Shown here one piece after another: positions 1 to 64,000 of a stretch of DNA of 64,000 bases. Within the stretch, counting starts at the first letter, position 1, and every line of letters starts with the position of its first letter. The notes under the pieces are model-generated. The model did not search any database. It was not told the origin of the DNA and saw only the letters and a list, made by a program, of their open reading frames with translations. The position numbers and the translations under genes are program-made. Source of the stretch: Adineta ricciae (Eukaryota > Rotifera > Eurotatoria > Adinetida > Adinetidae); assembly GCA_905250025.1 (NCBI GenBank), contig CAJNOJ010000309.1:51924-115923 (forward strand). Reading direction: 5' to 3'.

Positions 1-1370
1 AAGTTTATACAAGATGGTCTCTTCCCGAAATCAAAACAAGAATTGACAAAGACGTCAATTGCTATTCCAACAACAGTTTCCAGAAGAATCACACTTCATC
101 GAAATTCACCAATTGCTGATGAAAACCGATTGAAAAGTCTTGAAAAACAATGTGGACATAGTTACAATCCATATTATCGAGGTTATTCCAAGGTACTTCA
201 TTCGGATAAAACATTAAATTATCTTGGTTTTCTTCTCCAATCTCATTCATTATTCTACTGTGCCGTACCAAAAGTTGCTACACGAACTATTCTTCCTTTT
301 ATCACATATCTTCATGTACGCGATGATTTGTTACCATTAACAAAAAATCATTCTTCACAAATGAATATGTTCAATTCAAAATCACAAAAAATCACGAACA
401 CTTTCAATTCTGAATATATAATGAAAATGATTTTTAATTCATCTCAGGTAAGTTGAAGTATCTGCAGGGAAAAACCCAAGGCGTTGTGTTTCTCTTTTCA
501 TTGTATTCGTTTGATTTCAAATCAACGTCACATTCTTTTTTCGTTTCCGATGTCTTTCGATATAAACAAAACACTTTTTAGGATCGTCTAGGAAAACCAA
601 ACATAGAATTATCCACGATTCTAACATCATTTTTATCACGTCTAATCCGTAAAAATGCATCTAAAGTTGATCTTTGGCTTTTGTATGAACAACAATCATT
701 ACCATACATTCGTCTTCGCAATTTAATCGATACATCACGAATCTTTTCTGCAAATTTCACGCGAGCGATATTTGTTCGACATCCGTTAGATCGTCTGGCA
801 TCAGCATACATAGATAAAATTGCTTCATTGAAAAATCGATCATCATCTTACGATGGACTACGTCAAAAGATTTGTCAACATAATTCTTTGTTCTATTTGA
901 ATATTTCCAAACCGAGATTTTCTTTTCAGCAAAAGAAAATCTTTTCCACCAATGCTGTTGAAGGTTGTCGAAATGTGATTCCAACATTCGAACATTTCCT
1001 TCAGTATATTTTCTCCAAAGGACTCAGAGACGATGTTCATTGGCAACCGTATACAAAATTGTGTCAAGTTTGTTTACTGAAATATAACTTTATTGGTAAA
1101 TATGAGACCATTGGGACAGATTTACAAAGATTAATGATGTTGTTGGGAATCAATTCACAAAAATGGAATCAGAATGATTATGCGAAAACAGGAAAGACGA
1201 AGGAAAATTATCAATCGTTATATAAAGATCTATCGTATCAAATGCTTTGTACTTTGAAACGATTTTATCATGATGATTTTAATGTGTTTAATTATCGATT
1301 TGAGGATTATTTAATTAAGAAAAAAGATCTTCATTGTCCACAAAGATCTTTTTCGGGAAAATTTCAATAA
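1..1370 (+). CDS. Carbohydrate sulfotransferase (HNK-1/CHST8-14 type), 5' partial
   Basis: Two exons are visible, about 1-447 and 582-1370. The intron (448-581) starts GTAAGT, ends TTTTAG and keeps the frame. The frame is open to the window edge, so the start codon or upstream exons lie outside. The first exon carries VPKVATRTI, which fits the 5'-phosphosulfate-binding loop of Golgi sulfotransferases. The second carries VRHPLDRLASAY, the classical 3'-phosphate-binding segment. The family moves sulfate from PAPS to sugar hydroxyls on glycoproteins or glycosaminoglycans in the Golgi lumen; the usual N-terminal signal anchor would be upstream. The acceptor sugar cannot be told. The C-terminal part (IGKYETIGTDLQRLMMLLG, FNYRFEDY) is also family-like. 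Confidence 0.85.
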
Positions 1371-1998
1371 AATTGTCAATGATATTTCGATGAGACAAAA
1401 AAAGAAAATGTGAATTTCTTTATTAACATGTCTTCTCTTTATGATTTAACCATACAGAAGAATATTCATTACAATCAAATATTCATTGATTCTCTCTGTC
1501 GCTCCTGAGAACATCGATTTTAGTATAATATATCTTAACCATTTGAAAATAACCTTCTATCATCTCCAAAGTGATACCATAGTGATCTTTGTTCAACTGA
1601 ATTTGAATCTCAATCTTCATCATGTCACATCGTTTTGTCCATCAATTCAAGGATTGTTTAGCGTTGATGATGGAAATGGAGCTTTTGAAAAGAAGCCGAA
1701 AGCTAAAAAAATGAATAATATATAACGGAGAATGAGAATCCAATCTCAATTTTGAAAATCATCATAATAAATACAAATTTCGTCTTCCCAATATATTCCA
1801 ATGATTCGACAGACATATCAATGTTAAATAAACATCAATGTTTTCACTTATCAAATGGTAGTATGTAACTGTCAGATAGAATCACAATAAACATATCTTT
1901 AAAAGAACGAAAGAATCTTTATTCGATTATGGAATGAATATTTATTATCAACGAGAATAAAACATCTGACAAAAGAAAACTAATCTGATTATTAATTG
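1371..1998. other. Intergenic stretch between convergent genes
   Basis: AT-rich sequence between the ends of the sulfotransferase and EF-hand genes. Short open frames here (for example 1486-1725) have no recognisable motif and no splice context. I see no gene. Confidence 0.6.
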
Positions 1999-2608
1999 TT
2001 ATGTATGTAAAAGAAATTCAATAAAATCGTGATAATTAATTGAGCCAGTTTTGTTCGGATCGGCTTGGTTAATCATATCATCAGCTTCGTCTTCAGTTAA
2101 TTCACAATCCCAAAACTAAAACAATGAATTCTTCTCATTTTCTTCGGAAAATTGATCTGAAAAGAAACTTTACTCGAACGAATTTTTTTAATTCATTTGC
2201 ATTAATTGTTCCATTTTTATCTTTATCAAAAACATTAAATGTTCCTCGAAGTTCTTCTTCAAGATCTTGTTGATTAATCGGTGTTGTCATGATGGAAAGA
2301 AACTCTTTCATATCGATTCCACCTGATTGATCTTCATTAGTTGATCCAATTAACAAATGCGCTTCGTCTACCGAAATTTTCATATCTTCACAAATGAACA
2401 CAAAGTCAATGAGTGAAAAACAACATTGGAAACTACCTGCGGCTTTTGCAACTTGAAGAAGATCATCCGGACCGATAAAACCTTTGGCCCGAATATCCAT
2501 AAGAGAAAACGATGCTTGAAAATCTTGGATTTTTTCTGCGGATAATTCAATCGGTAACGATAAATTTTGCGCTCGCGTTCCGCCCGCTAATTCATTTTCG
2601 CTTGTCAT
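1999..2608 (-). CDS. Four-EF-hand calcium-binding protein (calmodulin/centrin-like)
   Basis: Three exons on the minus strand: 2437-2608, 2174-2385 and 1999-2115, giving 166 aa. The 51 nt intron 2386-2436 is inferred because its removal restores normal spacing between EF-hands 1 and 2; both introns have GT-AG ends and keep phase. EF3 (DKDKNGTINANE) is canonical. EF1 (DIRAKGFIGPDD) lacks several ligand residues and ends in Asp, EF2 begins with Asn, and EF4 (DPNKTGSINYHD) ends in Asp, so not all sites need bind calcium. The length fits centrin or calmodulin-like proteins or a myosin-type light chain; I cannot separate these. Confidence 0.8.
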
Positions 2609-2934
2609 GTTTAGAAAACAAAAATCTTCTAAAAAAAACGTCTTCGATATAAAGCTGATCTTATCTATTGGTTTGCTTCTTCATTATTACAAATATCTCA
2701 TATACTAAATACACACACAATGTATTAAAGAAGAGAAACATCGAATAACATTTGAATTGAGAAAAAAAAAGTTTTTCGACTCGTTAAAAAAACAGACAAA
2801 TGAAGTTTGTTCTATCTTTTTCTGTCATACAGCAATACATACACACAAAAAAGAGAGTGAAAAGAAGATTTATTGAATGTTTAGAGTAGATAGAGAGATA
2901 GATGAAGAGAATTCTTTGTATGTTGCCANACAAA

Positions 2935-3441
<507 letters not shown>

Positions 3442-4235
3442 ACTGATCTGACGCTTTCTCATCTGTGTATATAAATGTAGAAACAATCTATTTGAAAATG
3501 AACTTTATCTCATTGTCTTGTAACTTTATTTCTCTCACTTTTTTTTGTATAAACATTTATTTATTCGAGATCATTCTTCGTTCGCTTTTACATACATAGA
3601 AAGAAAATAATTGAACAATTTTCAATGTAAAGTTAATAAATAGATGTTCTGTCTGAAAAACTAAATGTGGTCGGCGTTATTTCAGAATGCAAAGATTTAT
3701 TTTATGAAAGTATTCAACTGTTCGAGGTCAGAGGGTGTGAAAGTGTTCTCCGATGATGATTTGTGAGACTGAAGTTCGAACTCGTTTAAATCTATCGAAT
3801 CACTGAGCAAAAAAGAGTGTCATACTGTTCGTTGAAGATTAACAAGAGAATGCACTTTTATTCATGTTCTTTCGAAATGAGTCAACGAGAATCTTCTAGA
3901 AACGTTTTTGTCGCGATTGTTACTATAAATAGGTCAATCTCTCATCGTAGGAATAAATACAATTACAAAGATCAGAAATATCGTGAGAAAAACTATGCAG
4001 AATGAAATCTGTATTGAATAAACACATTTCGATTTTCTATTCGGCATAAATGAAATGAATTCTAAAAGTAATCACCTTACTTCTTTTGTTTCTGTCTGCT
4101 TTTAAACTTAAGAGTATTCGTTTTCTCTACACCGTTGAAGCACAAAATTGAAATGAAAACCAGGAAGTGCCATGAACTTCATTCTGATTGTATAAAAACC
4201 TCCTGAAGATTTCTTTTACCATATTAATTTTCCTC
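3442..4235. other. Intergenic stretch
   Basis: AT-rich, with polyadenylation-like AATAAA sites after the Atg8 gene. The small open frame 3817-4005 shows no motif. Nothing else is supported. Confidence 0.5.
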
Positions 4236-4239
4236 TAAC

Positions 4240-5066
4240 AACAATATTGAGTTCATTGACACCAATTCAGTTAGTGCAACAGTAACTACTTCGTTATATG
4301 TCTCTATTTACGATCATTGTCGGTACAATTGGGAATACTCTTAATTGTATCATATTTACTCGTCGATCGCTTCGACGAAATTCTTATTCAATCTACTTTT
4401 TTACATTGAGTATTGCGATCTAATTCATTTGTGTAACTCGGGTCTTATACAGTTTTTCAATTATCGTTCCGCTTACTCAGATAGCTTTCTATTGTAAAAC
4501 GAAGACATTTTAAACTTATATTGATTTACCAGGCTCGGTCTTGTTCATTGTAGGAGCTTGTATGGATCGTTATGCGTCAAGCGCATCAGCAACTCTCGAA
4601 CTTGATCTTTCAGTCGAACTGACGATTGCTGGTCAAGTTATTACAGGCATTGCAATTCTTGTTCTCCTAGTTTACTTTCAAATGAATATGTGTTTTGATG
4701 GAAGTGTTCAGTCAGCTAATTGTTACGCTTTCCTCGTCATTTTGTAGGACATGGAATGATTTGAAGTTATCGGAGTAATTTGTACTGCTGTACTTTCGTT
4801 CCCAATTTTAGTTCAGAAAATCTGTTCAGAAATGACTTTACATCAAAGAAACGCAAGAAATCAAAAGTTTCTTTGCAACGTTCGTGGTTTTATTAGCTTT
4901 TCTAAACACTTCAACATCATTGTATCTATTCATATTGACCGGAAAAGTTCGCCGAAAAGATTTAAAGCAACTCTTTTACCCAAAACGAAAACAACAGATA
5001 AAAATGACCTAAATAAAGAAAAAGCTTCGCATTTAATTGACATATTGCGTCTTTTGAAAACAAAAT
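4240..5066 (+). pseudogene. Decayed rhodopsin-like GPCR
   Basis: Conceptual translation shows GTIGNTLNCIIFTRRSLRR, the TM1 Asn motif and first intracellular loop of a rotifer-type rhodopsin-like receptor. Then come a TM3-end DRY-like motif (MDRYASSASA), a later TM stretch, and a TM7/helix-8 end (LYLFILTGKVRRKDLKQLF). The pieces lie in different frames and are interrupted by stop codons, for instance after TLSIAI and after the cytosolic TM3 segment. No intron arrangement repairs all of them. It belongs to the same broad family as the intact receptor at 58251-59248, which has the same GNxLxxxIFTRxSLRR signature. Confidence 0.7.
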
Positions 5067-5070
5067 AAAG

Positions 5071-5844
5071 ATTTTCAGACAAAAGTAGAATTTCATCTTC
5101 TAGTAAATATATCTGTCGTTATTACTAATACAGTTTGGCAACATATGGCTCAATGTGTGATGCACTCGAGATTGAAAATAGATGAAAAGTGATTTTCTCA
5201 ATACGTCTACTCTTCTTTGACTTTTACGTATTCATTATCATCATCATCATCTATCTATTCGAAGATGCGACGCCACATTTTCGGAATTAAGTGAGCGTCT
5301 GGAAGAATATTTATAATCGGACAAAACATGAGAACGACTGAGTATCAATGTGCTGGTTGTGTTGGACATACAGTCAATAAGAACTGCGACCTTTTGAGGA
5401 AGTGTTACGTAATTCAACGTAAAAACAAGAACAATTTGCTCTTCGAACTTTAACTAGATATGCAACTATTTTGATACAAAAAGTGAAAAAAAAATCGAAA
5501 AATTGCGGCATCTCTTGAAAGCTTGTGAAAACACGTTTTCTGATAAAAAATTTTGAAAAGATCACGTGTATTGGAATGCCTTCGGAAATTCTTCTACCAT
5601 TACCGAACTCGAAGTGAATGAATGAGGTATGTAGGTTATCATTTGCACGTCCCATTATTGCTGTACAAAGAAAAATGACCGTCGTTCGATCCGACTACAC
5701 AATCATTTTCGTGTTAAAACAAAGGAAACGTTTCTCTGATTGATCGAGGTCTAAAATATCATCTACATGTGCGTTAAACAAAAGAAAAGAGAAAGTGAAC
5801 GAACGAAATAGATCTAATCTAATCGTCATTTATTGATTTAAAAC
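5071..5844. other. Intergenic stretch with coding-like debris
   Basis: Around 5330-5450 a short frame reads QCAGCVGHTVNKNCD, vaguely like a Cys/His finger, but it ends in stops and has no continuation. No gene is supported. Confidence 0.35.
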
Positions 5845-7444
5845 ATGACTAGTAACACATCCCGTCGTCATCCATTAAAACGCGTTCGACCAGACCATGA
5901 AAATCAGGGTTCATTTATTTCTTCTAATGAACAAACAAAGAAAAAACTTTGTCGACAATCTTCCGAAGGTTTTCTAATTGATTGGATTCGAACTTGACGA
6001 ATATGAAGATATGTGTTTTTTTACGTTCATTTAAGATTCTGCATTTGTTGAAAATGAGAAATCGTCTGATGAACGTGCATTTGATCTGTTTCACAAGTAA
6101 AGTCTTTTGTTGTCACATCGAAGAAATCCTTTCTTTGTATTCTTTCAGTGAATATTTCCTTCAATTTCGTCCATATTTCAAACATCGCCCGATCGTTACT
6201 CAATTTATTGAACATCTTTGGTCCAACATGACCGAACTTGCCAAGGTATCATTTGTCAAGAAGATTCTCAAAGAACAAGGAATTTACGATATTTCATCGC
6301 GAAATTTTCATGAAAATGAAACATTTTCCAATGATGGTACAGAATCTCCTTCGTCTTCGACAAAATTCTTCTCCTTTTTCGTATAGAAAATGATTCTCAA
6401 ATCAATAAATCCTTGAACGAAAGTCGAGCAAATCTTCCTACGTGGAAAACAGACAATAGTTACAGTCGAAGTTTCATAAACGATCTTTTAAACTACATGA
6501 AATATTCCATCGCACCTCGATTTACTGATAAAAAGTAAACATATTATAATCAAAGGACCAAATTTGTGAGATTTTCTTTTATTTATAGATTATCGGCAAA
6601 AATTCCTGCTCCACTTCGACGATCTTCACGTATACGTCGAGCACCGAGTAAATGTTCTTGTTCATCGTGTATAACAACGCACGGATCTGAAGAACACTCG
6701 ACGTCTATGTCGAATCTGGCTGATGGTTCAGGTAAGAAGCTTATCTGAAGTGAAAAACCACTTTTTCATTGGATTTTTAGAATATCGAATGTTTCAACAT
6801 TTGATTGACCATTTTCATCNAAAATTCCTGCTCCACTTCGACGATCTTCACGTATACGTCGAGCACCGAGTAAATGTTCTTGTTCATCGTGTATAACAAC
6901 GCACGGATCTGAAGAACACTCGACGTCTATGTCGAATCTGGCTGATGGTTCAGGTAAGAAGCTTATCTGAAGTGAAAAACCACTTTTTCATTGGATTTTT
7001 AGAATATCGAATGTTTCAACATTTGATTGACCATTTTCATCAACTGTAAGACAAACATGAACAAAGAAGTGTCAATAAATATTCGATTGTTTTAGTGATG
7101 ATCAACTTGAAAATCGTTCAACTGAAAATGTCAAACCAATTGAAGATTCAACTCAAATGCCGCTAAGCGAAGTTTGAGTTTTTTCATTTTTGTTTTAAAT
7201 GATAAAGTTTGATTTTTAATAGATCAATGAATCAATCACCGCTCCACTCGTATCCGAAGTTCCAACTGAACAACCGTCATATTCAACTGAATATTCAACT
7301 GATTCAGCGATAACTTCAGCTGAAAATGATTGTTCAATTCATAATTCAGATGAACGCCCAGCACGACGTACTTATGTTATATTAACAGAACTTGATGAAC
7401 CATTTTTTGGTCCTTATTCAATTGAATTTACAATAACAATTTAA
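5845..7444 (+). CDS. Unrecognised multi-exon protein
   Basis: Exons inferred at 5845-5968, 6036-6096, 6149-6336, 6387-6534, 6589-6731, 7003-7045 (or its duplicate from 6781), 7096-7171 and 7223-7444. Junctions are GT-AG and phases agree across all of them. I do not recognise the family. The N-terminus is basic (RRHPLKRVR). The middle has an Arg/Ser-rich segment (LRRSSRIRRAPSKCSCSSC), and the C-terminus is acidic, Ser/Thr-rich and ends EPFFGPYSIEFTITI. This could be a nuclear or regulatory protein, but no domain supports that. Exons five and six are present twice because of a 221 bp direct duplication around the N at 6820, which I judge an assembly artefact. Confidence 0.6.
6599..7041. repeat. 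221 bp perfect direct duplication around a single N
   Basis: 6599-6819 and 6821-7041 are the same sequence, separated only by N at 6820. The second copy starts inside an exon without a splice acceptor. This is what two overlapping contig ends joined by a one-base gap look like. Confidence 0.85.
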
Positions 7445-8068
7445 AATTCTCTTCTTTCTTTTGTTCTTTTCAATATACCCGATTGCTTGTGTTTGTATTT
7501 TTTGTAAATCACTTCCAGTTAGTTTTTGTTTATATATATATATTGTGTATTCATTTCAAATCTATTCTATACATACATTTCATTAAGAATTTCTCTCTCT
7601 CTCTCTATTTTGAAATATTTTCTTTTCTTCTTTTCCTTCTATGATGAACAGACACAATACCCATAATTTTGTTAAATAAAGCATCTTTATTAGCAAAGAT
7701 CAATAAATACTTGTTGCTTAGTTACTCACAGCTAAAACCATCCGAGCATCAGTAGATGTCGCTTTTGCAAAATTGATAAATATTTTGCTTTGTCTTTCGA
7801 ATAATTCATCGCATGAACGAATCATTCTGCAATGGATATTGATCTGCGAAGTTCGAATGAAAATATCTAAGCGGAGTCTCTGCTGTAACAACGATAGCTA
7901 TGATGTCTTGTCATTTGTAAACTATGGTTGTTGGGCATAAAACATATACTCACAGAAAAGATTTTGTTTTTTGATTGCTGTTTAGTGACATGATTTGTTT
8001 CGTTGTGAATATCTTTGAATTACTTATTCAGATTTGAGAATAATCAATCACGATTCTTCGCAGGAAAT
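7445..8068. other. Intergenic and upstream region of RSPH3
   Basis: Contains a short CT-rich microsatellite near 7590-7606. A CAG acceptor-like site just before the RSPH3 ATG suggests a spliced 5' leader. No gene is seen. Confidence 0.45.
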
Positions 8069-9628
8069 ATGGCCGCTACACTTGTTAAACCACCAAATTC
8101 AACATATACATTTGCCAGTCAACCTAAAGCCGTCCAACAATTGCAAGGACAACGACAAAAGTTTCGGCAAGCACCTGTTGATTCGCAGTATGTTCCGTTG
8201 ATTTGTTTCACTTGAGTCCTGGCAATATTTACTTCAGGGATGAAAGCAATATTTATGGAAACATCATGTATGATCGTCGTGTTATCCGTGGAAACACTTA
8301 TGCACTTCATACACTTCCTGCTGTGAGTGACTTTCTTGGTAATTTGACAATAAAATTCGAGCTTTATATTCTGTTTAAATAGAATGCTCAACCAGATCCG
8401 ATTGAAGTTCAACGTCAACAAGAGGCGAAACGACGAGCGATAGCAAGACGAAAAGCTCGAGAACAGATTCGTACAAGAACACCTGAACCTGTACATGATC
8501 GAAGAAATGTTGACGTTCAAACTGAACTCTATCTTGAAGAACTCAGGTAACGAAGAATATTCATTGACATCGATATTGACAAAACGGTTCTGTTCAATCT
8601 TCAGCGATCGAATAGAAGAAGCCGATGTTGACGTTCAAACAGATGCATTTCTTGATCGTCCACCATCACCTTTATTCATTCCACAATCAACTGGCAAAGA
8701 TGTTTCTACTCAAATTGAAGATGGCGATGTAAAACTATTCCTTATTTCTTGTTTTGGATAAACGTCCATTTTCTCTTTAGTTGTTTGATTTCGATCTCGA
8801 GGTAAAACCAATCGTTGAAACACTAGTTGGTAAAACAGTTGAACAAGCATTGATTGAAGTCGCCGAAGAAGAAGAACTTGCCGAAATTCGTGAACAACAA
8901 CGAGAATATGAAGAATTGCGTAATGCTGAATTAATTGAATTACAACGATTAGAAGAACAAGAAAGACGTTTAAGAGCTGAGAAAGATCGACGAATGCAAC
9001 AAGCGAAAGAATCACTTCAAGCTGAACAAGATGTTGCACAAAAGATTGCAGCGCGAGCTTTTGCTAAAGCCTATTTACAAGATCTTGTTCCAAGTGTATT
9101 TAACAACTTGAGAGAAAATGGATACTTCTATGATCCTGTTGAACACGGTAAGAGACTTTCGTTTGGAAAATTAAATAAAAATATACATATATGAATTTAC
9201 TTTAGAAATTGAAACATCATTTATGCCTTGGTTAATGAATAAGACTTTGTCACATGTTAATCAATTAGTACTTGGTCGAACTATTCTTGATTCAATTATT
9301 CGTGATGTTGTCAATCAACGAATTGATGATTATGAAAAATTAGCAGACACATTAAAACAAGTTATTGAAGGTGCCGTAGATATGGGAACATCAACTGGTG
9401 ATGTTGTACTAAATACTGATCGACATGAATCGGGACATGATGAAGCACCTGTGAATACTAATGACGAAGGAGAAACAAATGTCAGTGCCTTGCCAACTGG
9501 TAAATAAATATCATTTTTTCTTTCGTTCGACAAATAGATCAATGGAATAAATGTATTTAGATGATATTCTTGATGAACGTGATGAAGATCAAGCAAATGC
9601 AGAAGAAGAAACAGGCGCTGAACAATAA
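8069..9628 (+). CDS. RSPH3: Radial spoke head protein 3 homolog
   Basis: Seven exons: 8069-8187, 8238-8322, 8383-8546, 8605-8728, 8781-9147, 9206-9499 and 9561-9628, all with phase-consistent GT-AG introns. The order of segments matches the RSP3 family: an N-terminal repeat region with DVQTELYLEEL and DVDVQTDAFLDRPPSP, then the conserved FDFDLEVKPIVETLVGKTVE block. A long charged helix follows (EEEELAEIREQQREYEELRN), then AFAKAYLQDLVPSVFNNLRENGYF and an acidic tail. RSP3 is the dimeric A-kinase-anchoring stalk protein that fixes radial spokes to outer doublets in motile 9+2 axonemes. Rotifers depend on cilia for feeding and movement, so this is an expected housekeeping gene. Confidence 0.93.
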
Positions 9629-10339
9629 TTTGATCTTGGGAAAATCTTTCGTTTCTTTTTTTTTGCTTCTAAACTTAGTTCATGTTTTTGTCTATGTCTG
9701 CTTTTTCATTTTATCGTCGGAAACCAACAATAATAAATTTTTTTTGAATACAAAAGATTTTCTGATCTTCTTTAGTTAATCATATTCACATGATACAAAT
9801 TAGCTTTTTGAATGTGTACACGAAGCACTTCCAGCCGCACTTTACAAGGTTATGATAGCTTGGATGATACGATCAAGTTCGAAGAAAATATGATGTATTA
9901 AAAAAATCTAAGTTGCCCTTATTGATGTCAAAACCTAAAGCATTCTTTTTTTCAAGTATTTCTAGAACTTTTCAAACATAGTATTCTATGAAGAGAGTGT
10001 ATTTCTATTATAAAACATGCATTGTACTATCCTTTTCTCAGATGTATTTAACACGCCAACTGTTCAATCTCAATCAGTATCATGTAGGCGAATCAATGAT
10101 TCGGTGTCAAAATTGAAATTAATATAAGTTAAACTTTATACATTCTTTCTTTCAATAAAGTACAAAGAATATTTAGAAATTTTCTTTTGATTGAAGTATG
10201 CCACTAGCTTTCATTTTCTGAAATATCTTTGACAGTTACTCGATTTTGTTCATCAAGATATTCAAATATTATACAAAAGAATAAAAGCAATCATATGAAA
10301 CAAAATTGATTACACATTAGGCGACTTTGGTTATAATCT
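9629..10339. other. Intergenic stretch
   Basis: Begins with an AATAAA-like polyadenylation region of RSPH3 near 9732. The rest is AT-rich and I see nothing in it. Confidence 0.5.
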
Positions 10340-10921
10340 CATATGAGTTTTCATCACTTCAACATTCTCTTTAATATATCTTTGATACATATATAATTTT
10401 TTGTTAAATGTCCATGTTGATCCCATTTTCGAATAAGCTCAGCATCTTTTTGTTGTTCGGGAGTAAGCCAAGGCCAAAATGATCAATTGATGCATTTCTC
10501 AGGCGTGTTTCTTGACGACTAAATAATTCGATTATTGATCGTGCAACAATATTAGTTGATGCTTCTGTTGACAAATTGAAACATTTGATTACTTTTTGAG
10601 TTGATTACTTAGCTATAAACGAGTTTCTTTCCCAATGATGAACCTGTTGTAGAGTTTTTACTAATTCATTGTTTATCATATGTAGTTTGTTGCTTTTTTT
10701 ATGTAATTCTTCACAGACAGCGTTTAGTTTCGTATGGAATAAAACAGACAATGGGAGCATAGTTTGTTCAACTTTTTAAATGAAATCAATTTGAATCGAG
10801 GATGTATGTGTATCGGTGATATCAGAAAGGTTCTTCTTAAATTCATTATATCTTCTTGCATTTTTTGTTTTCGTAAACCTAAAAGACAATAGAAATACAA
10901 ATACAAATCGAACAAAATCAC
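10340..10921 (-). pseudogene. Coiled-coil protein remnant, unrecognised
   Basis: The minus strand reads as coding-like pieces: LFHTKLNAVCEELHKKSNK, then NELVKTLQQVHHWERNSFIA, ARSIIELFSRQETRLRNAS and FWPWLTPEQQKDAELIRKWD. They are helical and charged with coding-like codon use. At least one stop and frame changes separate them, and I find no clean intron set or start. It may be a decayed gene or a gene with exons I failed to resolve. No function is assigned. Confidence 0.35.
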
Positions 10922-11358
10922 AAGAGAGAAAAGTAGATTTTTAGTTTATGATAATAAGATTAATAGTCAAAAGAGAACAGAGTAAGACAGCTCAGACATC
11001 CACACTGTTCACCCACGTCGACGTTCTATTCCAAGAATTTGTTTATTATAATTATTAAAATATCACCTGAATGCCGTCGTAAAGAATGAATATAAAAATA
11101 CGACAAAAGGACGTTTCCTATACGTGTTGTACTGTAACTTGATTTAATCGAAACATGATCTCCATTATGATATCGAATCTAAACTGAGCGAAAGTGGGTG
11201 AGAAATTATGTAGAAACCTTCACTATTTAAATCGAGTTAACGATTTCTACACTACTCCTTTTCTGTATCTGAAATGACTACCGTATTAGATCGTTTTCGT
11301 TCCAATGTGACACGAGAAAATGATTGAATAGAATGTCAAATTTATTGAATTCAACCAA

Positions 11359-12093
11359 ATGACGCGCGCACAAAGTTTATTTATTTATTTTCTTAATAAA
11401 GAAAAACAAATGTATTCATCTGCACCGGCCTATACGAAGCAAAATTTTCATATTTTTTATGGTAATATGTTGTTACCAGAAGCAGATTTTATTACTTTCC
11501 AAGACTTAGGTGAAGGATGGGGTATGATCTCACTCGAAATAACATAATTACTATTTACTGAAAAACAAAACATTCCTCTTTTCTTTCTTGCAGCAAAAGA
11601 CACGCATCGAGTCTTTTACATGGGCCATTTAGTTCCAAATGCTGATCCGTTCTTTATTAAGCTTATCGGCTCTGGCTATGCCAAAGATATGCATCGAGTC
11701 TTTTATATGGGTCATTTAGTTCCTCATGCTGATCCATTCTTTTTTAAGATTATTGATTTTGACTATGCAAAAGATAATCATCGTGTCTATCTACATGGAC
11801 AACTTTTACCGACTGCTAATGCCGTCAGTTTCACTCCTCTCGCTGATAGTGGCATGCCAATTGCTCCATCCAGTCCAATATATCCACCAGTTATGACACC
11901 TGCTTATGTTCATCCAACGATTTCACACTCAAATCATATGATACCATCATCAATGCATCCATCTAATCATTCAATAACACCAATACATCACCCATACCAT
12001 ATGACCACAACACCTACTCATCAACCAAATCAAACTGTTGTAGGAGGATATCTTAGAAGTAACGATTCAGTTCATAGTTGTATCTTAATATAA
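11359..12093 (+). CDS. DKNYY-like repeat protein
   Basis: Two exons, 11359-11521 and 11594-12093, about 220 aa; the phase-1 intron has GTATGA and CAG ends. Three consecutive units read YTKQNFHIFYGNMLLPEAD, AKDTHRVFYMGHLVPNADP and YAKDMHRVFYMGHLVPHADP, followed by a partial fourth (YAKDNHRVYLHGQLLPTAN). This is the pattern of the DKNYY family: a (D/K)xxxVFYxGxLxPxADPxxFxxL unit common in bacterial surface proteins. A His/Pro/Thr-rich tail follows (SNHMIPSSMHPSNHS, THQPNQ). No signal peptide or TM segment is visible. Function is unknown. The 3' half exists again at 30422-30802. Confidence 0.7.
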
Positions 12094-13302
12094 TTGTTTG
12101 TTTTTCTTCAACTCATGTTTCCCTTTTCTTTTCTTAATACTGACGATGAAGGATACATTTAAACAACACTATTTATATACAAAGACGAGAGTACTGATGC
12201 ATAGATTTTGCGATCTTTGACATATTCTGGATCGACTAGAGCAACTCTATTTAGATAAAAGTCAAGGAAGAGAAAGAAAAAAATTTTCGTTTGTTTTATA
12301 AGATCTCATTTTCCAATATAACATATGATCTATTCGTAGTGATATTCAATGAACATAATTGAAAAACTAAAATCTACACTCTCTCTTAAGTATTTTTCTG
12401 CTCCAGCTATAGCCAGCAACATATTTTTAACAAGTAATAGAATTTCGTTCAGAGTTATAGTACTCAATGAATGATTCAATTTTCTTAAAGTATTATATAT
12501 TTAGACTTCACCATGTGAAACGCTTTTCTTCATTTCAGTTTCATTCGTTTTCAAACAGGTATAGTCATTTGGTATGGAATTTGTTATTTGTTCTAATAGG
12601 CATTGGTATATCAATAAAATCGATTCAACCACTAAAATACCAGTTATTTTCATTTTTGATACGGATGATAATATTTAAAATGTTGAAAGATCTAGTTCAT
12701 TATTAATCATATATTAATTCGTATAAAAATAAAGAATTTATTTATTATACAATATCTGTTTTTCCAATTACATTTAGAGCAAATCATTTTCTTCATTCTG
12801 TTCGATTTTTTTCTTTTTGTTGTAGAATTCTCATTTCGCATATTGTTAATGTTATTCTTTTCATCATTATTGTTGGTTAAAAAATTTAATGGCTCGTCTG
12901 CATAATCGATGGTAGTTGTTATTTCGTATTGTAAACACGGCAGATTCATTTTGTAGAACAAAGCTAAACGAAAAAAATTGCAGAATGGCATATGAGATAT
13001 TTTTGCATACCCAAAGCCAACATGTCGGATTTGTTGAATTGCGATTCTCTTATATCTGAAATCAGTAGTACATCATCATCAAAATGATAGTTACCATTGT
13101 GAACGATTTCCGAAAAAGTTTTGTAGATATTTGCAAATGATTTCTAGAACAAACGATGAAAATACTACTAAAAACATTTCTAGTCATTGCACCTACTTCT
13201 ATGCTTTCTCTGCTTCTTGTCATTGTTCCATATTTCGGATGTTTTAATATTAAAGCCATATCATTTGTTTTGTATCGTTTCAACATAAGTTTCAAGACAT
13301 CG
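12094..13302. other. Gene-poor stretch left of the piggyBac relic
   Basis: Minus-strand pieces around 12720-13230 read as coding-like but stop-interrupted sequence, for example SEIVHNGNYHFDDDVLLISD and EYADEPLNFL-like segments. No family is recognised and no complete gene can be built. Confidence 0.4.
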
Positions 13303-14668
13303 TTAACCCTCAAACGCCCATCTGTAGGACTACCACTTATTACCCCACCTGGGTTCCGTACGGACCCCAAGATAATAAGATAGATACAATACACATTGTA
13401 TGTATAATTCTATGCTAGCCTTATGCGGTGTATGATTTGTGTGTTACAGGCTTAGTAGCTAATAAAAGAGAAACCGTATTTCGTCATTTTATCTTTTATT
13501 TCTAAAACATTCCTTTAAGATCTATTTTTATCCTACAAATGTTTCGCTACACGTCGTGCAAATGGCTTTATGATGATCTGGACAACATGGAACATTACAA
13601 CTTGAACAGTGAGTAGTAACTTTCCGATCGCGCTCTCTTGGACAAAGATGACAACGTTGCTTGACAGTAGCTTTTGAAGCGATAGTTGGATGTGAAGTAG
13701 CAACAATTAGTCCCATTGCTTATATAGCTAGTCGAACATTCTTTTGAAGTGCTTGTGGTTGATGTTGTCGTCGATCCAAATGGGATTAAACAAGATCATA
13801 GTCTAATTCGATGAGAGACAGACGTCCATGATGACTTTTCTTGCCATTTCATTGAGGGTTTTTGGTTGTACATACCACAAAAGCAGCAAGAGCACCAATA
13901 TCAAGTATGTTGAAAAAGAAAACCATTGGTCGTCGTTTTGTCTTTCGTTTGCAAGGATATGTTTGATCCATATGATCAACACCACTTTTTGTATTATTGT
14001 AATATAAGTAGCGCTCATCCTTCGGATTCGCCGACTCTTTTCTAAAAGAATTCTTCTGCTGCCGAACATGTTCAAACGGCTTGAAAAACACATAAGACAC
14101 TGCGATTGTTACTAGTCCTCAGCTGAATCATGAAACTGTGTCACGCATTAGAGTTAATAGAAAGCCAAGATTGTTCTTTTTTCATGAAACGAACCAATTA
14201 GGCATTTGTCAGTGAGTAGTTGTCCAGTGTTAACTGTGTTTCACAGCTAACAATTGCTTCTTTTCTATACTTTCAGGAAAATGATACCCTATCGAATATT
14301 TTCATTGAACGTTCGCGAAATTACTTTTAAAAATCTTTGATTTTTGATAAGGTTGCCCCGCACGTATACTCTACGGTGAATCTGGAATTCTAACGTCTAG
14401 TCGTTCGTCGGCCTCCCTCCGATCGGCCACTCACTGCTAGCCGTCGTCACGACTGCCTCCATTATCCCTGTTTGCGATGTATATTGGCTAAAATCCTGTC
14501 GAAAGACCTGACGTATCCTAACAAACAACGCAGTCATTATATTAAGCGCAAACTACTTCTGATAATTTCTTAAGCCTTTCCGGGAGGCTGTTCAAAGAAT
14601 ACCGTATCTCTCCCTCCCCTACGGCAAAAAATGTATCCATATGGGCACACCCAGCTAGAAAGGGTTAA
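13303..14668 (-). mobile_element. Deleted piggyBac-type transposon
   Basis: The element is bounded by TTAA at 13303-13306 followed by CCCTCAAACGCCC, and by AGAAAGGG followed by TTAA at 14665-14668. This is the TTAA target duplication plus terminal CCCT of piggyBac transposons. On the minus strand, 13803-14100 encodes the C-terminal end of a piggyBac DDE domain (NNTKSGVDHMDQTYPCKRKT, RRPMVFFFNILDIGALAAFVV). 13528-13716 encodes the Cys-rich zinc-binding tail (RCHLCPRERD, CSSCNVPCCPDH). The N-terminal two thirds of the transposase, with the first catalytic Asp residues, is absent, and the remains are frameshifted, so it is inactive. Confidence 0.8.
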
Positions 14669-15406
14669 ACTACTAATATCATAATGTAAGATATACCAGA
14701 TCTTTTTGTGTAAGCTGCATGAACTGCTGTCTTTGTACATATCACATCCGGGAATAGCGTTCAAACAACTACCTTCTATAACAGAATTTGTAAAACGCGC
14801 AGAAAAATATCTCTTTTGAAACAAGGAAGGAAATAGTCTAAGCTTGGTGAATAAGAAAAAACTAAGCTCAGATTTGAATTCTGTGGCATCGATCACCCTT
14901 CGGTCAACCCTTACCCTGCATATTAATAATCTATGTCTAGTTGACAGATCGTTAATTAACAGTTAATAATTAGTTAAAACTAACGTCAGATTCAAGTTCC
15001 CCAGCCTCGATTACCCTACCGGTAATCATTTTCTAACAACTATCGATCAATTTCATTGATTTTAAAAATACTGATTTCTGATTGGATAGGACAGACAGAC
15101 AAACTTTAAGCTTTTTAGCACAGCATTTAAACGCTGTATAACCCTTTTTTTCAGAAAAGGGAATTAAACCCATCAAATAATTCTTTTACATAATTGAATG
15201 AACGAAATAAACATTAGTTTGAATGAATGTTTTAAAGAAATTTATTTATTATCAAAAGTAAAACATCTATCTATTTTATTGAACGGAAAGAAAGCATCGT
15301 AATACAAATTATCTAATAAACTACACATATATATTTCTTTACTCATTAATAGTAAAAAGGGGAAAACAGTGATAACCGGGTTAAATTTACATATTTTTGA
15401 AATTGC
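14669..15406. other. Intergenic stretch with short diverged repeats
   Basis: Holds two imperfect copies of about 37 bp (near 14868 and 14987; shared core CAGATT...TCGAT(C/T)ACCCT(T/A)CGGT) and AT-rich spacer. No gene is seen. Confidence 0.4.
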
Positions 15407-18349
15407 TTAATCAGTTTTTCTTCGATAAAGATCATAAAAAGAATCGATTTTGTTCTCACAAGTACCATTATCAATAAAAGATAAAATACAATTATCTAAA
15501 TTGACAAGAGAAAATAACGTATAGATATTTAAAATACTAATATTGTATATTTGTTCATTAATAGAAATCATTTTTATATTGGAATCGAGATCATCTGTTT
15601 CCCAATGAAGAATCTTGAAGATAATTTGAAGAAGATCATCATCGATGAATTTGCTTAATTCACAATTCGAATTCAATTGAATAATTATATCCTTTTGCGG
15701 AAATTTATTCGGCATAAATTTCTTCCTAAAATTTTGTGTTTTCAAATTCCATAATTGTGCTGGTAAAGCAACAAGAGAATATTCATCATTATTAATAACA
15801 TGATAATTACATCGTTTAAAATCATTTAAAACTTTTTTTTTATTATTCAGATGTTTTGAAATATCCAATGTTGTTAAATTATGTCGATCGACTAAATTGA
15901 TAAAATGAATCGATTGTTGAGTGCCTAAAGGCCATTTAATAACTGGTTTCGTTAGAATTGAAAAACCATTCATATCTGAAAATAAGTTAAAAGTTTCAAT
16001 AATTGTTTTCATACTATGCCAATGTAGTTGAGCAAGAAAATGGTTGATTATAATATCAATATTTTTCTTGTACTGATTGAAATCTTTCTTCACTTGATCA
16101 ATAATATTTTGAAAAAGTATATCATACTCTTTGGAAAATGGTGGAAGTGGTGATAAACGAAGAGTAAGACCAATATGTGTACCCATTGTGTTAATTATAT
16201 TTGGTACAGATAAATAACCAATAACAGGAAATTCGTTTGATTTTGGTAGATTCTTTTCTATCTTTGAATGATGATGATGTTTTTCAAGAATTTCCATTAT
16301 ACCAGGACTATCAAATGTAACAGCAAACGAAAGAGTTTGTTGATTGAATAATGTTTCATTAGCAACAAGAAATTCTGCAATAGCTCCACCGAATGAATGA
16401 CCCGTATGCCATAAAATACCTGTGGAATTGATTCGTTGTCGAAATTTTTCAGTGAACTTTTGTGCTACTCGAAATTGTTCTAGAGCCGTGAGAGTATAAA
16501 GATAAAAATTAGTATGAAGTAAAACATTTTTAATATCAAAATTCGTTCCTCGATGTGCAATGACTATTTGTTTTGTTTCATTATGTTGAATTGCAATACC
16601 ATAATAACCAGTATCATCAGTATCATTATGTTCATCGATAAACGACCAATAAGGAAGTAAAGACAAACGATCCTTGCAATAAGCGACATGGCTTATTTTA
16701 GCAAATTCTAAATGAGTTGGCCATGAATTCAGAAATGATTGTGATTGTATATTATTAAATTTTCTATAATCTTGACCTTTTTGTGATTTATATTTATTAT
16801 AATTAACCTGAATTTTCTCTTGAAAATCAGTTAATTTTGACAATATCCATTGATTTTCGGCGTTTTCGGAGTTTGCTTGATACTTTTCAATAAATCTCTG
16901 TATGTATAAATCTGCGTCTGAGTGCATACCGAGCATATTGTATGTAAATATTCTATAAACTTGCGTTTTAATATTATTCGGATCATGTTCTAATGATTTA
17001 TCAAAGTCATTGAGAGCTTCCTTATATTTTTTATGATAATAGAAAAGAAAGCCACGTAAAGGGTAAAATATTCCAAATGTGTTGTTAAATCGCTTTCCAT
17101 GAATCTTTTCAAAACGATTGCAAATACAATTTTTGACAGATATCGCTTCTACCCAACGACAAACTTTCATTATTGAGTGGAATGACTGATATTCGGATTC
17201 GTAACTATTCATGATTTGTGACAAATCTTCTATTGCATTAGGACACTGACCACATTTCGACATATCCAGTTCAATTCCTTGAATTAAACCAATTTTCTCC
17301 TGATCTTTTAATGTTAAACCATTCTTTAACAAAATCCATCCATTCGGGTCAATTGAAGAGATATCTTCACAGTGTATCATAATATACCCTATCATACCCG
17401 ACGTAATTATAGTGAATATAAACCATAAACAGAATGGACAACATTTTATAATTAAATCTTGAAGTTTGATAAATAATGTAAAACGCCAACGTTCGATAAA
17501 TAATTTAAAAGACCAATGTTTGATAGATAGCAAAACCCTTTTGATAAGTTGTACATAAAGCTTGGTAGCTAATTTTTGAAGTTCGATACGTAATAAATCA
17601 AATTTGATATATTTTACTAAAAGCTCGATAGGTAATAAATAAATTTTCTTATATGTTACTAAACGTCCGATAAATAATTCAACAGGTTTGATTTTTTGTC
17701 CATGAGATTGGATAAGTGATACAGCATATTTGATCAATAATGCATCAGGTCCCATTATACACATGGCTAATATAGAATACACAATAGAAATAACAAGAAC
17801 TAACCCCATTTTCACTGATACAAAAGCTATATCTTGAACGATATCTTCCCAAACAAATGTGGTAGAATACCAAAGCCAACCACACCAAAGACAAGTAACA
17901 GGTATTAAAAGAGATAAATAAGTCAACATATTCCAATTAGACTTAAAGTTTTCGTCTGAAAATTTTAATAACCAAATTGGTACGACAATAGAATATGATG
18001 AAAACAGTATGGTACTAGTTATACTCCGTAGAGGTATGAAGCTAGGTGATATGAAGCATGCGATTGAAAAGATTACTATTGCTAGAAATATTGTCTTTCG
18101 TAGTAATGTAAAAACAGATTTTGCTGATCTTGGCACTGGTGTAAAATATAAAAGAAAACCAAATAATTGCCTGTATTTTGAAGGAGAAATGTTGCTGACG
18201 ACCAGGATATATCCAATATTGAGAAGAATAATGAATTGTAATAAAGAACGATTTCTAGGTGAGATCGGCGGCGTTTGATTACGATAGTGGCCATATGCAC
18301 AAAAACTGAAGATTATTGAAAGCAAAAGAACTATACATACAACAATCAT
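15407..18349 (-). CDS. Membrane-TPR-lipase_3 fusion protein (980 aa)
   Basis: A single uninterrupted exon starting at ATG 18349. Roughly residues 1-340 hold about eight to ten hydrophobic segments, for example YILVVSNIS, LFLVISIVYSILAMCIMG and CLWFIFTIITSGMIGYIM. Residues about 430-465 carry a TPR-like unit (YYHKKYKEALNDFDKSLEHDP). The C-terminal half is a class-3 lipase fold: IVIAHRGTNF (oxyanion-loop region), then GHSFGGAIAEF with the nucleophile Ser at about residue 652. VTFDSPGI and later VDRHN may supply the acid and His. This suggests a membrane-tethered serine hydrolase acting on acyl lipids; substrate unknown. The lack of introns in a window where most genes have many suggests retroposition or transfer, but that is inference. 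Confidence 0.75.
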   Translation of the reverse strand: MIVVCIVLLLSIIFSFCAYGHYRNQTPPISPRNRSLLQFIILLNIGYILVVSNISPSKYRQLFGFLLYFTPVPRSAKSVFTLLRKTIFLAIVIFSIACFISPSFIPLRSITSTILFSSYSIVVPIWLLKFSDENFKSNWNMLTYLSLLIPVTCLWCGWLWYSTTFVWEDIVQDIAFVSVKMGLVLVISIVYSILAMCIMGPDALLIKYAVSLIQSHGQKIKPVELFIGRLVTYKKIYLLPIELLVKYIKFDLLRIELQKLATKLYVQLIKRVLLSIKHWSFKLFIERWRFTLFIKLQDLIIKCCPFCLWFIFTIITSGMIGYIMIHCEDISSIDPNGWILLKNGLTLKDQEKIGLIQGIELDMSKCGQCPNAIEDLSQIMNSYESEYQSFHSIMKVCRWVEAISVKNCICNRFEKIHGKRFNNTFGIFYPLRGFLFYYHKKYKEALNDFDKSLEHDPNNIKTQVYRIFTYNMLGMHSDADLYIQRFIEKYQANSENAENQWILSKLTDFQEKIQVNYNKYKSQKGQDYRKFNNIQSQSFLNSWPTHLEFAKISHVAYCKDRLSLLPYWSFIDEHNDTDDTGYYGIAIQHNETKQIVIAHRGTNFDIKNVLLHTNFYLYTLTALEQFRVAQKFTEKFRQRINSTGILWHTGHSFGGAIAEFLVANETLFNQQTLSFAVTFDSPGIMEILEKHHHHSKIEKNLPKSNEFPVIGYLSVPNIINTMGTHIGLTLRLSPLPPFSKEYDILFQNIIDQVKKDFNQYKKNIDIIINHFLAQLHWHSMKTIIETFNLFSDMNGFSILTKPVIKWPLGTQQSIHFINLVDRHNLTTLDISKHLNNKKKVLNDFKRCNYHVINNDEYSLVALPAQLWNLKTQNFRKKFMPNKFPQKDIIIQLNSNCELSKFIDDDLLQIIFKILHWETDDLDSNIKMISINEQIYNISILNIYTLFSLVNLDNCILSFIDNGTCENKIDSFYDLYRRKTD

Positions 18350-20340
18350 TGATCTTCGAAATCAATTAATGATAATATTTGATAAATTACGACTTATTCA
18401 ACTTTAAAGGAATCAGTTTTTCAAATTTCTTTTTTTACATCTAAATGTAAAGTATAAAGTTCACTTTCAAAACTTCTAAAAACGCTCACGGATTATTACT
18501 GACAAAAAACCCTGTCTGAAGATCGATTCTAAGTAAATATTGCCACTGCGTTGTTATTTCCACCGAAGAATTTTTTCTCGTAAGTTCTTAAAGATTCCAA
18601 AGTCTTTTCTTTTATTTTTACTGACGATCCATTGATATTAAAAGCATGCTTTTTACCTGTTTTTTTTTAAATAGAATTTTAAAGTTTTTCTTTTTGTTTT
18701 GTTTCTTATCTAAAATCTAAAAGAACACCGAGGTATAATATCAATTATTGCCAAGATAGTTTTCAGTATTTAATTGTTATTTCGGAAGCGAGACAGGACT
18801 GATATAATCCTATGAACAAGGTCAATCAACTCTTAGATAAATCTGAGGAAAAAGCAGCAGAATCTTGTAAAAGTTCACAGGAATTGAAGAACTTTTTCCG
18901 AACCTTCGCTGAACAGATTGATTGTTTTTTATCTACATCTTACAGGTAGCAGATATGTAAAGATAAAAAAGACCCATCAACGCCATTTTTCTATAGCTAT
19001 AACACCTGAAATTGAGAATGAGCGATACTAAGAAAAATTAAATCTTTCAATCTGAATTTCATACTTGAAATTCGCAGAACAGCTTCAATCCGATTTCTAT
19101 TTTAAGTAACAAAGTTTTGAAATCGTTGATATATTTTGCGATAAATTTTAAAATTAGTTATCTTAAATTAATTGAATTGTTCAAAAATATACATCTAGAA
19201 AAAAAAACAATGCTTATTAAATGATATTAACTAAACGTGTACAATACATAGGAAGGAGGAATTGTCAATTTCGATATGATTCTCTCTATTCCTCAATAGA
19301 ACATATTCGTCTTCTATTGTGTTTTTGAAAAACAGTCGTGTTCTGCCTCGGGATCTAATAATATTATTTCATAAATGTTATATTTTAACATAATATTTAA
19401 TTAGTTAATAAATATTTTGTCTGCTTTGTGAAGACCGAGTTGAATAAAGTCATCCTTGACACGATCTGCATCATGTGTTTTCGTTTTATTATCAATTGAA
19501 ATCATCTCCAATGACGAAATCACTTTGTTTTTTATTGAACTAAACACTACTTTAGTCAGAATCTTCATACGTATGAGCATTGTCAATATTCACTGGTGAT
19601 AAGTGAGAATTTGTGATCAGATGATTGTATGTAACAGATAATCCCATTTCTTCAATATTAAAAAACTGTATCGGATGACTATCTAAAACGAAATATAAGG
19701 ATCAGAGTAAGACAGAGAGAGTACAATTTCTATGTGATATGAGCATCGTTTCTATTCTTATCTTTTACATATACATGTATAAAAAATACTTAGCAGTAAT
19801 AAAGAAAAACTCGATTGTACATATTAGATGCCAAAAATATATTGATAAGTATATATCACCATAAAAGTTGAAAAGAAAAGGCAGATACGTGGCATGAAAG
19901 CATTCCGATGGTAAGAAGAACTGAAGAACACTTTATAATTTCACATTAGAAAAAATATTTATGAAAATTTGAAAATCAAAAGGCGTCTTCTAGTGTGTTC
20001 AAAGGTTTAAGTAACAGAGAAGAAATAACTAAAAGCCAGAATTACCATCCACAATAAAATATTTCCATGTCAAATAGTACAATATTGAAACGGATATTTC
20101 CGCAAGATTTCTGAAATTTCTTAGAAACGATTTTTCGCGAAGTAAATGTAAGACTCTCTCAGAACCTCTAGCTAATTACCGTCTAAAAGCACAATACCAT
20201 ATCGTCTAGACACTGAATAGTATTCGGTCCAAATCATCGTGTAGGGTCTATTGTTATGGACACACTCAAGGGTGAACGCAACATGCAAAAGTAACGAGAA
20301 CAGCCAGAATAAGTAAAACAGGAATACCAGTGTTCACAAT
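18350..20340. other. Two-kilobase intergenic stretch
   Basis: AT-rich with many stop codons in all frames. The short minus frame 19401-19586 has no motif. I see no RNA gene or transposon ends here. Confidence 0.5.
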
Positions 20341-23300
20341 CTATACAACTTTACCATCAAAATACATGCCAATACCAGTGCCCAAAATGAGAGCAATCGG
20401 TATAAGAGCATTCTCAGTAATAGCAACAGCATAATTGAAAGAAGTATGAGCTGTTACAGCAAGTATATCAAGTACAGCACGAAACATATAATCGCTTTTA
20501 GGAAGTTTATAAAATACAGCATGAAGCATGTGACCGCTTTCAGCAAACGGACTAAGTATAGCACGAAGCATGCCAACCCTTTCAGCACGCTCATAACGTT
20601 CAGCACGAAGTAAGTGATGGTTATCAGCAAGTTTACAAAGTACAGCACGAAGCATGTAATAGCTTTCAGAATGCTGATCAAGTTTAGCACGAGATATGTG
20701 ATCGTTCTCAGCAAGCTTACGAAGTACAGCACGAAGCATGTGATCGCTTTCAGCAAGCTTATAAAGTTCAGCACGAAGCATTTGATCCTTTTTAACAAGC
20801 GTACCAAGTTCAGCACGAAGCATGTCATCGTTTTTAGCAAGCGTATCAAGTTCAGTACGAAGCATGTAATAGCTTTCAGGATGCTGATCAAGTTTAGCAC
20901 GAAGTATGTGATCGTTATCAGCAAGTTTATCAAGTACATCACGAAGCATGTAATAGCTTTCAGGATGCTGATCAAGTACAGCACGAAGCATGTGATCGGT
21001 TTCAGCAAGCATATAAAGTTCAGCACGAAGCATGTGATCGTTTTTAGCAAGCTTATAAAGTTCAGCACGAAACATGTGATCGTTTTTAGCAAGCTTATCA
21101 AGTTCAGCACGACGCCTGTGACCGTTATCAGCAAGCTTATCAAGTACAGCAAGAAGCATATAATAGCTTTCAGGATGCTGATCAAGTTTAGCACGAAGTA
21201 TGTGATCGCTTTTAGCAAGCTTATAAAGTTCAGCACGAAGCATTTGATCCTTTTTAACAAGCGTACCAAGTTCAGCACGAAGCATGTCATCGTTTTTAGC
21301 AAGCGTATCAAGTTCAGTACGAAGCATGTAATAGCTTTCAGGATGCTGATCAAGTTTAGCACGAAGTATGTGATCGTTATCAGCAAGTTTATCAAGTACA
21401 TCACGAAGCATGTAATAGCTTTCAGGATGCTGATCAAGTACAGCACGAAGCATGTGATCGCTTTCAGCAAGCATATAAAGTTCAGCACGAAGCATGTGAT
21501 CGTTTTTAGCAAGCGCATCAAGTTCAGCACGAAACATGTGATCGCTTTTAGCAAGCTTATCAAGTTCAGTACGAAGCATGTAATAGCTTTCAGGATGCTG
21601 ATCAAGTACAGCACGAAGTATGTCATCATTATCAGCAAGTTTATCAACTACAGCACGAAGCATGTCATAGCTTTCAGGATGCTGATCACGTTTAGCACGA
21701 AGTATGTCATCGTTATCAGCAAGCTTATCAACTACAGCACGAAGCATGTCATAGCTTTCAGGATGCTGATCAAGTACAACATGAAGCATGTAATCGCTTT
21801 CGGCAAGCTTATCAAGTTCCGCACGAAGCATGCGACCGCTTTCAGTACGCTCATAACGTTCAGCAAGCGTATCAAGTTCAGCACGAAGCATGTGATCGTT
21901 TTCAGCAAGTATATCAAGTTCAGCACGAAGCATGTGATCGTTTTCAGGAAGCGCATCAAGTTCAGCACGAAGCATGTCATCGTTTTTAGCAAGGGTATCA
22001 AGTTCAGCACGAAGCATGTCATCGTTTTTAGCAAGCGTATCAAGTACAGCACGAAGGATGTAATCGCTTTCAGCAAGCTTAGCAAGTTCAGCATACTCAT
22101 AACGTCCAGCACGCTTATCAGGTTCAGCACGAAGCATACGATCGCTTTTAGCGCGCTTATAACGTTCAGCACGAAACATACGATCGCTTTCAGCAAGTTT
22201 ACCAAGTACAGCACGAAGCATGCGATCGCTTTTAGCAAGCTGATCAAGTACAGCACGCTTATAAAGTTCAGCACGCAGCATGTAATCGTTTTTAGCAAGT
22301 TTATCAAGTACAGCACGAAGCATGTGATTGTTTTGAGCAAGCTTATAAAGTACAACACGAAGCACGTGATCGTTTTTAGCCAGCTGAGCAAGTACATCAC
22401 GAAGCATGTGATCGTTTTCAGGAAGCTTAGCAAGTTCAGCGCGCAGCATGTAATCGTTTTTAACAAGTTTATCAAGTACAGAACGAAGCATGTAATCGTT
22501 TTCAGCAAGGTTATAAAGTACAGCACGAAGCATGTAATCGTTTTTAGGAAGCTCATCAAGTACAGCACGAAGCGTGTAATCGTTTTTAGGAAGTTCATCA
22601 AGTACAGCACGAAGCATGTAATCGCTTTCAGCAGGAAGAATGTGATGGCCCGCAGCATGATGAGTGATAGATATTTGTTCGGTTTGATGAAGTTCACCTA
22701 GTTCATCATTATCATTGGAACTGAGTTCAGTACATTCCACAGAACGACGGTTGGTCTCTTTAGTCGGTTCGGCAAATAGAGTAGAACTACGGCTAGTGGT
22801 TTCAGTATGCCCCGGGTGATTATAGTAACGACCATGCATAAAGCCAGCAACTTCCTGGTATAGAGAAAAAACATGGGTAAAAGTGGCACGTATGGCTTTG
22901 ACAATATCAGCAGGACTATTGAAGATGACACCAATACCCATAAGAAGTACAGCACTGGCAGCAACTCCAGCAGCAGTACTATCAAGAAGATTAAAATCAA
23001 TAACAGCGCAAATAAGACGAAGAACAACGAAGGGAAAAGAATAATGGCCATCATCATCATTAATGAAATGTCCCCAAAGAACCACAAAAACAGCCACAAG
23101 AACAGCCGGAGCTGAGTCTCCTAACCAACCAGTGGTTACGTGAAGAGAAACACTGAACCAGCCAGCGAGACCACCAACAACGTGGCTCTGAGAGGTAACA
23201 TGTGGACGAGCAAAACAGCCGGCAACAACACCCATAAGAAATAAAAATGCAGTAACGGGAGCACCAAGAAACCTATAACTCTTAGGAATAACATAGAGAA

Positions 23301-23682
23301 TAGCAGCTGGTATAAATAAAAGAGCAACCCAACGAAGTAAAATAGCGCCATAATCACCGTGGGAATGAGTATTTTCCGGCTGTCCAATTTTCTTTTCCTT
23401 CGAAGTTTTGTGAATAGAATCTGTTGGGGTAGTCCAGATCTTGGACTCTGGTCCGATGTCGGCTGTATGCTTGTGAATATTTTGACGATAATTGTGCTCA
23501 TTGTCATCTTTGTTATCCGCCTTATTCATATCGTGATGGCTGAATATTGATTGTCTTCGTCGGAGATGGTTAAAAAGTGCTACGATGAAGAAAAAGAAAT
23601 TTTTTGTGGAGAGTATGATCATAAAATATAAATAAGTTTGTTCCTCATTTTGAGTTACATAGCCGACACACAAAAGCATCAT
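20341..23682 (-). CDS. Multipass membrane protein with about fifty 14-residue repeats (1113 aa)
   Basis: A single exon from ATG 23682. Residues about 1-340 are non-repetitive, with several TM segments (WVALLFIPAAILYVIP, APVTAFLFLMGVVAGCFA, VLVAVFVVLWGHFI, AASAVLLMGIGVIF). Residues about 350-1060 are roughly fifty tandem copies of a 14-residue unit close to DHMLRAELDKLAEN, with variants such as DQHPESYYMLR. The last 40 residues are hydrophobic again (ALIPIALILGTGIGMYF). Fourteen residues are two heptads and the Leu spacing is 4-3, so a very long helix or coiled coil is likely. The repeat frame is fixed by the non-repetitive ends. I do not recognise the family. Intronless, and less AT-rich than its surroundings. 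Confidence 0.65.
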   Translation of the reverse strand: MMLLCVGYVTQNEEQTYLYFMIILSTKNFFFFIVALFNHLRRRQSIFSHHDMNKADNKDDNEHNYRQNIHKHTADIGPESKIWTTPTDSIHKTSKEKKIGQPENTHSHGDYGAILLRWVALLFIPAAILYVIPKSYRFLGAPVTAFLFLMGVVAGCFARPHVTSQSHVVGGLAGWFSVSLHVTTGWLGDSAPAVLVAVFVVLWGHFINDDDGHYSFPFVVLRLICAVIDFNLLDSTAAGVAASAVLLMGIGVIFNSPADIVKAIRATFTHVFSLYQEVAGFMHGRYYNHPGHTETTSRSSTLFAEPTKETNRRSVECTELSSNDNDELGELHQTEQISITHHAAGHHILPAESDYMLRAVLDELPKNDYTLRAVLDELPKNDYMLRAVLYNLAENDYMLRSVLDKLVKNDYMLRAELAKLPENDHMLRDVLAQLAKNDHVLRVVLYKLAQNNHMLRAVLDKLAKNDYMLRAELYKRAVLDQLAKSDRMLRAVLGKLAESDRMFRAERYKRAKSDRMLRAEPDKRAGRYEYAELAKLAESDYILRAVLDTLAKNDDMLRAELDTLAKNDDMLRAELDALPENDHMLRAELDILAENDHMLRAELDTLAERYERTESGRMLRAELDKLAESDYMLHVVLDQHPESYDMLRAVVDKLADNDDILRAKRDQHPESYDMLRAVVDKLADNDDILRAVLDQHPESYYMLRTELDKLAKSDHMFRAELDALAKNDHMLRAELYMLAESDHMLRAVLDQHPESYYMLRDVLDKLADNDHILRAKLDQHPESYYMLRTELDTLAKNDDMLRAELGTLVKKDQMLRAELYKLAKSDHILRAKLDQHPESYYMLLAVLDKLADNGHRRRAELDKLAKNDHMFRAELYKLAKNDHMLRAELYMLAETDHMLRAVLDQHPESYYMLRDVLDKLADNDHILRAKLDQHPESYYMLRTELDTLAKNDDMLRAELGTLVKKDQMLRAELYKLAESDHMLRAVLRKLAENDHISRAKLDQHSESYYMLRAVLCKLADNHHLLRAERYERAERVGMLRAILSPFAESGHMLHAVFYKLPKSDYMFRAVLDILAVTAHTSFNYAVAITENALIPIALILGTGIGMYFDGKVV
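20460..22690 (-). repeat. 42 bp tandem array coding the 14-aa repeats
   Basis: About 50 diverged 42 bp units on the minus strand. A higher-order block is visible: 20750-21050 and 21212-21512 match closely at an offset of 462 bp (eleven units), showing recent segmental duplication inside the array. A few units carry in-phase length changes. Confidence 0.85.
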
Positions 23683-24499
23683 GATTTCTCTTTCGAATGA
23701 GTTGAAAAATCCGAATAATCATGAAATGTCAGTGGTTTTCATTTTTCTACCTTTCATTTCTGCTAAAATAACGATAGGAATTTTAAAAGAAAGATTGAAA
23801 ATGACTGCTCTATCCATAGGAATCACTAGTCTTTGTTGTTACAGAATGATAGGAGTGAGATTTCATAATAAAACGTATCATTAAAATATTATTAAACTGC
23901 TCTTTGTGGAAAATGGCAAAATTGGTGAAATTCTATAACATTGAGTCTTTTGAACTGTCTTATTCGAAGGGATTATTCTATAGTAAAATCGATAACATAA
24001 GGTGAAAGGTCGAGAAAAGTTGAACAACTCTTGTAACGAACGTTCATCTTTGAATAGTTTTGTTTTCTATAAAAATACTAAAATACGAGTTATAACTCCA
24101 TAAGGACTTTATATAACTGAATGAAATTTTTGGTGGTATGAGAGCTCATTGAGGCTCATATCAGGGATATACCATTCGCACTCATAAGCATTCGTATAAG
24201 CATCAGCGTTTTCATTTAAGATATTCCGAAATATGAAACTGATTCAATGTTTTATTAATTGCATTCCTCTCTTCACGTTCTTGCAAGGGCGAAAGCAAAC
24301 TATATTTCACTAATATACAGTTCATTAAACGTTTTAATAAATATTTTCTTACCGCTCACCCTAAAAACAGAGACAGTTATTTAGGATTATCATTATGAAC
24401 ATAAGTATTATTTTGAAAATAGATCAGTATGAATAGACTAAACTGATTATTGGTTCAGTATACAACATCGTTGGTATTTTCTCAAGTTTTGAGCAGTCA
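23683..24499. other. Intergenic stretch
   Basis: AT-rich upstream region of the repeat-protein gene. No motif or gene is recognised. Confidence 0.5.
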
Positions 24500-24771
24500 T
24501 CCTATTCCGCAATGTTGAACATTTGGGAACCAGTTCCGTATCCGGAGTCAATTCCTACTAATTCCGAAATTCCATCTATCACATACATAGGCGATCCCGG
24601 GTCTGACCTAATTCCGCGGAATTCCGGAATTGGTGGGAATTCCTAGGAATTGCGTCACCGAATGCCGGAATCGTCTGTGTTTATGGTCGTGAAAGATGGA
24701 ATTCCAAAGTCGGTAGGAATCGATTCCAGATGCGGAACTGGTTCTCAAATGTTCAACATTGCGGAATAGGA
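24500..24771. mobile_element. Hairpin-like MITE
   Basis: 272 bp with long imperfect terminal inverted repeats. The left end TCCTATTCCGCAATGTTGAA matches the reverse complement of the right end, and the similarity continues for roughly 80 bp per arm (GAACCAGTTCCG, AATTCCATC). It is rich in GGAATTCC words and has no coding capacity. A clear target-site duplication is not seen. Confidence 0.7.
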
Positions 24772-25194
24772 CGTATTCTCCAAGTTCTTGGGAAGTAGAC
24801 AGAATTTGTTAATTGTTAATATTTTCTTTTGTAACTTACGAGAAGATGAACTGTCGTGAAATTGATAGATTATTGATTGATTTGTGTTGAGATCTTCTCT
24901 ATACTATCAGAGATAAATAAGTACATACAATAAATGATAAAATGCGTCGAAGAATATTATATTGTGTTTTTGTTGACGGTTCTTAATGAATGGTATCTGG
25001 AGAAAACCTATCGCCTTATATACGCTATATTTCTCTTCTCTGCTGTTTCGTCTGACATTAATAGTCAACACTATGAAATAACGTATAACTATTTCTATGT
25101 TATCCTTCCATTCCAATCCTGCTCGTTCTTTCACACACATATGTATACGATTTAGACATTTATGTCGTCTGTATTTTTCTTTCTTTTTTTCATG
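24772..25194. other. Intergenic stretch
   Basis: AT-rich spacer between two transposons. The short open frames on both strands (24907-25155) have no motif. Confidence 0.4.
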
Positions 25195-25315
25195 GTTGTT
25201 TCCAGTGGCGCAACCAGGATTTTTAGACCAATAGGCAAGTTTTGCTTACATCGAAAAAAGATGATGGGCAAAATGGGCAAAATTTTTATTGATGGGCTAA
25301 TCAAATACTTATGCC

Positions 25316-25545
25316 TGTGATATAGTGATAGTGATGTCATGGGACATCTCCCTCCTATAGATGCCATGACACTCTTGTTCTTGTTGGAAATATCCTTACG
25401 GAATATTCCATGTCGTCATAGGCTGTTGGAATACTCGCAGGGTATTTCCCCCTTTCTGTTATATATATAGTCATGATGTTTTCTTAGTGTAGTTCAGTTT
25501 TATGTTTATTTCTAAATAAACTCTCTCTCACTTCAAGACATGACA
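25316..25545. mobile_element. Solo LTR nested in the hAT element
   Basis: 230 bp that begins TG and ends CA, flanked by the perfect 5 bp duplication ATGCC (25311-25315 and 25546-25550). It contains a TATATATA-like box and AATAAA near its end, as an LTR should. No internal retrotransposon sequence follows, so it is best read as the product of LTR-LTR recombination. Orientation is probably plus from the AATAAA position. Confidence 0.75.
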
Positions 25546-26292
25546 ATGCCATACAAAAAAAAAATCGAAAACGTAAAATGATGTTTCTTTTTCAAGAGGG
25601 ATGCATCAAACTTAGATCATAAGCGCTAATCATACACATCGTAATCGATTTTTATTAGTGGCGCATCTACGACCTCACATTACCAAGCCACCGAGTTTTT
25701 GGAAACCTCCCTACAGGGATACGGGATTCTTTTCTCCCCTGTTTCGATTAAGTCTTTTAGGAAACCTGTAAGAAAAATAAAAACGTTGTTGGAAAAATTC
25801 TGAAAATTTTAGAGATTTTTAGTTTTTTATTAAGCATTGCCAGGTGGCCCATTAAAATTTGATTACGCTGCTAATTTTGATATATCTATCTGATGAAATT
25901 TATATTTTAGATTTAAAAGTCCGTAATATTCTAGTGAAAACACGACGAAAAATCGGACTATAACTCATAACTTATCTATTTTTAACTGAAAACCAATTCA
26001 AATGAGACAATTTTAAGCAGATTTTAATCAAGTTTCATGATTCTCAATTAAATTTAGTCAATTATTAGTCGAAAAAATTGGTTTTTATATATTTTGAGCT
26101 ATTTCTTTTTGTTTCGTGGAAACTGTACGTAGAATTCATGCAGCAGAAATAGGTCTCTCAATATCTTACCGAAGGACAGATAAAATTTTTTTTTTAAATT
26201 CTCGATGGGCAATAGCTAAATTATGAAAATTTCAATGGGCAAAGCTCAAAATCTCAGTGGGCAATTGCCCATTTGCCCCCCCCCCCCCCCCC

Positions 26293-26385
26293 NNNNNNNN
26301 NNNNNNNNNNNNNNNNNNNNNNNNNNNNNNNNNNNNNNNNNNNNNNNNNNNNNNNNNNNNNNNNNNNNNNNNNNNNNNNNNNNNN
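26293..26385. other. Assembly gap (93 N)
   Basis: Follows a run of C from 26276 to 26292. The homopolymer is the likely reason for the gap. Confidence 0.95.
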
Positions 26386-26479
26386 TAAAAATTTTCCTCA
26401 TTTTGCCCATACTCTTTTTTCGATGTAAGCAAAACTTGCCTATTGGTCTAAAAATCCTGGTTGCGCCACTGGTTGTTTC

Positions 26480-27169
26480 CGACATATACATATCGATGAA
26501 TTGCATTGATATCGTGGCGCGTTGGATGAAAAATATGAAAAACATAAAATCGTTAGAGATGAAGTATTTTTGGCTACCAATTTCTTTACTAAAAAATCAA
26601 GGTTTGTTGGAAAATCAGTGTTTTTCTTAGCCTTTGTGACAAATTAGAGAAATTAAAAATAACATGTTCAAGAAATTCTTCACCAAAAAGTAATAAATAA
26701 GACTTTATATATTGTTATTATATGTCAATCGAAAGCTTGCGATAAGAAGAATACAATGAACATACGTGAAATATGTGTGAAGAATATGACATAATAGCTC
26801 CATAATTACATTTCCTTCCAGTCATGAAGCATTTCACAGTGGAAAAACAGTTGATTAAAATCAAATAATTTTTTTTTTTATATATCTATTACTTTAATCC
26901 ATCGTGACATTTTTTTGAGTAAAATATAATTTTTTCGAGCGGGATACATGTTAACGAGCTGAATTGTTTTACTGCAGAAATCTCACACAATCAATTAAAA
27001 AAGAGAAAATAATCTCCTCTGTAAGTCGTCTAATTCCTACAACAATGAGAAAAACAAAATCGAAAATCTGTCGCGATATTAATCAAACAATAGCTACTTT
27101 TAACGAGTATTCTTAAGTTTTTTATTTTTTTCAAAGTATTTAAAGAAGAATATTCTTATGAAAATTATG
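26480..27169. other. Intergenic stretch
   Basis: Very AT-rich. I see nothing supportable. Confidence 0.5.
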
Positions 27170-28066
27170 TAAGATATCTTGGACACGGACTCGACCTTTT
27201 CTTCAACGGATTCGCAGACGAGCGTATTCCAACTCTGATCACATTCGTTCCAAGTAGAACTGGGTAATAATAAAAGGCCGAAGCAGACCGAAGCTGTATA
27301 ATTGGCCGAAGATGAATGATATAGCCAGTCGACCAATCAGCGCTTCTTCGGACGCTTCGACGTTCGGCCCAGCTTCGGCCTTTTATTATTACCCAGTAGA
27401 ACTCGGTGAGCGCTATCTATTCCAAAAAAATATTCCCGGAAATATCCTTCCTTACGTATTACAAATGCAAAATATCGTTAAAAAAAACCTAAAACACCAT
27501 GAAGATTTTTAAAAAAGCAAGCACGTATTCGTTTCTTCAGTTCTAACTACCATTCTAACACTTGCTCCAGATACAACGCAATGAGATCTATCGATTCCAA
27601 TCATAAAAAGAATTTCACCCACACTCACCCTCACACACTCCAAACTCATCCAAATCATACTATAAACACAGTAAGACCTGTGCAAATTCACAAAGGATCA
27701 TCATTAATGCGGCTTCGTATATGAAAGCTGGAGTTCATGGAAATTGGGTAAGGGTGAGTGGAAATTTTTTTATGATTGAATTCGATAAAGCTCATCGAGT
27801 TGTATCTGGAGCAAGTGTTAGAATGGTAGTTAGAACTGAAGAAACGAATACGTGCTTGCTTTTTTAAAAATCTTCATGGTGTTTTAGGTTTTTCTAACGA
27901 TATTTAGCATTTGTTATGCGTAAGGAAGGATATTTCCGGGAATATTCTTTTTGGAATAGATAGAGCTCACCGGGTTCTACTTGGAACAAATGTGATCAGA
28001 GTTGGAATACGCTCGTCTGCGAATCCGTTGAAGAAAAGGTTAAATCCGTGTCCAAGGTATCGTACA
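27170..28066. repeat. Imperfect palindrome of an unknown gene fragment
   Basis: 27170-27640 and 27750-28066 are inverted copies around a spacer of about 110 bp. Without the MITE in the left arm the arms are about 320-330 bp and highly similar. The right arm on plus reads FDKAHRVVSGASVRMVVRTE and then NRAHRVLLGTNV-like sequence, and the left arm encodes the same on minus (GIDRSHCVVSGASVRMVVRT). The fragments look like two units of one repeated fold, but the frames are broken and I do not recognise it. Confidence 0.75.
27262..27394. mobile_element. 133 bp MITE with 9 bp target duplication
   Basis: Ends GGGTAATAATAAAAGGCCGA and its inverted complement, flanked by AGTAGAACT at 27253-27261 and 27395-27403. 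The opposite palindrome arm (about 27970-27990) has the uninterrupted target sequence, so the insertion is seen against its own empty site. A 9 bp duplication suggests a Mutator-like source; 8 bp (hAT) cannot be excluded. Confidence 0.85.
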
Positions 28067-29550
28067 TTGCAAATTTACAGAATAATTTAAAGAAATTTCG
28101 CTTCATGCAATCAACACTACCTAATTCGATTCATAACTTTCATTTTTACAAATATTGCTGAATGTTGATAATTTTGATCTTCTGGATTCCACAAATGAGA
28201 ATGTCATGGAATTCGAAATTTTAAAAAAGAAAAAGATAAATTACGAAAATATGTTTAGTACAAGTTTATACGTATGTAAAGCTTTTCTTCCTTCCAAAAC
28301 AATTGACGATAGATATAAGTGCGTTTATATTTCCATCTATATCTTCTCCCGTTCTCTTTCCAAAGATCGTATTGTGACGATTTCTGATGCAAGACATATA
28401 TGCGCTGATGGTACTACGCCTATATTTATTTCTTCCTCGTAAATCGCATCGTTCTGATACAAAACACTCGTTTATACACTAGTTCATAAAGAAGAGAACG
28501 CAAGCAAATATATAAATATCATATCAAAGTACACGAGAATGTATCGAAGAAAGGACATAATAAGTATAATCCATTAGATGAGAAAAATCGTATCATTCGC
28601 ACAGCGTGTGTCAGAGAGATTGTCACACGTATGTGTGCCAACAATGGCACTACACCATGAATTTCACAAGGATCTCATTCGTCTTTTGATCTGTTTCAGC
28701 TTATCCTTAATCTATTCTTGTCTTTATGTTCTTTGTCTTCGGTTCGTTTTTATGTTTTTTTATCCTTCTTCATATGGTCTTTCTTTCGAAGTACGCCCTT
28801 TAGTATTATATATATGGATACAGGAAGGAAATGTCCATGAGAAAAACCATGAGTGTGGGTGTGGGCGCTGCTGTCAGTGTCCCTTCTTCACTGATCCACA
28901 GTAACACTCTTACCCTCACGCGTTGTGCAAATCCGGTTTGAAAAGCGAGTTTCGTACTTTGCACGAATGAGGATAAACGATTTGAAGGATATTAGAGCTA
29001 CTCTCCTTCGTGAGGATTATGTTCATTCTCCTTAACACGCACGCGCACAGCTAGTTATATAGAAGTAGAAAGGGAGAGAGGGAGAACAAAGAGTAAAGTG
29101 ACTGGACGCTAACATGCGTCCCTCTCCTAACAAAACGTGCGTCCGCACACAATTTACAGAAAATTCAAGAGCTACAAAAAATGAAAATAAAAATTCCGAA
29201 CAGAGACGAAATATTCATGCTGGTTCATTGGCTTAGGTAGTTGACACTGTTGATTTGGTTTGTTTTCCAGTTGTTTTCTTTTCGATATTCGGTGGTTCGG
29301 CTTTGCTTGTTTTTTTGGTTTTTTTTACCATCTTTTGTAATATCGTTTTTCCGAGAAATAATTCACCCACACCCTTTTCCTTCTTGCTTCTTCTAGTAAT
29401 GTTAGTGATTTGAAGTTGATTGTCACATCTTTTTTTATCTTCAGTGATTTTAATTTGATGTGAATGATAAATTCCATCATTTGTGCCCTAATCTTTTATT
29501 CGGTCAGCGACAGTTCAAATTCAATAGTTACTAGAAACTGGGAACTTGAA
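28067..29550. other. Gene-poor stretch
   Basis: Mostly low-complexity AT-rich DNA with some GT/CA-rich parts near 28850-29120. The frames at 28155-28442 and 28578-28904 show no motif and no splice logic. No gene is supported. Confidence 0.45.
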
Positions 29551-29554
29551 ATGT

Positions 29555-29665
29555 ACATCAGTTCTAGCTCAGAAGAACTGTAACTCTTCAGCAGTTCTAG
29601 TTCAAAAGAACTGTAACTCCTCAACAGTTCAGGTTTAAAAGAACTGTGATGCTGAGTAAGTTCCT
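29555..29665. repeat. 33 bp short tandem repeat
   Basis: About three units of an AGTTCTAGxTCAxAAGAACT sequence followed by GTAACTC. Each unit is internally palindromic (AGTTCT...AGAACT). Confidence 0.65.
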
Positions 29666-29816
29666 ACTCAAAGAACTGAAAATGAACTTGTAGCTTGAAA
29701 ACTCTGCTATTGTAATGTTTATGTTCTTTGTTCGTTCGTTGAGGCGGTCGATATTGAAGTGATATGTAAGATGCAGTAAGCATCTTCTAGATCGTCGAGT
29801 TAAATGTTGTTCGATG

Positions 29817-30040
29817 CCCAGGCCAATCAATCCCGTACTCGGATCCTTTCCGATCCCATGTCGGATCTCATCGGATCCAAAACATGAATTTTCCCGATTT
29901 TCTAAGGGTTATCATAGAATATATCTAGAAAGATCGCTCATAAAATTTGCAACAACCGACGGGATTTTCCTAGTCGGATTCCATTGCAATTCCGTTTTCA
30001 GGAATCCGATCAGATCCAGCATCGGATTTGTTGACCTGGG
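29817..30040 (-). mobile_element. CCCAGGTC-ended MITE, shorter copy
   Basis: 224 bp with ends GCCCAGGCC... and ...GACCTGGG, rich in GGATCC/GGATTC words. It is the inverted and internally deleted relative of the element at 51278-51560: the two share CAACAAATCCGATGCTGGAT at one end and the segment with CCGACGGGATTTT. Confidence 0.75.
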
Positions 30041-30421
30041 ATCATTTTTATCAATAAATGCTGGTGATTTAAGTTGATTTAAACGTTCTTTGAATAAATT
30101 AAACGCTTCCATTTTCAGGTATACATGTACATACAGCAAGCAACAATAAATCTTGTATTTTTCTTGAAAAGAGAACAAACAAAATAACGACATAAAGAAA
30201 GAAAAGCAGATAATAAGTTCATGCTAACGTAATGAGCAGTCGACAGATGGCAAAGTTGTACAGAAGAATAATTAACACTGTTTACCTATATATACTACTA
30301 CCATCTCGCTAACAAATTCTTTCGAAAACCATCAAATATATCTTACAGACCATCCGAAATAAAGAAGATACTTAAACATTATGTCAGTTATGGTGAAACA
30401 GAACGTCTTTTTTTTCCTATA

Positions 30422-30802
30422 GTAAAAGCTATGCATCGAGTTTTTTATATGGGTCATTTAGTTCCTCATGCTGATCCATTCTTTTTTAAGATTATTGATT
30501 TTGACTATGCAAAAGATAATCATTGTGTCTATCTACATGGACAATTTTTACCGACTGCTAATGCCGTCAGTTTCGCTCCATCCAGTCGAATATATCCACC
30601 AGTTATGACACCTGCTTATGTTCATCCAACGATTTCACCCTCAAATCATATGATACCACCAATGCATCCATCTAATCATTCAATAACACCAATACATCAC
30701 CCATACCATATGACGACAACACCAACTCATCAACCAAATCAAAGTGTTGTAGGAGGATATCTTAGAAGTAACGATTCAGTTCATAGTTGTATCTTAATAT
30801 AA
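30422..30802 (+). pseudogene. Truncated copy of the DKNYY-repeat gene
   Basis: Near-identical to 11690-12093 of the gene at 11359, including the 3' untranslated part up to about 30898. It lacks the first exon and the first one and a half repeat units. It also has small in-frame deletions in the tail (VSFAPSSRIYPP replaces a longer stretch). A TATAG splice-acceptor-like site precedes it, but no matching upstream exon is found and the nearby ATG at 30380 runs into a stop. Probably a duplicated fragment. It could encode a 123 aa protein from the internal ATG at 30431. Confidence 0.7.
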
Positions 30803-30970
30803 TTGTTTGTTTTTCTTCAACTCATGTTTCCCTTTTCTTTTCTTAATACTGACGATGAAGGATACATTTAAACAACACTATTTATATACAAAGACGAGAA
30901 AAAAAAACAATAATTAAGAATTAAAGATCACGTCAATGTATTTAATAAACATGAGAGTTCAATTGATGGT

Positions 30971-33598
30971 TTAAGTTTCAGTTTCATCCGGATCTTCATG
31001 ACCTTTAAGACGTATTCGAGCAAATTCTTCAAAAATAAAATCATCATCATGACCATTTCCATCAAAACTAAACAAAAAAACATATAAATGAATTCGTTTT
31101 CTTTGTCAAACATTTCATCGAACTTTGCATCAAGTTGAATCAAATTATGATCAATAGGAATATCGTTAGCTTGATTGCCATCCCTACATTGTTGATCCAA
31201 TAGTCGGGATGGTGAGGGTGTCGGAGGCGGTTTGGGATGAGTCAGCGTAAATGGCAATTCAACAGATAAATCTCTATATGATGAAAATATTTTTACAATT
31301 TATTCTTCATTCAATTGCATCGTTTACCCTCCCATTGAAACAACAATTTTCACTTTGACTTTGTATTGAACAACAATACCGAGATTTTCCTTCTGAGTAT
31401 TATTTCCCATTCTAAATCAAATCGAAATCCGATTTTGTTATTCGTTTTTTTTTTCAAAACGCATATCTTACATAGTCGACGACGCTAAATTCGTATCTTC
31501 ATGTTTTAATTTGCCATCCAAGGCTAAACCTCTTTTATCTTTATTATTCGCCAACAGTGGTGTCAATGAATAAACTTTCGTTAATGTTGAACATGGTGTA
31601 ACTGGAAATCCTTCACTAAAATTCAAAACAAAACTCATTGAATCTCACTTTGCTTTTCGAACACGTCAACACGAAGAAAACAAATGTTTTATCAAAGTTC
31701 ATACTCGCTTTCTAAGTCAGCAACTGTACATTTGTAATGTGCATTTGTAAATAAACATATTTCAGCAAATTGTTTCACTAGAACACAACATGTAAAGCAT
31801 GACAACATTGAAGGACAAACCGAAGAATTCGATTAACAGAAGCGATTGTTAAGTACAACAAAACAACGAATATTTCGAGTAAAATTACCTCGATTCGAGT
31901 GCGGCGACATCACATCTGTACTGTGTTGATGAGTACAGACAGATTTCTGCATTTTGTACAACTGAGTAGAGATAAACAATGTATTATGACAAAAATCTTT
32001 CTTCTCTCAAGAAATTTCTTCTTAACATTTCAGAAAAGAAATCAACTCGAAAAACCAAAAATATTTACCTGCAATACGAATCTTTCGTAAAGTTTTATTT
32101 GAATTATTCGTCACAACAACATTAACATTGATGCTTTCACCATGATAGTACATCTAAATAGAATTTTGACATATAAAGATCGTTTTCTTCTGTCTTCGAA
32201 CCTCTTTGTCTAACGTGCATTCTAAATGTAGAGGTGCTGGTGACATCATAAATTCTTTATGTGCTTCGATAACTGGCTGTGGCGCAGGAATTTCAGGCGC
32301 GTAGGTTAGTTTTCTAATTGCTAATCGAACGGAACTTCGTTTATGNGCAAAACCAAATTCTATTATCTAAGTAGGCGAATATCATTCTATCTGTTTCTCT
32401 CTCTCTCTATCTATATACGAGAAAAGAAATGTTGCGAATATGTAATAATAATCAATAGGGAAAATAGAAGACAAACTATCATCCATCTGTCGATAGTGAA
32501 GAGAAATTGTCGACCTTCAGATGAGAATCAATTCTTCATCTGGAATATTTCTTTTAGTCTAGCTAGACGAATAAATTGAAAAGACATTCTTGACAAAGAA
32601 TCTCCTAATGATAATTTTTGACATCAAAGATAACTAAAGAAGAAAAGGGAAAAGAGAAGGTTTTCTTTTACATATTTTTTCGAACAAAAACAATGACGTC
32701 AGAGAGAAAATTATCAATAAATAAAAAGAATAGAAGATTACAGATGAAATCATATATTTCCCTGGTAAATTAACATACAATTTTCCTTTTTTTTAATAAC
32801 TCAACTTTCAATTAAATGAAAAAGCAGATTATCTCTATTTAATGTCATTCGATTAATGTCATTTTATCTAGATAAATAACGTCTTTTTCATCAATAATTC
32901 AATTTTCGCACGTATTTTTTACTTACGGTTTCATATAGACATTTAATTCTGACTTCTCCTCATTAAATCAGATGAGCCCCAACGCGAATTAATCACATGC
33001 AGACTTTCACCATGTTCGTCAATATATAGAGTCGTTCCCATCGTGCATCTTTGTCTTCTTTATCCTTATTTTTCATATCAACTTGACGTTGAATGCATTC
33101 TTTTCCTATTTGTAACTCTTACAAACGTTCTTTTTTTCTTCGTCTTCCTTCTTTTGTGCTTAAAGATTTCTCTTCTTTGTATTAGACGAGACACGGAATA
33201 ATAGTAATCATAGAGAAAGGAACGTTTTACGAAGAAAAAGAAGGAAAGAACGATGCACTCATCTAACGTCTGTTATAATTAAAAGGTCCATAAGCAAAAG
33301 ATGGCAGGAAGAATAATCGGAGAAGCGAGATGAAGAAACTTTTCATTTTCAATATTTAACTTTTTTATCTGATTTTTTCGACCTGTTGATAAATTAAAAG
33401 AGACTCTTTAAACGATCAAGAGGGAAATTTGTTCTAAAAACCAAAAGGAATATTTTTCTCTTGTGTACTGACCAACTGAGTAAATGGTTTCCTAATGAAA
33501 GAAAATCTTTATTAACAATACCGTGTTCCTTGTTTCTTGGAATCATCAAAATCAAAATCCAGTGGAATGTTGTTGTTGATTTGTTCTTGTTTCGCCAT
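30971..33598 (-). CDS. Arrestin (beta-arrestin type), N-domain exons missing
   Basis: Minus-strand exons: 33522-33598 (M...KKQGTR, the arrestin start), 32202-32344, 32069-32153, 31889-31961, 31472-31615, 31328-31411, 31124-31273 and 30971-31067. Phases agree from 32202 down to the stop. Readable family blocks are [86 protein letters not shown] and [11 protein letters not shown]. The tail has [16 protein letters not shown], matching the AP2/clathrin-linked end of beta-arrestins. Arrestins bind phosphorylated GPCRs and link them to endocytosis. The roughly 140 residues of the N-domain are not found between 32345 and 33522; an N at 32345 lies exactly where exon two should continue. Confidence 0.85.
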
Positions 33599-35090
33599 GT
33601 TGAAATTTTTTTAAATGAAGATTAAAGAGAAAAATCTTGTCTGACTGCTGTTTGGCATATGACAAGATCTTTTATCTAAAGATGAACACATCAAATTAAT
33701 TATTCAAACCCTTTCTTCTTCGTTTATATGTTCACGACAAGAAAAAACAACTTTGTATTCAAATCTGTCTTTTGATTTTGGAAGAAAAGATATGAAGAGA
33801 TTGGTGAACTCTAAAATGGAAGAAAAGGAGATTTTCATCAACGGCAAATGATTAGAATTCTAAGTAACTTACGGAAATGATGGATTACTATTTCCTCATT
33901 TGTTTGTTAGTCGCCATCAATAACTTCCTTACCCTTTTGCTTTTCAAATCGATTCTTGTGACATCTATTGGCAAAATTTCAGTTCTTAATTAAATTTTCT
34001 TCCTCCAACATATTCAACCAGTGTTTTCCATTTCTGTATTACACACGGTAGAAGAAGATCTTGTTAACGAATGTTTTCTCAAGAGAAATTATTGAAAAAA
34101 AATGTTGTCTTTACAAAGATTACCACTGTATGTTGCTCTTAATGAAATTGCTCAGTGTATAGCTGTGAAAGGAAGTTTATATTTATAGGTCGAGTCGACG
34201 TTAATGTTATAGCTAATCTTTCGCTCTGAGTAAATTTCTTATTTCGAAAGATTTCATATTGATCTTAAAAGATTAAAGTCACACACCATCCATAAAGAAT
34301 ATTAATGTCGTTAGAACTCTTATCTGTTCATTGTTGTAAAAATTGAAATTCTATGAAGAAAACAAAGTCCTCGTGAAATGTTTTTTGACAAGTTCAACGA
34401 TGTATGAAGTGAGCGAAAATGACAGTCATTTATTAAATATTCATTTCAAACCATCTCACATATCTATATTTGCTCAACCTGACGTAAAGAAATCGATTTC
34501 TTCAAATGAACATTTTCCGGTTCTTTCAACAACCAATTGAATATTTCTTGACAATAATACAACTCTGAAGAAAGACCACCTTTCTGTAAGTAACATACGA
34601 AAAGAAGTTTGTTTCGCACATCTTTTCTTTTTCCTTAAGAAATACATCGAAATACAAAATGATTAATCTTCACCCAAAGAAGTGTTGAAATGATTTATAA
34701 GAAAATATTAGCAAATAAAGAAGTCTAATCAAATGATAAATATTTTCATTATCAGATAAAAACACCGTTTTGAATAATAAAACCCTCACTACTCGGAGAA
34801 TCAATATTACCGAGTTAGATATGATGATAATTGTAATTTTCTTTTGATTAATTATGAAACAAAAGTTCAAGTGTGATTGTCTAAGAATAGAGAAACAGAA
34901 AATGTACTCTAAGGTTGAGGAACGAGATGTGATTGTTATCATGCAATTGAAAAGCAAATTTTCTTTGTAAGACAAAATCGTTGTCGTGTTTGAAGAGACC
35001 TTGTCTGATGAATGAGAAAACAATTTGAATATTTAAATAAAAAGTTTATGAATAATTTATCGAATCAACAAAAGAAAAGAAAACAAAAGA
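33599..35090. other. Intergenic stretch
   Basis: AT-rich region upstream of the arrestin and downstream of the channel gene. Frames at 34343-34540 and 34670-35023 carry no recognisable motif. Confidence 0.5.
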
Positions 35091-38000
35091 TTAACATCCA
35101 AGAGAACCCATTTGAAATTGTTTCATTGTCATTGCTTCAATATCACCCGATGTGATTAAAACACGTTGTCCATTGTAATTATTATGAAAGGAATTTGTCG
35201 AATTAAATGGATTCGAAATCGATGTAGCACGATAATTTCCATCAATTGCATGACGATTGGTTAAAATTTGATGATTTCCTTCGACTGAATGACGCCGAAA
35301 TGTTCCATCGGACGAATTCGACAATCGACGATCAACTTTGACGTTTGTCGTTCGTCGTAAAACAGTCGTGGCAGCTGATGAACTCACATGTTTATTTGGT
35401 TCATCATTGGATTGATTTGCGAATGTTGATAAATGCTCCAAACGATCTTTCTGAAAAGGAAAACAGAAAGCAATGTTATTGTAATTTTTCTCGGCAAAAA
35501 CAAAGATCGATATAATCAATTGATTACATGCATCAACAAAACTTGTTTTGTATTGACAAATCCAATAAGAATCGTTCTCTACTTACTAAATATTCTCGAT
35601 CTTTTCGCTTCATTTCCCGCCGTCGTCGGTAAGTCTAAATAGAAGCGAATGTCGAATTGAAAATTATCGCGTGCAGTTCAGACAACTCACCACAAAATAC
35701 ATCCAAAGAAAAAATACAACGTGAAATAGTGTATAAATTACAGCGAAAGATATAAAAGCAATTTTATCCCAGTATGGTGCGATATCGGTTGGTAAAACAG
35801 CAATAATTGCGTGCCATACGCATACAGTACATAGCATAACCATGGATAGAAGAACATATTTATCCTAAACGAGGTGAATTTTTGAAAAAGACGAGATTTG
35901 CAAAGAGACGCTGACTCACTAGAGTTGTTAAGTAGGATATTGTCGGTAAACATCGAACAACAACCCATTTGAATGTGACAGATGTGAGAAGAAGGGTAAA
36001 ACTTAATTGAAGACGATTCTGTGGAAGATTGTATGTTACACTAAATGTTGCAAATGCCATTACGGTGATGAAAAACTAGAAAATCTCATCGGTTAATTGA
36101 CAAAGTTTGCTCAGAAGTGAAGTTTACGATTAGAAAATAAACATTCCAATAGAAATATCCCGGTCGTCGAGCAGCTCGGCCTGGAAAACATAAGTTTTGT
36201 TCAATTTTTAAAAATAATTCTTCTTACAAGTAGCAGAAAATGCTGGATGCTGATTTTGTGAAGGTGTAAACGGATTTGATAGAAATTTTGTTGACGTTTC
36301 GACATGTTCGTGTAAACGCCATTCTTGTTGATCGATAAATGCATCTTGACAAAGATAAAAGACAAATTTTCATCTAGAATTCTTTTTTTTTTTTAATCTT
36401 ACGTGTATTAATTGCACTTAACTGACTTGTATCTGCTGTTAAGTAAACTTCATTTACCGTGCGAGTTGTTGAAACGGTGATGGATAAATCCTGATTAGAA
36501 AACATTTCATGAAAGTTTTCCAAGAAAATCAACGAAATTACTTGAACATCGACAGGAAAGTCATTCAATTCGAGGTTCTCCAGAAACACGCCTTTCACTT
36601 TTCTCATTTCATAAATCTAAACACTCAAACTCAAATAGTTTAAAATAACAAAACCTCTTTTTTATACCATCGGTGTATCAATTCCATCGTACACAACTTT
36701 ATGCCATGTATCATTCTTCAAATCTCCCACCGAGTTATCCACGTATAACAATGGATTCCAAAATTTATTTGGATCAAAAGAATCGATGTTCTAGTTGAGA
36801 AAATCAAATAAACGTTTATCTTTGAAATGCGAAAATTCGTTCTTATAAGTGTTATACATACTTACATGTCACTTACCGTTCCTTTCAAGGTCGGTTCAGC
36901 CCATCGTGCTTGAATAAATGCTTCGGCTTGAAATTGTTCTTTTAATGTATCAATTTCTCCAATTTTCAAAAAGACTAAACGTAATTCAACAGTGACCTAA
37001 AGAGAACATAGTTCAACATTCATTTTCTCTTCATATTCATTCAAGCATGACATGTTGACCTGATCATCTTCTTCTCTCGGTCATTCATTTCATTTCTTTC
37101 TCTCAATCGAACATCTCACATCGATATGGAAAATATTTACTCAACAAAACTCGTTTCTCGTTCAACGACATTTCTTGTTCCACTTGGAATTCTCTTAATT
37201 CTGCTCGGAATGGCTTCTGTTATACTTTCCTCGATCGATTTAAGTAATAGTCGATCAACAGTTACAACAATTAACTCAACGGGTCAAGTCGTTCAGTATA
37301 CAGTTCCAAGTTCGTACTCGGAACAATCGATTTGGCCAACACTTGCGAAAGGAATATGGTGTGGATTGTTTTTCATCGGTGTTGGAATCTTTTGTTTGAT
37401 TTGTCATCGCGAGAAAACGTTAATTTCCATGCGAATTGTGGCATTTCTTGGATTTATTTCAATTTTTCTTAGTTTATTTCTATTTTTATCTTCAATCATC
37501 GTTTTTCAACGTTATATCTTCGAAGGTCGAACAAATGCCAATCAACGTACATCAATGGAACAAAAAGAAGTTGTTGTCAATGTTCTTCTCTTCATCTGCG
37601 GTGTTCTATCATTCATTATTTCACTTATTTTAACAATTGGTTCACTCATTTCGGGAAATTTTTGTCAAAACCAAGGCGATGAATTCGATAATTTCGCAAA
37701 TGTTCTTCATCCACCGCCTCCGCCTGCTTATTCAGCACCTCATTATTAAACAATTCTTGACGAAATTAGACTCTTTTTCTTTCCTAATTACTCCTCGTTT
37801 TTGTAGAATGTTATTGTTAGAATAATTAAACTAGCATCAATGAATTCTTCTTTTCTCTTTATACTCGAAGGAGAAGAAGCTCATTGATAGTCTTCTGGAT
37901 CAATGAAATTGTTTTATTAATTAGTTTTTATCGAGTCTCCCTTGTCAGATTAAATCAAATATGGTTCGAACGAACTATTAGGAGGTCTTTTTTCATGAGT

Positions 38001-38319
38001 ATTCATTTGCTTTTTAATAAAGAAAAGTTTTCAAGAGAAACGAACTTACCCGTTCAAGTTTATGAACACCAGAATTATCATCGACCGGTCGAGAATCTTG
38101 TTTATCACAAACTTTCGCGATGTAGTCTTTAATTTCCGTTAAAACTTTCGTATTTTGTTTGAAATGACTATTTAATTCTTGAAGTGTGTTAGCTAAGTCG
38201 CGTAAATCGTTTGTTGAAACAGATGCTGAATGAGAACTGTGACTTCGTTTTGCTGAAAGATGTTGATAAGGTGACGATGCTGCTGGTAATGTATATGAAG
38301 ACCCTGCCGATGAATTCAT
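35091..38319 (-). CDS. Pentameric ligand-gated ion channel subunit, prokaryote-like (no Cys-loop)
   Basis: Exons on minus: 38050-38319, about 36878-36996, 36668-36790, 36542-36616, 36403-36490, 36228-36344, 36129-36181, 35920-36075, 35691-35864, 35587-35634 and 35091-35450, about 525 aa with consistent phases. The N-terminal 90 residues are Ser-rich with a helical stretch (NDLRDLANTLQELNSHFK). A ligand-binding domain follows (ARWAEP, FWNPLLYVDN, NLELNDFPVDVQDLSI). The pore domain has an M2-like segment NRLQLSFTLLLTSVTFKWVV and the M2-M3 loop LPTISYLTTLDKY. No Cys pair brackets the FPVDVQ loop, as in bacterial members. The tail is basic and Ser-rich. Ligand and ion selectivity are unknown. A separate gene lies in intron 1. 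Confidence 0.8.
37126..37749 (+). CDS. Tetraspan membrane protein with PPxY tail (nested gene)
   Basis: A 207 aa single-exon frame with four hydrophobic segments: TTFLVPLGILLILLGMASVI, GIWCGLFFIGVGIFCLI, IVAFLGFISIFLSLFLFL and VNVLLFICGVLSFIISLILT. The first extracellular loop is long and Ser/Thr-rich with an NST sequon. The C-terminus is PPPPPAYSAPHY, containing PPAY, a ligand for WW domains such as those of Nedd4 ligases. The topology resembles claudin/MS4A-like families, but no diagnostic claudin motif is present. The gene lies wholly inside intron 1 of the channel gene, on the opposite strand. Confidence 0.7.
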   Translation: MENIYSTKLVSRSTTFLVPLGILLILLGMASVILSSIDLSNSRSTVTTINSTGQVVQYTVPSSYSEQSIWPTLAKGIWCGLFFIGVGIFCLICHREKTLISMRIVAFLGFISIFLSLFLFLSSIIVFQRYIFEGRTNANQRTSMEQKEVVVNVLLFICGVLSFIISLILTIGSLISGNFCQNQGDEFDNFANVLHPPPPPAYSAPHY

Positions 38320-40535
38320 TGAGAAGATTTCAAATCTAAAAAGAAATATCAAAATTCTTCTCAAGTCTTCAGACCAAATTTCAGGGAAAATCGTCTCATC
38401 TTTGTTTCTCCATCAACAACTTGCCTTATGCGACTCAATATCCTTGTTGATGTTAATAATGAGAAGACGAAATGCTTGTAATGATAAAGAACAGAGAGAG
38501 AGAGAGAAAGACATTCTATCCCAAAACTTGCCGACATATGCGAAGAGAACAGCAACAGTATTATACATCGATCATAAAGAGACAAGACAAATGTTACTAT
38601 ATAAACGCTGAGTGGCAAAGGAAAAATGTGTATGTTGTTCTATTTGACATAAAAATCAACATCTCGAAGACTAACATTATTCGTTAACAGACACTTCGAT
38701 GTATTATATTGATAAAAAGGTATGGATCTCCTGAGACAAGAAAAAGGAAATGACTTTTGTCAAATACGTTGAGAGGATTGACAAAAATCGAATTTCGTTT
38801 TGATTTGAAAGAGTAAAATAGGTTAATTAAAGTTTTGCTTATCTATCTTATTTGATCTTGACAAACTGATGAAAGAAAATATTTCATATTGAATAGAAAA
38901 CAGTATCAATCAATCAATCAACATTTTATGGTAGAAGATTTCCTGTTTCTGGGAGACTAAAAAACAAAAATAACATTCCACTAAGTAGCTTTTTACTTCA
39001 TATAAACACATCGATATCAATATCAGTCTTCCACACGATTCAAATCATATCAAACACGTTCTTTCAATGAATTCATATTTGTTTTTTCAGTATGTCGACT
39101 GACAAACTAATAGATCTGAAGTTTTCTATTCAAAGATAAACTGTAATTCAGTTTTATTTCTTTTCTCCTTTACACAAGACGTTTTTGCGCTCTGAATCAT
39201 CGAATGTGAAATATAAATCCGAAGTTCCACTCCAGAATTCAAAAACTTCAATCGTATCACAATTGTAGAAGATGTTTTGAAAAAACATTTAGACCACTTT
39301 GCAGGAAAGTTCTACGATCTATTCGTGGATAACTTCGAAAATCGAACATTCCATTTTGACTGGTTCATGGACTGAACGAGAAAACCTCAGCGATGATCAC
39401 CTTGCAACAGATATGCCGATACACGAATCTGTATTCGACTTACTATAAAGTTTTGTGTTGAATTCACCAATTCAAAACACAAAAAATCTTACGGCATATC
39501 TTTCGATGCGATAGAATTATGTTAAAACGAGGTAAACTGTTTCTTCCATACTGTTCGAATCGATGAATCTTCTCGAATAATGGATGGTGAAATAACCTCT
39601 GTGCGTCAAGAACATTCTCTATGCGCGTGAAAAGAGAAAATGTAATACATAAGGCACGTTTTCTTAGCCGTGAAATGATTTTTCGAATGTGATTAAAACT
39701 AATTTGAATTGAATTAACAAAAGTAAATGAGTATTTTGTTTAAAATATCATCAGTGAATTGAGAATAAATGAAGAAATCTAATGTGCCAAGTCGTATTAA
39801 TAGCCGAATCTTTGAATTTCTTGCAAGGGATATGCGTATTACAAAAATTAAATGAGAAAATCAGTATTCTTGTATAAATCAAATCCGAGCCATTGAATAG
39901 TTCAAACTGCTGAAAATTTCACTCTTCTTTCCAAAGTTACCGAGTGCGGAACAACGAACATATCGATCAATTCCAGTGATATATTCACTTTTTGAAAACA
40001 GTCAAAATACGGCTTATTCAGGAAATTCTCTATTATTTTCCAAATTGTTGAATAATTTCATAATTATTAACAAGTATCATTCAAATAATTTGTATATCTC
40101 TAATTTGGTCATCGCTATTCCATAAACATAAACGCTTCCGTATAAAAGTTTTGTGCCGAATGTCGATGAAAACTGTATCATAACGGAGATATTTTCTCAT
40201 AAATTAGAAAAGGTTTCCCATGAATGAATATTCGAATAATTAATTCGATGACGAATGTACTAGAACGAGATTGTGAACTTTCGTTACATGGTCGTCCGAT
40301 TCATCCGAGAAACTTCTCTATTCTCTGATGATCTTCATAATCTTTTTTATTCTACATGATGATGATATGTGATCACGCCCTGGATGATTTAAGCCTGGAC
40401 AACTAGAAGAAAGAGAATACCATTGTGGAATATGTTAACTTATAAAGAAAGAAAGCACAGAGTGATATCATATCACATCATATCATATCACTCTCTTCTT
40501 TGTAAATACTTTGTCTAGGGCAGGTCGATGAGGGG
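38320..40535. other. Two-kilobase intergenic stretch
   Basis: AT-rich region between divergent genes with short GA-rich runs (around 38497). Nothing further is supported. Confidence 0.5.
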
Positions 40536-40543
40536 TATAAAAA
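40536..40543 (+). promoter_or_regulatory. TATA box of the secreted-protein gene
   Basis: TATAAAAA lies 89 bases before the start codon, so a transcription start near 40565 is expected. It is one of the few clear TATA boxes in the window and fits the strong codon bias of the gene. Confidence 0.6.
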
Positions 40544-40624
40544 GATGCCTCCAATCCATAAATATTTACCATTCATCTTCCAAACCTAAAGATTTAACAT
40601 TATCGATTAATACGATTGTTAGCA

Positions 40625-42247
40625 ATGACTTGGGTATGTTCTAATGATTTCTTTTTTCAAATCCTATCTAATTTCGATGTTTTTTTTCTTTTCAAATAGA
40701 TTTCATTAGTTTGCTTGCTCGCTCTGTCGAGCTCAGCTTTGGCACGATCAGGTAAGGCGAATTTCGTCTCGAAATTCTCCACCTAGCTCCTTTCGTTTGT
40801 ATTTAGTTTCATATGGTTCATATGGATCTGTTCAAATGCCCCAAGTTTCATCTGCAAATCTCATCCGTGATTTCGGAAGCCAACAAGTTCAACAACCATC
40901 ATTCACCCAAACTGGATACGGACAACAACCACAAGTTTTCCCACAACCATCCCTTGATGAACGTGTTCCACAACCAGAAATCCAATCCGTCCAAACTGGA
41001 TATGGTCAACAATATGCTGCTCCATCCATGATCCGCAAAACAGTTCCACAATTCGACCAATCACTCCCCAAAACATACCCAATGGCCCGACCAACACCAA
41101 CACAAATCCAATTATTGGAAGAACAAAAATTACAATTGAAAAAGATCATCGATGATGCCACAATCCCAACTGAAGCTGGTAAGAGAAAATACTTTCTATT
41201 CGAGATGATCGAAGATTCTGACCTTGACTCGTTTTCATAGACAACCTCTGCCGTGGCCAACGCCCAGAAACCGTCATCCCATTAGATAACGGCCGACGAT
41301 TTGTTGTCTGCATTGATGAAGCCAAAGGTCAAGAACAAACATGCCCACGTGGTCTTCTCTTCCACCCCGAATCACGCCGATGCGAACGCAAATTAGGCCC
41401 ATTGGAAAACCCATGCTCATCACAACCATGTCTTAACAACGGACAATGTGTTCAAACCGACTTCACATCATACAAATGCCAATGTGCTCCAGGTTTCGAT
41501 GGTGAACACTGCGAATTAGATGCCACAGTCTGCCAAACCCAACAACCATGCGGTCAATCACCAGACACCAAATGTCAATCATTCCGATGGGGAGCTGCTC
41601 TTAAACACATTTGCATCCTCCAAAACGGCCGTGCCTATGGTCTTACAGCTTCACAAGCCACACCAAGCCCATGCACAGGTGTTGATGGAGTGTTCCCATT
41701 AGCCTTCAGCGACAAAGGTTTCATCATGTGCAACGGTGACTTAATGTATATCGAAACATGCCCAGGTGGTACAGTTTGGGATGATCTCAACAAAGCTTGT
41801 GTCTGGCCAGATATGCAAGGACTCTCATTCGAAGATCAAACACCACAAGTCCCATCATACGGTCAATCATCATACGGATCAGTTCCACGATCAATGACAC
41901 CACAAGCTGATGTTCCACAATACGGACAAATCCAAATTAAAACCTTCACCCAACCAAAACTCGACCAAGTATCAACATACGGCCAAGTCCAAACCCCATT
42001 AGTTCAAGATTTACCAAAGCAAACATACGGTGGATATCAACAACCACAAATCCAAATCCAAATCCCACAACAAGATGTACCAAAATCATTCGGCGGATAC
42101 CAACAACCACAAATCCAAATCCAACAAGATTTACCAAAAGTCTCATATGGCGGATACCAACAACCACAAAAACCACAAGTTTTCCAACTCCCACAACAAA
42201 AGGACTTCCTCCGTCCACAACCACAACAACCATCATCTGGTTATTAA
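40625..42247 (+). CDS. Secreted EGF/chitin-binding-like, Gln/Pro-rich protein
   Basis: Four exons: 40625-40633, 40700-40751, 40807-41178 and 41241-42247. The first two encode a signal peptide (MTW-ISLVCLLALSSSALA). Next is a Gln/Pro-rich segment with TGYGQQ repeats. A six-Cys peritrophin-like block follows (NLCRGQRPE, FVVCIDEA, TCPRGLLFHPESRRCE), then a complete EGF domain (CSSQPCLNNGQCVQ, YKCQCAPGFDGEHC). A second chitin-binding-like Cys block comes next (CNGDLMYIETCPGGTVWDD, KACVW), then a tail of YGGYQQPQIQIQ-type repeats. It is likely an abundant extracellular or cuticle/mucus component. Codons end in C far more often than in neighbouring genes, a sign of high expression. Binding to chitin is inference from the Cys spacing. 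Confidence 0.8.
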
Positions 42248-42463
42248 ACAATCACAAGATCGGAAATGAACGTCAAGCGTTAGCTAGCGTACTTTTCTAA
42301 TCGTTTTTCCTTTTAACATCTAGGTTTACTTTTAGCCTCTTTATTTCTTCTCATTTTCATTTTTTATGAAATTGGTTTTTTTTCTGAAACATCTCATTTT
42401 GTTTGTTTTTGACAAGCAATAAATGCCGATCAAAACAGAAAAAGCGAATATTTTCTTTTCTTT

Positions 42464-42931
42464 TTAATTTCGACAAAAACGAATCGATTCAAATCGAAAA
42501 CGAAGGCAAAAGATATCTGTTCGTAAAGAAATGAATTCATAAGTTCGAAGACAATCTTGTTCACTTGAAAAATAACTTCTTTCATATTCAATTTGTGTCA
42601 GAGGACAATGAACTAAATGTTCGATTAAATCAGGACGATAGTGTCGTATTAATTCATCGTTTTCCATCATGAAAACAGGATCAACATGTTCTAAGAGAAT
42701 CTTCTCATTCTCTGGTGGTGATGCAGGCGTTTCAATTAACCGAGCTTTTTTATCAAGAGACTTTGAAGTTCTCGAGAAATATCGTCGTTTGACTCGCCAT
42801 GATGGAATTTCCCATTGAGATTGGTCAGTTATTCGATTATAGTAATAAATTCGTCCGGTTGAACTTCGATGCTTTTCCCAATAAGTCAACGAATGTTTGC
42901 GTCTTTTTGAAAAACGCTCATTTCTCTTCAT
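42464..42931 (-). CDS. Short WW-domain protein, WAC-like
   Basis: Frame of about 155 aa; I take the ATG at 42931 because the frame upstream has only non-ATG codons and an acceptor-like CAG. Residues about 17-45 form one WW domain (TYWEKHRSSTGRIYYYNRIT ... QWEIP) with both Trp residues. A basic linker follows, then a helical tail (ENDELIRHYRPDLIEHLVHC). This order, WW first and a C-terminal LIxHxxxxxxEH helix, resembles the transcription/H2B-ubiquitylation adaptor WAC, but the protein is only a quarter of its length. It could also be another WW adaptor. More 5' exons may exist. Confidence 0.5.
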   Translation of the reverse strand: MKRNERFSKRRKHSLTYWEKHRSSTGRIYYYNRITDQSQWEIPSWRVKRRYFSRTSKSLDKKARLIETPASPPENEKILLEHVDPVFMMENDELIRHYRPDLIEHLVHCPLTQIEYERSYFSSEQDCLRTYEFISLRTDIFCLRFRFESIRFCRN

Positions 42932-43183
42932 TGAGCGCTCAGCCAACTCTCTGTCAAGAGTAGATAATCAATTTACTGAACTGTTTTATTCATTAGAGAG
43001 ATAAACTTTAGAAATGAAAAATGATTTTCAGCCGATTTCAAAATATCGAAGGCGCTTGTCTTGTTCGTTATTAATCAATAAAAACGAAGGTACATCAAAT
43101 AGTCCCCAGATATTTTCTCACAGTCGAATGTAACTATCGATTCAAGAACGAAAGTGTTTTGTAAATAGAAAACTAATTTTTGA

Positions 43184-43195
43184 AGAAAAAAAATA
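43184..43195 (-). terminator. Pol III T-run after tRNA-Ala
   Basis: A stretch of T on the minus strand just 3' of the tRNA gene, as expected for RNA polymerase III termination. Confidence 0.6.
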
Positions 43196-43198
43196 AAC

Positions 43199-43271
43199 TG
43201 GAGAAGTTGGGCATCGATCCCAATACCTCTCGCATGCTAAGCGAGCGCTCTACCATATGAGCTACATCCCC
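43199..43271 (-). tRNA. tRNA-Ala (anticodon AGC)
   Basis: 73 nt cloverleaf without intron. The D-arm TAGCTCATATGGTAGAGC (A box) is present, as is the anticodon stem-loop CTCGC-TTAGCAT-GCGAG. The T-arm contains GGGATCGATGCCC (B box) and the discriminator is A. The acceptor stem has the G3:U70 pair that defines alanine tRNAs, but positions 6 and 67 are T and T, a mismatch. The 3' end is exactly complementary to the primer-binding site of the retrotransposon at 45783. Confidence 0.95.
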
Positions 43272-43454
43272 GTGTGAATTTTCACATCAGGTTATCATCT
43301 CATTTTGTTCTCTTTTACGAAAGATTTCGTATGTAATCAATTTCGAACGTTAGAACGCGTTTTTCCGAACTCGACAATTTGAAATCACTCTCGATTCATT
43401 AGATTCAGATAATCAAATGACTTATTTATTGATTCTTAGATAACAATGAAAAAT

Positions 43455-45675
43455 TTAAGTGCTATTGAATTTTTCGTCGAATATGATTCTTTCACGAGCG
43501 AAAAGCCGGTTTTTCTCTGTATTCATATTGTAAGACACGAGTCTAAAACGGAAAGGATCGAAGTAAAATATCGAGCAGATGTCTTTCTTACTTCTTTGAT
43601 CATATTTTGGAAAAGTTCTTCATACTGATCAAAATCTTGACGACAATCTTTCAGTGAATCTTCAATTTGTTGATCGACGCGATTTAACATTTGCCAATCG
43701 ATTTCTGTTAATGATGGGCAAATGATTTTGAACATATCTTCATCTTTACTTGGAATATCCCAACTAAAAAAAAGCAGATTATTGAAATATCAAAGGTTCT
43801 AAGAGAAAATCAACTGTTGAGTTTCTTGTTTTGTTGATGAATCGTTTGTTGCAGGTGGTTCGAGTATTGTCGAGTCTTGTGTTCGAATTCCGAGTAGTTG
43901 TTTCAGTGAAGTCAGTGGTGTTGATGGAGTTTGAGAGAGAATTTCTGGTAATGGAGTTGGTGGTGATTGAATTATTGGTTGATTTGCTAAATTAATTTGA
44001 TTGAATTGTTCGTTTGACCAAGTGAAAAGATTTGAACGAATTTGATTCGACAACGATAAATGGAGAATGTTCAACGAGTGAATGTGCTGAGGGAATTCAG
44101 AAATTAGACGAGTGTAATCACGAATTTTTGATTCAAGTCTGGAAAAAACTGAGAAATTGAAGATGAAGGATGAACGAATTCTTACTTTTCTAATTTGTCG
44201 AAGGGATTTTCTTGGATAATTTTGTTCAATTGTTGATCGATTCGATTCAATTGATTTCTTTGTTCAGTTATTTGTTGATGAATTTGTGGAAGAAGATTTT
44301 CTTGAGATTTTTTTGTTTGTTCAGCTTCTGTTTGAACTTTCTTCTTTAATAGATTCAAGTGATTTTCGATTGATTTACTCTAAATATAAAACAGATGTTA
44401 TGTATCAATTAAAAAGTTAAACTCACAGCGATCATCGCATCAAGAATTGTTAATAATTGACCTTGTTCATTTGATGCACGACGAGATAAAACTTCACGTT
44501 TACTTTCTTGAAGACGATGACGAAGTTTTGCACATTCCAGACGAATATTTGCCAAATGAACAAATCTATTTCAAAATAATGTTCAAATTACTCATGTAGA
44601 ACTTCTCTGTCTGACTGAGATTCAATTTCGATATTTGTCATGGGTGTTGACTGAGAACAAAACTTATAGTACAGTTCTCTACCATCTATCTGACTTTGCT
44701 CGTTTTCCGTTAACCTCTATGAATGATCATGTTGAAGCAGAATGAAAATAACTTACTGTTTTGTGAAATCTAAATTTGTTTTGGTTAGTGCATCTTCATA
44801 ACTTTGGATAATCGTGAAATTTCTTTCTTCATCATTGTTTTCGATTTTACTAAAAAAAAAGAAATTCGTTTTATCGAAATTTTTTTGTTGAAATCGAATC
44901 ACTTTAATTGGTTGATTCTTTGTTGAATTTGATTTATCATTGCTGAACACAAATCATTGAAATTCACTTCTTGTTGAGATTTTTCTGTCAACGAAGTTTT
45001 TGTGTTTAGTAAATCAAGAATTAATTCTAAAGACAAACGCTCAAAACAATACTTTTGTGATCAAATTCTAACCTTGTCGATTATCTGTCGAAAAAAATGA
45101 ATTGAATTGTTGTTTCAATTGTGATAATTGATTGAAGTCGAGTGAAATCTGTCGATAAATTTGTAATTGTTTATCTAACGATGAAATCATTTCATGTTCA
45201 TCATTCATCATCGTATCCACTCGATTTAATTCATTGAAAATGTTTGTCGATTGATCACTTTTCAGAGCAGAAATTTCGCGTAAACGCAGCTGAATTCGTT
45301 GCTCAATTTGTCCTTGCTGAATTTGAGCGTTTTTATGTTGTTCCCATCGATCTGGATGACGTTGTTTCAGATCATTGATGCGAATCGTCTCCTTCACTTT
45401 TCTGTTAAAAAATGCGCAAAACTTTGTTTCTTGATTGAAAATCAAATCAACTAACTTGACGAATTCAGTCGGATGACAATGTCGAATGAGTTTTTGCCAA
45501 ATGTCTTGAAGATTTGGATTTGATGTCAAACATTGAAGATTTTCTTCGTCGAGGGGAATGTTTGCTAAGAATAAAAATAATTTCAAGAAAATATTTCATG
45601 AAAATTTAATTTACTTTGAAACGATTGAAACCACCGAAATAAAGCATTCGAACAATGATCATTATCGGTTAACAT
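43455..45675 (-). CDS. HAUS augmin-like complex subunit 5-like coiled-coil protein
   Basis: A multi-exon minus gene. The start MLTDNDHCSNALFRWFQSF is at 45675; exon 1 is 45615-45675 and exon 2 is 45456-45564. Exon 3 begins at 45411, and further exons cover 44590-45000, 44170-44560, 43799-44140 and the last near 43455-43760. The N-terminus has the HAUS5 layout: RWF, then IPLDEENLQCL, NLQDIWQKLIRHCHPTEFVKKVKETI (after removing a 44 nt intron), followed by long Gln/Leu-rich coiled coil. Augmin recruits gamma-tubulin to spindle microtubules to branch new ones. HAUS5 rather than another coiled-coil protein rests only on the N-terminal block. Middle exon boundaries are approximate. Confidence 0.55.
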
Positions 45676-45782
45676 TTTTGGTCTTTTGTTCTAATCGAGA
45701 TGACTGAATGGTCCACAATCTCCTCACCAATGATTTAGTACAATGTAAATTTCAAATGAAGGTACGTATCCGACTATATTCT

Positions 45783-46211
45783 TGTTAGCGATAACAGATA
45801 GTACGTTGTTATCGATATCTTGTTTTTTTTTTCTTCTTTCTCTTCTTGTTCAGACCTATATGTCCTATGTACGGTTCGATGCCATAATATATAGATCTCC
45901 TTTCTCTCTCTCTGGTTTTTCTCTCTATGCCGCTTGTCTGACCTTTCTTTGAACTTGTAAGATCAGACAGAGGCAGTTGTCTTTGAACTGTGATCGACAT
46001 CGGTCGTTTCTTTTTCTTTCTCTCGTCGTTTATCAATAAACGTTATCACGAAGACCTCGATCCCGTCATTCATTACTCGAACTCCGAAGTAGGACAACCA
46101 CATACTAAGGGAACCGAACCGATACAGATCATCAGCTTTTTCCGTTACCTTCCGTTCCGCCTATTAACGTCTAGTGGGCAGGAGTCTTTGGATTGTAAGT
46201 ATTAGCTAACA
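45783..46211 (+). repeat. 5' LTR
   Basis: 429 bp, TGTTAGC...GCTAACA. Its last 190 bp or so (from TCGTCGTTTATCAATAAACG) match the right LTR almost perfectly and contain an AATAAA-like signal. Confidence 0.8.
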
Positions 46212-46213
46212 AT

Positions 46214-46231
46214 TGGTGGAGAAGTTGGGCA
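46214..46231 (+). promoter_or_regulatory. Primer-binding site for tRNA-Ala
   Basis: TGGTGGAGAAGTTGGGCA directly follows the LTR. It is the exact reverse complement of CCA plus the last 15 nt of the tRNA-Ala at 43199-43271. Confidence 0.9.
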
Positions 46232-46509
46232 ACCTTTATTCGATCTGTATCAGTTCCACTAACCCTTTCCATTTCGATTTTGGTTCGTGGTCTTGTCGAA
46301 TTTGGGTAATATCGATCTCGAATTTCGATTGTTCAGTACGGATTTGAGGCCATCAACACATAACACAGTGATTTAGCCCGCAATACTTTATTTATTAATG
46401 AAAGTACAAATTCAGCCAATCCAATTAAGAAAAACACAAGTTCATGTATAGTAATTATATGGCGACGAATTGTCCAAGCGCCTAGGGGTAACATTTTCGT
46501 AACCAACTA

Positions 46510-47083
46510 ATGACTAATATGCGCTCCCTGATCGGCTATAACCACATCTACAGTACAGCATATCATCCGCAATCTTACGGCATTGTAGAACGCTTTAACA
46601 GCACTTTCATCCCGCAAATTTCCAAGTTACAGGATTACGAACATAATAATTGGGATGAATATCTACAGGCTGTTGTCTTCGCATATAACTCCGGTGTGCA
46701 TAAAACAACTCAATATTCACCGTATGAATTACTTTATGGACGTCCACCTCCGACTCACTTTTCATTCCCTTCTCCTTGCGATTATTTAGACCAACTCCAC
46801 AAGACACTCAAGCTATATCATAAGTCTGCTCAATCTTATATCGTTCAGCAGCAAGGTCGCAATAAATCACGCTATGATACTAATCGTTCTGACCCCTATT
46901 ACAATGTAGGCGATCGCGTTCTTACACGCGTTCATGGCATGAACGATAAACTTGGACCTCTCTTTTCACCATCCCCAAAAATCGTTGTACACACTCCATC
47001 CCACATATATGGTTTGTGATGAACAAACTCACAGTGAATTTCGCGTACACGTCAACGATTTACGACCTTTATGTCATTTCTAA
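46510..47083 (+). pseudogene. Integrase C-terminal fragment of the retrotransposon
   Basis: Frame 46510-47019 begins just inside the catalytic core. YHPQSYGIVERFNSTFIPQI contains the final catalytic Glu region of gypsy integrases, and YSPYELLYGRPPP follows it. The GDRVLTRVHG chromodomain-like or GPY-type region comes next. A frameshift near 47018 moves the normal end (DEQTHSEFRVHVNDLRPL) to another frame, stopping at 47083. The first catalytic Asp residues and all upstream pol domains are absent. Confidence 0.8.
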
Positions 47084-47490
47084 TTCTGTTGTTCCGCTAC
47101 TACTTCACTCTATTATTTCTAGTTATTCAGTTTCTATATACGGCTTTCCCTTATGATCTAACATTTTCCTTTACCGCAGTAGAGCTTCATTATACGACAT
47201 CTATCTTTCATCGCTATCCTTATCGTCTCCCCCGCATGAACATTACTAGTACTATAATTTTTCCATCTCATTCGCTTCTTCCTTCGCACGCTACACAATT
47301 GAACTATAAAACATTTGTCTTAGTTCGTTTTCATACGATACGCGATCACATTTTCACAATACGTCCCATGATCGATCCTCCCCCGCAGCGGACCCAGACC
47401 ATTTTTTTCTCTCTCTACTATGCACTAAATCGTTTTCATTTAGGTACCATTTCAATTGTTGTATTTATTCATTCCATATAATATCTCGTC

Positions 47491-48402
47491 ATGGCTTCTT
47501 CCTCGTTCGCTGTACCCGCATATCTCGCGCTTACCGACAGCCACGGTAAGTATACGCCAACCAACATCTCAACGTCGACATATTCCATCGTCACGCAAGC
47601 CGTCTCAGGACTCCGGTGGTTCGATCCATATCGTGTAGATTTATCTGCACTGACTTTGTTATCGACACCTCCTCTCTCGTCCCAATTATCATCAACATCG
47701 GCTCTTTTATTCGTCATCGGCACCAATTCCATCCGATCCAATTCTGCCTCGGTCGCCCTTTCGGACATCAAGCGGGTCATCGATTTCGTACGTACCACTC
47801 ACCCTCACTTATCAAGCAAGCATTCCATCAATATCATTTGCTGCTTCCCATGCCTCAAACCCATCTACCCATCCAACATCACTCATTCATTACTCAACAA
47901 CATCCACGAGTATAATTGCTCGCTTTTCGCTCTCGTCGACACCCTCAACTTCACCGTCCTCAACTTCGATGTGACACCTTCCCATCTCGGTTCTGATCGC
48001 ATGCATCTACACCATAATTATAAGGATCTAGTCCCCGATTCTATTAACAATTATTTCGCATATTTGTCGTCAATTCCTGCAACGGTGCCCTTCAAAACCA
48101 CCGATCGTTCTTCTGAAGCCGTCGCTCGTCCTAATCACCGACGACATATCAAACGAACCACTCAACAACAACAGCACGTTCTTAAACGTCGAGTCTCCTC
48201 CCCTTGGAGACTAGACACCATTAAGACGTTTCTGCAGGAGCAGCATATCAAATTTGCTAAACTTCCCCCTATCTACCGCAACATCATCCGCATTCAATTC
48301 AACAACGCCCCAGGTTATTATGGCACGGTCGGTTCCGGCTGGTTAGGTTCGTTGTCCGACCATTTCCTTGCTGCTGGATTCCGGCCGGAAGTTCAAACGT
48401 AG
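47491..48402 (+). CDS. SGNH/GDSL-esterase ORF carried by the retrotransposon
   Basis: 303 aa downstream of integrase in the same orientation. The SGNH blocks are in order: ALTDSHGK with the nucleophile Ser at residue 17, FVIGTNS at residues 75-80 (oxyanion Asn), and DRMHLH at 169-174 (Asp-x-x-His). After residue 200 a basic linker (NHRRHIKRTTQQQQ) and a conserved-looking FLQEQHIKFAKLPPIYRNII segment follow. The last thirty residues come from a MITE inserted at about 48308, so the native C-terminus is lost. GDSL-esterase ORFs have been reported in bdelloid retroelements. The role is unknown; capsid, membrane or acyl-ester processing are guesses. Confidence 0.7.
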   Translation: MASSSFAVPAYLALTDSHGKYTPTNISTSTYSIVTQAVSGLRWFDPYRVDLSALTLLSTPPLSSQLSSTSALLFVIGTNSIRSNSASVALSDIKRVIDFVRTTHPHLSSKHSINIICCFPCLKPIYPSNITHSLLNNIHEYNCSLFALVDTLNFTVLNFDVTPSHLGSDRMHLHHNYKDLVPDSINNYFAYLSSIPATVPFKTTDRSSEAVARPNHRRHIKRTTQQQQHVLKRRVSSPWRLDTIKTFLQEQHIKFAKLPPIYRNIIRIQFNNAPGYYGTVGSGWLGSLSDHFLAAGFRPEVQT

Positions 48403-48551
48403 GTTCCAGTCATTTCCTGTGCAATTCCGCTCGGAATTCGGTGGCAAGGAACCTGCTGGAATCGGCGAAAACTGTGCCGGAATCGAGAAGAGCTGAACCG
48501 GATCCGACTCAGATTTCAACGGATTCAGTCGCCGGAATGATCGACCTGGGG
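48308..48551. mobile_element. CCCAGGT-ended MITE inside the retrotransposon
   Basis: Begins CCCCAGGTTATTA and ends ATCGACCTGGGG, with GGAATC/GGATCC-rich filling. The termini resemble those of the MITEs at 29817 and 51278, but the interior differs. It splits the esterase ORF from the right LTR. Confidence 0.5.
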
Positions 48552-48664
48552 CTGACGGCCTTCAAGCGGCGGATTGTGTCTTGAGCCAAGCCGTATTTTC
48601 GTAACTCCGTGAGTTATTTTCTTTCTTGTTTGTGTGTGTCTCTCCGTTTTGGCTCGTTCTTCTT

Positions 48665-48866
48665 CTTCTCTTTTCTCTCGTCGTTTATCAATAAACGTTA
48701 TCACGAAGACCCCGATCCCGTCACTCATTACTCGAACTCCGAAGTAGGACAACCACATACTAACGGAACCGAACCGATACAGATCATCAGCTTTTTCCGT
48801 TACCTTCCGTTCCGCCTATTAACGTCTAGTGGGCAGGAGTCTTTGGATTGTAAGGATTAGCTAACA
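48665..48866 (+). repeat. Right LTR, 3' part
   Basis: Nearly identical to the last part of the 5' LTR and ends TTAGCTAACA. The sequence to its left (48552-48664) is not similar to the U3 of the 5' LTR. Confidence 0.75.
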
Positions 48867-48935
48867 ATTCTATAGGTCGACTGGACTGAATACTTTAAAG
48901 AAAAGTGACAGAGCTAGGTAAAGTCAGTCGTCGAA

Positions 48936-49412
48936 ATGTCGCTCAATGAAACAGATAGAATGAATAAAGAAGTTAGAGAATTTGCTAAAATCGTCTTGGA
49001 TTATTCAAAACTAAAGTATTTTATTATGTTTTTTTTTCTTGCAGAATGAAGTACCCGAGGGTGATATTATTAACGCGCCGCATCTTCAAGTGACGCTACT
49101 CGATCAAGTGCTACAGCAATCGTAAGCGAACGTACAGTCATTGACGAATAATTTGACTAACAAATACCAAAAAATCCAACGACAACAAGAAGAATTAGAA
49201 CAGCAGAACGAAGAATTACAACAAATGGGAAAATAATTGGAAAAGATGGAGCAACAATTACGAACACAAACACGTCGAAATAAAATTCTATGGTGGGGCA
49301 GTGAGTGTCATTTGATATTTTATTTTAAAGCCAATAGAAAATCATATTTTTTTTCATTTCAGTCCCAAGTGTAGTCCTCGGTATCGCAATTTGTATGAAA
49401 TATCAATAATTC
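48936..49412 (+). pseudogene. Coiled-coil tail-anchored protein, copy 1 (decayed)
   Basis: Starts MSLNETDRMNKEVREFAK. A frame change in a T-run near 49030 leads to EVPEGDIINAPHLQVTLLDQ, and an in-frame TAA follows. Then comes coiled coil (QRQQEELEQQNEELQQMGK), another TAA, and NKILWWG. After a GTGAGT...CAG intron the end is IPSVVLGIAICMKYQ, a C-terminal hydrophobic anchor. The leader of this copy was split by the LTR retrotransposon immediately upstream. Family unrecognised; a SNARE- or BNIP-like tail anchor is only an analogy. Confidence 0.6.
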
Positions 49413-49679
49413 TTTTTAAAATAGTTTTTGAATTTATCAAATAAATTCAAATTCATTGAACTTAGAATGCTCTTTCTTCTCGTCTGGCACTGCTTCATTT
49501 GATGAAACATCGCGCATTTATCCAGTCGAAAAGAAAGGAAAGAACCAATAAGTCTATGGAGATGTTCCATCTAAGGTGCTCCATATAGGAATCTACAAAA
49601 AGCAAAACAAAGAAAAACAATACATAGTTTGTTTCATAACAATTGGTTTTTAATATTCAACTGAAAACACTTTCGATAT

Positions 49680-50064
49680 TTTTTACTAGTAATTCATTTC
49701 TAACTTCATCAAGATCTGAATGATCATTCGTATCTCTTGATGGTAAAGACATCCCATAAGGTTTGGCGTCGAATTAAACGATTGAAGTGTTTCGTTCAAA
49801 GAGAAAAAGAAGGACTTTGGATCTCCGGATCGTAGAAGCTCCTGAAAAAACACGAAGCTTTCGTATCTTAACATATGTCCTAGTGTCTTTTAGAATCTGA
49901 GAAACATATCTCATCCTGGATCTGAGATCTTCTATAAAAGTTTTTCTTCTAATGACAAACAAAATAAAAACTTTGATAATCTTTTCGTAACGATCAATCA
50001 GTTGATTCTTGTCAGTCATCTTTCTTATGAATTGAGCTGATATGAAGAAATCGCTTATCCACAA
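49680..50064 (-). pseudogene. Unknown minus-strand gene fragment, copy 1
   Basis: Coding-like pieces (RYEKIIKVFILFVIRRKTFIE, LRSGDPKSFFFSLNETLQSF, SDLDEVRNELLVK-like end) in different frames. It is paralogous to 51945-52190, where FPLNKTLQSYNSTP is seen. The family is not recognised. Confidence 0.4.
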
Positions 50065-50154
50065 GCGTTTATTCTTTTTTTAATAACCAACACCCTCATT
50101 AAGTAGTCGGGAAGACGTCTAACTTGAACAAAATAAAGCTATTTTCACAGTCGG

Positions 50155-50690
50155 GTAACTGTGCATTTTCAACGAGTACATATGAGACAAGCACTTCTAC
50201 AACTACTAACCATTCATCAGGTAAGCAAAATTCATTTCCAATTGTTTTTATGCGTCAAATCCGCTCGTCTTGTAGGAACACCAAAAACGCCACTCTCATC
50301 AACTAAATCTGGCTGGTCATGGATGTCATTCGGTGGAAATCACCCGGCAAAAAAGTAAATGATTTTGTGACGATCGATTTATCTTTAAAAACCTATTCAT
50401 TTTTTCAGAACAATGAGTCCACCTAATTCACCATCGTCCAGTTTGGATCTCAGCCATATAACATCAAGATTAATGGGTATGTTTCTTTTCCACTAAAATA
50501 TCTCGCGCGTAAATTTACACACCTGTTGGATCTCGCGAGAGTTTATCTTAACTTGTTTGAAATAGTTGAGTACCTGAATGTTTGAAAAAGAAGTTTCTAC
50601 TGATAAGATATGATATGCGTGTAAGTAGAATGGAATTCCAATATTTTCAGTCATGAAAACGCCTCAAGATGGTAAAAGAGTTCATATGCT
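50155..50690 (+). pseudogene. Duplicated 5' fragment of the auxilin gene
   Basis: Matches 53440-53945 almost base for base, including the first three introns (partial exon 1, exons 2 and 3, start of exon 4). It diverges after the exon-4 words ATGAAAACGCCTCAAGATGG. Without the phosphatase, C2 and J domains it cannot make auxilin. Identity in introns shows the duplication is recent or was homogenised. Confidence 0.8.
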
Positions 50691-50945
50691 GTAGCATACT
50701 CATGCATTCTGTAATGCATCTTGATCTGATTGGTGAACGTTTGGACAAGGAAGAATGTTGAAATTGTTGATCAGTGGTAACAAAGCATACGAAGATTTAT
50801 TTTTTCGACTGACGCGAATCGCGATGTGTAAATTTCAAATCAAGGTACGTATCCGACTAAATTCTATAGTCAGACTGGTGTGAATGAATACTATAAAGAA
50901 AACGGACAAAAGAGGTATATAATGTCAGTCATCCAGGATCGATAA

Positions 50946-51645
50946 ATGTCGCTGAGAGAGTCCGATAGAGTTAATAAAGAAGTAAGACAACTTGTTGAAA
51001 TCGTCTTTGATTATTCAAAACTGAAATCCTCACGTCGTGTTTCTTTCTTGCAGAACGTAGTGCCGGCCGGCGACATAGTGAATGAGTTCCACCAAGAAGT
51101 GGCAGAGTTCCAGTCAATCGTTCAGCTGCTTTAACAAGACATTCAGTCATTGAATAACAACTTGGCTGCAAAGAATCAAGAAATTAAGATGCTCAATGTC
51201 GAATTAAGACAAGAAAAAAATTGAAACAAAGTTTTAAAGTGGACAAGTGAGTATCATTTGATATTTCATTTTCAGGTCCCAGGTCAACAAATCCGATGCT
51301 GGATCCGATCGGATCTTACCGGATCCGACCATCTGACAAAATCCGATCGGATTCCTGGAAACGGAATTGCATTGGAATCCGACTAGAAAAATCCCGTCGG
51401 TTGTTGCAAATTTTTATGAGCGATCTTTCTAGCTATATTCTATGATGACCCTCAGAAAATCCAGGAAATCCATGTTTCGGATCCGTCGAATTCCTGTAGG
51501 ATCAGATAAAATTCTGTATTGGATCCGATGGGATTCGAGTATGGGATTGTTCGACCTGGGATCAAAAGAAAAATCATGGTTTTTTACACTTCAGTTCCAA
51601 CTGCACTCATGATCGCTATCGTCATCTTTTTTAAGTGTAAATAGT
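50946..51645 (+). pseudogene. Coiled-coil tail-anchored protein, copy 2
   Basis: Open from MSLRESDRVNKEVRQLVEIV to a TAA after QSIVQLL (62 aa). Coding-like sequence continues beyond (QDIQSLNNNLAAKNQEIK), a TGA follows, then NKVLKWT and the intron. The last exon is VPTALMIAIVIFFKCK, the tail anchor. The TAA lies at the same aligned position as in copy 1. Its intron has been enlarged by the MITE at 51278. It is probably a pseudogene, although a 62 aa product or readthrough cannot be excluded. Confidence 0.55.
51278..51560 (+). mobile_element. CCCAGGTC-ended MITE, long copy
   Basis: 283 bp with inverted ends CCCAGGTCAACAAATCC and GGATTGTTCGACCTGGG (after inversion: CCCAGGTCGAACAATCC). The interior is rich in GGATCC. 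It sits in the last intron of the coiled-coil gene copy 2; the intron of copy 1 lacks it, giving an empty-site comparison. Confidence 0.8.
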
Positions 51646-51944
51646 TTTTTCAATGATAATTTTTACATTAACAATTTTTTTGTGGATAATTTTTCAATTG
51701 GTTAAATACATCAAAATTCGTTCCACTTAAAATGTTCTTTCTTCTCATTTGCCATACAACTTTATTTGATAAAACATCGCGCATTTATCCAGTCGAAAAA
51801 GAAGGAAAAAACCAATGAGTCTATGGAAATGTTTCATATGAGAGGGTCCATCACCTGGACAGATGATCTATAGAGGAATATACCAAAAGCGAAAGAAAGA
51901 AAAATAGTACATAGTTCGTTTCATAACGATTGGTTTTTCTATAT

Positions 51945-52190
51945 TCGATTGCAAACGCCTTCGAAATTTTTGACTAGTAGTTCATTGCTAACTTCATCAA
52001 GAACTGAATGATCATTCGCATCTCCTGATGATAAAAACATCCGACAAAGATTGGTGTCGAATTGTAAGATTGAAGTGTCTTGTTTAAAGGGAAAAACGGA
52101 TCTTGGATCTCTGGATCCTGACAGGTGGTCAAATAAAAAGCAAACTGCCATACATTCACATTGATCTCATTCGACTCCATAGGTGTAATG
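51945..52190 (-). pseudogene. Unknown minus-strand gene fragment, copy 2
   Basis: Paralog of the fragment at 49680-50064, sharing ETLQS(F/Y)NSTP, CxYHQE(I/M)RMIIQ(I/F)LMKL and flanking non-coding sequence. Frames are open only in part. No function. Confidence 0.4.
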
Positions 52191-52199
52191 AAAGCAGAA

Positions 52200-53360
52200 C
52201 TTTATGGTACCAACTTTTGAGTTTTTAATACATCTGTACTTTTTAAATTTAGAATACCGCCCATACGTACTACAAACCTAGCTCATGTATGTGAAATCAT
52301 ATCTTATCTCTTTTGGGTACCTTTTCTTTGCACATGTTTACTTAGTATTTTTGATATTTTGAGTGTAACCGTATAGTTAGTTAGAGTAAACATACAAAGT
52401 AAATACATCTGGATTATCAATAGACTGAATAGATTGGAAAGTAGCAATTAGTGATAAAACATCCTATAGGAACGATAAACATCGAGGAATAAATAGCACT
52501 TCGAAGTGTCAAATAGTTCATAGTCGGTATACCTGTCGACTTGAGTAAGTGTTAACGAATTGTCCTCATTTAATGGAAGGCATTCTTTTCCTATAATCGT
52601 GACCCCGTTGCTTTTTTTTTATTTAGAAGAAGCTAGTTTCTTTTCTAAAATTCAAGTTGAAATATTAAAAACCGATAGAATTGAAACCACTGAGTAAAAT
52701 AAAACTATCGAAGAATCAATTGCACCACAAATTGCAAATAGTTTATTGAAATATTCGTCGCATCATCAATGCATCGTTTAGAGATATCTTCGCAGTATCT
52801 GTTAATGTCGTCGTGTGTTTTTCATTCGTTTGCTCATCGTTTTCTATTTGAAAGGAGAAGAAAAAACAACTTTGTATTCGACGTCGAATGATGTTCGGGC
52901 AAGCACCTTGAATATTCTTCTCATCGATTGAATTAGAACATTTACTACACTTCGATAAAGATTTTGATTTCACTTTAAAACAATGGAATTCGAAGAATGA
53001 TCAGCAGCTAATATTTTTCTTTCTGATTGAATCGGACAGCAGTCGAGTTTCACATCTATGGAGAGAAGATCTAATAACATTTTCAGTCAAATTAAGTGAA
53101 AGATATTTGATCAACTATGTATTTGATAAGATTTTCTTCAGACAAAGAATTTTAAGATAAGATCCTCAGAGAATGAGACAAAATTTTGACCTATACACCT
53201 TGTCTTATCTATAATGTATACATAAAACGTGTCTCTTAACGAAGAAAAAAAATCTCTCGATCTTTTTTCTCTTGCACTATAAAAAAGGAAATGTTCGCCT
53301 TTTTGCATTTATATTGAAAACTTTTGAGTGATAAAACAAATTTGTTTCTCTTACACTTCG
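52200..53360. other. Spacer with a possible minus-strand exon
   Basis: 52743-52973 on minus reads KSKSLSKCSKCSNSIDEKN, then a Thr-rich end with stop. It might be a terminal exon, but no partner exon is found. The rest is AT-rich. A TATAAAAAAGG box at 53278 lies about 80 bases before the auxilin ATG. Confidence 0.4.
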
Positions 53361-55923
53361 ATGCAACGAATGGATACCCAACCAAGACCAACAGAACCTG
53401 TTCAAACCTTTACTAAGCCACCGTTTACACGTAGTATTTCAATGAGTACATATGAAACAAGCACTTCTTCAACTAATAATCATTCATCAGGTAAGCAAAA
53501 TTCATTTCCAATTGTTTTTATGCGTCAAATCCGCTCGTCTTGTAGGAACACCAAAAACGCCACTCTCATCAACTAAATCTGGCTGGTCATGGATGTCATT
53601 CGGTGGAAATCACCCGGCAAAAAAGTAAATGATTTTGTGACGATCGATTTATCTTTAAAAACCTATTCATTTTTTCAGAACAATGAGTCCACCTAATTCA
53701 CCATCGTCCAGTTTGGATCTCAGCCATATAACATCAAGATTAATGGGTATGTTTCTTTTCCACTAAAATATCTCGCGCGTAAATTTACACACCTGTTGGA
53801 TCTCGCGAGAGTTTATCTTAACTTGTTTGAAATAGTTGAGTACCTGAATGTTTGAAAAAGAAGTTTCTACTGATAAGATATGATATGCGTGTAAGTAGAA
53901 TGGAATTCCAATATTTTCAGTCATGAAAACACCTGAAGAAGCGCCATCGAATACATCAACTCGATCAACAGCTGATTTAGCACGTGAATTGCTCGATAAA
54001 GATCATCCGGATTCATATATGTTGTTTTCTCTTGATCAATCTTCTACCAATGAGCTATCTTACCAGAAGGAATTTTTCCATAATCAAGTTTGTAGATGCG
54101 TTTTGAGAAAAAAAAAGAAATTTGTATTGTTGTTAGGTTCTCGATATTCCATTATTTGATGAAAAGCAACAGCAACCACCAACTTTACTTATTAATTTAT
54201 GGTTTTGCCAAAAAGTTACATCTTATCTCTTGGAATCTCCATCAAATGTCGCTGTACTTCATTGTCATGTAAGCTAATCTTGATTTTCTTTCTTAAATCA
54301 ACTCAACTGTTGTTTTTCATCAGGATGGGAAAAATCAATTAGCATTCGCCGCATGTCTACTACTTGCTTATCATAAATTATATCAGAAATGCGAGCAAAT
54401 CATTCAGTTCTATACATACTATCGTTCAATTCCACCAACATTCACCATGTCACAGAAAAGGTTTGTCAAATCTCTTGTTTAATCCACTTCATCAGTTATC
54501 TTCTCAGATATATCCAATATCTTTGTGATTTATCACATGGAATCATCGAAAGTCCACATTTCAATGAATTAGTTCTTCAATCGATTAATTTGACACCGAT
54601 TCCGCTTGTCAATCGAGCGAAGTTTGTGATTATTCTACTTTGTAATGGCTACTAACTCGCGTATTTCGTCTTTTAGAACATCTTGCCGTCCATTCGTTGA
54701 TATTTACGATCAAGATCAGAAGAAAATCTTTTCCACGCACCAAGAAACATCAAAACTTCGGTGAGAGATTCTTGAATCTCCTCTGTAAAACTGTTTTTTG
54801 ATTTTGAACAGAGTTTATACGTCATCGGAATCGATCTGTACCATTCCAGTTGATCTTCGGTTCAGTGGTGATTTAACAATTCATATAACACATGCATGTT
54901 TGAATAATGCTCGTCGAACACATGTAAATTGCCTCATTCGAAAATCGAAATCTTGTGAAAATTGTGATTTAGGAAGGCGGAGTTCGTATTTGCGAATTAA
55001 CGATCAATTCGAATTTCAGTACATTTAACGATCCGGAGTTATCGTATTTACGAAGTGAATTGGATGGAGTTGATCGGAATGAAAAAAATCCGATCAATTA
55101 TCGGGTTTCACTTCATATTACAAATCATCAAAAGCTCGCTGATAATCAACAGGATCCATTTTTAAAAGAACTAGAAAGTACATTGGAACATCCGTTGGCT
55201 TTATTTCGCGATGAAAACGAAATGAAACAAAAAATGACCGACATAGGTGAGAGAAAAAACAATTTACTGATGCTTTCATCATTTGTTTTATTAGAGAAAA
55301 AAGAAAATTCGGAAGTAAACCATCAACCAGTTGTTCATCGACCACCAAAACATAATGAACCAATATCCCCTAGTGCGACTAATACCTCTTTACGACCAGG
55401 TAACCGTATTTCTGGGCCACAATCTCCCGCACCAACTTCTCCATCCTCATCATTTGTTAATCCAATGCTGGAACATATGAAAATGAGTCAACGTCAATCC
55501 ACAATTCAATCTTCATCAGCTCAAGAAAAAGTCACAGATTCCAACGTTGATATTCTCGGTCTTGGTGAAGAAATTACCTCTACTCAGCATTGTCTCGAAA
55601 GATCCATGTCATCTGATACTCAACAAGATCTTTTATCAAGTATCGATTCTGACGCCGATCCAACCATTGGAGGTGCTCAATCAACTAGACCTCCTCTGCA
55701 AAGATTTTTATCCCAAACAGGATCTTTGCCAACACCTATGAAAGCAACAACAATTCCCAAGCCAAAACAAGAAACACCGGGTAAGAAATTTCTCGACAGA
55801 TGCCACCCGTTTCTAATCATGTCTAAGTTATGCAATTCATCGCTTTTCTTCTCTCTTCTATCGTTCAATATATATGATGATAAGGAAAGTGTCTCACTTG
55901 TCCCACTACGGTGGGACATATAA

Positions 55924-55955
<32 letters not shown>

Positions 55956-56705
55956 GGCCCCTGCGCAAGGATGACACGCAAAATCGTGAAGCGTTCCATA
56001 TTTTTTTTTCTTCTTCTAGCTTTTACCCAACGATCCAAAGATTCCAACTATGATCTGTTTCGAACAGAAGAAACTCGCCCATCTACTCAAACTTTACCAA
56101 GTAAACGAAACTATTCGTCTCTGATGTTCACGAAAAGAATTCTTTTTAGAAACAAAATCATCTTCATCGAGTGCTCCGAAAAGCAAATCTGAATTTTATA
56201 CCAATCACTTTCAAGGTTTAGATGGTTTAAATCGTGACGATCCACCACCTCAACCACAACAGCCATCATCAACTCCTATTGGTGACATTCAAAAACAAGC
56301 ATTAGCAAAACATCTCGATCCAACTGTCCTCAAAGTAACACATAATTTAATGACGAAGAACAATACATTCTATTCGTATTCTCTAGGTTCGACATTGGAC
56401 CGAAGGAAAAAAAGGAAACATTCGAGCATTATTATGTTCTTTGTCGAAAGTCACATGGCCCGAATGCAAATGGAGTGGATGCCAAATGAACGAACTGTTA
56501 ACACCTGCACAAGTGAAGAAAGTGTATCGAAAAGCTGTTCTTCATATTCATCCTGATAAGGTAATTAATGTGTCTTCGGATGTTTTCTGACTTTCGAAAT
56601 GTGATTTTTGTTAAGCTCTGTGATGATCCAAATCAGCCGTTGGCAAAACTTATTTTTGTTGAACTGAATGAAGCTTGGGCGCAATTTGAGAAAGAATGTG
56701 ACTAA
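53361..56705 (+). CDS. DNAJC6: Auxilin-type clathrin-uncoating J-domain protein
   Basis: Fifteen exons, phase-consistent: 53361-53490, 53546-53624, 53679-53746, 53921-54087, 54137-54268, 54324-54460, 54508-54621, 54677-54760, 54812-54923, 54973-55246, 55295-55780, 56020-56100, 56150-56334, 56397-56560, 56616-56705. There is no kinase domain, so auxilin rather than GAK. The PTEN-like domain has VAVLHCHDGKNQLAFAACLL, with the catalytic Arg position occupied by Asn-Gln, so it is probably inactive. A C2 domain follows (EGGVRICELTINSNF, NYRVSLHITNHQ), then a Ser/Pro-rich clathrin/AP2-binding region with DILGLGEE and NYDLF. The C-terminal J domain has WTEGKKGNIRALLCSL and HIHPDK (HPD intact). It recruits Hsc70 to strip clathrin coats. 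Intron 11 holds a U6 gene. Confidence 0.93.
55867..55877 (+). promoter_or_regulatory. TATA-like element of U6 copy 1
   Basis: ATATATATGAT lies about 25-30 bases upstream of the U6 start, the position of the TATA box in type 3 Pol III promoters. A proximal element would lie further upstream (about 55825-55850) but cannot be named from sequence alone. Confidence 0.5.
55900..56004 (+). ncRNA. U6 spliceosomal RNA, copy 1
   Basis: Starts with a rotifer-specific 5' hairpin (GTCCCACTACGGTGGGAC), then AAAATTGGAACGATACAGAG with the ACAGAG box that pairs with 5' splice sites. AGATTAGCATGGCCCCTGCG with the AGC catalytic triad follows, then the internal stem-loop and GTGAAGCGTTCCATATTTTT ending in the Pol III T-run. 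It lies wholly within intron 11 of auxilin, on the same strand. One base differs from the vertebrate 3' region (CAAAATCG for CAAATTCG). Confidence 0.95.
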
Positions 56706-57394
56706 ATATAAATTTTGTTTTTTAATCAGTGATTTCAATCATCTTTTTAAAAGGAAAAACACAGACGACAGAAAAAAATATTTATCAGTTTTAATAATGT
56801 TTTCGTATCATGTAAATAAAATTCAGATTATTATTTAACAATTTGTATCACCGAAATAGATCTCTTGCTTCTCACTATGAATAAATTCGAAAGATGTTGA
56901 GTGTCAGTCATAAAACTGTTTATCATGATTTTCTACCTACAGTCCATGTTCATTTAGCATAAATTGTGCCAAGTTTCTGCTGTAGCTAGCTGCTCCTACA
57001 GAACAGAACAGGACCATTTGAAACGAAGAATAAACTGAATTACCCAATTAACAATTTTTAAATTCTCTTCAAACTTCGATCGAGAGCACTAATCTGTTTT
57101 GCATATATCTGAAGAAAACGACTCACTCTTTCCGAAACCTCGCATCATATTTTTAATTATTGGAAAAACTGGTATCACTGAAGTGTGACAATGTGCTATA
57201 TACATCTCCTCATAATCCCCCGGTACGAGCAAACCGGTGGTGCGTGTGATTCCTGTCTATGCCAGGGATCTGATGGGACGCATTTGTCTGGGATGGGATC
57301 GTCCATGCAGACAAACGACATTAAATTTTTCTCGCACGAAACTCATGTGCAATTCATTGAAAAATTGCACAACCACTAGTTGTAGATGTCGTTC
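56706..57394. other. Intergenic stretch
   Basis: AT-rich region after auxilin. The frame 57185-57379 has no motif. I see no gene. Confidence 0.45.
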
Positions 57395-57509
57395 GTTTCT
57401 AACCATGTCTAAGTTATGCAATTCATCGCTTTTCTTCTCTCTTCTATCGTTCAATATATATGATGATAAGGAAAGTGTCTCACTTGTCCCACTACGGTGG
57501 GACATATAA

Positions 57510-57541
<32 letters not shown>

Positions 57542-57900
57542 GGCCCCTGCGCAAGGATGACACGCAAAATCGTGAAGCGTTCCATATTTTTTTTTCTTCT
57601 TCTTCTTCTAGCTTCCACTCAACATAAGGCTCTTCGTCGAAAGTCATATGACCTAAACATTAGGAAGGTGTCCACCAAATGGATGAACAGTTAACATTTG
57701 ATGAAGTGAACAAAATGCATTGAAAAACTGTTTTTCTCATTCATTCTGACAAAGTCATTAATCTGTCTTTTGATGTTTTCTGATTTTTCCTAAACTTGAG
57801 GTTGATCCAGATCAGCCATTGTCAGAGCTTATTTTTATTGAGTTGAACGAAGCTTGAGCATAATGTGAAAGAGTCTACAATGAATTGAAGTTATATTAAA
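57395..57900 (+). pseudogene. Decayed copy of the auxilin 3' end with U6
   Basis: 57395-57615 repeats the U6-bearing intron of auxilin. Further right the last auxilin exons are still readable but ruined: MDEQLTFDEVNK, FLIHSDK in place of HIHPDK, and DPDQPLSELIFIELNEA followed by stops. A segmental duplication of the auxilin 3' end occurred, after which the exons decayed while U6 stayed identical. Confidence 0.8.
57486..57590 (+). ncRNA. U6 spliceosomal RNA, copy 2
   Basis: Identical over its full length to the copy at 55900, with the same upstream AATATATATGATG element and T-run terminator. Preserved identity beside decayed exons suggests it is functional or very recently copied. Confidence 0.93.
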
Positions 57901-58250
57901 AACTCTTTCCATTAGAATGAACTAAATTGAGAGTATACTTTCATTTTTAAAGACTACAAATGATAAATAAATTAAATTCAATGGAATGTCAGCGAGTGAT
58001 GTGATGCAACTGCGTAAATTCCGAAATTATCTGCGTTAAATAATTTTGTTTACCGAGTAATGATAACAAATGAACATATTGTTTTGAGATTAGTTAACAT
58101 GAATACACTCATAAGAAAATGGCTACTTATTAGATCGTGGAAGTAACAAACCCATCAATTAAGAAAGTCATTTAATGGATATAATACTTTCATATATGAG
58201 AAAGAAAGGAATAGCAGAGAAATGAAACATTCCTCGAAGAAGTTCTTTCA
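57901..58250. other. Intergenic stretch
   Basis: AT-rich upstream region of the GPCR gene. Nothing is recognised. Confidence 0.5.
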
Positions 58251-59248
58251 ATGAGTCTCTCATATATTTATTCGCTTTTGAGTTTTTTTTCAATTCCACT
58301 AATAATTCTATTTGGTGTGATTGGAAATCTTCTAAGTATTCTTATATTTACTCGTCCATCTCTTCGCCGTTCGTGTTCAATATATTTCTTAGTCGGATCA
58401 GTCAATTGTCTTGTAATTCTTCTTTTTGGCGCATTAACACGTTGGTTATCCATTGGTTATATCAATTTCAATCCGACAACAACATCTCTTTTCTATTGTC
58501 GTTTTCGTTCCTATTTTGTCTATGTTATTTATAACTTATCTCCATATTTCACTGCATGTATCACAATTGATCGTTTTTGTTCAAGTTCTTCCAGTGCGAG
58601 TATTCGTCGATTAAGTTCTCGCATAAAACTTGCTTATATGGTTGTCTTGATGGTTATTCTAATAACATTTATTGCTTATAGTCATATGTTAGTCGGATTT
58701 ACAGTGGTGAATTCTGTTTGTCAAGCTCAGTCAGGATTCTATGCTGAATTCTTTCCATTTTTCACCACTGGGTATTATTTTTTCTCAATTGTTTTAATCA
58801 TTTTCTTCGGATTCGGTACAAGTTATAACATTCGTTCTCAACGTCGAAAAGTTCGCGCAATAAGAGTGATGGAAAATCGACAAATTCGAGGTGATACTCA
58901 ATTGCTCCTACTCTTATTTGTACATGTTATATGTTATATATCATTGGCTTTGCCTTATCATATTTCATTAGTTATCGGAGCGACTTATCCAACTTTGCTT
59001 GTCAATCCAAAGTTTCAATTTATTCAAAATCTGACGATTATTCTCTTATATCTTAGTCAAGCGGTGAGTTCGAACGCTTTGTTTCTCTTTATGTTGATCG
59101 AAATTTGTTTGTTTAGATCAATTTTTATGCATTTACATTAACTGCGAATTTGTATCGGAAAGAACTTTTCAATCTCTTACGAAAAGTTAAAACAAAATAC
59201 TGGGATAGACAACCAGTCGTACATTTCGGACAAAATACTGTATATTAA
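58251..59248 (+). CDS. Rhodopsin-like G-protein-coupled receptor
   Basis: Two exons, 58251-59063 and 59117-59248, 314 aa. Seven hydrophobic segments are visible. TM1 has GVIGNLLSILIFTRPSLRR. TM3 ends ACITIDRFCSSS (DRF for the usual DRY). TM6 is LLLLLFVHVICYISLALPYH with the Pro kink. TM7, split by the intron, ends NFYAFTLTANLYRKELFNLL with helix 8; the usual NPxxY is replaced by NFYAF. Cys residues before TM3 (YCRFRSY) and in loop 2 (SVCQAQ) can form the usual disulfide. The ligand is unknown; this looks like the large FMRFamide-like/orphan receptor expansion of rotifers. The arrestin in this window is a plausible downstream partner of such receptors in general. Confidence 0.85.
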
Positions 59249-59367
59249 TCCCTTCATTTTTCATGATTTCGACAATATTTCTTTGAAGAGTCAAACATCA
59301 TGATTTTTATATATTCTAAAAGTGTTTTTTTTTCTTTCTGGGTTAGAAATAAAAAGAAAGAAAAATG

Positions 59368-59826
59368 TTAATGATGTTGTGATGATGCTCCAAGACTTCC
59401 GAAAAGTCCAGGACGTTCTCGACTATTTGCCCTTGGAGGTCGAATAATATTATCATAGATAATATCTTTTGTCATATCTTCTGAATTGGATTTTTGAAAG
59501 GACTGATGCAATTTTTTTCGTTCACCTAAACTAAACGGGGTCGCTTGAATTTGTTTCGTTGCTGTTAATCCTTTGATAATCTCTTCCAAAGCCAAGACTT
59601 TCGTTTCAAGTTCTTTGATTTGCAGTCGGGATTTCGTATCATGATCCTTCAAACGCGTTACTTCATTTTCTAAATATTCACATCGTTGGTGAAGACATTC
59701 AACAGGAGTATGATTGATTGTTTGTTTTTTCATTAATTTGTTTTTGCATGTTCGACATGAAGTGGAGGGAAAATTTTCGGTCGGATCGCAGAGCGATGCT
59801 GTTTCAATTAATGGATCGTAATGCAT
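59368..59826 (-). CDS. Coiled-coil protein, unrecognised (152 aa)
   Basis: A single frame from ATG 59826. The N-terminus has a possible zinc-binding CxxC pair (SCRTCKNK). Residues about 45-90 form a leucine/charge heptad helix (CEYLENEVTRLKDHDTKSRL). The tail is Ser/Arg-rich and ends GLFGSLGASSQHH. It could be the last exon of a longer gene, but no acceptor upstream is convincing. No function is assigned. Confidence 0.5.
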   Translation of the reverse strand: MHYDPLIETASLCDPTENFPSTSCRTCKNKLMKKQTINHTPVECLHQRCEYLENEVTRLKDHDTKSRLQIKELETKVLALEEIIKGLTATKQIQATPFSLGERKKLHQSFQKSNSEDMTKDIIYDNIIRPPRANSRERPGLFGSLGASSQHH

Positions 59827-59946
59827 TGGACTAGTTGATCACCTTGTGCGTTGAATTGAGTTGACGAAGGCTTTGCTTTTCGTTAAGGATATTGATGAAG
59901 GTATCAAGCATGACATGACGTCATTCTTCGTCTTTGTTTTCGATAG

Positions 59947-60651
59947 TCAAGAATATTCTTTGAAGCGTAGCGAAAGAGAAGATTTTGGATGAGAAATAAG
60001 AGAGTGAATTAGTGTTCGTAGGTGTAAATGGAAGGAACGGGACAGTTTTTCAAGACATTGGAGAAAGAGAGGAAAGTCGAAGGTATATGAAGGTTGAGGG
60101 AGAATGTCAATGAGTTCGAAATAGATCTCGATTGGATTCAACTGAAGACTTTTGGAAAGATTTCGAACAAATGCTGAAAAATTCAATTGAGAAGTAGATT
60201 GTTTGAGAAAATAAGCTTTTAGATCATGTAAATCTTCGTGATATTCAGTTTGTAATGAACTGGAAGAAGAATTCAATGCGTTATTGTTTTGATTTATCAA
60301 TGAATTGTTTAACTTTTCATATAAATATTCTATATTCAAATGTTTTTCTTTTACCATATATTGAATTTGTTCAATAAACTGGAAAAAATCGATTGATTGC
60401 CGAACAGTTCGTTTGCCGTTCGTTCCCAAGCATTCATCGACTAATCTCTCGAAAACTTCTCGATGAATTAAATGATCATTCGCATTTCTTAATGATACGA
60501 ACAATCGATACAGTTTTCCTAAGGTCGAATCCGATGATTTGTACATTTCATCGAATGTCACACGTGATTCTGAACATATTTTATAAATGGATCTCGATAA
60601 ATGTGACATTTGCGAGCATAAGTCTTCATCGTTGTTCATTGTTAAAGACAT
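59947..60651 (-). CDS. Helical protein, unrecognised (234 aa)
   Basis: An intact intronless frame; I choose ATG 60651 (MSLTMNNDEDLC) because upstream codons in the frame are not ATG. It is predicted all-helical with blocks SRVTFDEMYKSSDSTLGKLY, VFERLVDECLG, FFQFIEQIQYM and LNFSAFVRNLSKSLQL, and contains Asn/Ser-rich spacers. The pattern resembles degenerate EF-hand or other paired-helix proteins, without a calcium loop. Divergent from the small membrane-protein gene at 60785. Confidence 0.55.
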   Translation of the reverse strand: MSLTMNNDEDLCSQMSHLSRSIYKICSESRVTFDEMYKSSDSTLGKLYRLFVSLRNANDHLIHREVFERLVDECLGTNGKRTVRQSIDFFQFIEQIQYMVKEKHLNIEYLYEKLNNSLINQNNNALNSSSSSLQTEYHEDLHDLKAYFLKQSTSQLNFSAFVRNLSKSLQLNPIEIYFELIDILPQPSYTFDFPLFLQCLEKLSRSFHLHLRTLIHSLISHPKSSLSLRFKEYS

Positions 60652-60784
60652 TCGAGCGCGAAAAATCACCTAAGTCGATTAATGATCCGTCGGCAATCGT
60701 ATTTGTAACAGAATAAAGAAATGTAAGAATTTTGAAATAAGCGCCTTTTACTTTCTTTGTTGTTTTTTCTTGAAAAATCATTTC

Positions 60785-61168
60785 ATGGTCGAACCGGTGA
60801 CAATAACTATTGTGCTTACTGTGTTAAGTGTTGTAAAATCAGGTTTTGAGACGTTGCAAGAATGGTTTCGTCGAAAGCCAACGCGAACTACAACAACAAC
60901 AACGACAACTACAACACCGCTCCAACTGAATATAGTCCGATCAGATGTGATTACGGAAGATATGAGAGCACATTCGAAAGAAAAAGATGAAACCACAACG
61001 AGAGTAACAACTACATCATTATTGTCGTCTGACATGACTCTTATTTTGATAATCTGTATGGGCATTCTTCTTGCAATTTTAGTTTATTATTACTTTCGAA
61101 AGCGAGCGAAACTGAATGATAAATTCGATCGAGACTGGGATTCTCCATCTAGTCCAGCATCACGATGA
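60785..61168 (+). CDS. Small membrane protein with Thr-rich linker (127 aa)
   Basis: Start chosen at ATG 60785 (MVEPVTITIVLTVLSVV). A hydrophobic N-terminal segment is followed by an aromatic/basic patch (ETLQEWFRRK), a Thr-rich run of about fifteen residues coded by ACA/ACG triplets, a polar linker, and one strong TM segment (LILIICMGILLAILVYYYF). The cytosolic tail is short and charged (RDWDSPSSP). Either a type I membrane protein with cleaved signal or a two-TM hairpin. No family is recognised. Confidence 0.55.
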   Translation: MVEPVTITIVLTVLSVVKSGFETLQEWFRRKPTRTTTTTTTTTTPLQLNIVRSDVITEDMRAHSKEKDETTTRVTTTSLLSSDMTLILIICMGILLAILVYYYFRKRAKLNDKFDRDWDSPSSPASR

Positions 61169-61302
61169 AAGATTTGTAAATTATATAAAATAGATGTCGC
61201 TGTTTCTCATATTCCTTTGACTATGTTTCTATGGATTGGTTCTGGTTCAATAGAGCCAGCTGGTAGTGTTCTGTGTGGCCATTTCTGTTTTGCGATAAGT
61301 GC

Positions 61303-61761
61303 ATGATGCGTGTTAAAGAATGCTGCTGGTTAACTTTATTTCTTTGTAGTTCCTTTTGTCTTGTTATTTATTTCTCTCGACGAAATCAAATCATGGGATC
61401 GTTATTCTCATCATCATCATCATCATCATCGGAGCCCTCTGCTGCTAAACACATTCAAGAATTGATTCATAAATATCCAGTTATGGTTTTCTCCAAATCT
61501 TATTGTCCTTATTCAAAAAAGGCCAAAGACATTTTATCAAATTATAAATTAGGAAAGAATTATCACGTTCTTGAACTGGATCAATTGTCGTCAAAAGGAG
61601 AAACTTATCAAGATGAATTGGGAAAATTAACGGGCGCAAGAACTGTACCAAGAGTTTTTATTAAAGGAAAATGCATTGGTGGTGGTGATGATACGAGTGC
61701 TTTGCATAAACGAGGAGAATTAGAAAGATTATTAAGAGCCGCAGATGCTATTGTTGATTGA
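61303..61761 (+). CDS. Glutaredoxin (CPYS dithiol type)
   Basis: The C-terminal 105 residues are a complete glutaredoxin: VMVFSKSYCPYSKKAKDIL with a Cys-Pro-Tyr-Ser active site, TVPRVFIKGKCIGGGDDTSAL with the cis-Pro and glutathione-binding GG motif, and a final helix. The enzyme reduces protein-glutathione disulfides; CPYS forms in some proteins also bind iron-sulfur clusters. Two starts are possible. ATG 61303 gives a hydrophobic N-terminus (WLTLFLCSSFCLVIYF) that could be a signal anchor. ATG 61393 gives MGSLFSSSS, a good N-myristoylation motif and a size typical of the family. The Ser run is coded by a TCA repeat. Confidence 0.85.
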   Translation: MMRVKECCWLTLFLCSSFCLVIYFSRRNQIMGSLFSSSSSSSSEPSAAKHIQELIHKYPVMVFSKSYCPYSKKAKDILSNYKLGKNYHVLELDQLSSKGETYQDELGKLTGARTVPRVFIKGKCIGGGDDTSALHKRGELERLLRAADAIVD

Positions 61762-62098
61762 TATCGCAGGAATCTTTGCTTTTTTTATGGACTTTGCTGT
61801 TTTGTAGGCATTTTTCATTCTATAAAAGAAGGAGAAAATGTTGATAACGTCGTTTTCTTTTATTGTGAAGCTGAAGTTAAGATGTCGCTGAATAGCGGAC
61901 ATAAGTATTAACTGAATAATGAAAGTTATTTCGAACTCTATTGTTTCAATATTCAATTAGTTGATTTCCTGATTGGGCAAAACTGGTCGTACTGAATATC
62001 GTGTATTGTTTACCATTTGACCGTAGTCATTTCACTCTTTCTCGACATACACGTGTCCGAACACGTGACTCTATTTTAATAAAAATTTCTTCTTTTAG

Positions 62099-63670
62099 AT
62101 GCAATCTCGTATTATCAATAAAGTACGTTCCGGTTTAGAAACTGTTGGTTTAAAGACACATCGACATGGCAGTCATGCAAGAGCTGATCAGTAAATATTT
62201 GAAGAAAACTTTATTATTTAAATGTATTTTGCGGATATTTTATCTAGATCAAATAAACGTGAACGTAGTAAAATCCTTGCATTAGTGTTAGCCGGTGGTG
62301 AAGGTGGTCGTTTAGATGTTCTTACTGAACAACGAGCGAAACCGGCCGTTCCGTTCGGTGGAACTCTTCGTTTGATTGACTTTGCTATGAGCAATTGTCG
62401 TCATTCCCATTTAAGCGATGTTTGGATTGTTGAGCAATATGAACTTCATGAACTGAATGAACATTTAGCCAATGGACGTCCTTGGGATATGGATCGGACT
62501 TATGGAGGTTTACAAATTCTACCGCCATTTGAAATTCATGATAAAGGCAAGAAAAAGGATGAAAAAGATGATGGAAAAGGTAAAGACAAAGACAAAGATG
62601 GCGGAAGTAAAGATAACGACAAAGACAAAGACAAAAAAGAGAGTAAGAAGGTACGAATGGAATCGATGAGTGAATATTTGCTTTTGTAGGTGGTTCTGAT
62701 CATGGTGGATTTGCTGAAGGCAATGCTGATGCTATTTATCGTCAACGTCGTTTATTGAAAAAGTTTGAACCTGATCTTCTTGTAGTTTTAAGTGCTGATC
62801 ATGTTTATAAACTCGATTTTCGCGATGTTATTGACTTTCACAAAGATCAGAACGCTGACGTAACGATGGTAACAACCAAAGTTCCCGAAGGTGATTCTGC
62901 TACACGTTTTGGTGTCGTGGAAGTTAGCGAAGATGGTCGCGTAACGAACTTTGAATATAAACCCAAACAACCGAAATCAGATCTTGTTCTAGCGGAAATT
63001 TTCGTTTATGATTTCCAAAAATTAATGGAAACACTCGATGATTTAGCTGAAGATGGCGAATTGAAAGATTATGGTGAAGGTTTATTACCAGAATTAGTTA
63101 AACAGGGAAATGCTTGGGAATTCCGATTGAATAGCTATTGGAGAGATGTGGGTATTCCAGAAAGTTACTGGAAAGCAAGTATGGATTTAATTACGAAAAA
63201 GCAAGAATTAAATCTAGATGATCCCGAGTGGTCAATTCTCACCCGTAGTGCGGTAAGATCGTTTACAATTAATTTTTGGTTTCTAAAAATTTTTTTAAAA
63301 TGAATTTTAGCAACGTTTACCTGCGCATATACATGAAACAGCTCGTTTTGAGAACAGTCTGATTTCACCCGGTTGTACCGTTGCTGGTACGGTTATTCGA
63401 TCGATTCTCGGGCCTGGTTGTGTCGTTGAATCAGGGGCGACAATCCGAGATTCGATTCTTTTCGATGGAGTTCATGTCGAAGTCGATGCAATCATCGAAC
63501 GATCAATTATCGATGAAAAAGTCGTCATTGGCAAACGATCAATCATTGGTGGAAGAAGTGGAGTTGGTGAAAAGAAAGATTTAACAATGATTGGAAAGAA
63601 AGTGAAGATTGCTCAAGATACACATGTGCCTCCTGGAGAAAGAATTAGTCCAGAAAAGCCCAAAGATTAA
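62099..63670 (+). CDS. Glucose-1-phosphate adenylyltransferase (ADP-glucose pyrophosphorylase), bacterial type
   Basis: Four exons: 62099-62190, 62248-62642, 62690-63252 and 63311-63670; 469 aa. The family makes ADP-glucose from glucose-1-phosphate and ATP, the first step of bacterial glycogen and plant starch synthesis. Motifs in order: [20 protein letters not shown] (nucleotide loop), [41 protein letters not shown] (catalytic Asp), [18 protein letters not shown], and a C-terminal left-handed beta-helix with [10 protein letters not shown] and GVGEKKDL. Animals normally use UDP-glucose and lack this gene, so bacterial origin by transfer is likely. A Lys/Asp-rich insert of about 35 residues replaces the usual short loop before [10 protein letters not shown]. 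Spliced introns and flanking animal genes argue against contamination. Confidence 0.9.
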
Positions 63671-63774
63671 AATACGATATTGTCTTCCGTTGATTTAGTT
63701 TCTCATTTTATTTGTAATATTTATTCAAGCTAAATAAATTCATTCCAATATGTTTGTCAATAGTTCAGATAATT

Positions 63775-64000
63775 TCAATTTGCAAATGAGTTTGGGATTA
63801 AAATTTGTTCGAAGATTTCGTTTGCTGTGTGAGCCATTCCTCCAGCTGTTGATTCAACGATGTCTTCATTGATTTCCATAGGCCACGTCGTCCAACTTGT
63901 GATTGCGATATGCGTATCTTTGTCAACAACCGTTTGATTAATCAAAAAGTTCAAAACGTTCTTCAAACTAAATTCTTGCATTTGATTTCGAGTCAAATTC
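63775..64000 (-). CDS. Unrecognised gene, last exon, 5' part outside the window
   Basis: The minus frame is open to the window edge and ends at 63775. It reads FSLKNVLNFLINQTVVDKDT, then IAITSWTTWPMEINEDIVES and ANEIFEQILIPNSFAN. It looks coding by composition. It is convergent with the preceding gene. The family cannot be named from this piece. Confidence 0.45.
   Translation of the reverse strand, partial: NLTRNQMQEFSLKNVLNFLINQTVVDKDTHIAITSWTTWPMEINEDIVESTAGGMAHTANEIFEQILIPNSFAN

Follow-up and report, generated by a model that had tools for sequence, protein, structure and literature searches.

An Adineta ricciae open reading frame, found once in the genome, with fifty repeat units of about 14 residues between predicted membrane segments

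We analyzed a 64,000-nucleotide stretch of Adineta ricciae DNA (the window), which runs to the end of contig CAJNOJ010000309.1 (C309) in a 130.5-Mb assembly of 1033 contigs (GenBank GCA_905250025.1). Its minus strand carries an open frame of 1113 codons (1113 aa) from 23682 to 20341, with a stop-to-stop extent of 1125 codons. This matches exactly the frame length and position that an earlier note on this DNA had claimed. The frame and its surroundings comprise the following features.

12257..30003: block without a counterpart on the homologous contig C63; it contains the array-bearing gene, the 980-aa neighbour and remnants of transposons
15407..18349, minus strand: neighbour gene of 980 aa in the same orientation, hydrophobic at its N-terminus and carrying TPR and a class-3-lipase-like region (Pfam); unrelated to the array-bearing gene by BLASTP
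20266..20340, minus strand: 24 in-frame codons past the TAG, hydrophobic, ending in TGA (third-position T, fourfold T and hydropathy)
20341..23529, minus strand: probable coding sequence from M52 to the TAG, 1062 aa (open frame and T-ending codon bias, the latter missing from residues 1-51)
20344..20451, minus strand: C-terminal tail with a predicted membrane helix, residues 1078-1113 (hydropathy and fourfold T)
20452..22623, minus strand: repeat array, residues 354-1077, in 50 units that each span about 14 residues (42 bp)
22624..23529, minus strand: N-terminal domain, residues 52-353, with a hydrophilic tail, five to six predicted membrane helices, one more helix and a linker (hydropathy and low-confidence AlphaFold)
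23530..23682, minus strand: upstream in-frame stretch, residues 1-51, probably non-coding (codon bias missing)

Third-position T, scored as T at fourfold degenerate sites, served as the marker of coding sequence. It occupies 62% of these sites (95/153) in residues 52-353 and 14 of 19 in residues 1078-1113 (70% for the C-terminal portion in one tally). In the array it reaches 86% (297/346), a value that is not independent evidence, since the units descend from one ancestor. In residues 1-51 the bias is missing (4/16 against 95/153 in residues 52-353, P = 0.006), and the coding sequence therefore probably starts at M52 (23529). By eye, an acceptor-like CAATATTCAG can be seen directly upstream of M52. 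The gene had been called intronless, which holds for the coding part; an intron in the 5' UTR is possible. Beyond the TAG, T is found at 11 of 15 fourfold sites and at 16 of 24 third positions (P = 0.003 versus 0.37 in the flank), and hydropathy is high again (2.58), which suggests that both the coding signal and the hydrophobic stretch extend over 24 further codons of the frame. The TAG may have arisen recently or may undergo readthrough, and the continuation beyond it may also be chance.

In 2000 mononucleotide shuffles of codons 1-353, the longest open run was 204 codons. Across the array, the claimed frame contains no stops and the other five frames contain 3, 155, 1, 73 and 28; two of these are nearly open as well, since 42 bp is divisible by three, and the opposite strand carries a 695-aa frame. 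Random placement of the same differences would introduce a mean of 5.9 stops into the claimed frame, against none seen (P = 0.0014, or P = 0.10 when each distinct unit variant is counted once). The three length changes in the array are all multiples of 3, and no out-of-frame change occurs in 50 units that carry 285 differences from the consensus. These observations suggest that the N-terminus, array and C-terminus form a single coding frame sharing the T-ending bias. That selection has kept the array frame open is moderately supported.

The array bears out the earlier description of about 50 tandem 14-residue units over some 700 residues. Unit-to-unit spacing is 14 residues in 46 of 49 cases, the remaining three being 20, 26 and 20, and the consensus DNA, GATCACATGCTTCGTGCTGAACTTGATAAGCTTGCTGAAAAC, translates to DHMLRAELDKLAEN. 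Leu predominates at unit positions 4, 8 and 11 (44, 43 and 36 of the 50 units, respectively), Asp at position 1 (35/50) and N or S at position 14 (42/50), while 13 of 50 units have Pro at position 12. QHPES appears eight times and QHSES once, such that the alternation with DQHPESYYMLR variants reported earlier is not strict. The DNA of the five units at residues 742-798 recurs unchanged at 896-952, a recent internal duplication 11 units apart. This duplication aside, mean unit identity is flat with distance (0.775-0.816 for units 1-19 apart).

Hydropathy peaks above 1.3 predict membrane segments at both ends of the protein, in agreement with the multipass N-terminus and hydrophobic C-terminal anchor proposed earlier. 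The N-terminal peaks lie at residues 114-132, 138-156, 189-207, about 215-233 and 236-254, and the C-terminal peak at 1086-1104. A further peak, at 18-36, falls inside the probably non-coding residues 1-51. AlphaFold, run without an alignment, placed six helices in the N-terminus (the one beyond the five hydropathy peaks at 165-186) and another at about 257-287, in a model of low confidence (pLDDT 50.8, pTM 0.28). It predicted residues 616-867 of the array to be nearly all helix, also with low confidence (pLDDT 54.5, pTM 0.21). The helical two-heptad design previously put forward is consistent with this almost unbroken helix and with the hydrophobic periodicity of residues 616-1063, for which power is 30.4 at 3.5 residues and 0.73 at 3.6; the 4.667-residue period, which likewise divides 14, has high power too (39.6). 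The array model breaks at residues 640, 668, 696, 752, 778-780 and 836, each break one to a few residues ahead of one of the six QHPES prolines in 616-867. A straight rod is argued against because the units contain prolines and the breaks precede those of QHPES, which makes a kinked helical rod the leading, low-confidence picture.

The inter-unit dN/dS comparison proposed in the earlier note, carried out as pN/pS, showed more replacement than silent change (pN 0.239, pS 0.110, ratio 2.4), and we detected no purifying selection on the unit sequence between units. The ratio ranges from 1.35 to 5.41 in a bootstrap over the 14 codon columns and from 2.18 to 3.28 in a leave-one-out analysis, and is 2.2 for the 44 distinct units. 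Third positions are the least variable, with equal invariance in 1% of column permutations. Distinct variants from the consensus cover 57 of the 98 replacements that could occur, 10 of the 25 silent changes and none of the 3 stops, the difference between replacement and silent variants not being significant (Fisher P = 0.12). Diversifying selection on the units is possible but unproven, as the units lack independence from one another and silent sites may be frozen by the T-ending bias of the whole gene.

The block that holds the gene was examined against the other copies of this genomic region. RPL3 occurs in four places, each in three pieces, with two weak fragments elsewhere; of the three copies compared, two agree at 97.7% and the other agrees at 85% with one member of that pair. 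Four places with close and distant copies fit the degenerate tetraploidy described for bdelloids (PMC5916493), and from these copies the host looks like a bdelloid-type degenerate tetraploid with close homologs and distant ohnologs. The window region has one close partner contig and two distant ones. The close partner, C63, is collinear with window positions 1-12256 and 30004-39199 at 85-100% identity in pieces, where 39199 is the limit of the comparison. Between these flanks lie 17.7 kb in the window and about 1 kb on C63. In the C63 interval, nothing matches but two short stretches near window 18600-18660, one of 26 bp (E = 0.003) and one of 37 bp (E = 0.009), which were taken as chance. Other C63 differences are about 5.2 kb extra near 2929 and the missing 8558-9536. 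The 17.7-kb difference is explained more simply by insertion on the C309 copy than by deletion on C63. The distant contigs, C55 and C107, are probable ohnologs of the region, with scattered matches of 67-73% to the window as far as 9336; neither gave a match to the gene. Searches of the genome with N-terminal, array and C-terminal queries, in which the best candidates were scored, found the gene once, the next matches having E values of 0.46 and 7.6. Given that only best candidates are scored in such searches, repeat counts are lower bounds and a distant copy could be missed.

Within the block, 14006-15168 is multicopy in the genome (only the best 40 of 627 candidates were scored). An inverted-repeat element spans 25202-26472 and a foldback spans 24488-24783. 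An exact TGTGGGTGTGGG at 28854-28865 comprises two telomeric repeat units (TGTGGG; 0.06 expected), a unit used for bdelloids (PMC7943196). The 980-aa neighbour has a paralog of 878 codons on contig C185, 44% identical over residues 261-955, and no array gene lies beside that paralog in the 19.8 kb examined. The neighbour was also considered as a relative of the array-bearing gene on account of one similar 15-residue stretch, and was rejected (best E 2.5). A candidate 23-mer for the bdelloid spliced leader matched the genome in no place.

We compared the codon usage of the gene with that of host genes. Fourfold T is 32-53% in eight actin-family matches (some of which include intron bases), 42-46% in three RPL3 copies, with fourfold A at 26-27%, and 27-51% in five other frames of the window. 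In residues 52-353, T stands at 62% and A at 12%. N-terminal codon usage differs from that of RPL3 and actin (P = 0.001) and from that of nine pooled host stretches (P = 9e-8); a conventional-type actin exon is nearer in fourfold T, at 52-53%. High expression as the source of the bias is weakened by the RPL3 values, and the unusual usage suggests that the gene came from a foreign source or is atypical in origin in some other way.

The membrane part has no relative in Pfam, NCBIfam, PHROGs, the PDB, or the viral, phage, plasmid and prokaryote collections, a scope outside which eukaryotic proteomes lie; the earlier remark that no family with this layout is known agrees with the libraries searched. 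Residues 52-352 gave no Pfam match at E<=1, whole-protein Pfam matches being confined to the array. For the N-terminal domain, two NCBIfam matches (E = 0.03 and 0.22) fell far under the cut-off and the best PDB match had E = 0.36; plasmids, viral contigs and PHROGs contained no relative. The whole protein matched no PDB chain by sequence at E<=0.01 and had no relative among phages and prokaryote genomes, and the same was found for the N-terminal domain in prokaryote genomes. The array had no confirmed match in viral contigs and one weak PADLOC match (E = 0.0006). Our literature search found nothing on 14-residue repeats or rotifer repeat proteins.

The open frame with its codon signal, the repeats and a C63 homolog that lacks the block are observed; beyond them we infer the following product, our tentative first choice at just short of even confidence: an orphan membrane protein with five to six N-terminal helices, a long kinked helical rod and a C-terminal anchor, encoded by a gene in a transposon-rich block. 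The N-terminal helices would sit in a membrane and lead into an amphipathic rod of two-heptad units, in which Leu takes positions 4, 8 and 11 and Asp position 1, with kinks at the prolines. Rods may pair via the Leu stripe, with the hydrophobic segment at the C-terminus returning to the same membrane or entering another. In the most probable mechanism, such rods would grip membrane at each end or keep it at a set distance, either as a scaffold on a single membrane or as a bridge from one to another; a function as a membrane-to-membrane tether is plausible on the predicted layout. The array may grow by unequal exchange of 42-bp units, which would shift rod length with the frame intact. Counting against this reading are, besides the excess of replacement differences among units, the weaker stop test on distinct variants, the prolines and the low confidence of both AlphaFold models, two further findings: the absence of the gene from one homolog indicates that it is not needed in two copies, and the in-frame TAG truncates codon-biased sequence. 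A version in which unequal exchange makes rod length adjustable and exposed residues change faster than silent positions, in the manner of proteins of recognition or conflict, with the gene present on one homolog only, seems to us quite unlikely.

Horizontal acquisition from a donor with T-ending codons, the gene being kept by the host and the array perhaps expanding later, is a less probable but credible alternative. Codon usage unlike both ordinary and RPL3/actin host genes points to it, as do the gene's absence from the homolog, the single copy found and the high share of foreign genes reported for bdelloids (PMC5916493). Nevertheless, expression or strand effects alone can yield codon bias, and the viral, phage, plasmid and prokaryote collections, whose scope leaves eukaryotic donors outside, offered no donor relative. 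The nearest published concept is that of structural ORFs in bdelloid retroelements that combine coiled-coil and membrane domains (PMC5408684 and PMC6431247), and the gene could in principle be an accessory ORF of a mobile element left as a remnant in an internal block. The dispersed repeats of a block missing from the homolog, the two-unit telomeric repeat and the co-oriented neighbour ORF are consistent with such an origin. We consider it unlikely, given that no reverse transcriptase was recognized by eye in the block's 33 ORFs of >=75 aa (10 of the 33 also by Pfam) and that Rfam, hammerhead included, had no match in 12000-30500 at E<=1. The gene was moreover found as a single copy, its neighbour is of the class-3-lipase and not the GDSL type, the neighbour's C185 paralog has no array gene nearby, and the block sits between collinear flanks.

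A decaying or never functional frame, made of a 42-bp satellite beside unrelated membrane-coding sequence, is quite unlikely. Units with a multiple-of-three period hold frames open unaided, as the long frame on the opposite strand illustrates, and the inter-unit pN/pS, the least variable third positions and the TAG ahead of codon-biased sequence would all be compatible with a satellite. What speaks against it is that the claimed frame alone is stop-free across the entire array, that both flanks share its frame and codon bias, and that out-of-frame length changes are missing despite the many unit differences. An alpha-solenoid binding array, in which each unit forms a short helix and turn with an N/S helix cap and exposed residues are under diversifying selection, appears improbable. 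Residues at unit positions 14 and 12 and the pN/pS ratio would suit it, and the whole-sequence LRV_2 (PF25591) score exceeds the curated cut-off (40 and 45 bits versus 27). Against this, AlphaFold gives long helices, not hairpins, at low confidence, and no single LRV_2 stretch passes 0.01 in one search (two pass E = 1 in another). The array also exceeds the cut-offs of the unrelated HHH_9, START_2 and NCBIfam MTB_hemophore, and control arrays, namely one reversal and two position permutations of residues 616-867, attain Pfam cut-offs in three cases (24.7-26.6 bits). We therefore treated the family matches of the array as repeat artefacts and not as kinship, an explanation that is incomplete for LRV_2 and HHH_9, whose scores (45 and 40 bits) exceed those of the controls.

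Should the membrane protein be expressed, it would be a very regular natural two-heptad rod, held by membrane at both ends and arising through simple DNA repeat growth. Its length could reach about 109 nm (724 residues x 0.15 nm), which upholds the arithmetic of the roughly 100-nm span suggested earlier, though the proline breaks speak against its straightness. Expression would further imply that a bdelloid presence/absence block can bear a large new membrane protein. An unexpressed gene would serve as a warning that long open frames arise from satellites whose period is divisible by three.

Among known systems, the ORFs of bdelloid Terminons and LTR elements, which we compared by published description, resemble this locus in the bdelloid-type genome, the transposon-rich block, the predicted coiled-coil period with membrane segments and the co-oriented neighbour. 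They differ in that a reverse transcriptase and hammerhead were not found here, and in the single copy and 50-unit array of the present gene. The LRV_2 score above the cut-off is a point of likeness to that family, from which the gene departs in that its score accumulates over weak stretches that recur. Long coiled-coil tethers, golgins among them, share with it a long predicted coiled coil and membrane attachment, but have irregular heptads in place of near-identical units and, to our knowledge, no multipass N-terminus. The layout of macoilin, a multipass N-terminus followed by a coiled coil, recurs in the predicted protein; the Macoilin (PF09726) match, confined to the array, scores 12.4 and 16 bits, under the cut-off of 32, and we know of no 14-residue repeats or C-terminal anchor in macoilin.

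A 17.7-kb stretch of the window (the block, 12257-30003) has no counterpart in C63, the homologous contig that is its close partner in what looks like a degenerate tetraploid genome, and C63 is collinear with the window on either side of it. Two sequences lying on either side of the block, 11683-12190 and 30425-30899, share 92% identity, and the block is therefore placed between duplicated sequence. A match to the DKNYY family can be found at 11620-12093. C63 also carries approximately 5.2 kb of additional sequence at window position 2928-2930 and lacks window 8558-9536.

The following features were recorded in the window:

6599-7043, two 222-bp units in tandem that match at 99%
13849-14118 (-), candidate piggyBac-type transposase remnant
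15407-18349 (-), 980-aa gene with a hydrophobic N-terminus, TPR and a class-3-lipase-like region
24488-24783, foldback whose arms, each 102 bp, are 80% complementary
25202-26472, inverted-repeat element whose inverted ends of 87 bp show 95% complementarity
28854-28865 (+), two exact telomeric units, TGTGGGTGTGGG, within the block
55900-56005 and 57486-57591 (+), pair of equally scoring U6 snRNA genes, spaced 1.6 kb apart

The interior of the inverted-repeat element contains a run of G and a gap in the assembly, and copies of its inner part (near 25328-25547) occur on at least six other contigs. The stretch at 13849-14118 is possibly what remains of a piggyBac-type transposase (DDE_Tnp_1_7, E 0.044, below cut-off). 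The telomeric units are enclosed by an ORF at 28578-28904 (+) with a sub-cut-off FeoC match (E 0.0006).

The 980-aa gene has a paralog of 878 codons on C185, another contig of the same genome, and its product matches NCBIfam Rlip_lipase with an E-value of 2e-10 and 40 bits, against a cut-off of 440.
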